Source of the DNA: Henckelia pumila
Taxonomy: Eukaryota > Streptophyta > Magnoliopsida > Lamiales > Gesneriaceae
Direction: 5' to 3'
DNA: 64,000 bases
Assembly (NCBI RefSeq): GCF_033568475.1
Contig: NC_133121.1
Location: 79,504,589 to 79,568,588, forward strand
Shown: positions 1-64,000 of the stretch, one piece after another
Layout of the letters: each line of letters opens with the position of its first letter
How positions within the stretch are numbered: the stretch's first letter is position 1
Notes under the pieces: model-generated
Databases searched by the model: none
The model's input: only the letters and a program-made list of their open reading frames with translations
What the model was told of the DNA's origin: nothing
Program-made: the position numbers and the translations under genes

Positions 1-904
1 TTTCTAGTCGGTTTTACAATATGTTAATTATCAGAGTGATCGAATTCGAAACCTCCTCTGTACAAATTGGAATCGATTAACAAGCAAACAAATAACTGGC
101 CAAGAAATTTGTAAGGCAAAGATAAATCTGATAATCAATAAAATAAAATCAACTCTGAAAAATCCCAAACAAACATCCAAGTTTTCTACATGAATTTGTT
201 CGGCCCAATCACGCCGTCTTGGTTGAAAATAAACTACTCAATAATTAAAAACAATAATTCAAAAATAAAAATAAAAAAAAGAAAAGAAAGAAGAAATCTT
301 CTTTCCCAAGCCTTGTAGCCGCCTCCTCTTGCGTTGTCTGCGCTCTGGAGTTTCCGAAACCCTTAAAAATATGTTATATCTTGTATATATATGGTCCGAA
401 ACGCCTATCAGTTAATTTCCTCTCAAAACAAGGATTTTTCGGAACACATATGACCCCCGAACACGCGCGCGCGCGCAGGAGAAGCCTCGCGCGCGCGCAG
501 AAGTTAAAAACAGAGATCTGATCACGAAACTCGCGCGCGCGCGAGCTTGATTCTCGCGCGCGCGCAGTACAAGTTTTCTACACCGAGCGACGATTTTCAA
601 AAATTCATATCTCAAGATCCAGCCGTCGGATTGAGCTGAAATTTGGACAGCAGCTTCAAAACATCGTGACTTCATTCTGACCAGTGGAGATCGGATTTGG
701 ATCCCTCAAAAATTAAATATGATTTTTTGATCAAGGCTGCTCCGTTATTCTCTCTTCAAAAATCTAATTTCCTACAAAATTAACCGGGAAAGTGAAATAC
801 ACACATATGAACTAAAACACATAAAAACACATAAAAATAATATGAATGCACACAAAATAGACATAAAAATAACATGAAATAATGCATATAAAATGCACTT
901 ATCA
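1..904 (-). mobile_element. Tat/Athila-like gypsy LTR, 5' part (partial)
   Basis: Read on the minus strand, a sequence begins with TGATAAGTGCATTTTATATG at 904 and runs off the left edge of the window. It starts with TG and meets copia LTR sequence exactly at 905. Its layout (AT-rich start, CG-rich block, then a leader with an AAGGGTTT motif and T-rich tract) resembles the second LTR at 46796-52674. No coding domain is visible here, so the Tat/Athila placement is an inference from layout only. It could also be the LTR of another gypsy lineage. Confidence 0.5.
462..567. repeat. Cluster of four (CG)n blocks
   Basis: Four alternating C-G tracts of about 10-15 nt lie at 462-477, 487-499, 530-545 and 554-566, separated by ordinary sequence and mostly followed by CAG or GAG. 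They lie in the upstream part of the minus-strand LTR. The open frame across them on the minus strand (412-675) encodes repeated Ala-Arg and is an artefact of the CG runs. Confidence 0.85.
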
Positions 905-1097
905 CAGAGCAATCTGTTGGTGTCCATAATCTCGATTCGAGATTGGAGGTAAAAATTTATAATTGTTATTTAATTTTTACACACAAAATTTAATCGTAAA
1001 GTTTTGATACCCATTATGGAATCGTTCCATATAAAAATTTTAAACTTCCGCTGCACCGGGTATCAATCCTGATTGATCTGATCGCCGTTCTCCAACA
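905..1097 (+). repeat. Copia-1 5' LTR remnant (3' end only)
   Basis: Positions 905-1097 repeat 8445-8637, ending in CCAACA. The join at 904/905 coincides with the TG end of the minus-strand gypsy LTR, so that LTR, or a deletion reaching to it, removed the rest. Confidence 0.9.
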
Positions 1098-1098
1098 G

Positions 1099-1111
1099 TG
1101 GTATCAAAGCC
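1099..1111 (+). other. Primer binding site (tRNA-Met type)
   Basis: TGGTATCAAAGCC lies one base after the LTR end. It differs by one base from the usual initiator-tRNA-Met complement TGGTATCAGAGCC that is seen intact in Copia-2 and Copia-3. Confidence 0.85.
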
Positions 1112-1221
1112 AGGTTGCTCAGATCAAGCGATTAAATTAATCGGTTGTACAAAAATTTTTAAGCCTCGGTTTTTGAAACAAAATAAATTTTTTTAAAAAA
1201 TAAAATTTTTCGGGCAAAACA

Positions 1222-1358
1222 CGGGCAGCGATTGGATCGCTGCCCGGGGGGCAGCGAGGGTCGCTGCCACGGGCAGCGCACGGCGCTGCGCAGGGCAGCG
1301 ATCGTCGCTGCCCTAGGGGCAGCGACGGGCTGCCCGGGATCGTCCCGGGCGGCCCGCG
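1222..1358 (+). repeat. GC-rich inverted-repeat cluster in Copia-1 leader
   Basis: Within an AT-rich leader this stretch is mostly G and C and contains about five consecutive short inverted repeats built on GGGCAGCGA and TCGCTGCCC, ending with CCCGGGATCGTCCCGGG. Each could fold as a hairpin in the genomic RNA. The equivalent leader in Copia-2 (37780-37880) keeps a shorter, rearranged version, so the block varies in copy number inside the family. See findings. Confidence 0.85.
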
Positions 1359-1574
1359 AAAATTAATTTTTAATTTTAAAATTAAAATTTTAATATGTTA
1401 AAATTCTATTTTTGGTCCGATCGAAAATTGTTTTTGATTGGTCCACGAGGCGTCGGATCGAATTGTTCGAGTCCGAAAATTTTAAAATTTATTTTTGGAT
1501 AAATTTGAATTTTTGGAAAATTTATAAATTTTATCCGTTAAATCAGATTTTATGAAATTAATAATTTTTGGTAC

Positions 1575-1735
1575 AATTGATGATAAGATATGATCTTATG
1601 GAAATATTGAGTAAAATATGATTTTATGTATAAAATTGGATTTTATATGTAAAATATGATTTTATTTGATAAAAAGATAAAATATGATTTTGTATGTAAA
1701 ATAAGATTTTATATATGGAATATGATTTTATCCTT
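1575..1735 (+). repeat. AT-rich degenerate tandem repeat in leader
   Basis: An imperfect repeat of units like AAAATATGATTTTAT recurs about eight times. The reverse complement of the same array is in Copia-2 at about 37410-37560. It is noncoding. Confidence 0.7.
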
Positions 1736-2416
1736 TTAAATTTAAATTGACATTGCATGTTATCCAATAAATTAATTTTGAATTAAATATTATTGGATAA
1801 GGATGATCGATTGCCATGACCAATTTTGTAGGTGTATGTTAGGAATTTACATTTGTTTTTATTGTTGTTGGATTTATTAATGGGCCTGGTTTATGGCCCA
1901 ATATGAATTGTCATATGTAATAAAAGTGGGCTTGGTTTATGGCCCGTTCCCACCCCTTAAAATGTATCCCCTACTTGTCATAGTTATTTATTATAAATAC
2001 ATTAGACTTAGTGGGAGATGAAGATTTGAAGACGGAGGTGGGCCCAGCAGACAATAAAGACTGAAGAAATGTAAATTGGAAGCTCAATGTAATAGGATTG
2101 CATTGCATACCTGCATATTACCTAGGATTGGACTAAGACTCGTGATTGGCAACCACGGGTCGATTAGAAATGGAATCGATCATCCTATATAATATATGAT
2201 ATTATAGTTGTATGCATGTTTTAGACAAAATTGTATGAATCCCGCAAGCATACAAATTTTAAAATGATGAGACAAATTTTCAAAAATTAAAATCCCTCAT
2301 TTTAAATATGATTTAAAATTGATATCAAGATAAATAAAGGAAATTTAAAATTGTTTAAATGTTCCTACCTTCCATCAACGATCAATGTATGAGATGCTAC
2401 CCGCGGATACGGTCCG

Positions 2417-2697
2417 GCTCATATTATTGGGGGGGCCCGTTCGTCGGAAAGCTGTACATTGGATCGACACATGTTGTAAGTTGGGTGGAACTCCCATGGG
2501 ATCGGCTCATATTATTGGGGGATCCACATGGCGACCATCCATCACAACTTAATATTGATGGGTCATCTTGACATGTCACAATAAACGGCGTCATATTATT
2601 GGGCCCTTATTGGACATGAGGTAAAAACGTGGAGGTTGCTTTGGAAGCAATTGGGCTCTACCTTTTGAAAATTATGGTTGGCTGATATTATTCGGGA
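2417..2697 (+). repeat. Four spaced CTCATATTATTGGG repeats in leader
   Basis: GCTCATATTATTGGG or a close variant begins at 2417, 2505, 2588 and 2681, spacing 83-93 nt. All four have counterparts in Copia-2 (about 36440-36730). They lie within about 470 nt of the gag start. Confidence 0.85.
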
Positions 2698-2885
2698 CCA
2701 TAGTTTGTCAATTGGACTCCATGTTCTCACTAAGGAAAACAGTTTTCTGTTTTCACTAGAGGGTAGTGAAATCGTTAAAATAGTGGGAGTGAGATTCATA
2801 AAATAAATTTTGCCTATTTTATGTCTTAGTAAATTAATTAAACAATCACTGATTATTTTCTGTTTTTTTTCAGTATTTCATAAAG

Positions 2886-5800
2886 ATGAATTCACGTAAT
2901 CCACTTTTCTCTATTCTCGAACAAAATAAACTGACTGGCGCAAACTATACGGAATGGTTCCGTAAGTTGAAGATTGTCCTGACTTCGGAGAAGATGCTCT
3001 ACGTGTTAGAAATATCTCCTCCGAAGGAAGCACCAGCTGATTTAAGTCCAGAAGAGTTGGCCAAACTTGATAGATGGTGGGACCATGATATCAAGGCCAA
3101 ATGCTATATGCAAGCCTCGATGTCTGATGAACTCCAGAGGCGATTTGAGGACACCGTGAATGCTGCTGACATTCACGTACAACTCAAGGAACTTTTTGGG
3201 GCTCAATCGAGGGCTGAAAGGTTCGCTACTGTAAAAGAGCTAATGACGTGTTGCATGCGTGAAGGGACTTCGGTCCGTGATCATGGGGTACGAGTGATTT
3301 GACTCATACAGAAGTTGGAGCATGAACTCAACGTGGACTTACTACTTCTATCTCTTCCTTCTTCGTTTGACGGATTTGTGGTGAATTTCAATATGAACAA
3401 GATAGAGGCCTCCCTTGAAGAGATGGTCAATATGCTTGTAACATATGAATCCACTTTAAAGAAGGATAAACCGGCTTTCTTGGTGGGCTCCTCTTCTTCT
3501 GCTAAGAAGGGGCCAAGTACAAAGGGTAAGAAACGTTCTGCCCCACCCAAGAAAATCGAACCCGAGAAGAAGTACAAGACAAAGGCTTCAAACATGGAAA
3601 AGTCCAAGGATGTTTGCCATTACTGCAAGAAGCCCGGTCATTGGAAGCGTAACTGCAAGGAATATCTAGAGCAGTTGCGAACTGCGAAGGGTATGTTCTA
3701 TATAGAAATAAATGTTTCACTTGATACTACTTCTTGGGTATTGGATACCGGATGTGGATCTCACATTTGCAATGATTTGCAGGTGATGACAAGAAGTCAC
3801 AAGCTTAGAATGGGTGAGACCCAGCTGAGGCTTGGAAATGGTTCCAGAGTTGAAGCTAAAGCTGTGGGAGATGTTTATTTAATTTTGCAGAACGATTTTA
3901 AGTTACTTTTGAGAGATGTTTTATTTGTTCCAGATTTGATTAAAAACATTATTTCTGTTTCTATGCTTGATAGAGATGGTTTTTCTTGCAATTTTGTGAA
4001 TGGGATTTGCAATATTTACAAGAATGAATGTTTGATTGGAAATGGATAACTTGAAAACGATCTATATAACTTAAAATTGAAAGACGTTCTAATAAATTAT
4101 GTTGATAAACCGGCAACAACAAACAAAAGGAAAATCGATAGTCAAAACCCGGCAAACCTTTGGCATGCTAGGCTAGGTCATATTTCCTCAAGGAGGATGA
4201 ACAAGCTAGTGGGAGAGGGCATGTTTGATATGTCTGATATTAACTCTCTACCTACTTGTGAGTCCTGCCTGAAAGGAAAAATGACTAAATCTCCTTTTAA
4301 GGGAAAACCTGAGCGTAATCAAAATCTGTTGGATTTGATCCATACAGACGTTTGTGGTCCATTTAGAATTGGTACTCAATATGGCCACACCTACTTCATT
4401 ACCTTTACTGATGATTATTCTAGGTATGGGTATTTATATTTAATGAAATATAAGTCTGAAGCATTTGAAAAGTTCAAAGAATTCAAGGCTGAAGTAGAAA
4501 ACAAGCTAGGTAAAAGTATTAAAGCACTTCGATCGGATCGAGGTGGAGAATACTTAAGCACCGAGTTTTTGGACTATCTGAAAGAGAATGGGATTCTCTC
4601 TCAGTGGACTCCTCCTATGACACCTCAGCTGAATGGTGTATCGGAGCGTCGTAATCGAACTTTGTTGGACATGGTTCGATCCATGATGAGCTTCACTGAG
4701 CTTCCACCTTCGTTTTGGGGCTATGCGCTTGAAACGGCAGTATTGTTCTTGAACAACGTCCACACCAAAGCAGTGGACAAAACACCATACGAGTTATGGA
4801 ATGGCAAAGCTCCTAAGTATTCGTACTTGAGGATTTGGGGATGTCCTGCTTACGTGAAGCAGACAGTGGGAGATAAGTTGGATAGTCGATCCACCTTATG
4901 TTATTTTGTAGGGTATCCGAAGAATTCAATCGGATATTATTTCTATCATCCTGCTGAAACAAAGGTGTTTGTTTCAAGGAATGCCACCTTCTTGGAGAAG
5001 GAGTTCTTATTGGATAAGAAAGGCGAGATGATGGAACTCGAAGAAATTCGAGAAGAACCCAAAATACAAAATAATGATCCTACACCTCAGGAACCATTGA
5101 TAGACACGCCTATACTTAGAAGATCCGAGAGGACTTCTAGACCTCCTATTCGATATGGTCTTCTTCTTGAAGGGGATCAAGATGAACCCGACGTTGGATG
5201 TGATCCAAGAAACTTCAAGGAAGCAATTTCTGATGCGGATTCAAATTTATGGCTTGAAGCTATGCAGTCGGAAATAGATTCGATGCATACAAACCAAGTT
5301 TGGTCTTTAGTAGATCCTCCCGATGGAATTGTTCCAATAGGGTGTAAATGGATCTACAAGAGAAAGCTTGGGCCTGATGGTAAGGTATTGACCTACAAGG
5401 CGCGATTGGTGGCGAAAGGTTATACTCAAAGACAAGGAGTTGACTATGATGAAACCTTTTCACCAGTTGCAATGTTCAAGTCCATAAGAATCCTTATTGC
5501 CATAGCTGCTTGGTATGACTATGAGATATGGCAAATGGATGTGAAGACTGCATTTTTTAATGGAAACATTAAGGAAGAGATCTATATGACGCAGCTTGAG
5601 GGATACACATCCATGGGAAGCGAGCATAAGGTATGCAAGCTTCAAAGATCAATCTATGGTCTAAAACAAGCATCAAGAAGTTGGAACCAGAAATTTGATG
5701 AAACAATAAAGGATTTTGGTTTCATCAAGAACCCGGAGGAACCATGCGTGTACAAGAAAGTAGTTAAGGATGCTGTGACATTCTTAGTACTTTATGTTGA

Positions 5801-6779
5801 TGACATCTTACTCATTGGAAATGACGTAGGGATGTTGCAGTCAACAAAGATATGGTTATCAGGTAGATTCTCGATGAAGGATTTGGGTGAGGCATCCTAT
5901 ATTCTAGGGATACAGATCTATAGAGATAGATCTAAGAGAATGATAGGACTCACTCAAGCAACCTACATCGACACCATATTGAAACGGTTTTCAATGGATG
6001 GGTCCAAGAGAGGACATCTACCTATGTGTCATGGAGTTTCTCTATCCAGGTCTATGTGTCCCAGGACTGATGAAGAGATAGAAAAAATGACACATGTACC
6101 ATATGCGTCAGCCATAGGTAGTATCATGTATGGAATGATATCTACCAGACCGGATATAGCATTTGCTCTGAGTGTCACGAGCAGATATCAAGCTAATCCC
6201 GGTCAAATGCATTGGAAAGCCGTGAAGGACATTCTTAAGTACTTACGAAGGACTAAGAATATGTTCATGGTATATGGAGGAAGAGAACTAAAATTGGAAG
6301 GCTATACCGACTCTAGCTTCCAAAGTGACGTGGATGACTCGAAGTCAACCTCTGGATTTGTGTTCATGCTCAATGGCGGTGCTGTCTCTTGGAAGAGTTC
6401 CAAGCAGGACACCACAGCAGATTCCACCACTGAGTCAGAATACATTGCAGCATCAGCTGCTGCTAAAGAGGCCGTTTGGATGAGGAATTTTGTTCAAGAG
6501 TTGGGTGTCATTCCTGAAGTTGTTGGTCCAGTCCCGGTGTACTGTGACAACACGGGTGCCGTTGCTCAGGCAAAGGAATCAAGGTCTCATCAAAGATCCA
6601 AACACGTACTGAGGAAATACCACATTATCCGGGAGATTGTGGAAAGAGGAGACATCACTGTCGAAAGAGTGGCCTCTGCAGACAATATCGCTGATCCACT
6701 TACTAAGCCCTTGCCAGGACCATTATTTGACAAACATCGCGAAGCAATGGGTCTACGTAGTATGACTAGTTGGCTTTAG
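2886..6779 (+). pseudogene. Copia-1 gag-pol polyprotein, two in-frame stops
   Basis: One frame of 1297 codons runs from the ATG at 2886 to the TAG at 6777-6779, broken only by TGA at 3300-3302 (codon 139, in Gag) and TAA at 4047-4049 (codon 388, between protease and integrase). Domains in order: Gag; CCHC zinc knuckle at about residues 243-257 (CHYCKKPGHWKRNC); protease with DTG near residue 286; integrase with the HHCC finger (WHARLGH...CESC) and DDE core (HTDVCGPF, SDRGGEY, NGVSERRNRT); RT with intact YVDD at residue 970; RNase H (GYTDSS, TTESEY, DNTGAV). Copia-2 has CAA (Gln) at the second stop, so that one is a C-to-T change. Catalytic residues are intact, but the stops prevent a full-length product. 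Known role of the family: coat protein, maturation, reverse transcription and integration in virus-like particles. Confidence 0.93.
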
Positions 6780-6780
6780 G

Positions 6781-6793
6781 GCAAGTGGGAGAT
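6781..6793 (+). other. Polypurine tract of Copia-1
   Basis: GCAAGTGGGAGAT directly precedes the TG of the 3' LTR and directly follows the pol stop. The same tract flanks the LTR of Copia-2 and, as AGTGGGAGAT, that of Copia-3. It is the expected plus-strand primer. Confidence 0.85.
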
Positions 6794-8637
6794 TGAAAGA
6801 GTGGGTGCCCGGTGAGCCAACTTGTGGCTAAGGGCTTTGATGACTCTTTGTATAAACAATCTTTTGTTTAATATAATTTACACTTTTATTAATGGCAATG
6901 ACTTTATCTTTCTTCATATTGTTATATTGTGATATACTATTGTTGTTTTGATAAAGACCTTGAATATACTATAGTGTATGTAAGATGTGGTAGTACATGG
7001 GGATGTCTATCATGAAACACATCTTATAGTCACTGTATATTCTAAACTGTTCCTATTCGATTGAGCCGTCCGATAATAAGGATAAGGATCGCTCGAGTTT
7101 GAGACTAGCATTTGCGATGCAGAGTACCACGTTTCATTGGTAAGGAACATAGAGATGTTCGAAGCATGCAAATGGATATTCATACGATGAATGATCGAAC
7201 TACCCTATCCGGACTTTCCAAGTGGTTATCACTTATCGAGTGGATAAAGTCCGCGATTTTGGTTGTACACCATTAGTCCTTACTACTTGAAACATCATTG
7301 AGACTCTATATCCTAGTATTGTGCTTTGACTCGTTTACCGACTCTATTGGGGTCATCAGGTGTCGGGATTGGGTACAGTTACAACACATATAGGAGTCGA
7401 TGCTTTGTTGTCAAGGATTCACCACATACTTGCGAGTGTGGATATCCTATGCGATCTGAGGAGATATTAGTGTGACGAATCTCTGGCCAGAGTACATGAT
7501 GTGTTTTAAGAAATGGTTTCTTAGTAGCACATGCGATGTCACTATTTGATCTTCAAGATGTATTGCATAGTTATCGAATCTCGAACGACTCTCGATTTAC
7601 CAATGGTTGTTGATTCGATCGGGATATATGGATAAAGGGACCGTACTGTACGCTAACCAAAATCTATTGGTTCTTGCAGGCACTATCAGTGATACCTAGG
7701 GAATCATGGGGCGATGTTGCTAGGCGCTCTTACCATGATTCGATGGGCAAGTCGGAAATTGTTGTTCCGAGTCACAAGGAGTTGTGAGCCCACGGCTAGT
7801 TGTATCCCTGAACCATTAAGGGTCACACAGAGTAATGGATTTTTAATCCCCGTTGAGATAGTTAAATTTAAAGAGTTAAATTTAATGAACAAAGAAGTTG
7901 GACTTCTTATTTAAGAGTAGAGGAGTAAGATTTCCTAAAATGACATAGGGATGGGCATTTTTGAAATCACTGAATTCGGATTCAGAAAAATTTATCTTGA
8001 CTTTAAAAGGTGCAGAATTGGTTTCTGTGCACATTGGTGAAATCGGTTTATCAATCGGAGTCATGATGAATTTTATATTAATTTCTGAACATGCGGGCTT
8101 TGCTTGTCGGGCTTGAACTTATGACTAATGGGCCCTAAGCTGTTAGCGGCCTACATTATAAATAAGTTATTGCAGTACAAAAATTACACACAACAGGTCA
8201 CAAAATAATTTTCGAAAACCCTGTTTTTCTTAAGTGTGGCCGCCGCCCCCCTCTCCTCTGCTCGGAAAAATCCAGTCTGTGAATTTTGAATTACAGTCTG
8301 GTTTAACGGATCAAATTCGTTAATTCTCTTCGTAGAAACTTCTGATAGATTTTCTAGTGCAATCTATCAGAGGGATTAAATCTCTGTTCGTGGACCTGAT
8401 TGAAGAACAGTTCGTCCATCAGTTCCAGGGATATACAACAAGAGCAGAGCAATCTGTTGGTGTCCATAATCTCGATTCGAGATTGGAGGTAAAAATTTAT
8501 AATTGTTATTTAATTTTTACACACAAAATTTAATCGTAAAGTTTTGATACCCATTATGGAATCGTTCCATATAAAAATTTTAAACTTCCGCTGCACCGGG
8601 TATCAATCCTGATTGATCTGATCGCCGTTCTCCAACA
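6794..8637 (+). repeat. Copia-1 3' LTR (1844 bp)
   Basis: It begins TGAAAGAGTGGGTGCCC and ends CCAACA. It is clearly homologous over its length to the Copia-2 LTRs (30992-32832 and 38004-39844) but visibly diverged, marking a separate subfamily. No coding content. Confidence 0.93.
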
Positions 8638-8881
8638 CCTGATTGAAGAATTGTTCGTCCATCAGTTCCTGGGATATACAACAAGAGCAGAGTTTTCTGT
8701 TGGTGTCCATAATCTCGTTTCGAGATTTCAAGGTAAAAATTTAATTGTTATTTAATTTTTACACGCACAATTTAATCGTAAAGTTTTGATACCCATGATA
8801 TGGAATCGTTCCATATAAAATTTTAAAACTTCCGCTGCACCGGGTATCAATTCTGATTGATCTGAACACCGTTTTCCAACA
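8638..8881 (+). repeat. Extra copia LTR 3'-end fragment
   Basis: It repeats the last 240 bp of the LTR immediately after the Copia-1 3' LTR, starting at CCTGATTGAAGAA (as at 8395) and ending CCAACA. Its sequence (GAACACCGTTTTCCAACA) is closer to the Copia-2 subfamily than to the LTR it abuts, so it comes from another copy and is not a simple duplication. Confidence 0.85.
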
Positions 8882-9472
8882 GGCTATACTCTGATCAACC
8901 GAAAAACCACAATTCAGCAAATCAATCATAATCAACTCATAACAATAGTAATATAACCGTTTCAACTCAAAACCAACAAATCACATAGACCCCATTTTCG
9001 AACAACACTACAAAATTCATATCAAATCCGAATATTATTCTTTTTCCGATCCGTCTTCGAAATAACGATCTATGCTAGCTCATATACGACATATCCGAAA
9101 ATCATACGATTCTAACAACATCCGAAAATTGAAGTATATCCGATCGAAGAGATACTTATGATAGAACGAAGCTCTCGGTGTCGGGATTGCAAAACTATCT
9201 TCGGAATAAAATTTTGTCGGACGGATCGAGCGGAAACCGGGAGCAAAAGAGCTTGACGATCTCGTTTCTTCTTCAATGGAGGGTGGACGGTTTGGAGTGG
9301 AGAAGGAGAAGTGAAGAATGAGCCTAGTCATGCTTCCAAACTTAAGACTAAGTCAAATATCTCAATTTTGCATTTTAGAACCTGAAAATTCCAAAATTTC
9401 AATTTAACCCCTAATCAAATATCAAATCAGCCCTCAATTTCTGTAATCTTCGATTATCTCAAATAAGTTTAA
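8882..9472. other. Noncoding stretch, possible gypsy LTR relic
   Basis: No reading frame with recognisable protein similarity. On the minus strand it resembles the transcribed part of a gypsy LTR (AG-rich block followed by CATCCGAAAAT-type sequence). I could not find its ends. Confidence 0.3.
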
Positions 9473-10252
9473 TTAAGATAAATTTGGGGCATTGCACAAA
9501 TCATGCGGTACTTTGGAAGAATCTTGATGTATCAATCTTTGCCTCTTTTCTTGAACGACGATTGAGAAAATCTTAGATATGATAGGAATGGGGTCCATCA
9601 TCAGTATTTGAGTGCGAACTTGAGCATAAGACTCATTTAAACCCATCAAAAATTTCATCACACATTCCTAATTTTGATGATCCACTCATTCCTTCATTGA
9701 ACCACAATGACATACTGAAATCGGTTGAAAGTCTTTTATTTCATCCCACAGTATTCTAAACCGAGTGTAATATGTACTTATGTCCATTGATCCTTGATGT
9801 AAGCTAGCGAGCAGCTGCTTGATCTGAAAAATCCTAGGTGCATTACTTTGATGAAAGCGATTTCGTAGATCCACCCATGCTTCAGACGCAGTAGGAATAT
9901 ACATCAAGGTATCACTGATATCCTTTGCAAAAGAATTCAATATACAGGAGAGGACCATACTATTTCATCGTATCCAGGATCCAAAAAGTAAATCATATGG
10001 AGGTGGTTGTCGGATAGTGCGATCGATAAAACCTAATTTGTTCTTTGCTGTGAGCGCCATAGTCATGGCTCTGCTCCATATGTTGTAATTCGCTCCTGTG
10101 AGATGATTTAGAACTAGATTCAAATTAGGATGATCGGCATTTGACAAGTAAAATGGACTGCTCAAATCCTCAACACTGATTTTGCCGTTGGAAGCATTCG
10201 ATCCTTGATGTTGGATTGGAGGCACATATTGATTTCCTCTCGCCATAATCAA
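9473..10252 (-). pseudogene. Copia-type gag remnant (retrotran_gag family)
   Basis: Three open segments in one frame (10252-9965, 9958-9686, 9661-9473) make a broken copia Gag of about 260 residues. The likely start is MARG at 10246. Motifs in order: DHPNLNLVLNHLTGANYNIW, then AKNKLGFIDRTI, then a UBN2-like stretch with VDLRNRFHQSNAPRIFQIKQ, then MKFLMGLNESYAQVRTQIL. This is Gag of the Ale/Ivana type, unlike the Gag of the other three copia elements here. Protease, integrase and RT are missing; the sequence stops before the zinc knuckle. It is a truncated, dead copy. Confidence 0.85.
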
Positions 10253-10302
10253 ACAAAGAAAATACAGAGATTGCTGCAGAAATTAAACCTTCTCTGTTGC
10301 CA

Positions 10303-10524
10303 TATTAGAAATCAATATAGAGAGAAGATTGAAAAATATGAATCTTCATGTATTTATGAAGAACACGGAATTCCATTGATGAAGAGCAAAGCTCTGCTTT
10401 CTGGTAATACAAAATATGAATAATCTTTCTAATTAAGAAAACCAAACTAATTGTCTATTTATACAATGGAAAGAAGAAGGAAAGCGTGTTTCTCCTATCT
10501 AACACTTCTAACTAATATTTAACA
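10303..10524 (-). repeat. Short 5' LTR of the gag-remnant copia element
   Basis: On the minus strand TGTTAAATATTAGTTAGAAG starts at 10524. A TATA motif (TGTATAAATAG) lies near 10473, and at 10302 a degraded primer site (TGGCAACAGAG) begins just upstream of the gag ATG. The right-hand dinucleotide is TA instead of CA. The size (222 bp) fits Ale-type copia LTRs. The ends are inferred. Confidence 0.55.
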
Positions 10525-10989
10525 CTTTTCTTCAACTATTTTAATAAAATAATTAAGAATAAAATAGTATTTACCCCATAAACATAGGGATCCACTATTT
10601 TTTTTATAGTGTTTTTCCTTGAAGAAATTAATTATTTAGTTTAATAATTAGTTTTTTCCGATGATTAAGATGCAATGATTCCATGATCTTACTTTGCAGT
10701 ATCTATTTCAAAAAAAAAAAAAGCTTTGCAATATCAAAGTGCGTAGCATAGTAAATAAATAAATAAATAAATAAATTTAATATTGCTGGTTGCTGCTAAT
10801 TAATAATGAAAAAGCGAAACGTAAACATTTGGCTGCTAAAAAATACATATGATCCATAATCGAGAATCCAACATTGCAGCAAGTGTATGGATCGGATCCT
10901 CGTCTGGCCATTTTCTTCTTTGAATTGATCATCGATCATTATTCCATTTTATTGCGACCTTTCAATAACTTTCACGTTTACTAGTTCTT
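10525..10989. other. AT-rich intergenic sequence with (TAAA)n
   Basis: No gene recognised. A TAAA microsatellite of about six units lies at 10751-10777, and a short poly-A run at about 10710-10721. This is the upstream flank of the NLR pseudogene; no convincing promoter seen. Confidence 0.6.
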
Positions 10990-13900
10990 TTGAAATTTCT
11001 CAGTTTCATAATCTTTCTGGATAAAGTAAAAATAATAACAGAGCATTGGATAAGTCGGCTCAAAAAATTGGGCAAATGCATCAGTGCCGAGAGCTTGTGG
11101 CTTCCCGTCAAGCGCCATGTCGACTATTGGTGGTCCCTCGGAGACAATATTCAAGGCCTGAGAGATGAGATTGGCTATTTGGAAAGGGAGAGGCGCAACA
11201 TGGACCAAAGCATCGAAGAGGCTCGGCTTCGTGCAGGGAGTGCCACCGCTGAGGTCCAGAGTTGGTCCAGAGAAGGCGCTCAGAAGCTCGAGGAGGCGAA
11301 GATGATTTTGCAAGGCTGCATTGATCTTAAGGTTTGGAATATAATCTCACAGTACGCGGCTGGAAAGAACATCAAGAAGACTTTAGAAGCTCTTGAGAAA
11401 CTCCGAAAAGACGGGAGTTTGATCAAGATTGCCTGTCCCGCCCGTCTGCCATCAATGGTGTCCGTCTCTACGAACCATCTATGGAGTTTGAATCGAGAAG
11501 ACACTTTGAGGAAGGCATCATGGAGTGTTTGAGTGATGACCATGTTCATGTGATAGCCATTTGCGGCGGCGCATGAGGTGTTGGAAAGACAACCATGGTA
11601 CAAAGAATCGCGGATAGGGTGTTGGAAAGACAACCATGGTACAAAGAATCGCGGATAGGGTGAGAAAAGATAAGTTGTTTGATGAGGTAGTGATGGTAGT
11701 TGTCAGTCAAAAGATTGAAGTTCTTAAAATTCAGAAACAAGTAGCTGAATTATTAAATTTGGATTTGGATGAGAATACTTTGGGTGGGAGAGCAGGTAAA
11801 CTACGCACGAGGCTATTGGATTCAAAGAGAAAACTCATAATATTTGACTATGTTTGGGAAAGCTTCAAGCTAGGGGCGATAGGAGTTCCATTTGGAGATT
11901 GTTCTACGACTTGCAAAATAATTCTGACATCTCGAGTTAGAGAAGCTTGCATAAGAATGAATGCGCAAAAGATTATTCCCATGGAGATCTTATCTAGAGA
12001 AGAAGCATGGACACTTTTCAAAGAGAAAGCTGGCAGTCATGTGGAAGGTATGGATTTGCGCCCCATAGCGAAAAAGGTTGTAGAAGAATGCAAAGGTTTG
12101 CATGTTTCCATTGTGAATGTTGGTAAAGCACTAAAAGATCAAAACTCACCTGTATGGAGAGATTCTCTTTGTCAATTGAGTAGATCGATCCCAACAGATT
12201 TTCGAGAAGTCGTAAAAGATGTGTATAAGCCCCTGAAACTGAGTTATGATTTCTTGGAAAATGGAAGCGTGAAATCCCTTTTCCAGCTTTGTTGCTTGTT
12301 CCCTGAAGATTATGACATTCCCATTGAGCAGTTGACTTGGTATGCCATTGGGTTAGGTATGCTTGAACGAATCAGCAATATCAAAGAAGGAAGAAACAGA
12401 GTATATGTTCTTGTGGAAAAGCTTAAAACTTAAAAGTCGTTTTTTGTTAATCAATGGTAGTGAGGATTGTTATGTAAAAATGCATGATGTTGTTCATGAC
12501 GTGGCTATCTTCATCGGTTCAAAAGAAAAGCATTGTTCGTTGAGAAGTCTTGAAGCATCTCCAATGGATTCGTCAAGCAAAGATTCATCTCGTAGCTGCA
12601 ACCGAATGTCAATAGACATTTCAATCAAAAATGCCAGGCTTTCCGTTGGGAAAGATTATCTAAATCTTCGTCTCTTGATGATACTGAATTCAGCTGATAG
12701 CAAATCTTGTGAAGGATTTGATGCTGATGTTATTTGTTTTACGGGAATGGAGAAGCTGAATGTCTTGTATCTTTCAAGCATAAATATTCGATCCTTTCCA
12801 CAAACTCTGGATTTGCTAAAACAACTTGCAACGTTGCACTTGGAGTATTGTAAGGTGGAAGACATCTCTGTTGTTGGTGAGCTAACATGTTTGGAAATTC
12901 TTTGTGTCCAGCACTGTGGTAATATTAAAGAATTACCGGCACATATTGGGAGATTGAATCACCTAAGAGTTTTAGAACTGCACAGTTGCAAAAACCTCGA
13001 AAGAATATTTGTGTGCGTTGTATCAAGTCTGGTTGGGTTGGAGGAATTGAAGATTATTAAGTGGTTCGATAAATGGGAAACTGAGGGAAACCGAAGCTAG
13101 GAAAGGAATGCATGTCTATCAGAGCTCCAGTCTCTTACCAATTTGACTTGCTTGGAGATTGATATATATGACTGCAATTCTTTCACAACAGTTGGTTAGA
13201 TATCGAGTATCTTCTTGTGTCATTGGGTGGCCTCTTGATGACTTGAAATATGAGAGGAATGTCTCACTCACTTTACCCGGAGACATTACAGTAGCGAATT
13301 GGATTCGTGGACTAGTAAGGAGCACCCAGTTGTTGTTCTTAGATGGTGATGGTTCAAACATTTTTAATCTAGCTGATACTAAAAGCCTAAGGAAGCTCAT
13401 ATTTCTCAAGTGTTCGATGGTGAAGAAATTGGTGAATACAATGGATTGTGAGTTCCCTGTTTTAGAGAACCTAGAGTTGAGATGTCAAGAAGAGTTAGAA
13501 GAGATAATCGATGGTACGATTTCAGATGTATCTAATTGTTTTCAGAACCTAGAATCATTAACTGTCGAAAAGCTACCTAAGTTGGCACATTTTTGGAAGA
13601 ATCTAAACCAGAATGTTTCGCTTAGCAACCTCAAATCCATACATGCCGAAATTTGTCCCAGTCTACGCTCTCTCTTCTCTTTAGAAACTGTAAGGAGCCT
13701 TGTACAACTTCAATGCCTAGAAGTTCTTGATTGTGAGACGATCGAACAATTGTTTTGGAATGAAACCAAAAGCAACGTAAATGCTTCTGTTATTGAGTTA
13801 CCAAAGTTGAAGGAGCTGAAACTTTCCCGTCTGTCAAACGTTACAGCTTTCTCTCGGGGAGTTGAAACGATAGAATGTCCTCAGTTAGTAATACTAGAAA

Positions 13901-14280
13901 TCAGGTACTGCCCAAAACTTGTAACCGAAATGGACAGATGCCCAAACCTCGAAACCATGGAACTTTGTTCTTTCGATGGCCTACACCATCTTCTCTCTTC
14001 ATGATGCACCAGAAAATGGAATACACAATTTCAGAGGCTTGACATTAATGATTATGATGCTATAGAAGAAATATTTTGGGACGAAATTGAAGATGAAGGA
14101 AGATGTCATGTCATATTCCCGGAATTAACAGCACTGTGCCCAAGTGATTTTCCATGCCTCACAACATTCTATAGAGGTGTTCAAAGCATCAAGTTTCCAA
14201 AACTAAAATGGATGAAGATTGGATATTTGTCGAGGCTCGATAGTCTCACACCAATGGATTCGGAATCCACTCACGACCAT
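10990..14280 (+). pseudogene. CC-NBS-LRR disease-resistance pseudogene
   Basis: Homologous pieces of a CNL of the RPS2/RPS5/At4g27190-like class lie in order on one strand. Coiled-coil part: about 11090-11450 (VKRHVDYWW, then a heptad-like Glu/Arg region). NB-ARC: about 11450-12400, with P-loop GVGKTTM, RNBS-B CKIILTSR, GLPL-type CKGLHVSIVNVGKAL and RNBS-D CCLFPEDYDIPIEQL. MHD motif MHDVVHDVA at about 12480. LRRs from 12640 to 14280. Damage: a frameshift near 11455, an in-frame TGA inside the P-loop, a 41-bp tandem duplication over the P-loop, a frameshift near 12400, stops at 13098-13100 and after 14004, kinase-2 as FDYVWE (usually LDDVWE) and GLPL as GLHV. The family senses pathogen effectors in the cytoplasm or at membranes; this copy cannot make such a protein. 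The 5' start is uncertain. Confidence 0.92.
11578..11659 (+). repeat. 41-bp tandem duplication in the NLR P-loop
   Basis: 11578-11618 and 11619-11659 are identical 41-mers starting GTGTTGGAAAGACAACC, which encodes the Walker A lysine region. 41 is not a multiple of three, so the copy shifts the frame. Confidence 0.95.
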
Positions 14281-14503
14281 CATTCCCTACATTTATTTTG
14301 AAATCAAAAGCTATCCCATTTCTAATATTACAAGCTTCATTTTGAGAATTATTAAACTGCCATTCAATAGTATATTCTTTACGGGTTGAGATTCCTGGCT
14401 TGAAAACACTGTACCTCGTCGATTTGCAAGATTCAATAAGCAACATATGGTGCCGCAATATCCCAAACAGATTTTTTCAGAATCTTGGTTGCTTGAATAT
14501 ATT
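14281..14503. other. Unassigned sequence between NLR relic and MITE
   Basis: A minus-strand frame (14246-14458) has ordinary amino-acid composition, with a stretch KEYTIEWQFNN, but I do not recognise it and it overlaps the NLR tail. Treated as noncoding. Confidence 0.4.
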
Positions 14504-14823
14504 TTGAGCCCGTTTGGGAACCGTAGACATTTTGGAAAAAACACTTATTTTTTAAAAAAAGTGCTTTTCTTAAAAAGTTACGTGTTTGGTTACAATAGAC
14601 ATTTTTAAAAAAACACTTATTTAAGCCCAAATAAGTGTTTTTTTAAAAGCCAAAAATTTTGGCTTTTTGGCTTCTGCTTATGTTTTAAATTTAAAAAGCA
14701 CTTTTTTAACATTTATCCAAACACTAAAACTACTTCTGCTTTTTTTAATAAAAGCACTTTAAAAGGCTGAACTTATTTAAGTGCTTTTTTAAGCCAATAA
14801 CTTTTGTTTCCAAACGGGCTCAA
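14504..14823. mobile_element. MITE with terminal inverted repeats (about 320 bp)
   Basis: The ends are inverted repeats: TTGAGCCCGTTTGG at 14504 and CCAAACGGGCTCAA ending at 14823. The inside is AT-rich with many inverted copies of AAAAAGCACTTTT-like sequence. There is no coding capacity. This type of small non-autonomous DNA transposon is common in plants; superfamily (hAT or PIF/Harbinger) not decided because no clear target duplication is visible. Confidence 0.75.
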
Positions 14824-15345
14824 AGTGTCAATGGTATAACTGCAGAGGCGGATCTAGAAAATTTTTTCGGGGGGCATAATTAAGAGCGGAGCCACGTGTT
14901 GCTCCGTCGGATGGTAGCTTAGGTGACCACTTTGTTTTCTCTATTTTGAATACATTAAATTTAGTTCATTTTGTCAATATATGTGTTAACAATTTTAAAA
15001 ATAAAAAGATACAAGCTAAACACATTAAAAAATTGAGATCAGAAAAATGCAATTCAGGCAAAAATAAAAATCTAACTATATTAAACGATCCAATTCATAA
15101 AAAAAATCACGAATGCATAATTTATATCATTAAATGTCAAGAAAAAAATTTAAAATAGTGTCATCAATATGTAATAATTTATTATATTATTTGAAAAGTC
15201 CCTAAATAATTTTATTTTTCAATATATAACACAAAATGAATTAAAATTGATATGTATTATATTTTATTTTATTAAATAAATAATATATAATAAAAAAATT
15301 TATGAAAAATTGAGGGGGTGCATACACCGAATTTATCTTGGTTCC
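14824..15345. other. AT-rich degenerate transposon-like sequence
   Basis: Motifs such as GAGGCGGATCTAG (14846), GAGCGGAGCCACG (14885) and GAGGGGGTGCATACACCGAA (15312) resemble ends of old plant DNA transposon families. No transposase frame. Ends not defined. Confidence 0.3.
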
Positions 15346-16124
15346 GGATAGACGATGAAGTAGTTGAAATGAAAGGTTTGAAAGTTGGCATACACCAACA
15401 TTTTATGACCAATGTATTTTTTTTCTCTTATATTGTCTTTTTACCAAAATAAATGTATTTTTCCTTCGTCGACTTTCGATTTAGTGTATAACAATATTGG
15501 CTACACAATCACTTGTCTTAGTTGCTCCCTTTTTGTTTGATGCACTAATTTAACAGTGCCAGGAAAGGACGAGGAATTGGAGGGGTTCGTTTGAGTACGA
15601 GGAAAAGAAAGAGGGACTAAAGATAAATCGAGAAAAATTTTGGGTACCATGTCCATATCTCTAATATTTTTATTTTTTCTATCATTGTAATTTGCTGGTT
15701 CATATTTGTGCATTCAAAAACATGGTCAAAGACCATGATTCTACACAAATTTAAACTACTAAATCAACAAAAGCTCGCAATCGGCTCAGCTCTGTAATGT
15801 CACGAAGCACTGAGTGAGTATACAGATGGGTCTTTTCTTGACTCTTGGTAAAGAAAACTAGTCATTATTTGTAGCTAATTTATTTGAATGTTGGAGACTG
15901 AAACTAGTGAATCTATTTCTTGGTAAAATCGTGTCCTATATTGCACTTTCTTGAATATTGTTTTATCGGCCCCGTTGCGATTAGCAGGTTTAGTTGGTGG
16001 GTCGATAGAGTTTGATGGCGGCTGATTCTCATTCATCGGAGCCATAGTTAAATCATTTGATCGCCAACTTTTCCTCTGCCTTTGGTCTTCTATTTTAGTT
16101 TCAAATTTATAGTCTCATAATAGT
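15346..16124. other. Intergenic, nothing recognised
   Basis: No convincing frame, RNA gene or repeat. A short open start (MAADSHSSEP, near 16013) ends quickly and may be chance or a stray exon piece. Confidence 0.5.
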
Positions 16125-17424
16125 ACTTTTTTACTTGGTCAAATTTAAAATCATCTCCACATTATCTCTATATTTTTCTTTACAAGCAATTAAATCAGAA
16201 GCAAATGATATTGGTTTTGAGATGTTTGGTTGCTAATAAATAATAAGATTCTTATAAATTTCCTACTAACATTTTTGTTGAAAAATGTAATAACCCAACT
16301 TATGTTTTAAGTGATTAAATGACAAAGCATGTTTAAAAATGTTAAAATATGATTAAGAAGTTTTTATACGATAAAACCAAGTGAAGAATCGACTCCAAGA
16401 TGTCGAAAAAGGTCTGTACTACAATTTGGGCTCGAACACTTTAGTGACCCTGCATTGAATCACCTACTAACTGGAAACTATAACATATATTAATCTTAAT
16501 TAAAACATAACCAATTAACAGAGTAAAACGTGCGGAAACATACCCATAATTTATATATCAACTTAGTACAATAGTTCAAAGCTTAAACTCAGTAGTGATA
16601 CAACCATATCAAAATAACTTAAAATAAAACTGTCTAAAACATTATACAGCTATATCGAATCATGTTGTATAACATGCTACTGATCTCCTACTCCCTAGTC
16701 CTGCCTCGAACTCCCAGATCCGTCCATCATGCGACCTGCCCCGTGGAATGGAGTGCCCAAGATAATAACTAGAACGTGAGCGATTAACGGCTAGTACATA
16801 AATATGAGTAAACATATATATATGATGCATGCACTCGTGATGACAGGTAATAAGTCATCTGAAAGCCATGCTAATAATCGGCGCCAATGAGTGCTGTGAC
16901 CGCTCGGATCAAACCTCTGGGTACAACCACACTCGCCTAGATCCCCTCACTTTTTTACTTGGTCAAATTTAAAATCATCTCCACATTATCTCTATATTTT
17001 TCTTTACAAGCATTAAATCAGAAGTAAATGATATTGGTTTTGAGATGTTTGGTTGCTAATAAATAATAAGATTCTTATAAATTTCCTGCTAACATTTTTG
17101 TTGAAAAATGTAATAACCCAACTTCTGTTTTAAGTGATTAAATGACAAAGCATGTTTAAAAATGTTAAAACATGATTAAGAAGTTTTTATACGATAAAAC
17201 CAAGTGAAGAATCGACTCCAAGATGTCGAAAAAGGTCTGTACTACAATTTGGGCTCGAACACTTTCGTGACCCTGCATTGAATCACCTACTAACTGAAAA
17301 CTATAGCATACATTAATCTTAATTAAAACATAACCAATTAACAGAGTAAAACGTGCGAAAATATACCCATAATTTACATATCAACTAAGTACAATAGTTC
17401 AAAGCTTAAACTCAGTAGTGATAC
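16125..17424. repeat. 824-bp tandem duplication (copy 1 and left part of copy 2)
   Basis: 16125-16948 is followed directly by a second copy from 16949. Copy 2 is interrupted at 17425 by the composite element and resumes at 25403, ending at about 25756. The breakpoints share a short ACTTTTTTAC stretch. The copies differ by few substitutions and one deleted base. Copy 1 preserves the uninterrupted target site GATAC at 16597-16601. Confidence 0.93.
16286..16439 (+). repeat. LTR-F copy A, 5' part (continues at 45314)
   Basis: It starts TGTAATAACCCAACTT, homologous to the LTR start TGTAGTAATCCAATTAC at 45876. It stops at TSD AACAC, where the minus-strand solo LTR-F begins, and continues at 45314-45875. 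In the tandem copy the same start is near 17110. Confidence 0.8.
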
Positions 17425-17625
17425 TGTGACGCCCGGGGCTGAAGAGGCAGGGAGTGATTGCCGGTGCCAAGAGGTTGCACGGACAATGAGCGGCTCCTGG
17501 TAGGCTTCTAGGCGGAGGGAGACATGAATGAACCGATCTCGTGCCGGAATGAGAGGGATTCTGAGACTGTGTAGGTATGAGACTACATGGTTGAGGAGGG
17601 CTTAAAAGATTTCATATGTACTACT

Positions 17626-17746
17626 CATATCAAGAAGGTGCATCTTCTTTTCGGGAGCTCATCACATAAGAACTCCAAAGTTAAGCGTGCTTGAATTGGG
17701 AAAATTATAGGATGGGTGACCCCCTGGGAAGTTTCTCAGGGTGCGT
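17626..17746 (+). other. 5S rRNA-like domain in Cassandra LTR 1
   Basis: It matches plant 5S rRNA from about the first quarter to the 3' end: AGAACTCCAAAGTTAAGCG (box A region, about 17680), then GGATGGGTGACCCCCTGGG (intermediate element and box C, about 17710-17728). The 5' part is diverged. Box A is intact; box C has one or two changes. Possibly still able to bind TFIIIA or Pol III factors, not shown. Confidence 0.85.
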
Positions 17747-17806
17747 GTGAGTGAGGACATAAGCACGCTGAAAAAGACTAGTCTTGATACAGTGGGTCGT
17801 TACAAA

Positions 17807-17819
17807 TGGTATCAAAGCC
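17807..17819 (+). other. Cassandra primer binding site (first internal domain)
   Basis: TGGTATCAAAGCC follows the LTR end by two bases; repeated in the second internal domain at 18257-18269. Confidence 0.85.
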
Positions 17820-18075
17820 GACCTCTCTTAGTACGGTATGGTTCGGGGACGAACCAAGCGGAAGCTGGTGGGCATGTGACGCCCGGGGCTGAAGAGGTAG
17901 AGAGTGATCGCCGGTGCCAAGAGGTTGCACGGACAATGAGCGGCTCCTGGTAGGCTTCTAGGCGGAGGAAGACATGAATGAACCGATCCCGTGCCGGAAT
18001 GAGAGAGATTCTGAGACTGTGTAGGTATGGGACTACATGGTTGAGGAGGGCTTAAAAGATTTCATATGTACTACA

Positions 18076-18196
18076 CATATCAAGAAGGTGCATCTTTTTT
18101 TCGGGAGCTCATCACATAAGAACTCCAAAGTTAAGCGTGCTTGACTTGGGGAAATTATAGGATGGGTGACCCCCTGGGAAGTTTCTCAGGGTGCGT
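18076..18196 (+). other. 5S rRNA-like domain in Cassandra LTR 2
   Basis: Same as the LTR 1 domain shifted by 450 bp. Box A and the GGATGGGTGACC element are intact. Confidence 0.85.
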
Positions 18197-18525
18197 GTGA
18201 GTGAGGACATAAGCATGCTGAAAAAGACTAGTCTTGATACAGTGGGTCGTTACAAATGGTATCAAAGCCGACCTCTCTTAGTACGGTATGGTTCGGGGAC
18301 GAACAAAGCGGAAGCTGGTGGGCATGTGACGCCCGGGGCTGAAGAGGCAGAGAGTGATCGCCGGTGCCAAGAGGTTGCACGGACAATGAGCGGCTCCTGG
18401 TAGGCTTCTAGGCGGAGGAAGACATGAATGAACCGATCCCGTGCCGGAATGAGAGGGATTCTGAGACTTTGTAGGTATGGGACTACATGGTTGAGGAGGG
18501 CTTAAAAGATTTCATATGTACTACT

Positions 18526-18646
18526 CATATCAAGAAGGTGCATCTTCTTTTCGGGAGCTCATCACATAAGAACTCCAAAGTTAAGCGTGCTTGACTTGGG
18601 GAAATTATAGGATAGGTGACCCCCTGGGAAGTTTCTCAGGGTGCGT
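18526..18646 (+). other. 5S rRNA-like domain in Cassandra LTR 3
   Basis: Same domain shifted by 900 bp. The intermediate element reads GGATAGGTGACC here (G to A), unlike LTRs 1 and 2, so this copy is less likely to recruit Pol III factors. Confidence 0.83.
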
Positions 18647-18710
18647 GTGAGTGAGGACATAAGTACGCTGAAAAAGACTAGTCTTGATACAGTGGGTCGT
18701 TACAAAAAAA

Positions 18711-21700
18711 TGAAACATCCTAAAACTACTACTGAATTTTTTTTTTAAATCTCTTATTATAAAATAATGAATATAAATATATATATGCCCATACATATAT
18801 ATATCGTACTTAAAAATAACTTTACTTAATTTAAAATAAAAATACACAAAAAATACAATAAAGGTACACGCATGCAATTAAATATTTAAAAGTAATTACT
18901 AAATAATAATTTATAAGAATGTCATAATAAAATTCCTAAATAATATTTCTTTTACAAAAATTCATGAAAACTTAGAAAATAATTACTTAAATGTAAAATC
19001 CATGCATATACTAAAAATCTATAATAATAATACATATACGGAAATATATGTTCTAGTCTCAACATAAAAATCATCTTAGAGCAATGGTCACGGGTTCTAG
19101 CCGCCTGGATACTCATATGTCATCGCCACCAGTCGGAAACACATTAACTTCATTAACATTCTGCTCACCTGCACCATTTAAATCTAGTGAGCCTAGAGGC
19201 TCAGCACCTTCTATCCTTATATAACAAAATGAAACCACACACAAGCACACATCATATAAAATATGTGAATAATAATTATACGTGCATGCTCTTAAAATAT
19301 TATGCATATAAACATGAATAAATAATTATAATGCTTCATCATCATGCTAAACATAAACATCATATTTAATAAATCTCATAAAATGTCTTATCATAATTTC
19401 TTAGTTCTCAACAGGTCGTATCCATGTCGGTGGCATCATACTGAGCGATTGATCAATATATAAACCAATGTATGCGGCGGTGGAGTTTTCACCTCTGTGC
19501 TGCCACTTCACCAGCCCTCTCAGCTGGATCCATAAGCTCATCATACTTATACATCATTAGGAAGGTCACCGGGCCCAGGTATCCCGTCCTCCAACCACAT
19601 CACTTTCCACCTTCACTTCAACTTCCATACAAATAAATTTTTATAACATACATTTAAACTTATCATAAAAATTCTTACATGATGCATGAACTTAAAAAAA
19701 TATCATTTATTTCTTTATTTCATGAAAATTTGTCCGTAAATATATATTTAATTTATTTTCTTAAAAATCATACTTATATATCTAATAAAAATGCATGCAT
19801 GAATTAAATATATATTTACGAACGTTTATTTTTCCAAGGACTTGTTCGAGCTGCTGACCACTTAACTTAAACCCATAAATTTTTAGACTGACTCAAAAAC
19901 CCAAAAGCCCGACCTGAAAGGCCCATTAAGCTTCATGGGCCCCCAGGCCCATGGAAAACTAATGGGCTTACTAAAAACATAATTTAGGCCCATCAACTTA
20001 TTAACTTAAAGTTAAATTAATAAAATTATTAACTAACCATTAACTTATAAATTTGACCGATAAAATTACTAACCCGCCACAACTTGGTCCAATAATTTTC
20101 ATGGATCACACGGCCCATGACAAATTAGTGGGCTCACTTCATTAATTAATTAAGCCCATAATTAAAATTAAACTAGTCTAATTAATTAATTAACTCGAAC
20201 CCAAACTCATTTATTATTAACTTAATCTCTTATTTAATTCAAAATAAAAATACCCGAGTCCAACTAATATAAACCAAACCCGAACCAAACTAACTTGACC
20301 CATTATATTTTAGACCCAACCCGGACCCGAAAAGCCGAGCCCGGCCTGCCAAAACACCAGACACAACCCTAGCTTACCTCTCCCTAAGCCCAACTCGAGG
20401 CAGCCCTGAGCGGCTTCCGAAAATCTGATTGTGCCGCCTGCTCAGGCCACCTTTGGATGTGAAACCACCTCCCATACTTAGCCAACACCCAGAAGGTTCT
20501 AACCCAAGAAATTTGACCTTAAACCGAGCCCTGTAGAAGGAGAACGAACCAAAACAACAGAGCCCCTCTGCTGCTGTTCGTGCAGAACGCGACCGCTGAT
20601 TCCGGCCGTTCGGCTGCCAATCTCCGGCCACCACCGGCCGGAGAACCACCTGGAAAAACTTTCCAAAGGTCTTGGGATTATAACTCAACTAGAACCAACC
20701 TAAAACTCGTCCTGTGGACCAAGAACGAGCCCTCGCACGCAAACCGCTCAGTTTGCGTCTAAACCTGCGTCCAGCATGAACCTAGCCCAAACCAACGACT
20801 AAAGCCACTGAACCGTCATCCAAACATGACCCTAGGGACCCTATATCAACCCTCAACCCATTGGTCAGCAAGCTAGAACAATCCATGACAGAAAAACGTG
20901 ATAAAATTGATTCATAAGCTTTAAAAACGTAGGTTCTATGCATGTTCATGAATGTTCTTCATTAAAACCACATATATCATGCAAGATCATAATTTTCATG
21001 CTAAAATCAGAATAATATGACTTAAATGGTGTTCAAGAAGGGATTCAAACGTGCCTTGATGAATATTTGCAAGAAATAACGTTTATGTCGCGTCGTACGG
21101 CTCTCCGGGACGAACAGATCTCCAACCAATATAAAATCTTAAAAGCTCGGCTACGGGGCTGTGAAAATCTTGCTGGAACGATGAAGATGATGGAGAAAGG
21201 TTGAGGGAGGCAGCTAGGGAGTTGAGGCGTGAGATAGGGTAGCAAATCTTAGGATAATATTTGGGTAGTCTAGGTTAAATATTTAAATAAATACTTTGGG
21301 TAGATAATTACTAAAATTTAAACTAAAAAAATACATGATAATTTGCTAAAAACTTAAAAATCCCGAAATAATAAAATAGGTGATTTTTAAAACTTAATAA
21401 AAGTCATTAAAATGATTTATTTTGGGTAAAAACGGACATCTAAATATACATATATATAAATACCATAATTTTCTTAAAATTATACCTTAAAATAATATTT
21501 TAAGGCTCCTAAAAATCTCCGAAAATATTTTGGGTGAAAACAAACATCTCGTCCATCCACGGCCCCGCTTACGCGATCATAAAATAAACTTTCTCAAATA
21601 AATTCATAAACCACAGAAAACAAATTTAAATGCCGAAAAAATATTTAAAACATGAAAATAAATCACATAATTTAAATAATCACTCATAAAAACAATTTAA

Positions 21701-21780
21701 CACATTTTCACATTATTTTAAACTTATTAAATCTCTTAGTTATGCATGCGGATTTACGTAGCAAATTTTCGGACATTACA
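18711..21780 (-). repeat. 3' LTR of the giant-LTR element
   Basis: 3070 bp. Starts (plus-strand view) TGAAACATCC and ends CGGACATTACA. A 104-codon open frame at 20374-20688 on the minus strand recurs in the other LTR, but that follows from LTR identity and is not evidence for a gene. Confidence 0.92.
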
Positions 21781-22330
21781 ATTCTCTCTCCCTTAAATGA
21801 AATTTCGTCCTCGAAATTTGATTTAACTTAGTCGTCTAATAACACATGACTAAAATGTTTCAAAACTAATTTTTTAAACTTAAATCCCAAAAACATAACT
21901 TAATTTATATATCTAAAATTCAACTTAAATCTCAAAAAGAAAAAAAAATTCCTAACTTGTCAAACTTAAAATCTAAAATCATAACTTAATCTACAAATCT
22001 AAATGTCAAACTTACGTCTCATAAATTATCAAACTTAATTTTTTAAACAAATATCATTCTAGTCATCCTGGTGTGTAACGTGTCTCAGAAACATACTGTA
22101 ATTTCCATAAATTCTCTACGTAACCGCATTGCATAACTAATTTTTTTTTTTTAACTTTAAGACTTTCATAACTTAAAATTATCATTTTCATAAATCATTA
22201 AAACAAAAATCATGTGTCTCATGCATAAAACATAATTTAAAACATTTAAAACTTACAGACTGGCAGTGCGGCTTCTGAGCTCCGTGTAGCAGGCTAGTAA
22301 CCCTCCAAGGAACCTGGCTCTGATACCAAA
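21781..22330 (-). other. Interior of the giant-LTR element (PPT to PBS), noncoding
   Basis: The interior holds the polypurine tract next to 21781, AT-rich sequence with repeated AACTTAAAATCTAAAATC-like units, and the tRNA-Met primer site at 22316-22328. Nothing codes for a protein. Confidence 0.85.
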
Positions 22331-25300
22331 TGAAACATCCTAAAACTACTACTGAATTTTTTTTTTAAATCTCTTATTATAAAATAATGAATATAAATAT
22401 ATATATGCCCATACATATATATATCGTACTTAAAAATAACTTTACTTAATTTAAAATAAAAATACACAAAAAAATACAATAAAGGTACACGCATGTAATT
22501 AAATATTTAAAACTAATTACTAAATAATAATTTATAAGAATGTCATAATAAAATTCCTAAATAATATTTCATTTACAAAAATTCATGAAAACTTAGAAAA
22601 TAACTACTTAAATGTAAAATCCATGCATATACTAAAAATCTATAATAATAATACATATGCGGAAATATATGTTCTAGTCTCAACATAAAAATCATCTTAG
22701 AGCAATGGTCACGGGTTCTAGCCGCCTGGATACTCATATGCCATCGCCACCAGTCGGGAACACATTAACTTCATTAACATTCTGCTCACCTGCACCATTT
22801 AAATCTAGTGAGCCTAGAGGCTCAGCACGTTTTATCCTTATATAACAAAATGAAACCACACACAAGCACACATCATATAAAATACGTGAATAATAATTAT
22901 ACGTGCATGCTCTTAAAATATTATGCATATAAACATGAATAAATAATTATAATGCTTCATCATCATGCTAAACATAAACATCATATTTAATAAATCTCAT
23001 AAAATGTCTTATCATAATTTCTTAGTTCTCAACAGGTCGTATCCATGTCGGTGGCATCATACTGAGCGATTGATCAATCTATAAACCAACGTACGCGGCG
23101 GTGGGGTTTTCACCTCTGTGCTGCCACTTCACCAGCCCTCTCAGCTGGATCCATAAGCTCATCATGCTTATACATTATTAGGAAGGTCACCGGGCCCAGG
23201 TATCCCGGCCTCCAACCACATCACTTTCCACCTTCACTTTAACTTCCATACAAATATATTTTTCTTAACATACATTTAAACTTATCATAAAAATTCTTAC
23301 ATGAAGCATGAACTTAAAAAAATATCATTTATTTCTTTATTTCATGAAAATTTGTCCGTAAATATATATTTAATTTATTTTCTTAAAAATCATACTTATA
23401 TATCTAATAAAAATGCATGCATGAATTAAATATATATTTACGGACGTTTATTTTTCCAAGGACTTGTTCGAGCTGCTGACCACTTAACTTAAACCCATAA
23501 ATTTTTAGACTGACTCAAAAACCCAAAAGCCCGACCTGAAAGGCCCATTAAGCTTCATGGGCCCCCAGGCCCATGGAAAACTAATGGGCTTACTAAAAAC
23601 ATAATTTAGGCTCATCAACTTATTAACTTAAAGTTAAATTAATAAAATTATTAATTAACCATTAACTTATAAATTTGATCGATAAAATTACTAAACCCGC
23701 CACAACTTGGTCCAATAATTTTCATGGATCACACGGCCCATGACAAATTAGTAGGCTCACTTCATTAATTAATTAAGCCCATAATTAAAATTAAACTAGT
23801 CTAATTAATCAATTAACTCGAACCCAAACTCATTTATTATTAACTTAATCTCTTATTTAATTCAAAATAAAAATACCCGAGTCCAACTAATATAAACCAA
23901 ACCCGAACCAAACTAACTTGACCCATTATATTTTAGACCCAACCCGGACCCGAAAAGCCGAGCCCGGCCTGCCAAAACACCAGACACAACCCTAGCTTAC
24001 CTCTCCCTAAGCCCAACTCGAGGCAGCCCTGAGCGGCTTCCGAAAATCTGATTGTGCCGCCTGCTCAGGCCACCTTTGGATGTGAAACCACCTCCCATAC
24101 TTAGCCAACACCCAGACGGTTCTAACCCAACAAATTTGACCTTAAACCAAGCCCTGTAGAAGGAGAACGAACCAAAACAACAGAGCCCCTCTGCTGCTGT
24201 TCGTGCAGAACGCGACCGCTGATTCCGGCCGTTCGGCTGCCAATCTCCGGCCACCACCGGCCGGAGAACCACCTGGAAAAACTTTCCAAAGGTCTTGGGA
24301 TTATAAATCAACTAGAACCAACCTAAAACTCGTCCTGTGGACCAAGAACGAGCCCTCGCACGCAAACCGCTCAGTTTGCGTCTAAACCTGCATCCAGCAT
24401 GAACCTAGCCCAAACCAACGACTAAAGCCACTGAACCGTCATCCAAACACAACCCTAGGGACCCTATATCAACCCTCAACCCGTTGGTCAGCAAGCTAGA
24501 ACAATCCATGACAGAAAAACGTGATAAAATTGATTCATAAGCTTTAAAAACGTAGGTTCTATGCATGTTCATGAATGTTCTTCATTAAAACCACATATAT
24601 CATGCAAGATCATAATTTTCATGCTAAAATCAGAATAATATGACTTAAATGGTGTTCAAGAAGGGATTCAAATGTGCCTTGATGAATATTTGCAAGAAAT
24701 AACGTTTATGTCGCGTCGTACGGCTCTCCGGGACGAACAGATCTCCAACCAATATAAAATCTTAAAAGCTCGGCTACGGGGCTGTGAAAATCTTGCTGGA
24801 ACGATGAAGATGATGGAGAAAGGTTGAGGGAGGCGGCTAGGGAGTTGAGGCGTGAGATAGGGTAGCAAATCTTAGGATAATATTTGGGTAGTCTAGGTTA
24901 AATATTTAAATAAATACTTTGGGTAGATAATTACTAAAATTTAAACTAAAAAAATACATGATAATTTGCTAAAAACTTAAAAATCCCGAAATAATAAAAT
25001 AGGTGATTTTTAAAACTTAATAAAAGTCATTAAAATGATTTATTTTGGGTAAAAACGGACATCTAAATATACATATATATAAATACCATAATTTTCTTCA
25101 AATTATACCTTAAAATAATATTTTAAGGCTCCTAAAAATCTTCGAAAATATTTTGGGTGAAAACAAACATCTCGTCCGTCCACGGCCCCGCTTACGCGAT
25201 CATAAAATAAACTTTCTCAAATAAATTCATAAACCACAGAAAACAAATTTAAATGCCAAAAAATATTTAAAACATGAAAATAAATCACATAATTTAAATA

Positions 25301-25402
25301 ATCACTCACAAAAACAATTTAACACATTTTCACATTATTTTAAACTTATTAAATCTCTTAGTTATGCATGCGGATTTACGTAGCAAATTTCCGGACATTA
25401 CA
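22331..25402 (-). repeat. 5' LTR of the giant-LTR element
   Basis: 3072 bp, nearly identical to 18711-21780. Right-hand end CATTACA is followed by GATAC, the target duplication shared with the left end of the Cassandra array. Confidence 0.92.
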
Positions 25403-26258
25403 GATACAACCATATCAAAATAACTTAAAATAAAACTGTCTAAAACATTATACAGCTATATCGAATCATGCTGTATAACATGCTACTGATCTCCTACTCC
25501 CTAGTCCTGCCTCGAACTCCCAGATCCGTCCATCATGCGACCTGCCCCGTGGAATGGGGTGCCCAAGATAATAACTAGGCCGTGAGCGATTAACGGTCAG
25601 TACATAAATATGAGTAAACATATATATATGATGCATGCACTCGTGATGACAGGTAATAAGTCATCTGAAAGCCATGCTAATAACCGGCGCCAATGAGTGC
25701 TGTGACCGCTCGGATCAAACCTCTGGGTACAACCATACTCGCCTAGATCCCCTCACTATAACGGTACATCCTGTTCTAAAATATCTCGTAGAACCAACAT
25801 TATTTTAAACTTATTAAATCTCTTAGTTATGCATGCGGATTTACGTAGCAAATTTCCGGACATTACAGATACAACCATATCAAAATAACTTAAAATAAAA
25901 CTGTCTAAAACATTATACAGCTATATCGAATCATGCTGTATAACATGCTACTGATCTCCTACTCCCTAGTCCTGCCTCGAACTCCCAGATCCGTCCATCA
26001 TGCGACCTGCCCCGTGGAATGGGGTGCCCAAGATAATAACTAGGACGTGAGCGATTAACGGTCAGTACATAAATATGAGTAAACATATATATATGATGCA
26101 TGCACTCGTGATGACAGGTAATAAGTCATCTGAAAGCCATGCTAATAACCGGCGCCAATGAGTGCTGTGACCGCTCGGATCAAACCTCTGGGTACAACCA
26201 TACTCGCCTAGATCCCCTCACTATAACGGTACATCCTGTTCTAAAATATCTCGTATAA
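25333..26258. repeat. 465-bp tandem duplication spanning an LTR end and flank
   Basis: 25333-25797 (last 70 bp of the giant LTR, GATAC, then LTR-F sequence) is repeated at 25798-26258. The second copy runs into a poly-C run. The copies are almost identical. Confidence 0.92.
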
Positions 26259-26277
26259 CCCCCCCCCCCCCCCCCCC
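26259..26277. repeat. Poly-C run of 19
   Basis: A homopolymer of 19 C follows CTCGTATAA. It lies at the end of the 465-bp duplication. Long C runs are rare in plant DNA and often mark consensus or gap-filling errors. Confidence 0.9.
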
Positions 26278-26592
26278 GCGCTATAATGGTACATCAGGCT
26301 CTAGACTAAATACAGGTATATCAAAAGAATAGACTCAACGTGTATGTGCACATGACATATGATATGAAAAGCGGTAAACCATAATCATGCCACATAATAA
26401 TGCCATAGAAATGAAACATATAAACATGTATACTCGCTGGCAATCTCAGTCAATGTGTACGTACCTCTAAGCTAGTTCGAGTCTAATAGGACCTAGGTTC
26501 CAAGCCTATAATCAAAAGTTCACCGTATCACTACACAAGTTCTATTTTTCTTAATTAAGCTAATAGATACTCCCAAAACTTAATAAAATTCC
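26278..26592 (-). repeat. Segment of the minus-strand solo LTR-F
   Basis: On the minus strand it carries GGGAGTATCTATTAGCTTA, homologous to the LTR-F R-U5 region at 45856-45874 and 55007. It ends at TSD ATTCC, where the gypsy element was inserted. Confidence 0.75.
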
Positions 26593-28680
26593 TGAAAGGG
26601 CCCGTGCCCTGATTTAATATTTAATGATCAAACAACCAGGATTAACTAATGTAAACAGCGAAAACGAGTAAAAAATTTGCATTTTGGGCCTACAGAAAAT
26701 TCGGCATGACCTATTCGTAAATAGGACATCCCAAAAACCTGTACAATACAACCAGCAATATATACTCAAAAATAGAGACACAACATCAATTTACAAACCT
26801 ATAGCCGCACTGGCCAGGACTAAACACATGCAGAGCCGATAAGGCTCGATCACACAAATAACAATCCAAAACAAAGTCCAAAACTATCGATACAGATACA
26901 CAGGGCATCACCCCGGAAAATATAAAACTCGCTAAACTGATATATACATATATCTGGGAACTCCACTCCATACTCGTCTCACTGGGTACCACTAGATGAC
27001 GCTCCACCAGATGCGTCAAATCCCCCTGGATAACCTGCTATGGAATCACAAACAACTACAACATAAAAAGAAAACAGGGGTCGGACCCCAGTACGACGAA
27101 CTAGAAAAATTACGACAAATATAACTGACATGAATAAAATCAAGTACAATGCAATGTAATGCGTGACAGGTATCAATAGAATAATAGATACCAAATGGAG
27201 TCCAAACGAAACGTATCACAATAATCTCAGTGGCCACCCGTGCCAGGAACGCAGCAGACCTCGAATCATCACTGCTAATCCACACACGTAGCATCGAGGG
27301 CGACAGGAGCTACCCGTCCGACCTCATGCTGTCATCAGGAGTGTCGTACGTAGCATCGAGAGCACTGTTGCTACCCGCTCGGTCTTGTGCTAACTCAGGA
27401 ATGCACTAAATAATGTCACTCGCTCCGTCGATGACTCAATACATCTCAAGAGATCAATATCAATAGCAATCAAAGGAGTCAAGGCTCAACGTGCTATGAA
27501 AAATTGTAAATGAGTGATTGCAATCATATAATCCACATAAGCACATAAAGCACGTTATCACTCATTACAAAATACTAAATATCATTACATGCCATTATAG
27601 GCGTCGTAATTAAACGGATCATACGTACCTCAACCAACACTTAATTTACCACAGAATATCTCAAGTATTTCTCGAAGAGTCCAATCCTGTGGAAACCATT
27701 TATTCCATATTAATTCCTATTTCCATTTATATAATCTGAGAATTACTGAAACTAAGTCTAAAAATCAAAATAACATTTCTAAAAATTCATATCTCATATA
27801 AAATCATCCTATAAATGTCTAAATATCGAATAAACGACTCTAAAAGTCGAAATACCCAAAGTAGAACAATCTGAATTTTCCGAAAATTCCTACAAATTTC
27901 GAAAATATGCATTGAAATTTTCTAGAGAATCTAAACACTCAAATACTGACTAATCACCACTTAAATTCGAAAATCCCCAATATTAAAAATCTGGAAATTC
28001 GACATTAATCCCAAATAAATTTTGAAAAATATCGAATACCTTCAATCGACTCCAATTTAGTACCTACAACCAATAATAAATCAAATATCAATTATCGGAA
28101 GTCAATTGAATCAATATTCCCAAAATTTGAAACACTAATCTCGAAATCTACCTCAAATATTCGAATTAGAGGTCTAATCAACCGAAACCACAACCCCCTA
28201 AACTCTGGCGACAATCGACGGCGGTGAACGATGGCTAACGGCGGCGGCTGGTGCGACGGGTTTCCGGGAATATCAATAAAAATATGAAATATAGGTACGG
28301 AAAGATAGCTATCGTTGAGAGGATTCCGAAACTATATTTATTTTCGAAATCCGGCCAAAAACGAAGAAGATACGGAGATTTGAAGGGATAGGAAAATTTG
28401 AAGAAAAGAAAACAAAAGAAACGAAGAAGAAGACGCCACGCAGGCGGATGGAGGAGAGAGATTGTGATATATATTATATCTTTATATATAGATATGTATT
28501 AGTTTAATGTGTGTTTTATTTTATTTATTCGGGGTTAAAACTTGACCCGGTTTGAGTTATTTCAATTCTTGTGTGCTCTATAAATAATATATGCATTGTA
28601 ATATCGTCTATAAACCGATATTTATAAATACATATTTTTAACATACAAATTAATTAACATAGTAAAATCGGGTTCTTACA
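26593..28680 (-). repeat. Tekay-like gypsy 3' LTR
   Basis: 2088 bp, equal in length to the 5' LTR at 42648-44735, left flank ATTCC. Confidence 0.93.
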
Positions 28681-28694
28681 TTTCTCCCCCTCTA
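28681..28694 (-). other. Polypurine tract of the gypsy element
   Basis: On the minus strand AGAGGGGGAGAAA lies directly before the TG of the 3' LTR, after GATTTCGAGAACGAAATC, the usual Tekay-type context. Confidence 0.8.
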
Positions 28695-28759
28695 AAAAGA
28701 AGATTTCGTTCTCGAAATCAAACACACATCAAACTTATATACAAAGGGATTAAACATCT

Positions 28760-30183
28760 ATATTGATAGTACATAGGGAAATCAGAGTACATGGAATAAG
28801 TCACCACATTGTCAAACAAATGAGGTCATTCTTGACGCATTCTAGACTCCAATTCCCATGTAGCTTTTTCTCTCCCATGTCTACTCTATTCCACCATAAC
28901 CAAAGGAATCTTCTTGTTCCTAAGTTGCTTTTATTTACGATCAAGGATCTGCACTGGATACTCAACATAGCTAAGGGAACTATCCAACTCCACATCATCA
29001 GACCTCAAGATATGAGAAGGATCTGGTTCATACTTCCGCAGCATAGATACGTGAAATACATCATGTATCGCAGACAAATTCTGCGGCAAAGTCAAACGAT
29101 ACGCCAAAATACCAATCTTCTCAAAAATCTCGTACGGACCAATATAACGAGGAGCTAATTTTCCTTTACGCCCAAATCTCATAGTACCACGAAATGGTGA
29201 TACTTTCAAGAAAAAAAATCGCCAACCTGAAATTCTTAAGGTCTACGCCTGTTATTAGCATAGCTGGCTTGATGATCCTGGGCTGCTTTTACTCTTTTCC
29301 TGATCAGTTCAACTTTTTCTTTCATCTCTTGAATAAACTCAGGTCCTGACAACTGTCGTTCTCCTACTTCTTCCCAACATATCGGAGATCTACATTTTCT
29401 GCCATACAAGGCTTCAAATGGTGCCATTCCTATAGATACTTCATAACTATTATTGTAAGAGAATTCCACCAAAGCTAAAGATTCTTGCCAACCACCACTA
29501 AAATCCATCACAACAGCTCGTAATAAATCTTCGAGTGTCTAAATAGTTCTTTCAGATTGACCATCTGTCTGTGGATGATAGGCAGTACTCATGGCCAATT
29601 TAGAACCCAAAGCTGATTGCAAACTAGACCAAAACTTAGAAGTAAATATGAGATCACGGTCTGATACTATAGTAACTGGCACACCATGCAATCACACTAT
29701 CTGATCAATGTACATTTTTGCCATTTTCGTATATGTCCAAGTACGATCATATGGAATAAAATGGGCAGATTTAGACAATCTATCCACAATAACCCAAATG
29801 GCATCACAACCACGATTAGATCGAGGTAGGTGTGTCACGAAATCCATAGTAATGTGTTCCCAATTCCACTGTGGTACTTCAAGACTAAGTAACATACCAC
29901 CTGGTCTCATTCTTTCTGCCTTAACTTGTTGACACGTCAAACACTTAGCCACAAAGTCAGAAATATCTTTCTTCATACCTTCCCACCAGTAATGGGCTTT
30001 CAAGATATGATACATCTTTCGAATTCCAGGATGTATACTATGTCGACTACAATGAGCTTCTCGTAGTATCTCTTCTTTCAAATCTATCAAATTCGGAACC
30101 ACAAGTCTACCATTATAACGCAAACATCCATAAGAAGAAACAAGGAATTTCCCTGACTGACCAGCTGGAGTTAATTCTTTCAA
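28760..30183 (-). pseudogene. Gypsy integrase with C-terminal chromodomain, broken
   Basis: Minus-strand segments 30183-29692, 29511-29236 and 29209-28931, plus a decayed tail to about 28760, give an integrase. HHCC finger: HSIHPGIRKMYHILKAHYWW, then CLTCQQVKAERMRPGG. Core: ITMDFVTHLPRS and WVIVDRLSKSAHFIP, SDRD and [11 protein letters not shown] just upstream of 29511. GPY/F-like part: GPYEIFEKIG, then HDVFHVSMLRKYEPDPSHIL. The tail VQILDRK...LRNKKIPLV...ATWELE is a chromodomain, which in chromoviruses guides insertion to heterochromatin. Stops: TAG inside QSERTI*TLEDLL (CAG to TAG) and TAG in the chromodomain (TGG to TAG). Not functional. Confidence 0.9.
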
Positions 30184-30260
30184 GTGATGAATGTATGGAT
30201 CAGTCTTTTGTGCTGCTTTGATTTTTGAAATTATTCGTGGTTAAACTTGAATAGATGAAA

Positions 30261-30991
30261 CTATGAAATGATTCCTTTAGCTCGATAAGTCCATCCTGAA
30301 GTTCCCAAATGCTCATGAACTTTAGAAATAGTTAAAGATGCTAACATCTTAGTATGAACTTTTCTGCTCAAAGCATCTGCAACTTGATTCACATTTCCTG
30401 GTTGGTATTGAATATCACAGTCAAAATCCTTAAGCAATTCTAACCATCGACATTGTCTCATATTCAAATCAGACTTTGTGAATAAATATTTCAGACTCTT
30501 ATGATCGGAATAAATCACAAACTGTTCACCGTACAGATAATGACGCCATATTTTCAATGCATGCACAATGGCAGCCAATTCTAAATCATGAACTGGATAA
30601 CGAGTCTCATGTGGTTTCAATTGACGAGATGCATACGCAATCACGCGTCCATTTTGCATCAAAACACAACCCAGTCCATTCAAAGAATCATCTGTACATA
30701 CAACAAATCCACCTGAGCTTGAAGGTAATGCTAGTACTGGAGCCGTAGTCAATTTCTCTTTCAAAGTCTGGAAACTAGCTTCACATTCCTCAGTCCACAC
30801 GAAACGTCAATCTTTTTGCGTCAATATAGTCATAGGCCTAGCTATTTTGGAAAATCCCATGATGGAACGTCTGTAATATCCAGCCAAACCCAAAAAGCTA
30901 CGAATCTCAAAGACATTGGTTTGTCTAGACCAATTAAGAACAGCTTCAACTTTACTAGGATCGACAGATACCCCTTGTGCTGATATCATAT
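30261..30991 (-). pseudogene. Gypsy RT C-terminal part and RNase H
   Basis: 30989-30807 encodes the RT thumb start (SVDPSKVEAVLNW, SFLGLAGYYRRSI). 30800-30261 encodes RNase H ([57 protein letters not shown]). A stop separates the pieces. It joins the RT at 39850 once Copia-2 and one CATAT are discounted. RNase H would remove the RNA template during reverse transcription. Confidence 0.9.
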
Positions 30992-32832
30992 TGTTGGAAA
31001 ACGGTGTTCAGATCAATCAGAATTGATACCCGGTGCAGCGGAAGTTTTAAAATTTTATATGGAACGATTCCATATCATGGGTATCAAAACTTTACGATTA
31101 AATTGTGCGTGTAAAAATTAAATAACAATTAAATTTTTACCTTGAATCTCGAAACGAGATTATGGACACCAACAGATAACTCTGCTCTTGTTGTATATCC
31201 CAGGAACTGATGGACGAACAATTCTTCAATCAGGTCCACGAACAGAAGTTTAATCCCTCTGATATATTGCACTAGAAAATCTATCAGAAGTTTCTACGAA
31301 GAGAATTAACGAATTTGATCCGTTAAACCAGACTGCAAATTCGAAATTCACAGACTGGATTTCAGAGAGAAAACACAGAGAGGGGCGGCCACTCTAGGTT
31401 TCAAAAACCCTAGTGTTCGAAATTATGAGCCTCTGTTGTATAATTTCTGTACCGCAATAACTTATTTATAATGTGGGCTGCTAACAGCTTAGGGCCCATT
31501 AGTCATAAGTTCAAGCCTGACAAGCAAAGCCTGCATGTTCAGAAATTAATATAAAATTCATCGTGACTCAGATTGATAAACCAATTTCACCAATGTGCAC
31601 AGAAACCATTTCTGCAACTTTTAAAGTCAAGATAAATTTTCTGAATCCGAATTCAGTGATTTCCAAAAATGCCCATCCCTATGTCATTTTAGGAAATCTT
31701 ACTCTTCTACTATGATATAAGAAGTCCCACTTCTTTGTTCATTAAATTTAACTCTTTAAATTTAACTATCTCAACGGGGATTAAAAATCCATTACTTGTG
31801 TGACCCTCAATGGTTCAGGGATACAGCTAGCCGTGGGCTCACAACTCCTTGTGACTCGGAACAACAATTTCCGACTTGCCCATCGAATCATGGTAAGAGC
31901 GCCTAGCAACATCGCCCCATGATTCCCTAGGTATCACTGATAGTGCCTGCAAGAACCAATAGATTTTGGTTAGCGTACAGTACGGTCCCTTCATCCAAAT
32001 ATCCCAATCGAATCAACAACCATTGGTAAATCGAGAGTCGTTCGAGATTCGATAACTATGCAATACATCTTGAAGATCAAATAGTGACATCGCATGTGCT
32101 ACTAAGAAACCATTTCTTAAAACACATCATGTACTCTGGCCAGAGATTCGTCACACTAATATCTCCTCAGATTGCATAGGATATCCACACTAGCAAGTAT
32201 GTGGTGAATCCTTGACAACAAAGCATCGACTCCTATATGTGTCGTAACTGTACCCAATCCCGACACCTGATGACCCCAATAGAGTCGGTAAATGAGTCAA
32301 AGTACAGTACTAGCATATAGAGTCTCAATGATGTTTCAAGTAGTAAGGACTAATGGTGTACAACCAAAACCGCGGACTTTATCCACTCGATAAGTGATAA
32401 CCACTTGGAAAGTCCGGATAGGGTAGTTCGATCATTCATCGTATGAATATCAATTTGCATGCTTTGAACATCTCTATGTTCCATACCAATGAAACGTGGT
32501 ACTCGGCATCGCAAATGCTAGTCTCAATCTCGAGCGATCCTTATCCTTATTAACGGACGGCTCAATCGACTAGGAACTGTTTAGAATATACAGTGGCTAT
32601 AAGATGTGTTTCATGATAGCCATCCCCATGTGCCACCACATCTTACATACACTATAGTATATTCAAGGTCTTCATCTAAACATCTTATAGTATGTCACAA
32701 CATAATAATATGATAAAATATAAAGTAAACGCCATTTTAAAAGTGTAAATTATATTAAACAAAAGATTGTTTATACATAGAGTCATAAAAGCCCTTAGCC
32801 ACAAGTTGGCTCATCGGGCACCCACTCTTTCA
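30992..32832 (-). repeat. Copia-2 3' LTR
   Basis: On the plus strand TGTTGGAAAACGG to CCCACTCTTTCA; 1841 bp, same length as the 5' LTR. Confidence 0.96.
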
Positions 32833-32846
32833 ATCTCCCACTTGCC
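32833..32846 (-). other. Copia-2 polypurine tract
   Basis: On the minus strand GGCAAGTGGGAGAT sits between the pol stop codon and the 3' LTR. Confidence 0.85.
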
Positions 32847-35800
32847 CTAAAGCCAACTAGTCATACTACGCAGTCCCATTGCTTCGCGATGTTTGTCAAA
32901 TAATGGTCCTGGCAAGGGCTTATTAAGTGGATCAGCGATATTGTCTGCAGAGGCCACTCTCTCGACAGTGATGTCTCCTCTTTCCACGATCTCCCGGATG
33001 ATGTGGTATTTCCTCAGTACGTGTTTGGATCTTTGATGAGACCTTGGTTCCTTTGCCTGAGCAACGGCACCCGTGTTGTCCCAGTACACCGGGACTGGAC
33101 CAACAACTTCAGGAATAACGCCCAACTCTTGGACGAAATTCCTCATCCAAACGGTCTCTTTAGCAGCAGCTGATGCCGCAATGTATTTTGCCTCAGTGGT
33201 GGAATCCGTTGTGGTGTCCTGCTTGGAACTCTTCCAAGAGACAGCACCACCATTGAGCATGAACACAAATCCAGAGGTTGACTTCGAGTCATCTATGTCA
33301 CTTTGGAAGCTAGAGTCGGTATAGCCTTCCAATTTCAATTCTCTTCTTCCATATACCATGAACATATTCTTAGTCCTTCGTAAGTACTTAAGAATGTCCT
33401 TCACGGCTTTCCAATGCATTTGACCGGGATTGGCTTGATATCTGCTCGTGACACTCAGAGCAAATGCTACATTCGGTCTGGTAGATATCATCCCATACAT
33501 GATACTACCTATGGCTGACGCATATGGTACATGTGTCATTTTTTCTATCTCTTCATCAGTCTTGGGACACATGGACTTGGATAGAGAAACTCCATGACAC
33601 ATAGGTAGATGTCCTCTCTTGTACCCATCCATTGAAAACCTTTTCAATATAGTGTCGATGTAGGTTGCTTGAGTGAGTCCTATCATTCTCTTAGATCTAT
33701 CTCTATAGATCTGTATCCCTAGAATATAGGATGCCTCACCCAAATCCTTCATCGAGAATCTACCTGATAACCATATCTTTGTTGACTGCAACATCCCTAC
33801 GTCATTTCCAATGAGTAGGATGTTATCAACATAAAGTACTAAGAATGTCACAGCATCCTTAACTACTTTCTTATACACGCACGGTTCCTCCGGGTTCTTG
33901 ATGAAACCAAAATCCTTTATTGTTTCATCAAATTTCTGGTTCCAACTTCTTGATGCTTGTTTGAGACCATAGATTGATCTCTGAAGCTTGCATACCTTAT
34001 GCTCGCTTCCCATGGATGTGTATCCCTCAGGCTGCATCATAAAGATCTCTTCCTTAAGGTTTCCATTAAGAAATGCAGTCTTCACATCCATTTGCCATAT
34101 CTCATAGTCATACCAAGCAGCTATGGCAATAAGGATTCTTATGGACTTGAACATTGCAACTGGTGAAAAGGTTTTATCATAGTCAACTCCTTGTCTTTGA
34201 GTATAACCTTTCGCCACCAATCGTGCCTTATAGGTCAATACCTTACCATCAGGCCCAAGCTTTCTCTTGTAGATCCATTTACACCCTATTGGAACAATTC
34301 CATCGGGAGGATCTACTAAAGACCAAACTTGGTTTGTATGCATCGAATCTATTTCCGACTGCATAGCTTCAAGCCATAAATTTGAATCCGCATCAGAAAT
34401 TGCTTTCTTGAAGTTTTTTGGATCACATCCAATGTCGGGTTCATCTTGATCCCCTTCAAGAAGAAGACCATATCGAATAGGAGGTCTAGAAGTCCTCTCG
34501 GATCTTCTAGTAATAGGCCTGTCCTCTGAAGATTCTTGAGGTATGGGATCATTATTTTGTATTTCGGGTTCTTCTCGAATTTCTTCAAGTTCCATCATCT
34601 CGCCTTTCTTATCCAATAAGAACTCCTTCTCCAAGAAGGTGGCATTCCTTGAAACAAACACTTTTGTTTCAGTAGGATGATAGAAATAATATCCGATTGA
34701 ATTCTTCGGATACCCTACAAAATAACATAAGGTGGATCGACTATCCAACTTATCTCCCACTGTCTGCTTCACGTAAGCTGGACATCCCCAAATCCTCAAG
34801 TACGAATACTTAGGAGTTTTGTCATTCCATAACTCGTATGGTGTTTTATCCACTACTTTGGTGTGGACGTTGTTCAACAACAATACCGCCGTTTCAAGAG
34901 CATAGCCCCAAAACGAAGGTGGGAGCTCAGTGAAGCTCATCATGGATCGAAGCATGTCCAACAAAGTTCTATTACGACGCTCCGAAACACCATTCAGCTG
35001 TGGTGTCATAGGAGGAGTCCACTGAGAAAGAATCTCATTCTCTTTTATATAGTCCAAAAACTCGGTACTCAAGTATTCTCCACCTCGATCCGATCGAAGT
35101 GCTTTAATACTTTTACCTAGTTTGTTTTCTACTTCAGCCTTGAATTCTTTGAACTTTTCAAATGCTTCAGACTTATATTTCATTAAATATAAATACCCAT
35201 ACCTTGAATAATCATCAGTAAAGGTAATGAAGTAGGTGTGGCCAAATTGAGTACCAATTCTAAATGGACCACAAACATCTGTATGGATCAAATCCAACAG
35301 ATTTTGGCTACGCTCAGGTTTCCCCTTGAATGGAGATTTAGTCATTTTTCCTTTCAGGCAGGATTCACAAGTAGGTAGAGAGTTAATATCAGACATATCA
35401 AACATGCCCTCTCCCACTAGCTTGTTCATCCTCCTTGAGGAAATATGACCTAGCCTAGCATGCCAAAGGTTTGCCGGGTTTTGACTATCGATTTTCCTTT
35501 TGTTTGTTGTTACCGGTTTATCAACATAATTTATTGGAACGTCTTTTAATTTTAAGTTATATAGATCATTTTCAAGTTGTCCATTTCCAATCAAACATTC
35601 ATTCTTGTAAATATTGCAAATCCCATTCACAAAATTGCAAGAAAAACCATCTCTATCAAGCATAGAAACAGAAATAATGTTTTTAATCAAATCTGGAACA
35701 AATAAAACATCTCTCAAAAGTAACTTAAAATCGTTCTGCAAAATTAAATAAACATCTCCCACAGCTTTGGCTTCAACTCTAGAACCATTTCCGAGCCTCA

Positions 35801-36047
35801 GCTGGGTCTCACCCATCCTTAGCCTATTACTTCTTGTCATCATTTGCAACTCATTGCAAATGTGAGATTTACATCTGGTATCCAATACCCAAGAAGTAGT
35901 ATTAAGAAAAATATTTATTTCAATGTAAAACATACCCTTTGCAGTTCGCAACTGCTCGAGGTATTCCTTGCAGTTACGTTTCCAATGACCGGGTTTCTTG
36001 CAGTGATGGCAAACTTGTTTAGACTTGTCCAATTTTGCATGTAACAT
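32847..36047 (-). pseudogene. Copia-2 pol frame, open but with altered catalytic motifs
   Basis: A 1066-codon open frame begins just before the Gag zinc knuckle (C13, C16, H21, C26) and runs through protease, integrase, RT and RNase H to the normal pol end. Integrase motifs match Copia-1 (WHARLGH, HTDVCGPF, SDRGGEY, NGVSERRNRT). Altered sites: protease DTG is DTR (residue 58, AGA for GGA); RT YVDD is YVDN (residue 742, AAC for GAC); RNase H EAEY is EAKY (residue 954, AAA for GAA); DNTGAV is preceded by W instead of C. The first three are G-to-A on the coding strand. The ATG at 36047 is not the native start, since the frame lost its Gag. I infer no active protease or RT, although the frame stays open. 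Confidence 0.9.
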
Positions 36048-36260
36048 TTGGCCTTGAGATCATGGTCCAACCATTTCTTTAGTTCGGCCAACCTTTCGGC
36101 AGTTACATCAGCCGGGGCTGTTTTCGGAGAAGCCTTTTCTAACACTTAGAAAATCCTTTCCGAACTTAGGACAATCTTAACTTATGGAATCATTCTGTAT
36201 TGTTTGCGCCAGTAAGTTTGTTTTGTTCGAGAATTGAAACATGTGGATTACGAAGATTCA
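35915..36260 (-). pseudogene. Copia-2 gag remnant
   Basis: The native ATG lies near 36262 on the minus strand, followed by ILEQNKLTGAN. It meets an in-frame TGA where Copia-1 has Trp (TE-W-F), with a further stop before 36145. After LKAKCYMQ the sequence jumps straight to the zinc-knuckle region: compared with Copia-1, about 480 bp (3114-3594 there) are missing, and the frame shifts at the join. No capsid protein can be made. Confidence 0.88.
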
Positions 36261-36261
36261 T

Positions 36262-37989
36262 CATAATGATATACTGAGATGAAACAGACAATTATCGATG
36301 ATTGTTTAATTAATTTACTAAGACATAAAATAGGCAAAATTTATTTTATGAATCTCACTCCCACTATTTTAACAATTTCACTACCCTCTAGTGAAAACGA
36401 GAAACATTTTCTTTAGTGAGAACATGGAGTCCAATTGACAAACTATAGTCCCGAATAATATCAGCCAACCATAATTTTCAAAAGGTAGAGCCCAATTGCT
36501 TCCAAAGCAACCTCCACGTTTTTACCTCATGTCCAATAAGGGCCCAATAATATGACGCCGTTTATTGTGACACGTCAAGATGACCCATCAATATTAAGTT
36601 GTGATGGACGGTCGCCATGTGGATCCCCAATAATATGAGCAAATCCCATGGGAGTTCCACCCAACTTACAACATGTGTCGATCCAATGTACAGCTTTCCG
36701 ACGAACGGGCCCCTCCAATAATATGAGCCGGACCGTATCCGCGGGTAGCATCTCATACATTGATCGTTGATGGAAGGTAGGAACATTTAAACAATATTTA
36801 AATTTCCTTTTAATCTTGATATCAATTTTAAATCATATTTAAAATGAGGGATTTTAATTTTGAAAATTTGTCTCATCATTTAAAATTTTGTATGCTTGCG
36901 GGATTCATACAATTTAGTCTAAACATGCATACAACGATAATATCATATATTATATTTTAGGATGATCGATTCCATTACTAATCGACCCGTGGTTGCCAAT
37001 CACGAGTCTAAGTCCAATCCTAGGTGATATGCAAGTATGCAATGCAATCCTATTACATTGTGCTTCCAATTTACATTTCTTCAGTCTTTATTGTCTGCTG
37101 GGCCCACCTCCGTCTTCAAATCTTCATCTCCCACTAAGTATAATGTATTTACAATAAATAACTATGACAAGTAGGGGATACATTTTAAGGGGTGGGAACG
37201 GGCCATAAATCAGGCCCACTTTTATTACATATGACAATTCATATTGGGCCATAAACCAGGCTCATTAATAAATCCAACAATAAAAACAAAATGTAAATCC
37301 CCTAACATACACCTACAAAATTGGTCATGGCAATCGATCATCCTTATCCAATAATATTTAATTCAAAATTAATTTATTGGATAACATGCAATGGCAATTA
37401 AATTAAAAAGGATAAAATCATATTCCATATATAAAATCTTATTTTACATACAAAATCATATTTTATCTTTTTATCAAATAAAATCATATTTTACATATAA
37501 AATCCAATTTTATACATAAAATCATATTTTACTCAATATTTCCATAAGATCATATCTTATCATCAATTGTACCAAAAATAATTAATTTCATAAAATCTGA
37601 TTTAACGGATAAAATCTATAAATTTTTCAAAAATTTAAATTTATCCAAAAATCAATTTTAAAATTTTCGGACTCGAACAATTCGATCCGACGCCTCGTGG
37701 ACCAATCAAAAACAATTTTTGATCGGACCAAAAATAGAATTTTAACATATTAAAATTTTAATTAAAAATAAAATTAATTTTCCCGGGCCGCCCGGGACGA
37801 TCCCGGGCAGCCCGCGCCCCAAAAGGGGCTCGGGCCGGGCAGCCCGTCACTGCCCAAGCGCTGCCCTTGGATCGCTGCCCGTGTTTTGCCTGTCAAAAAT
37901 TTAATTTTAAAAATTTGTTTTGTTTCAAAAACCAAGGCTTAAAAATTTTGGTACAATCGATTAATTTAATCGCTTGATCTGAGCAACCT
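36262..37989 (-). other. Copia-2 5' leader, noncoding with family repeats
   Basis: Contains the CTCATATTATTGGG repeats (about 36440-36730, minus strand), the AT-rich repeats (about 37410-37560) and the GC-rich hairpin block (37780-37880), in the same order as Copia-1. Confidence 0.85.
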
Positions 37990-38002
37990 GGCTCTGATAC
38001 CA
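37990..38002 (-). other. Copia-2 primer binding site
   Basis: Minus strand TGGTATCAGAGCC, exact complement of the initiator tRNA-Met 3' end, one base from the LTR. Confidence 0.92.
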
Positions 38003-38003
38003 C

Positions 38004-39844
38004 TGTTGGAAAACGGTGTTCAGATCAATCAGAATTGATACCCGGTGCAGCGGAAGTTTTAAAATTTTATATGGAACGATTCCATATCATGGGTATCAAA
38101 ACATTACGATTAAATTGTGCGTGTAAAAATTAAATAACAATTAAATTTTTACCTTGAATCTCGAAACGAGATTATGGACACCAACAGATAACTCTGCTCT
38201 TGTTGTATATCCCAGGAACTGATGGACGAACAATTCTTCAATCAGGTCCACGAACAGAAGTTTAATCCCTCTGATAGATTGCACTAGAAAATCTATCAGA
38301 AGTTTCTACCAAGAGAATTAACGAATTTGATCCGTTAAACCAGACTGCAAATTCGAAATTCACAGACTGGATTTCAGAGAGAAAACACAGAGAGGGGCGG
38401 CCACTCTAGGTCTCAAAAACCCTAGTGTTCGAAATTATGAGCCTCTGTTGTATAATTTCTGTACTGCAATAACTTATTTATAATGTGGGCTGCTAACAGC
38501 TTAGGGCCCATTAGTCATAAGTTCAAGCCTGACAAGCAAAGCCCGCATGTTCAGAAATTAATATAAAATTCATCGTGACTCAGATTGATAAACCAATTTC
38601 ACCAATATGCACAGAAACCATTTCTGCAACTTTTAAAGTCAAGATAAATTTTCTGAATCCGAATTCAGTGATTTCCAAAAATGCTCATCTCTATGTCATT
38701 TTAGGAAATCTTACTCTTCTACTATGATATAAGAAGTCCCACTTCTTTGTTCATTAAATTTAACTCTTTAAATTTAACTATCTCAACGGGGATTAAAAAT
38801 CCATTACTTGTGTGACCCTCAATGGTTCAGGGATATAGCTAGCCGTGGGCTCACAACTCCTTTTGACTCGGAACAACAATTTCCGACTTGCCCATCGAAT
38901 CATGGTAAGAGCGCCTAGCAACATCGCCCCATGATTCCCTAGGTATCACTGATAGTGCCTGCAAGAACCAATAGATTTTGGTTAGCGTACAGTACGGTCC
39001 CTTCATCCAAATATCCCAATCGAATCAACAACCATTGGTAAATCGAGAGTCGTTCGAGATTCGATAACTATGCAATACATCTTGAAGATCAAATAGTGAC
39101 ATCGCATGTGCTACTAAGAAACCATTTCTTAAAACACATCATGTACTCTGGCCAGAGATTCGTCACACTAATATCTCCTCAGATTGCATAGGATATCCAC
39201 ACTAGCAAGTATGTGGTGAATCCTTGACAACAAAGCATCGACTCCTATATGTGTCGTAACTGTACCCAATCCCGACACCTGATGACCCCAATAGAGTCGG
39301 TAAATGAGTCAAAGTACAGTACTAGCATATAGAGTCTCAATGATGTTTCAAGTAGTAAGAACTAATGGTGTACAACCAAAACCGCGGACTTTATCCACTC
39401 GATAAGTGATAACCACTTGGAAAGTCCGGATAGGGTAGTTCGATCATTCATCGTATGAATATCCATTTGCATGCTTTGAACATCTCTATGTTCCATACCA
39501 ATGAAACGTGGTACTCGGCATCGCAAATGCTAGTCTCAATCTCGAGCGATCCTTATCCTTATTAACGGACGGCTCAATCGACTAGGAACTGTTTAGAATA
39601 TACAGTGGCTATAAGATGTGTTTCATGATAGCCATCCCCATGTGCCACCACATCTTACATACACTATAGTATATTCAAGGTCTTCATCTAAACATCTTAT
39701 AGTATGTCACAACATAATAATATGATAAAAGATAAAGTAAACGCCATTTTAAAAGTGTAAATTATATTAAACAAAAGATTGTTTATACATAGAGTCATAA
39801 AAGCCCTTAGCCACAAGTTGGCTCACCGGGCACCCACTCTTTCA
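38004..39844 (-). repeat. Copia-2 5' LTR
   Basis: 1841 bp; right flank CATAT is the target duplication. Confidence 0.96.
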
Positions 39845-39849
39845 CATAT

Positions 39850-40440
39850 GTCCTAGAAATTATACTCTGTCCAACCAAAATTCACACTTCGAAAACTTAG
39901 CATATAATTGTGATGTTCTGAGTTTCTGAAGTACTAATGTCAAATGTTCTTTATGCTCCTTCCTTGACTTAGAATAAATCAAAATGCCATCAATAAACAC
40001 GATAACAAATCGATCTATGAATTCTCGAAACACACGATTCATTAAATCCATGAAAACCGCTGGAGTATTAGTCAACCCGAAAGGCACAACTAAGAATTCA
40101 TAATGTCCGTAACGTGTTCGAAATGCATTCTTGGGAACATCTTCCTCTCGAACTCGAAGTTGATGATATCCGAAACGAAGATCAATTTTAGAATATACAG
40201 ATGTACCCTGCAACTGATCAAACAAGTCATCAATTCGTGGCAAAGGATACTTATTCTTCACAGTATCCTGATTCAATTGCCGATAATCGATGCACATTAT
40301 CATCGTTCGGTCTTTCTTTTTCACAAACAAGACTGGAGCACCCCAAGGCGACACACTTGGTCTAATATAACCTTTTTCCAGCAAATCTTGCAATTGTTTC
40401 TTAAGTTCTTTCAATTCTGCTGGAGCTAATCGATATGGGG
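39850..40440 (-). pseudogene. Gypsy reverse transcriptase, N-terminal part, interrupted
   Basis: RT motifs in order: [84 protein letters not shown], and the catalytic box as [10 protein letters not shown] where FIDD is expected, so one catalytic Asp is Gly. A TAA at 39860-39862 follows, 15 nt from the Copia-2 insertion. At the upstream end a one-base shift in a T run (about 40445) separates it from the gag-protease frame. Confidence 0.93.
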
Positions 40441-42377
40441 CTCGAAAAAATAGGACTTGTCCCTGGCATCAACTCAATACTAAGATCTATTTCCCTCTGA
40501 GGCGGAAAACCCGAAATCTCATCAGAAAATACATCAGGAAAATCCTTGACGACAGGAATATCTGAAACTTTCAATTTCTCATCCTTCGTCACATCAAGAG
40601 CATAAATCATAAATCCTTCATTTTCTATCGACAATAATCTAAACATTTCCATTGCCGATACTAATGGAATGCAAGATTGTGAATCAGTACCATAAAAATT
40701 CCATTTATTGCCATAATACGGTCTAAATCTCACAATTCCATGGAAACAATCAACAGTAGCTCTATAATTCATCAGTGTATCCATACCCAAGATACAGTCA
40801 AAATCAGACATAACTAGTTTGATTAGATTGGTTATCATGATCTTATCCTCAAATCTAATCACACAATTCAAAACTATCTCATCAGACATCAAGAAAATAC
40901 CAGCAAGAGTAGCAACAGACACAGTATCCAATAACGGAGTAAAAGCAATCTCATGCTCATCAGCAAATGTAACAGATAAAAATGAATGAGATGCTCCTGT
41001 GACTATCAAGATACGTGCAGGATAATCAAAAATATAACAAATACCTGCAATAACTCCCCCAGGTGCATCTTGTGCCTGATCCTGAGTCATAGCATGGACT
41101 TGAGCCTGCTGTGGCCCTGGAAAACGTTGCTGACTCTGAGGAGATAAGTACCTAGGCTGCTGAGGTGGTTGTACCGGAACATAAGGCTGTGTAGGAGAAA
41201 ATTGCGGTACAGGAGCATATGGCCTGAACGATGGTCTACCAGGAAACTGACCAAACTGTTGTGGTTGAGACTGTTGTCTTCCCGCATTTGGACACGCTCT
41301 GGCCAAATGTCCAACCTGACCACAGATAAAATAAGTCCCTGAAAATCCTGTACAATGTGCACTCAAATGGTTACCACCACATCTATCATAGTACACTCTA
41401 CTAGTGGATCCAACTGAACTTCCACCATGACTACCAGTGGAACTCGATGAACTGGACTGCTGTTTCTTTTTAAATTGTTTTCCTCGCAGTTTAAACCAAG
41501 GCTTCTTCTCTTGCTGAGAAGACTGAGTAGGCTGATATGGAGGTAAACCCACCGGTGTTTGCGAAGTGATTCCAGCTCCTTGAGGAACAGATGCTGGGAT
41601 TGGTTGTGGTTCACTTCTGAGTAAACTCGCTTCAATCTTCTTTGCCTTTTCTACTGCTTTCATATAAGTCGATGGAGTTCCAGTAGTTACCAATGTGTGG
41701 ATAGTTCGTGTAAGCCCCTTCAGAAAGTGTGAAAGCTTTGACCGATCATTCTTTGCAACGTGTGGGACATAAGGCAAAAGAGCAGAAAACTGAGAAGCAT
41801 ATTCAGCAACAGATTTATTGCCTTGCACCAACAGATTAAATTCATCTTCTTTAGCAGAATAATAGGATGGTGGTGCATATTCTTATGCAAATTGAGTACG
41901 AAATACTTCCCATGTAATCTTTTCACCAGAAGCAGAAAGGGTTTCTGCTATCGTTTCCCACCAAAGTTGCGCTCGGTCTTTAAGTTGAAAAGGAACTAAC
42001 TTCAATCGAATTTCATCAGGATACTCTAGTCCATTAAACATATTATTGAGACTTTTCAACCAACTAGCAGCTTTCTCACTTCCTTCATTACCAAAGAACT
42101 TTTGAGGATGCAACTCCTGAAATTGAGAAATTATTAATCGTATTCCTCCCATTTTCTCAGTCAATTGGGCTACTGGATCAGCCTTAGCCTGGACAGCTTT
42201 TCCCTTGTCAGGATTTACCCGTGGCTGTTGTTCCACCTCTAATTCCAAATCTTTCGGAGGCTGAACAGCTGGTCGACCACGTCTTCCCCTGACAATATCA
42301 TCAAGATTTCTAACATTCTCCGCTGCAGACTCTTCTACAACTTCCTTTCCTTTTCTACCTCTTCCTCCCGGTGCCAT
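40401..42377 (-). pseudogene. Gypsy gag and protease, broken
   Basis: Start MAPGGRGRKGKEVV at 42377. Gag core has AASWLKSLNNMFNGLEYPDE, FQLKDRAQLWWET and, after a TAA at 41883-41885, VAEYASQFSALLPYVPH and HFLKGLTRTIHTLV. A zinc-knuckle region follows with first Cys residues lost (YYDRCGGNHLSAHC; YFICGQVGHLARAC), then a Pro/Gln-rich linker. Protease: ILIVTGASHSFLS, where the catalytic Asp of DTG or DSG is Val, then DCILGMDTL. The C-terminal part leads to RT (DVFSDEISGFPPQREIDLSI) and ends by frameshift near 40440. Chromoviral Gag would form the particle; this copy cannot. Confidence 0.92.
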
Positions 42378-42647
42378 TCTACAAGACACAAGGATTTAAA
42401 TATAGGCAGAAATATCTTAACGAACAGAAAACTATGATAGAAACTCAGAGTTCTAATACGAATTCATAAACGAAGTTCTAAAGCCAAGAACTACTGGTTC
42501 TATCAGATAAGTTCAAATAATAAACACAACAAGCAAGTCACGTAAAAACAAGTAGTTACACACATACGCAACCATTTTGTTAGTGTCTAAACTCGAGTGT
42601 CCTAAACTCTAATTCGAGCATATCCCAGTATACGTTCTGAGATCAAA
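42378..42647 (-). other. Gypsy leader with decayed primer site
   Basis: Between gag and the 5' LTR. Next to the LTR the minus strand reads TTTGATCTCAGAAC, a weak match to the tRNA-Met primer site. Confidence 0.6.
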
Positions 42648-44735
42648 TGAAAGGGCCCGTGTCCTTATTTAATATTTAATGATCAAACAACCAGGATTAA
42701 CTAATGTAAACAGCGAAAATGAGTTAAAAATTTGCATTTTGGACCTACAGAAAATTTGGCATGACCTATTCGTATATAGGACATTCCAAAAACCTATACA
42801 ACACAACCAGCAATACATACTCGAAAATAGAGACACAACACCAATTTACAAACCTATAGCCGCACTGGCCAGGACTAAACACATGCAGAGCCGATAAGGC
42901 TCGATCACACAAATAACAATCCAAAACAAAGTCCAAAACTATCGATACAGATACATAGGGCATCACCCCGACAAATATAAAACTCGCTAAACTGATATAT
43001 ACATATATCTGGGAACTCCACTCCACGCTCGTCTCACTGGGTACCACTAGATGACGCTCCACCAGATGCGTCAAATCCCCCTGGATAACCTGTTATGGAA
43101 TCACAAACAACCACAACATAAAAATAAAACAGGGGTCGGACCCCAATACAACGAACTAGAAAAATTACGACAAATATAACTGACATGAATAAAATAAAGT
43201 ACAATGCAATGAAATGCAATGTAATGCGTGACAGGTATCAATAGAATAAGGGATACCAAATGGAGTCCAAACGAAACGTATCACAATAATCTTAGTGGCC
43301 ACCCGTGCCAGGAACGCAGCAGACCTCGAATCATCACTGCTAATCCACACACGTAGCATCGAGGGTGACAGGAGCTACCCGTCCGACCTCATGCTGTCAT
43401 CAGGAGTGTCGTACATAGCATTGAGAGCACGGTTGCTACCCGCTCGGTCTCGTGCTAACTCAGGAGTGCACTAAATAATGTCACTCGCTCCATCGATGAC
43501 TCAATACATCTCAAGAGATCAATATCAATAGCAATCAAAGGAGTCAAGGCTCAACGTGCTATGAAAAATTGTAAATGAGTGATTGCAATCATATAATCCA
43601 CATAAGCACATAAAGCACGTTATCACTCATTACAAAATACTAAATATCATTACATGCCATTATAGGCATCGTAATTAAACGGCTCATACGTACCTCAACC
43701 AACACTTAATTTACCACAGAATATCTCAAGTATTTCTCGAAGAGTCCAATCATGTGGAAACCATTTATTCCATATTAATTCCTATTTCCATTTATATAAT
43801 CTGAGAATTACTGAAACTAAGTCTAAAAATCAAACTAACATTTCTACAAATTTATATCTCACATAAAATCATCCTATAAATGTCTAAATATCGAATAAAC
43901 GACTCTAAAAGTCGAAATACCCAAAGTAGAACAATCTGAATTTTCCGAAAATTCCTACAAATTTCGAAAATGTGCATTGAAATTTTCTAAAGCATCTGAA
44001 AACTCAAATACTGACTAATCACCACTTAAATTCGAAAATCCCCAATATTAAAAATCTGGAAATTCGACATTAATCCCAAATAAATTCTGAAAAATATCGA
44101 ATACCTTCAATCGACTCCAATTTAGTACTTACAACCAATAATAAATCAAATATCAATTATTGGAAGTCAATTGAATCAATATTCCCAAAATTTGAAACAC
44201 TAATCTCAAAATCTACCTCAAATATTCGAATTAGAGGTCTAATCAACCGAAACCACAACCCCCTAAACTTCGGCGACGGCGAACGATGGCTAACGGCGGC
44301 GGCTGGTGCGACGGGTTTTCGGGAATATCAATAAAAATATGAAATATAGGTACGGAAAGATAGCTCTCGTTGAGAAGATTCCGAAACTATATTTATTTTC
44401 GAAATCCGGCCAAAAACAAAGAAGATACGGAGATTTGAAACGATAGGAAAATTTGAAGAAAATAAAACAAAAGAAATGAAGAAGAAGACGCGACGCAGGC
44501 GGATGGAGGAGAGAGATTGTGATATATATTATATCTTTATATATAGATATGTATTAGTTTAATGTGTGTTTTATTTTATTTATTTGGGGTTAAAACTTGA
44601 CCCGGTTTGAGTTATTTCAATTCTTGTGTGCTCTATAAATAATATATGCATTATAATATCGTCTATAAATCGATATTTATAAATACATATTTTTAACACA
44701 TAAATTAATTAACATAGTAAAATCGGGTCCTTACA
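42648..44735 (-). repeat. Tekay-like gypsy 5' LTR
   Basis: 2088 bp; followed by ATTCC (44736-44740), matching the left flank. Confidence 0.93.
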
Positions 44736-45308
44736 ATTCCCGGACCATACCTTCGTCTGTAGTAAGCACTTTGTAGTCGTTCGTTCTGGAGGACTATAAC
44801 AACACCTTTGTTATTCCAGAACCTCTTCATTAACCGATAGGGCCCTCAAGTGTATACCTCACACTATATATAACTGAAAAAGGAAACTCAGGAATTCGTA
44901 ATTCAAAAATGAATCTGAAGACCCCTATTTATAGGAAAAATCTCGGCCACGATCGTTATGTCCGTTTTCTGAATGTTTGACACTTTTCAATACTTGTGGT
45001 TTAGTCATCAAACCACCTCATGTCTGGATGTCCCTTAGAGAACGTTGCATCCGTTCTTGGATCATTGCGTCTGTTCTGGTTCGGAAGCCCCGATCAGCTT
45101 TGGTCCTTCCAAACTCGTTTAGATTTTTTTGGACTGTCTGAGACCCTCGTAACCCTTACTACCATTTTTGAACGTTCGAAACTGATTTTCCACTTATTTT
45201 TACCAAATAATGATTTCTTAAACATGTTTTGATACTTTTAAAATTATATATCACTTTCTGACATGTTTAAAATCACTTAATATTTTAAAATGGAACCGGG
45301 CTACCACA
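44736..45308 (-). repeat. 5' (U3) part of the minus-strand solo LTR-F
   Basis: On the minus strand it runs from TGTGGTAGCCCGG through a TTCCGAACC-bearing region to a TATA box CCTATAAATAGGGG near 44931. It ends at the gypsy TSD. Confidence 0.75.
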
Positions 45309-45313
45309 AACAC

Positions 45314-45875
45314 GAACTGTTTGGGGTAGAGTTCAGAAGATCTAAAGGTTGGATCTGAAGCACTGATGAATTCATTGTTGGGTTCGGATGCAAGGAATGA
45401 CTTCGGAATGTCCGAACTCAAGATTAGACCTTCCGAAGAGTTAGACCATGCGCATTATCGACGTGTCAATTGTGTATGGAAACGTGTTCATGCAGATTGG
45501 AGCTCCCGAAGTGGGAGTTTGGAACTTCCGAAGATGATACGAACTTTCGAAGTACAGATCAGAGCTTCCAATCAGAGGCATTTCGAGACATGGCAAACAT
45601 GAGATTTGGAGCATCCGAACTAGTGTTCGAAACACAAGTATATAAATAGGGACCGAGACACACATTTTAGTATGTGATTGTGTGTCTGAGTTTCATATTC
45701 AGTATATTTCTAAGGGTTTCTAGACGTCTTCTCGAGGGCCGGGCAATAGCAAGGTGCTATGGGGCTTGTATCGGTGCTGTTCTTGTGTCAGGATATTCGA
45801 AATCAGTAGGCTGACAATGGATGTAGGTATAGTCCGAGATCCCTAGTAGTATTAAGGAGTATCTATTAGCTTAGA
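45314..45875 (+). repeat. LTR-F copy A, continuation
   Basis: Continues copy A from 16439 after the AACAC duplication. It has many TTCGGA/TCCGAA pairs, a TATA box (TATATAAATAGGG, near 45639), then leader sequence up to ATTAGCTTAGA, where copy B begins. Confidence 0.75.
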
Positions 45876-46795
45876 TGTAGTAATCCAATTACTTTTTAAG
45901 TAATTAAACTGCCTAAACATGTTTAAATGGTCAAAGCATGATTAAAAAATCTTCATTTGAGGAAAATAAATAGAAAAATAGATTCAGGACATCAGGAAAT
46001 AGTCCGGAGTGCATAGGGTTCCGACTAGTTCAGAAGATCCGAAGTACAGATAGGATGTTCTAAACTGGAGATCAAAAGGTCTGATATTTTCCCTGACAAA
46101 TAGATATGGATTTCTGATTGGTGATTAGACAGGGGTGAGTTCGGAAGCTCCGAACTCCCAGTTCGGAAGCTCCGAACAACGTCGGCAGCATGAATTGTCC
46201 AATCATAGGACATGTGTTCGGTGGGTAGAGATCAAAACCTCCGATTGAACGATCGAAAGCTCCGAACATCGATCGGAATGTCTGAGCCCCAGTTCGGATG
46301 GTCCGAACTTCGATATAAATAGGGGTCGAGGCTGCCATTCTTCAATGTGAATTCAACAACTCCTCTCTCGTTTCATTCCATTATTTTAGGGTTTTTAGGC
46401 GTTGTCTCGAAGGATGGGCGATAATGAAGTGCTACTGGATCATAGCAAAGTTGTGCCTAGTGTTTGGGGCCATAGCCATTAGTGAACTGACAACAGATGC
46501 AAGTATAAGTCTAAACTCTAATTAGCTTTTGAGAGTAGCTATTAGTCTAGTTAAGATTTTAATTCTGCAATTATGAATATGATAATTACTTGCTTATAGG
46601 CTTGGACTTGTGGACCAAAATTGCTAGATTGCTGGTAAAAGGTACAAACGTACTATCTGAGATATCCTAGTTGAGTATGCATGTTCTATGTTTGCATGTT
46701 ATCAGGCATGTTTTACATAAATATATTATGTCATGATTATTATGTTGCATGCAATATCACGTTGTGATATACCTTATTATAGTCTGTAGTGGGGT
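45876..46795 (+). repeat. LTR-F copy B, 3'-truncated
   Basis: Starts TGTAGTAATCCAATTAC inside copy A. Near-palindromic TTCGGAAGCTCCGAA units lie at about 46140-46310, and TATA GATATAAATAGGGG near 46312. It aligns with 54590-55774 up to about GTCTGTAGTGGGG and then stops at the Tat-like LTR. Confidence 0.75.
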
Positions 46796-46984
46796 TGTTG
46801 CGTGATTTTCGGTCGCAAGCGTAACGTGTCAAGTTTTAATATAGAAGTTCCAAGTCGATCCCACAGAGAATAAATAAAATGATATTATATTAAATATTTA
46901 TAACTAATTATATCTTAATCCTATTTAGAGTTACGATGATGGTTTGGATTCAATTAACTAAAACACTACAAAAAATATGTTAAT

Positions 46985-47180
46985 TAACCACACTAAAAAG
47001 ACAACGGTTTTATACACAAACTGTTGTCTTTGGACCTTTAACAATGGTTTTTACAAAAATCATTGTCATTGGCCGTATTTTAATGAAAAACGACAACGGT
47101 TTTTAATTATATGTGTTAAATACAACAATTTAAAAAAAAACCGTTGTCTATGAGCGGGTTTTTTTATGGCCTACGACAAC
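46985..47180. repeat. Left subterminal repeats of the CACTA element
   Basis: About six diverged GACAACGGTTTT / AACCGTTGTC units in both orientations, matching the right subterminal array. In CACTA elements such repeats bind the TNPA-type protein. Confidence 0.8.
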
Positions 47181-47359
47181 AGTTTTAATTATATGTGTGT
47201 GTGTGTGTATGCGCGCACGCAACCTACAACATGTCTACACTCTTAAGGGAAGAATGGAAAAAGGAAAGAAAAGAGAAGCCCAAACCCTAGCCCCAACTCG
47301 TCGCCCCTCCGACCCAGCTCAGCTCCGGCGCCTTAGCCTCCGATCGATCGCCAAAAACA

Positions 47360-47427
47360 TCTCCAGCTTCGATTTAAGCCATCTCCAGCTTTGATTTAAG
47401 TCATATCCAGCTTTGATTTAAGCCATA
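47360..47427 (+). repeat. Three 22-bp repeats in the CACTA interior
   Basis: ATCTCCAGCTTCGATTTAAG and its 22-bp neighbours repeat three times, followed by CCATAAATCATAAT. A fourth unit with the same tail lies at about 48640-48672, so the block was also copied within the element. Confidence 0.8.
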
Positions 47428-47857
47428 AATCATAATGTTTGAGCAAGGAATCGAGCAACTCGAAGTCTTGTTTGATGACCTACTACACGCATTGTTCTTA
47501 ATCTTTCTTATGCGAGTTTGCTTCGATTTTCGGTTGTAAGTTGCTCTTAACCTAACCTCAAGATATTTCGAGCATAGTCTAGTCTTTCTCTGTTCCATGT
47601 TTTCTATTTTTTTTGGGTTTTTTTCCATATCAGTTGAAGATCTGTCGGTTTTGTGTTCTTGGGATGCATTACTTTCTTCGTCGATTTGTATGAAGTAAAA
47701 TTATAAGTTCTTCCCCATAATTTCTGCTGCATTCTCTAATGCCGCTAATGTGTCTGCTAAGAAGGCGTAAGAGCACAAAAATTCCTATTTTAGTCATGTT
47801 GGAGAGTGTTTTTCACTGATAACTAATTGCAAAATAACTTTACATGGATCCAGGATT

Positions 47858-48069
47858 CTTTGTCAAGCTGGAACTCTGGACCCAGAAAAGGTGAAGGGGA
47901 AAATCTTGGTCTGTCTACGAGGAGAAAACGCGAGGGTCGACAAAGTACAACAAGCGGCCTTAGCTGGAGCAGTGGGAATGGTTTTAGCCAACAATCAGGC
48001 TTCTGGTTATGAAATAATTATTGCTAATCCTCATGTCCTACCCGCTTCACATATCAATTATATCGATGT
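47858..48069 (+). pseudogene. Captured subtilase fragment 1 (protease-associated domain)
   Basis: The frame reads CQAGTLDPEKVKGKILVCLR, then ARVDKVQQAALAGAVGMVLA and PHVLPASHINYIDV. This is the PA-domain region of plant subtilisin-like proteases (SBT), which are secreted serine proteases. No signal peptide, catalytic Asp, His or Ser is nearby. It lies inside the CACTA element, followed by two further fragments in gene order. It is an exon copy and not a functional gene. Confidence 0.85.
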
Positions 48070-48206
48070 ACTTGCCCTTTTCATACATTAATTCCACGAG
48101 GTTAGCACTACTCTCCTCTCCGCTTAATCAAGACCCAAGCTATATCCCCTGCTTTCATTTGTAGGGATTAAAATGAAAATTTAGCAACTCTTACCGCAGG
48201 TCTGGT

Positions 48207-48303
48207 GTAGCTTCTATCACTCGACCCCGGACTCAATTAGGTACAAAATCAGCTCCATCCATGGAGGCCTTTTCGTCCAAGGGTCCTAGCACCATCACAC
48301 CAT
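48207..48303 (+). pseudogene. Captured subtilase fragment 2
   Basis: The frame reads ITRPRTQLGTKSAPSMEAFS followed by SKGPSTITP and a stop. In plant subtilases the equivalent segment (FSSKGPN) lies between the PA domain and the catalytic Ser. Shares orientation and order with fragment 1. Confidence 0.82.
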
Positions 48304-48402
48304 AAATACTAAAGGTTTTTTGACAGAAAATTAACTAACTTAATAAGTACTTCCCTTTCATATAAAAAGGGGATGTGATACATTTTCATGTTGTAATTTC
48401 AT

Positions 48403-48510
48403 CCTGATATCACCGCTCTAGGAGTGAATGTCATAGCTGCCTACACGGAAGCACAGGGACCAACAAATCAAGATTTCGACGAACGACGTGTCAAGTTCAA
48501 TTCTAATGGC
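48403..48510 (+). pseudogene. Captured subtilase fragment 3
   Basis: The frame reads PDITALGVNVIAAYTEAQGP then TNQDFDERRVKFNSNG, the segment of subtilases just before GTSMSCPH. It breaks before the catalytic Ser. Gaps of about 140 and 100 bp to the other fragments look like introns. The capture therefore took genomic DNA, not spliced cDNA. Confidence 0.85.
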
Positions 48511-48746
48511 ATGATGGTTTGTTAATTTTGCATAATTTTATACTAACTTAATAAGTAATTCCCTTTGATTTGGCTTTTTGTGCTACTCAGACGACTAGAG
48601 ACAATCAAGTTTCTAATATAAAAATTTGTTCCTTACATCTTCAGCTTCGATTTAAGCCATAAATCATAATTTTTTTAGCAAGACTTTACTTGTTAATTCT
48701 AATGGTATGATGGTCTATTAATTTTGTGGAATTTTATACTTTAACG

Positions 48747-48803
48747 GCTGAAAAGGACACTGATGAAGTTTATGCACAGATTATATTGCTGCCAGAAATA
48801 GAT
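48747..48803 (+). pseudogene. Captured auxin response factor fragment 1
   Basis: The frame reads AEKDTDEVYAQIILLPEID and then GTAAGA, an intact 5' splice site. TDEVYAQ is the conserved block in front of the ARF B3 domain. Confidence 0.82.
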
Positions 48804-48918
48804 GTAAGAACCTATATTTATTTTTGTGTTTTCTTTTATTTTTTATGTGATATTCATCAAAATGCTTTAAGGTTTAAATTTTGAAATTTACATAAGTTTT
48901 ATGGCTGCATATTTGCAG

Positions 48919-49039
48919 CAGACTAAGCCAAGAAGCTTTGATAACTCCTCGGAGGAGCCTCCTAGACCTGTAGTGCACTCGTTCTGCAAGGTTTTGACTG
49001 CATCATATACAAGTACCCATGGTGGATTCTCCGACTTGT
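48919..49039 (+). pseudogene. Captured auxin response factor fragment 2 (B3 domain start)
   Basis: After the acceptor TTTGCAG the frame reads QTKPRSFDNSSEEPPRPVVH, then SFCKVLTASYTSTHGGFSDL. Plant ARFs have SFCKTLTASDTSTHGGFSVL here, the start of the DNA-binding B3 domain. Asp to Tyr and loss of the following sequence make it non-functional. With fragment 1 it spans one preserved intron (48804-48918). ARFs are nuclear transcription factors binding auxin-response elements. Confidence 0.87.
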
Positions 49040-51410
49040 ATTTGAAAATTTTATGGTAACAATGGCATCATTAGGTTTGCTCTATGACTAGATTTATGAA
49101 GTACACATAGTTTAGTGTTACTTCTATTTTGATTGATATGCATGTTTATTATGTATGTTAAGCATCTTCTTATTTTTCAAAGCAAGGTTTGCTTTTGGAT
49201 TCTTCATTGTCATTTGTTTCAATATTTAATATGATTGCTACTGTTTCATGTTCACTTAGCAGCTCATGGCTTTATGTGCAGGATATTTGAGGGGCACAAA
49301 GGTACCTTTACTCATATTAAGCATAAGAAGATACAACTAATAAAGTTGATAAGATTTTCAATCACTTAAAATTGGGCTTTTGGAGCATATTCTTTTTATT
49401 TTTTTTGGTCAAGTGAGTATTTATTATGTTGCATAGTCTACATCAAATATTAAGTTTGGTAAACGCCTTCATCTAGATTTTCTGTTTTCTTATACTATAT
49501 TAATGATTTTTCCCCAAAATCAATAGTTTGTGCTTCCAGTCCCACAGCTGGACCCTCAAGTTTATCCTTTTGAAAATGACACAAGCATAGCATTCTCAAA
49601 TGTTCTTTCTGTCTACAATTGGTTTGATATTGTTTTCGATTATTAAAAGGCGTTCTATGAATTTGGATATTGACAAATTATGGACCCCTTTTTATCTTAA
49701 TCTTCATACAGGTTTTCATACCATAATATTGCACTAGCATAGTTTTTGTCGCTCTAGTTGAGGTTCGATTCGAATAATCCTTTGTTGTTGTAGGTTTTGA
49801 AAGGTGCTAAAATTCGATTCTTTATAGAGCTTTATATTTGAGAAAACCAGGTGAATATGTGATTTTAGAATATTTATATATTTGATACCAATTTGTGTGG
49901 TTTTCGTTAATCTGATATAGGTACAGGCTAAAGCATGAAAGTGTGAACATTAGAGCTATCAAGCCTTGAGATTTACTGGCTGCTCGGTATTGAGATTTTA
50001 CCCACCTCGATTATTTAATTTGATTTCATTGCATAATATCTCACTGTTATTGATTATGTAATTTTTGGTTGTTGACCTATCTTTGTTAAGGAACTAAAGT
50101 AATGATTTTGTCGTATCGTACAATTCTAGATGTAGTATTTTGATGTGTCATAAGATCACAAGCTCTATTTAAATTGGACTAAGTTATTGATGAAATTTGA
50201 TTGAATACAAAATTGAAGTTTATGTTTGAATGGATCATATAATTCAATGAAGTTATACTCTGTAATCAATGGTGTATAAATTTTCTTTTATGTTCCAGTT
50301 AGTTGTTCTTATTTTCAATGTTGCTTAAGGAATTTTCTGCAAGCTGGTATATGCATCTACAAAAAGATGGTGAAATGTTTGATGAACATATAGGCATCAA
50401 GTCCAGCAGCTAGTTTCCAAAGAGAGAAGCATCGTGAAATGTTTGATGAACATATAGGCATCAAGTGTGACTACTGCAGGGTTCTGATTCTCGATGTAAA
50501 AAATATCTTGACACCTTTGGTAGGTATGTTGACTTAATTGTTTCATTTTATTGCTTCGTGATATGGTTGTATTGTTGTTGTTTTCTTTTTGGTTAAAATT
50601 TAATCATATATTAGTTAATTCCATTTATTTCAATTACATACTTTGCTTTCAATTTTTGGGAATTCTCTTTGTTAGAGACTTGCTAATTTCTTTTAGGAGA
50701 ATTAAAGAGGATAAGTAAGGGAATTTAGAATTCTATTAAGAATTGATAGTGTCATCTTCTGTACCTAATACATGTATATAAACCATTCTGGTACTTGTGC
50801 AAACTATTAGCTGGTAATCTAAAGAGTATATTTAGATTTTAGGATACTATTTGTACGATACAATGATACAAAGAATTGACAAAGTAATTGATTTAAATAT
50901 TCATATAAAAAAATGCTTTTACTGTGATATTTTTTTGGTTTGGTTTAGACTTCTTGTTTCATACGCCAAGTAGGTTAGTTGTCTGCCTTTGATTTTGTTT
51001 CTGTCGTAGTCCTCTTCCTCTCCTAATATGTTTTGCTATATTTGTATTGTTCTTATAATTAAGATTGCTTGTTATATATTAAATTATTCGAAAAATATAT
51101 TCTGATAATTGAGATTGCTACATTTGTATTGTCCAGCAAGGTAGCAATATTGAAGATTGAGGATTGAAGATTGTTAAATGAGGGTTCCATGTTTATGAAG
51201 ATTAGTTCATAGCTATATTTTTTAGTATGCTTTGAATTATAATTCGAATTTTATTAGTTCATAACTCTATTTTACAGTGCAGATTGAATTAAAATTAGAG
51301 TTTTGATTGATTTGTAATATTGAAAAATGTATTATTAAATTTTATTTTGGAAATTTTAAATATTGATTTATTTATAATATTGAAATATGTATATTAAATT
51401 TATTTTTTTT
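49040..51410. other. CACTA interior, unassigned AT-rich sequence
   Basis: No frame of note and no transposase motif. A 35-bp sequence (CATCGTGAAATGTTTGATGAACATATAGGCATCAAG) is partly doubled near 50365-50465. It may contain introns or further captured pieces that I do not recognise. Confidence 0.5.
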
Positions 51411-51414
51411 ATTT

Positions 51415-51620
51415 GAGAAACGACAACGGATTTTATCCATTGTCTTTGTCATTTTAAAACCGTTGTATTCTTCGGTGTTGTTAAAAGTCCGCTAAAAGAC
51501 AACGGATAAAATCCGTTGTCGTAAGGAGAATAGACAACGGATTTTAGAAAAGACAAGGGATAAAATCCATTGTCGTAGGGAGAAAAGACAACGGATAAAA
51601 TCCGTTGTCTTTAGTCGTTT
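51415..51620. repeat. Right subterminal repeats of the CACTA element
   Basis: GACAACGGATTTTATCC and its reverse complement GGATAAAATCCGTTGTC occur about seven times in roughly 200 bp, making perfect or near-perfect 23-bp palindromes. Denser and better conserved than the left array. Confidence 0.88.
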
Positions 51621-52489
51621 TTCTTGTAGTGAAAATTCTAACAATTAAATTTAACTAACGATAAACTAGCAAGACGATTAAACAATGAGAGATAAATTCT
51701 AGAGGTTCGATTTCAGTGGACTATCAACCAGCTTAATTCATAAAAAAATCTATATCATAAATTTTTCGAGTTTACTAACCAAGAATTCATAATATTTTTT
51801 ACTATTTCCCAAGTGACAAGTAGAAATTCTTATGTAATATCAAACTCAATATTCCTATCAAAGTCTAGATATCAAATTCGGTAAATAGCACAAAATTTTT
51901 CCAACGACTTCAATAAAATTATAGGCCTCCCGAACTCTTTAAGTACCAATGATGTATTTTCCTATGGTCCTATTCAAAATCTCATCTTCCGAGTGCTAGA
52001 CTTCAAATAAATATGACGATTCAACTAGTGATCAGTTAATTGAATGCAATCAATTCAAAAAAACACAAATAAACCGAACGAAAAATTCTAATATATCAAT
52101 CAAAATATCAAAACATGGTCTTAATTCAATCTACGTCGTCCCTCTAGATAAAGGAATTAGTTCATAACAAAAATAAAAATCAAACAAAGCATGTTCTTGA
52201 ACATCATTTAAAATAAGGAGAAAGAAAGAAATAAAAATGAAGGTAGATAAAACTTCTCTGTCCTCGGAAGTCGTGTCGTCCGTCTTTGTTTCAAGATTGC
52301 TTGTTCTTCTTTTCTCCCTGGTTTCTCAGCCGTCTCTAGTCGTCTATCCCTCAAAACCCTTGAAAAAGTCCTTTAAAATACTCCCCAATGTTGCCTTTTA
52401 AAACATGCAAAACTTTCCATAAAGTTAGATATTGTGCAGCGCGGGTACTCCCAAAGACAGCACTGGTGAGCTGCGATATCGATTTTGAA

Positions 52490-52595
52490 GCAAGAGCGTG
52501 GGTGCACTGCATCACAATGCAAGTGCACTACTCTAGCGCGCGGGTGCATTGCATCATAGCACGGGTGCACTGGTCTAGGGCGCGGGTGCACCCTG
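52490..52595. repeat. GCGCGGGTGCAC repeats in the Tat-like LTR
   Basis: Four to five diverged units of GCGCGGGTGCACTGCATCA about 20-28 bp apart. They occupy the same upstream position as the (CG)n blocks of the LTR at 1-904. Confidence 0.75.
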
Positions 52596-52674
52596 TACTC
52601 AAATTTTTAATATTAATTTTCGACGATTGGCACTGGTGGGATACCTTCCAAGCGCGGGCCCTGCTTTACGCTCA

Positions 52675-52746
52675 TTTCTTGAACCGATTAGTTATTGCTT
52701 TAGACACAATTTTGTAGCTCAAGTTGCAAAGACTGATAGGCCGAAA
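52675..52746 (-). pseudogene. LINE reverse transcriptase, small continuation
   Basis: On the minus strand the frame reads FRPISLCNLSYKIVSKAITN, the conserved L1 RT block that follows the sequence ending at 60789. Copia-3 with TSD CGAAA separates the two. The segment stops at the Tat-like LTR. Confidence 0.88.
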
Positions 52747-53226
52747 TGTTAGAATTTTTATTCTATATAATGTTGGGCTTGCATATTTTTATATCAATTA
52801 TATTATATACTATCTAATTTAATTGGGCCAATAAGTGATTTATAAAGCTGATCCAATATTTATTTATATGTATGGAATTTAATATGTAGAAACCATATAT
52901 TAGGATTGATGGGATTCTAATGAAAGGGTGTCACCAATGGGCTCTTTTGAAAGAGTACAATAAAGGGACACATTGAAAGGTTGTAGTCCCCAAACCAAAT
53001 CTATAAATATGTTTTGATCGTTATTCTTTCTCCCCATTCAAGAGAGAGTTCAGGATATTCTATACTAGATTAACGTGAGATAGATCGGAAAAGAATTAAA
53101 GAAGATTTGGTTGTGGAAGGCTTCATCCAAACGAATTCGTCAATATGGATTCGGGTATGTTTTACAACAATTCTGATAATTTGATGTGAATGCTAAAGAT
53201 CCTGTTGTAAAATCTAAAGTCTAACA
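52747..53226 (+). repeat. Copia-3 5' LTR
   Basis: 480 bp, TG to CA, left flank CGAAA. Confidence 0.96.
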
Positions 53227-53228
53227 AG

Positions 53229-53241
53229 TGGTATCAGAGCC
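53229..53241 (+). other. Copia-3 primer binding site
   Basis: TGGTATCAGAGCC, exact initiator tRNA-Met complement, two bases from the LTR. Confidence 0.93.
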
Positions 53242-54580
53242 AAACATTCATGTTGAATTATTTTCGGATGAATTGAACAATTGCATTTTGTACTGTTTAC
53301 GTGTATTTATGATGGTTGTTTCTGTCTTCCTCCCTTCTCCACATATTACTGCCGTATATGGGTTTTGTATATTTGCACCATGTATGAGTTTCTTCATTGC
53401 TTCCCCATTTACCGTTTAATCTGTGGTTTACACAATCGACCATATTGGATTCGGCCCATAAGCAGTCGAGCGTTCGCCGACGATTTCCGTGGAAAGATGG
53501 CCGGATTTGGCCGAAAAATCGCGACGTTTCGTGCCACACGATTGGTTTCCTGTTTTTTTTTGTTCACATTTTGGGTCGATTTCGACCATATGGAAGACGG
53601 TTTTGAGGTCAATCCTCTTTTGGGATGAATCCCGGCCTGCTAGCGGTAGCGACCGGCGATGCACCACCGCCGTGAACAAATCTGGTCACCTCCTAAATCT
53701 CCGCGATTTTTAAATTTAAAAAAAAAAGGTTGATTGGAGGCAGATCGGAGGATGGTGAGGCTAACAGTGGTCGGACGGCCATGGGTACTGGTCGCGGGCC
53801 GTCGTTTTGGTCGGCATAGGTCGGCGGCGACAGCCTAATGTTGGTAAAGATGGAGATTAATGTTTGGGTTATATATATACTTACGGGTGTGTGTATATAT
53901 ATTAATTAATTAATTAACTGTAGATAATTTTAATTATTAATTAACTTTATAGATTTCTGTTAGTTAATTAACTTTGCATATTTTAATTAATTAATAATTA
54001 ATTTTGGGAATCATTTCTCTTTTATTTACTGATTATATGGATTGGAATATTTTTAATCCAAATTCAATAATTATGAATTAAGATAGAATTTGTATGTTAA
54101 ATTTTAATTTAATTCATATAAAATGTCTGATCTTGGATTATTTTGTTATAACATTTCATTATAAATTAATTGAAATTATATGTTGCCAAAGTGACCTCTA
54201 TAATGTAGATTTATTTATTTTGAAATATGATAATATATGTTTATTATTTATGTATAATAATTATCAGCCCAAAGGAAGATAATTAGTTGACCAAATAATA
54301 TACATATTTCTCTTAATATTAGTGCAGTAATTTTTGATGTTTACATGATGAATAATAAGTCGATCCAAAGAAAGTCTTATTGTTTGAGTAAATTAATTAC
54401 ATAAGCACTTTGTTACCGTATCAAGAGTACCATTTGCAATTGATATTTTGTTCAAAGATTAAATATAAATGTTGTGTTAGGTATCATGAATAGGGCCCAC
54501 CATTATGTGAATTATTTGATCTATCATATGCATGTTTATTTATTTATTGTATGAATATGATATGATTATTAAATGTGAGC
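53242..54580 (+). other. Copia-3 leader, noncoding
   Basis: 1.3 kb before gag. Overlapping small frames on both strands at 53281-53710 have no recognisable domain. TA/AT-rich simple repeats at about 53870-53930 (TATATATA, TTAATTAATTAATTAA). Confidence 0.7.
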
Positions 54581-56982
54581 ATGATATATTGTAGTACCCC
54601 GTACCCGAAATTGGTAATTAAGAGATTAATTATGTTAATTAAACCAATTTGGTATCGGACGGATCGGAAGCTCCGAAGGTGAGATCGAAAGCTCCGATGG
54701 CAGGATCGGACGTTCCGATCGTGTTCGGACGTTCCGATCGCGGTTCGGAAGCTCCGATCGCCGTCTATAAATTGGGGGTGCCGAGCTCATTTTTGAAGTG
54801 CATCATTCCTCTCTTCTCTCTCGATTCCTTAGCCTTCTAACTCAGATCTAAGGAATTCTAGGCGTCTCGTGGGGAATCCGGAAGTGGCATAGCGATCCAG
54901 GCGTCGTAGCGGAGCTGTGGCCTAGTTTTGAGGCACTCGATAGCAAAGGGCTAACGACGGACGAAAGTATAGCTTTTGCTTTCAATAAATATTTAGGAGT
55001 ATGCAATAGCTTAGTTAAGGCTTTTAGAGCACTTTAATGATAGTAGTATCATTTGGAAGTGTAGAGCAGACTATAGGCGTGGACCTAAAGTTGGTAGAGC
55101 TTGCACTGATTTGAGGTACGGAAGTACTGTTCGAGATATCCTGACTGAGTATGCATGTATTATGTGACTGCATAGTTTATATGTCATTGATTTATGCTGC
55201 ATTCATTTGCATACTGAGCTATCTCCTTCGAGATGTCTGTTAGTAGGGTTTTTCCCTATCCTGTTAGTGGTTGGACTTCCATCGATTTGGGTCCGGCATA
55301 TCCACTTGTATTATGGTATGGGAGCCACCTCCTAAAGCGACGGCACAGCGTACTACATACCAGGGCCCGGTCTGTATCTGTTATCTGATCCTTGACCTCG
55401 AGTTTATAGGGAGTTTACTTTGCATGCATGTATACTCATACTCTCGTACTGAGCGTTTTATGCTCACGTCTCGTACTCTGTGTTTCTAGACACCCTATTC
55501 CATGGGGCAGGTTTGCGATTGGACGAGTCGGGTGGATCCAAGAGGGGCTAGTCAGTGGTTGACCAGCTGGAGCTTCGTCTAGGTTTTATTTCTGTTGTTT
55601 TGAGGTTGATACAGCTATTCGATTTGGTTGTATATTAATTGGATAAATTACAGATTCCTTTACTTGGGATTGTATAATGTTTATGGTTTCCACAGTTTAT
55701 TCTGATATCTATTTTATTAAGTTAATTGCATGCCTAAGCTCTGTTAGTAGGTGATCCGGGTAAGGGTCACTACATATATTATCTTGTTATTTGTTCAGTC
55801 AATACTTCTGCTTCTACTATATCTGCTAGTATCAACTCTATTCCTGTGCTTAATGGCACAAACTTCAAGAATTGGAAAGAGAATGTCATGATTGTTTTGG
55901 GTTGCATGGATTTGGACCTTGCGCTTCGGGAAGAACGACCTGTATCCCTTATTGAAGGGGATTCCGCCCCTGAAAAGGCGAACATGGAAAAATGGGATTG
56001 TTCTAATCGCATGAGTCTTATGATCATGAAACGCTCTATTCCTGAAACCTTTAGGGGCTCTATGTCCGAAGAGAAGGTTGCTACTAAGTTCCTTAAAGAA
56101 ATAGAACAACGTTTTGTGAAAAACAAAAAAGCTGAGACAAGTACTCTATTGGCTAAACTTGTATCCATGAAATACAAAGGAAAAGGAAATATAAGAGAGT
56201 ACATAATGGAGATGTCTCATATCGCTTCCAAACTAAAAGCACTAAAGTTACAGCTATCTGATGAATTGCTGGTGCATTTAGTTTTGATTTCTTTCCCTGT
56301 GCAATACAGTCATTTTAAGGTGAGTTACAATACTCAAAAGGATAAATGGACTCTTAACGAGCTCATATCTCACTGTGTGCAAGAGGAGGAAAGGATAAAG
56401 CGAGAAAGAGTTGAAAGTGCGAACTTAGCAACTGTCTTTAAGGACAAGAAAAGAAAGCGAGGAAAAGAAATTGCAATTGGGACATCAAGCAACAAGAAAG
56501 AAAAGAAACAACATTCAGAAATTAGATGTTTCTTTTGTCGTAAGAATGATCACATAAAGAAAGATTGTCCCAAGTACGCCAATTGGCGTGTCAAGAAAGG
56601 TTCGCTTCCCAATTTAGTTTGTTCTGAAGCTAATTTGAGTTCTGTACCTAAACACACTTTGTGGATAGATTCTGGTGCTACTACTCACATAAGTGTGTCT
56701 ATGCAGGGTTGCCTGTGGAGCCGACGACCAAATGATGCTGAAAGATTCATATATGTGGGCAATGGCGAAACAGTAGCAGTTGAGGCTATAGGGACTTTTA
56801 GGTTGTTATTAAAGACAAGTCATTATTTGAACTTGGAAGAGACTTATGTTTTACCGTCTTTTAGACGGAATTTAATTTCAATTTCTATTTTGGACAAATT
56901 TGGTTATTCTTGTTCATTTGGAAATAATAATTTAGTCTTTTTCAAGATTCAAATCTCATCAGTACTGGTTCTTTATCCTTAA
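54581..56982 (+). pseudogene. Copia-3 gag and protease, split by a solo LTR
   Basis: The probable start codon is at 54581-54583. The solo LTR-F enters after the TATAT at 54585-54589, and the rest of Gag resumes at 55775. The main open part (from 55846) carries LNGTNFKNWKENVMIVLGCM, DLDLALREERP, SLMIMKRSIPE, a basic linker (KDKKRKRGKE), zinc knuckle CFFCRKNDHIKKDC near residue 228 of that part, and protease LWIDSGATTHIS (DSG intact). It ends at 56982 through a one-base frameshift near 56940, just before integrase. Gag would package RNA and protease would cut the polyprotein; the LTR insertion and the shift disable both. Confidence 0.9.
54590..55774 (+). mobile_element. Solo LTR-F inserted in Copia-3 gag
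   Basis: 1185 bp, TGTAGTACCCCGTACCC to GGGTCACTACA, flanked by TATAT at 54585-54589 and 55775-55779. This is the cleanest LTR-F copy in the window. It has five near-palindromic TCGGAAGCTCCGA-like units (54650-54765) followed by TATA CTATAAATTGGGGG (about 54763). It is a remnant of LTR-LTR recombination. The lineage is unknown, since no internal domain is present; probably gypsy. Confidence 0.93.
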
Positions 56983-56999
56983 ATGACAACCTATATTTA

Positions 57000-59905
57000 T
57001 TGGACACTATTGCCTCATTTAATGAAACCTTGCACACAAGTTCATGTGGTACAAAACGAAAATTAAATGACAAAGATTCCGTCACCTTATGGCATAAGCG
57101 TTTAGGTCATATTTCTAAAGAAATAATTCAGAGACTTGTGTCGGATGGAATCCTTGATCCCCTTGATTTCACAAATTTTCAAACTTGTATTGAGTGTATA
57201 AAGGGGAAACAGACAAACACAAGAAAATTAGGTGCAAATAGATGCTTGGATGTCTTAGAACTAATTCATACTGATATTTGTGGACCATTCCCTACAGCTT
57301 CATGGAATGGCCAGCAGTATTTTATTACGTTCATAGATGATTATTCAAGATATGGCTACCTATATTTAATTCATGAGAAATCTCAATCCTTGGACGTATT
57401 TAAGATATTTAAAGCTGAAGTTGAAAACCAACTAGGCAAGAAAATTAAAGCCATCAAATCTGACCATGGTGGAGAATACTATGGTAGATATGATGGATTT
57501 GTTGAACAACGTCGAGGACCTTTCGCAAAATACCTAGAGGAATGCGGCATCGTCCCGCAATACACAATGCCGGGCAAACCCAGCATGAATGGTGTTGCTG
57601 AAAGACGAAATAGAACGCTTAAAGATATGGTAAGAAGTATGATTAGTCATTCTTCTTTACCAGATTCTCTATGGGGAGAAGCTTTGAAAACTGCAGTTTA
57701 TATCCTCAATCGGGTTCCTAGCAAAGCAGTAGCAAAAACCCCTTATGAACTATGGACAGGCAAAAAGCAGAGCATTAAGCATCTTCATATTTGGGGTTGT
57801 CCAGCGGAGGCCAGACCTTACAAGCCTCATGAAAAGAAATTGGACTCTGAAACCATAAGTTGCTACTTTGTTGGTTATTCTGAGCGCTCAAGGGGTTTCA
57901 AGTTTTATGTTCCTACAACTAAGAATTTTTTCGAGACGGGAAATGCAAGATTTCTTGAGGAAGTTGAGTTTATGGAGGGAGATAAGGATAAAAATATTGC
58001 CTTTGAAGAGAAGTTTGTTGATTTTCCTCTTGTTGCAATTGATAACACTCAAGATGTCATTCAAAATAGTCAAGACATTATTGCAATTAATAATGGTCAT
58101 GACACCATCATGAATGACCAAAACGTTATTCAAAATGCAAATTCGGATAATGAAGGCAATATAGAAGAACCACAAAATATAGAAACTATGTATGTGGTGC
58201 AAACTCAACAATCTCAAGAAAATGTGCCATTACGAAGATCTACTAGAGAAAAGAAAAATGCAATTTCGGATGACTATTTTGTTTTCCTCCAAGAAAATGA
58301 AAATGATGTAGGCATGGTGAAAGATCCAGTCAACTTCCATCAAGCCAAACAAAGTCCCAATTCTCAAAAGTGGATTGATGCAATGAATGATGAGATGAAA
58401 TCCATGATGAAAAATGACGTTTGGGATCTCGTTGAATTGCCTGAAGGTGTTAAACCTATTGGTTGCAAATGGATATTTAAAACCAAATGGAATTCAAAAG
58501 GCAATATCAAAAAATATAAAGCGCGTTTAGTTGCAAAAGGTTTCACTCAGAAAGAAGGCATTGATTACAAAGAAACTTTCTCTCCTGTTTCAACGAAAGA
58601 TTCTTTCAGAATCGTAATGGCACTTGTAGCTCACTTTGACTTAGAGTTACACCAGATGGATGTTAAGACTGCGTTTCTTAATGGTAACATTGATGAAACA
58701 ATATATATGATACAACCAGAAAACTTTGTATCTGGTGATCCAAAGAAAATGGTTTGCAAACTAAAGAAATCCATCTACGGTCTCAAAAAGGCTTCTCTTC
58801 AATGGTATCACAAATTTCATCAAGTGATTATCTCGTTTGGTTTTGAGGTAAATAAAGTTGATGATTGTGTATATCATAAGTTCAGTGGGAGCAAATATAT
58901 TTTTCTGGTATTATATGTCGATGATATCATACTTGTTAGTAGTGATATAGGCTTATTGCACGAAACCAAGAGATTTCTGACCAAGAATTTTGAGATGAAA
59001 GATCTTGGGGACGCCTCTTTTGTATTAGGCATACAAATACACCGAGATCGCCATCGAGGTGTTCTTGGGTTATCACAAAAGAGCTATATCGAAAGAATTC
59101 TTGATAGATTCGGCATGAAAGGATGTTCTCCAGGAGACACCTCTGTTGCTAAGGGTGATAAATTCAGTTTGAGTCAGTGCCCCAAAAATGAGTTGGAACA
59201 AAATGAAATGCAGAAAATTCCTTATGCATCAGCAGTAGGAAGTCTATTGTATGCCCAAGTATGTACGCGTCCGGATATTGCGTTCATTGTGGGAATGCTA
59301 GGCAGATACTTATGTAATCCAGGGTTGGATCACTGGAAAGTAGCCAAACGAGTAATGCGTTATTTACAAAGAACAAAAGATCACATGCTCACTTATCGGA
59401 AATCAGAACATTTGGAGATCATTGGGTATTCTGATTCTGATTTTGCTGGATGCCAAGATAGAAAAAGATCCACATCAGGCTATATTTACTTGTTAGCCGG
59501 AGGGACTATTTCATGGAAGAGTGCTAAGCAGACACTAATAGCTTCATCCACTATGGCAGCAGAATTTGTAGCTTGTTACGAGGCATCTAATCATGGAATA
59601 TGGTTGCGAAATTGTGTCACTGGGCTGCGTGTTGTGAAAAATATTGAAAGGCCATTGAAGATATATTGTGACAATAATTCGGCTGTACTTTATTCCAATA
59701 ACAACATAAGCTCTTGAAGCCGAAGCACATAGACATCAAGTTTCTTGTTGTTAAAGAAAGAGTTCAGAGTCAACAAGTTACTATAGAACATATTGGGACA
59801 AACTTTATGATTGCGGATCCGCTTACTAAAGGATTACCACCTAAGGTCTTTCATGAGCATACTGCTCATATGGGTGTTGTACTATTTGATGATGTACATG
59901 TTTAG
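57000..59905 (+). pseudogene. Copia-3 integrase, RT and RNase H
   Basis: The open frame 57000-59717 carries the integrase finger ([10 protein letters not shown]...CIECIKGK), DDE core ([34 protein letters not shown]), the connecting motif [20 protein letters not shown], and RT ([68 protein letters not shown] intact, [18 protein letters not shown]). RNase H has GYSDSDFAG and STMAAEF, where STMEAEF is usual, so a conserved Glu is Ala. A frameshift near 59705 moves the tail (KHIDIKFLVVKERV, ADPLTKGLPPK) into another frame ending at 59905. RT itself looks intact, but it is cut off from Gag by the upstream shift. Confidence 0.93.
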
Positions 59906-60298
59906 TGGGAATTTGTATTTTAATGTTCTTGGTACACATAATTTTTTTATGTTTGTATGTATTCTGCAGAATAAATTATATGATTCGATTCTTAAACTCT
60001 GAATATTACTTATGATTTATTTGATCTCTTTAAAGAATAAAGTTGGACTAGTTGAAAATAGACATGTTGATCACATTGCATGTAATTTTCATGCTACACA
60101 TCCATACATGATCTATGTCATTGAATATATTAGTAAGGTGACCATTGATGGATCTAGTTACGAATTAAATGTAACAAAGATCGCTTTGATTCCATACTGA
60201 TATAGGAAATGGACCAGATTGTTGCTAAGGAAATTAGATAGTTATTTTTGCGCATTAAAGTCTGTATAATATAATTGGTCAAGAAACATATGAAGCCC
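59906..60298 (+). other. Copia-3 3' noncoding segment
   Basis: Between pol and the polypurine tract. Short frames without recognisable domains. Confidence 0.6.
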
Positions 60299-60309
60299 AA
60301 GTGGGAGAT
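60299..60309 (+). other. Copia-3 polypurine tract
   Basis: AAGTGGGAGAT directly before the TG of the 3' LTR. Confidence 0.85.
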
Positions 60310-60788
60310 TGTTAGAATTTTTATTCTATTAATGTTGGGCTTGCATATTTTGATATCAATTATATTATATACTATCTAATTTAATTGGGCCAATAAGTGA
60401 TTTATAAAGCTGATCCAATATTTATTTATATGTATGAAATTTAATGTGTAGAAACCATATATTAGGATTGATGGGATTCTAATGAAAGGGTGTCACCGAT
60501 GGGCTCTTTTGAAAGAGTACAATAAAGGGACACATTGAAAGGTTGTAGTCCCCAAACCAAATCTATAAATATGTTTTGATCGTTATTCTTTCTCCCCATT
60601 CAAGAGAAAGTTCAGGATATTCTATACTAGATTAACGTGAGATTGATCGGTAAAGAATTAAAGAAGATTTGGTTGTGAAAGGCTTCATCCAAACGAATTC
60701 ATCAATATAGATTCGGGTATGTTTTACAACAATTCTGATAATTTGATGTGAATGCTAAAGATCCTGTTGTAAAATCTAAAGTCTAACA
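60310..60788 (+). repeat. Copia-3 3' LTR
   Basis: 479 bp, followed by CGAAA. Confidence 0.96.
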
Positions 60789-62271
60789 CGAAAATCTTTC
60801 AAGTTTGATGGCTCCCGAAGTTTTGGGATTAACGTAACAAGATTTGAATTCCACTCAGACAAATCCCCCTGCTCATTTAGGTAGACAGTGTTGCAGCCGT
60901 AATATCTCCTCCAATATCAGGCCAGAGTTTCTGATAAAACAGAGCCGTGAATCCATCTGGCCTCGGAGCTTTGGATTGATGCATCTCAAAAACCGCTTTG
61001 TGAATTTCCTCCGGTGTGACCGGCTTACATAGTTCCTCGTTCATGCTATTCTCCACCACTGGATTCAAGAAATCCATAACATTTTTGATATGTTGTTGTG
61101 AAGGCATAGATGAGGAGAATAAAGTATAAAAATAATTCATTGTGATATTCGCCATACTAGTATTATCACAGCACCACTCCCCTCTATGATTCTTAAGTCC
61201 TTTGATAAAATTGTTCTGACGCCGAGAACTAGCTGATGCATGAAAATATTTGGTGTTTTGATCCCCCTGATTCTGCCAATTAACCCGAGATCTTTGCAGC
61301 CAATGAATTTCCTCCTGATCAGATAATTTGTCGATAGTGTTCTCCAGCTCCAGTATTCTCTCATGGTTACTTTTTACTGTCTAGTAATTCATCATACTGT
61401 TCAGTTCCTTTCGAAGAAAGTTAATCTTTTTGCCCAACTGATTAAATCGTTCCCCTACCCACTGCTTTAGATTTTCACTGCATTTTGCAAGTTTTCTAAG
61501 TAGATTATAGCCTTCCCTTTGAGCCTCCCAACTCTGTTTAAACCAATCCCGGAACTCATCCTCTAATAACCACTTATGTTCGAATGTGAATCTCTTCGAA
61601 AACTTAGATACACTCACCTTAGAATCTGGATTGAAATTCAAAGAGATTGGTCTATGATCCGATCCAAAGAAAGCCAAATTTTCTACCTTCGCATTGGGAA
61701 ACATATCTCTCCACCTTCTATTACAATAAATAGATCATGTCGAGAAAAGATAAGCTCATCCCCTTGCCTTTTATTATTCCAAGAATACATGTTTCTTTTG
61801 TATTATAAGTCTTGCAGACCACACTCATCCAGAGTATCCGCAAATGCTTGCATTTGATATATTGGCTGAACAATTCCTCCTATTTTTTTCTGATTCAAAT
61901 AATATTTCGTCAAAGTCTCCTCCAACTAGCCACGGAAGCTGGTTCAATTCATGCAGACTATAAAGTCTTCTTAAAAGCTGCCAAGAATTGTGTCTTAGAG
62001 CCACCACTGGATTTCGTAAAACCCCGTAAATCTCAAACTATTAGCACCATATTTAACTACACAATCTATATGGTCGGTAGAAAACGAGAGAATATTCAGA
62101 GTCCATTGGAAAGGCTCCATTAAATTGAAAACGACTTGTCCAATTACTAAATTTATTTGCTAGTAATTTAGTTTCATTAATAAATAATAGAGCTGGGTTA
62201 CTTAAAGCAATTAGCCGACATAGTTCATGGATTGCACGTTGGTTCCTAAGCCCCCGCGCATTCCAAGCCAA
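60789..62271 (-). pseudogene. L1-type LINE ORF2: endonuclease and start of RT
   Basis: On the minus strand ORF2 begins MAWNARGLRNQRAIHELCRL at 62271, the usual start of the plant L1 apurinic endonuclease. Then PWLVGGDFDEILFESEKN (61920s) and FFGSDHRPISLNF (about 61670). The linker has QRSRVNW and YFHASASSRR in a shifted frame near 61260. RT starts with CKPVTPEEIHKAVFEMHQSK, APRPDGFTALFYQKLWPDIG and VTLIPKLREPSNLKDF, reaching the Copia-3 insertion. RT continues briefly at 52746. There are several frameshifts and stops. The catalytic FADD box is missing because the element is cut at 52675. L1 proteins nick DNA and prime reverse transcription at the target. Confidence 0.92.
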
Positions 62272-62371
62272 ACAACTGGTAATGCTTGTGCAGCCACCGC
62301 CTCACCGATAACCACTTCACTACTGGCCCCTTCCTCAACCTGAGCTTTTTTGAACGATTTAATATGCTCCA

Positions 62372-63492
62372 CTAGAGTGGTGAATGGTCGTTTCTCAGGT
62401 TCAGAAACCACCTGAGTCCCTGAAACATCTGATGCACTATTTTGAGTCCTCCGCTCCATCTTCTCTTTCTAAAGTGCAAGTCTGCCTTTCCATCAACCCC
62501 ACTATCCGTGGAACCTTCATCTTTATGCTCACCCTCATGTATAGCGATTTTCATATTCGGAACTCGATATGTATCACTCCCTTGTTCCAGATCTAATCCG
62601 ACATTCTCCTCATCCATACTCTTCACACGAGAAGATTCAGACCCCACTCCTTGTTCTAGATTTTTTATCACTTTATAATATAATTAATGATCAAACCCCT
62701 TTTAAATTGTTGAGATGATACATACACTCGGTGAACCGCTATAGCTCGGACTTGGCACTCTATGAGAATAAGCTTTGCGATCGCCATTATAGATGCTCGA
62801 AGCCAATTCCCAAACTGATTTTTATCTTCCTCCATACCTTCAATAGCACATTAATCCCTGCTGACATGGCCAATATATATGCCCAAACGAAAAACAGAAA
62901 TTAGGCAGCCCCTCATATAATATCTCCTCCTCTGATAATTCTGGTGGAACCCAAATTCCTTGCTTAAGAGGCTTAGTAAGATCCAAAATGACCCTAATCC
63001 TTACATATCTCCCAACACAACCTCCATCTTCCTGTGCATCCACTTCAAGCACTTTACCAATCCTCTCACTAATGCTGCTAATAATTTCCGTATTCATGAA
63101 AGCGAGTGGTACATTGTGGCACTGTACCCAAATCGGCATCTCATTAAAATTCATATGTGTCAGGTGCTTTGAAAACTTTGAAGAAATGCCACGGCCCATC
63201 ATCTAACGCATGATTTCGATCAATGCTAGATGCAAAATCCAATGGAAAAAGATTCTCCTCAATTACTTCAATACTCATCGACTTTTTCGCCTATAGAATC
63301 CGTGGCATTTGCACTTTGAATGTTTCTCTATTGACTGCCTTACCTGCAAACACCTTCCCAGGCCACTAGGCAGGATTCTAGTCTCTGTTAGCTCAGATTG
63401 GTTAAATTTGATGGGATAATGAGTGGAGTTTCAATACCTTCTGAAGATAATTTCAATTTACTCACACGTATTTCAATCTCCTTTGAATCCAT
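62372..63492 (-). pseudogene. LINE ORF1 (DUF4283 and zinc knuckle), broken
   Basis: Start MDSKEIEIRVSKLKLSSEG at 63492. Broken frames follow, with GKAVNRETFKVQMPRIL-like sequence (about 63330) and PWHFF (about 63190). Open frame 63202-62840: MNFNEMPIWVQCHNVPLAFM, IGKVLEVDAQEDGGCVGRYV, RIRVILDLTKPLKQGIWVP, then LPNFCFSFGHIYWPCQ, where the CCHC knuckle has lost Cys residues. A basic tail (HFRKRRWSG) lies near 62470. DUF4283-zf-CCHC_4 proteins are the RNA-binding ORF1 of plant L1 elements. Stops at about 63410 and others make it inactive. Confidence 0.88.
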
Positions 63493-64000
63493 AATAATAG
63501 CCTCCTCCTCGGTTACAAACTGAAGAGAAAAATCTATACACCGATAGGAAATGGACTATCACCTGATCAACCCTAAGAAAGGGGAACTAGAGAGAACAAC
63601 CATCTTGTTACTATATATGCTCATTACTTGTATTTTGTTTCTCTTCTACATATAATTCCATTTATTTTCGCATGCACTAAACTATTTTAAAAAATGGTAG
63701 CTCAAAATCATTTTCTAAATGATTTTCTTAAATAACCATCACCATATTACTATAATCAATTTTAGCCTTCAATTAAGTTACTTAACCAAAATAGTCTTTA
63801 CAAAGATATCATTTTTAAACTTTATTCACAAATCACAATCATTTTCTTCATCTTAAAGTATTTTATTCTCACATCAATTCCATTGTTGATCGCAGTAAGG
63901 ACTAAGTAGGAAGGGTACAGAGCATCGTTCTGCTCCCATCCCATAAATAAGGAGCCTTGAAGCACAATAATTTCAATTTTTTTATGAATTTCATTTTTTT
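63493..64000. other. LINE 5' leader and unassigned AT-rich flank
   Basis: 63493-63600 is probably the LINE 5' untranslated part (CAACCCTAAGAAAGG, plus strand). The rest is AT-rich with no recognised feature. Confidence 0.45.

Follow-up and report, generated by a model that had tools for sequence, protein, structure and literature searches.

A tandem Cassandra array and a large, non-autonomous gypsy-type element occupy positions 17425–25402 of a 64,000-nucleotide stretch of Henckelia pumila DNA (the window) as one unit with a single target duplication, and we consider it very probable that such units arise when a Cassandra cDNA and a Ty3/gypsy cDNA become linked by their ends and one integrase inserts them in a concerted reaction, taking one end from each. 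Copies of GATAC at 17420–17424 and 25403–25407 enclose the Cassandra array (17425–18704, plus strand) and the 6.7-kb gypsy-type element (18711–25402, minus strand), with a 465-bp duplication lying beside the right end of the unit. As in an integrase-type insertion, GATAC abuts TG at both outer ends, and it occurs only once, at 16597–16601, in the left-hand tandem neighbour of an 824-bp repeat, which is otherwise the same as both flanks (with differences at 12 of 476 sites on one side and 8 of 355 on the other). The single unit with one duplication and the empty site at 16597, both claimed in an earlier note on this DNA, were thus borne out. The Cassandra PBS reads on the plus strand and that of the partner on the minus strand, so the two parts are oppositely oriented, tail to tail; the outer ends of the unit are trimmed U3 ends, whereas the inner ones are U5 ends with AAAAAA between them (18705–18710), and the 26-nt junction sequence has one exact occurrence genome-wide. 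These observations support a single integration spanning 17425–25402 in which each element supplied one end, and the use of one end from each implies a shared integrase. The earlier note had claimed a shared particle as well as a shared integrase; the latter stands, while the single particle is something that we only infer.

The Cassandra array is small and noncoding, as a TRIM should be, and consists of three 380-bp LTRs (17425–17804, 17875–18254 and 18325–18704) separated by two 70-bp internal parts (17805–17874 and 18255–18324), all on the plus strand. LTR 1 begins with TGTGACG at the trimmed U3 end, and the last bases of LTR 3 are GTTACA. The published box A/box C pattern, with the boxes 15–25 nt apart, was present in all three LTRs (at 17679–17721 on the plus strand in LTR 1), and an approximate plant 5S sequence agrees with it at 57 of 72 bases. 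Both LTRs that have an internal part are followed by AA and the PBS TGGTATCAAAGC, which differs from the Met PBS TGGTATCAGAGC by one mismatch; the hairpin TGGTTCG-GGGA-CGAACCA and a PPT (GAAGCTGGTGGGCA) unlike those of gypsy elements complete the internal part. Cassandra tandem arrays described in passages of PMC7215508 have the same LTR-internal-LTR-internal-LTR layout, 5S boxes and Met PBS. Rfam gave no match in 17000–26300 at E values up to 0.1, and a pattern scan of IMG/VR returned six matches, all in DNA of 51–70% G+C and by eye without a Cassandra context.

The partner comprises, on the minus strand, a 3′ LTR (18711–21780), an internal part (21781–22330) and a 5′ LTR (22331–25402) that begins with TGTAATGTCCGG at its trimmed U3 end. 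Its LTRs of 3070 and 3072 bp show 42 differences over 3069 compared sites. The 550-bp internal part holds TT and the PBS TGGTATCAGAGCC, the hairpin AAATTTCG-AGGA-CGAAATTT and a PPT, and none of the listed ORFs in it reaches 150 aa. We call the 6.7-kb partner gypsy-type from its PPT, hairpin, PBS and LTR ends, its internal region being noncoding. Ordinary copies of this element have target duplications of their own: ten copies were taken, both ends were found in eight, and seven of these eight carry one. A scan for related loci with the reverse transcriptase of the window found none. Likeness of the 5′ LTR ends was also considered as proof of a common integrase and was dropped, since Cassandra and the window partner agree at only 9 of 14 bases.

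We surveyed the genome (884,658,702 bp in 133 contigs) with an 830-bp Cassandra query, which gave at least 53 matches (40 of 1977 first-look candidates were scored). Among the matches listed, 28 further loci carry 29 Cassandra arrays, 20 of them with an exact 5-bp duplication of their own; the remaining nine, again among the matches listed, include two fusions and seven without an explanation. The earlier note had suggested looking for matching duplications at other sites, and four more units pairing Cassandra with a gypsy-type element, each within one exact duplication, were indeed found, bringing the tally to five exact and two near units, with eight further candidates. The window unit and those at C2:108790315 and C2:116319214 were found without preselecting the partner end, whereas the other two exact units came from gypsy-favouring patterns.

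At C2:108790315, copies of GTTGT enclose a Cassandra element with two LTRs, the spacer AC and a gypsy element, again tail to tail. This partner, a gag-pol gypsy element of 10.19 kb, has LTRs that share 99.74% identity, and its LTR and PBS are separated by GT, to which the spacer AC is complementary. The partner (at C2:108791149) encodes gag, RVP_2, RVT_1, RNaseH and integrase zinc-binding domains in the order typical of Ty3/gypsy; the matches listed for it do not include the integrase catalytic core, and a Chromo match (E=0.0004, 20.7 bits) lies under the curated cut-off of 25.1. The joined flanks of this unit form one open frame reading CSYCCKIGHARHKC, by eye a copia-type zinc knuckle, with a copia gag_pre-integrase domain downstream. 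The unit at C2:116319214–116330181 consists of AGTGG, a 10.13-kb gypsy element, GTA, a Cassandra head and AGTGG; the gypsy element is a relative of the partner at C2:108790315, judged from its two ends and one internal segment, and a paralogous stretch inside the gypsy element itself has AGTGG once and serves as the empty site. In the fourth and fifth exact units, TTCAC and CATAT stand around one gypsy-type LTR length (3.04 and 3.08 kb, respectively), TT and Cassandra; as each partner, read at its ends, is one LTR length, we take both to be probable solo LTRs. All five exact partners thus appear to be gypsy-type, two of them coming from patterns that favour such ends.

Both junction patterns used in these searches favour gypsy-type ends, and they cover the gypsy-tail/Cassandra-head and the tail-to-tail orientations. 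GTTTCA-N0-10-TGTGACGCCCGG, for a gypsy tail followed by a Cassandra head, gave 15 matches, against none for the reversed-pattern control. By eye, 11 of the 15 have a gypsy-type LTR tail (10 of 14 that were retrieved, and C2:116329341); the other four are one ordinary insertion with TCAAG, one without a duplication and two unassigned. Outer duplications among the 11 are exact in three (AGTGG, TTCAC and CATAT), agree at four of five bases in one and are undecided in six, while the match at C1:159813382 has an LTR tail on one side and a PBS on the other, lacks the expected duplication and does not fit. The near case has GCAGG/ACAGG and the spacer TTTGGCTCA; it is one of three units of this orientation that were read at one LTR length, the other two having exact duplications. 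The tail-to-tail pattern GGTCGTTACA-N0-10-TGAAAC gave five matches, against three for its reversed control. All five run on into gypsy-type tails by eye, and exact duplications were found in two, namely the window locus (GATAC) and C2:108791137, which belongs to the unit at C2:108790315 (GTTGT). Of the rest, C2:110971810 (spacer ACAAA) and C4:150786559 (spacer AA) have tails resembling that of the window partner, and C3:131867940 (spacer AATGAA) belongs to a different family. CATAT stands on both sides at C4:150786559, but the partner end is altered, reading TTAGA, and this unit was scored as near only. At C2:110971810 and C3:131867940, PPT-like sequence follows beyond the first LTR, and the stretch covered stops short of the far ends. 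A partner-partner tail-to-tail pattern had no match in the genome.

The joints themselves carry information on how the ends met. Junctions of 2-LTR circles retain bases of untrimmed ends. In the window unit, AA follows Cassandra LTRs 1 and 2 before the PBS and TT separates the partner LTR from its PBS, so joined untrimmed tails would read CA-AAAA-TG. The actual junction is CA-AAAAAA-TG, that is, AA from the Cassandra side, AA from the partner side and two A beyond the prediction, which may possibly reflect slippage, added bases or a homopolymer error; taken alone, the fit of an A run to untrimmed ends is weak evidence. The spacers of the five exact joints are AAAAAA, AC, GTA, TT and TT. The partner's own bases between LTR and PBS are present, as the complements AA and AC, at the window locus and at C2:108790315, and only in these two of the five exact cases do the two partner bases come from the partner's own sequence, related elements having supplied them for the remaining three. 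The GT of the spacer at C2:116329347 is the same as in an 89%-alike relative, and the spacer TT matches the TT found in the window partner and in junctions with the sequence TTTGG. Among the unproved matches with longer spacers, TTCA corresponds to TT and CA, the two bases that precede the Cassandra TG, and GTGGGCA contains Cassandra PPT bases. Judged from these letters, the spacers fit the residue expected from joined unprocessed cDNA ends.

We propose that Cassandra and a Ty3/gypsy-type element would be present together as linear cDNAs, that one end of each would be joined in an NHEJ-like manner, the partner end at least without prior trimming by integrase, and that one integrase would then use the two remaining free ends in a concerted reaction, leaving one 5-bp duplication. 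In the window unit the U5 ends would have been joined and the U3 ends integrated, whereas elsewhere the partner U5 end would have been joined to the Cassandra U3 end. The order could also be reversed: a bimolecular intasome might integrate first, with the free ends repaired afterwards, and the product would be the same. The joining pathway, the order of joining and integration and the origin of both cDNAs in one particle are parts of the proposal that we infer.

The relative age of the two parts was assessed from their LTRs, equal age having been considered as a possible proof of joint insertion. At C2:108790315 both parts are young, with an LTR divergence of 0 in about 380 sites for Cassandra and 0.26% for the partner. 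At the window locus, there are changes at 15 sites in the three Cassandra LTRs and at 42 in the two partner LTRs, giving a Cassandra/partner rate ratio of 1.92 (p=0.042, all sites); with LTRs 1 and 3 alone (10 changes) the ratio is again 1.92 (p=0.073), and for transitions per G+C site it is 1.49 (p=0.26). The Cassandra LTRs of the window unit thus look older than those of the partner, although gene conversion may have kept the long LTRs of the partner more alike. LTRs 2 and 3 have two derived states in common, one of which also occurs in 1 of 59 other LTRs of the rooting set, so the fixation of the three was not simultaneous, and either LTR 2 or LTR 3 arose later via duplication within the array.

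An older Cassandra would suit a history in which Cassandra inserted first, the large element later entered the array, and a deletion via a common TTACA, which stands at both right-hand ends, placed GATAC beside it. We regard this as improbable: it requires an A run at the insertion point, where the Cassandra LTR/PBS border (TTACAAATGG) has none, as well as a deletion precise at both ends, and the four other units of the same design have exact single duplications, one of them with LTR divergences of 0 and 0.26%. Still less likely is the template-switched chimeric cDNA that the earlier note had preferred, even though the model of Sabot and Schulman (2007) has the single outer duplication and co-packaging in common with the window unit. 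The model entails one orientation, a common middle LTR and alike outer LTRs; the window unit is inverted and has none of these, and its junction falls outside both LTRs. Reverse transcription of two packaged RNAs preserves their sense, so switching gives same-sense chimeras and not the opposite orientation seen at the window locus and at C2:108790315. The tail-to-head units do keep one orientation, yet they too break exactly at LTR ends, as all five exact joints do, with extra bases like those of 2-LTR circle junctions.

An assembly error uniting two insertions seems just as remote. Repeats flank both sides of the unit and the 465-bp duplication lies by the right end, but both outer flanks fit one empty site and there is no overlap at the join beyond the A run. 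Such a join would have needed the same GATAC from both sides, and the design is seen at five loci in all, with GATAC at this one and other duplications at the remaining four. The other alternative of the earlier note, an exchange between two neighbouring insertions, likewise lacks support. Concerted integration of joined cDNAs, one end from each element, is the reading that we retain.

A further likeness between the elements lies before their 3′ LTRs. Cassandra, the window partner and the gypsy element of the window (26593–44739) each have a hairpin of the form TTCG-NNNN-CGAA 33–36 nt before the 3′ LTR, with stem letters that differ between the elements, and the gag-pol partner carries TTTCGAGGACGAAATT at the corresponding position. 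Four loci in the window have a stem of at least 5, all belonging to these elements. Both strands of the window hold six entries with a stem of at least 6, compared with a mean of 0.135 in 200 order-1 Markov sequences, none of which reached four, for a motif that was picked after being seen. In three copia elements the best stem with a 4-nt loop before the 3′ LTR was 3, a row at 39844 (stem 7) having been set aside as flank of a 5′ LTR. The hairpin would fit a common packaging or priming signal; a literature search on it, in which subscription papers were mostly outside coverage, found nothing matching among titles and abstracts.

Each of the component reactions has been described before, and what appears new is the heterologous fusion with a single integration. 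In Triticeae, rice and maize, complex LTR insertions attributed to template switching (Sabot and Schulman, 2007; PMC1950507) likewise have more than one element per 5-bp duplication and invoke pre-integration events, but they involve one family in one orientation with a third, middle LTR, whereas here unlike families are joined at LTR ends in either orientation. Linear cDNA ends are joined in 2-LTR circles, as described in parts of PMC12786077, PMC5338827 and PMC10462705, and we propose the same here, except that the ends come from two different molecules and that one duplication surrounds the integrated product. Purified integrase can co-insert a pair of unlinked viral DNA ends, both of the same type, into one target, according to sections of PMC3790719, so integration could precede joining; that work used short donors in vitro, whereas here long cDNAs of two families would have been used in a plant. 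A literature search for heterologous Cassandra-type fusions, in which subscription papers were mostly outside coverage, found no matching report.

Passages of a 2020 paper (PMC7215508) call the autonomous partners of Cassandra unknown, and the word ‘chimeric’ is absent from its main text. As one partner is a gag-pol element with near-identical LTRs, the helper is probably a Ty3/gypsy chromovirus, the chromodomain match being below its cut-off. Counting against a gypsy helper, Gao and others speculate, in part of PMC4717578, that flowering-plant TRIMs stem from copia elements. For retrozymes, which are non-autonomous plant elements, sections of PMC4918200 infer a Ty3-gypsy helper from PBS and PPT boxes and do not describe fusions, whereas here the link is physical co-integration. 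More tentatively, and at a little short of even confidence, we suggest that Ty3/gypsy chromoviruses carry Cassandra genome-wide and that their integrase often pairs a Cassandra end with the end of a chromovirus or of a non-autonomous relative within a bimolecular intasome, after which the free ends would be sealed. If this is true, heterodimer insertion would occur regularly as a by-product of particle sharing and would leave a genomic record in which parasite-helper pairs can be read. Such units show that a single insertion can contain DNA copies from two families, and those in which one integrase took one Cassandra and one gypsy-type end offer genomic evidence on the type of partner; counting such junctions may provide a genome survey of Cassandra helpers that is applicable to any plant.

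Within the window, a TTCG-NNNN-CGAA hairpin lies 33-36 nt upstream of the 3' LTR in Cassandra (17842 and 18292), in the large element of the fused unit (21815, minus strand) and in the Ty3/gypsy element at 26593-44739 (28716, minus strand), with stems that differ among the three. No such hairpin was seen upstream of the 3' LTRs of the window's three copia elements, one nested inside the Ty3/gypsy element (30980-39844) and the other two at ~905-8637 and ~52747-60788. The window also holds an NB-ARC reading frame (11636-12433), and the frames adjoining it within 10990-14004 have, by eye, the appearance of resistance-gene pieces.

Elsewhere in the assembly, Cassandra stands head to head with a second Cassandra variant at locus L022 (C2:80092838), with the joint GGGTGTCACA-TCCA-TGTGACGCCC and a distant LTR that appears damaged. 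At C1:159813382 (loci L094 and L108) Cassandra has a Met PBS (AAACAGAATGGTATCAGAGCC) on one side and, across the spacer ATT, the tail of a gypsy-type LTR on the other, and no exact duplication was found around it. Matches to the large-LTR family recur at ~3.62-kb intervals, resembling a tandem array, at three C4 stretches (C4:125677953-125696909, C4:73419245-73430942 and C4:88101202-88109296).

A 465-bp tandem duplication (25332-26260, 99.6% identity) lies at the right end of the fused unit. The outer LTR of the large element contributes its final 71 bp to the duplicated segment, which also takes in GATAC and flank, so the duplication is younger than the insertion.
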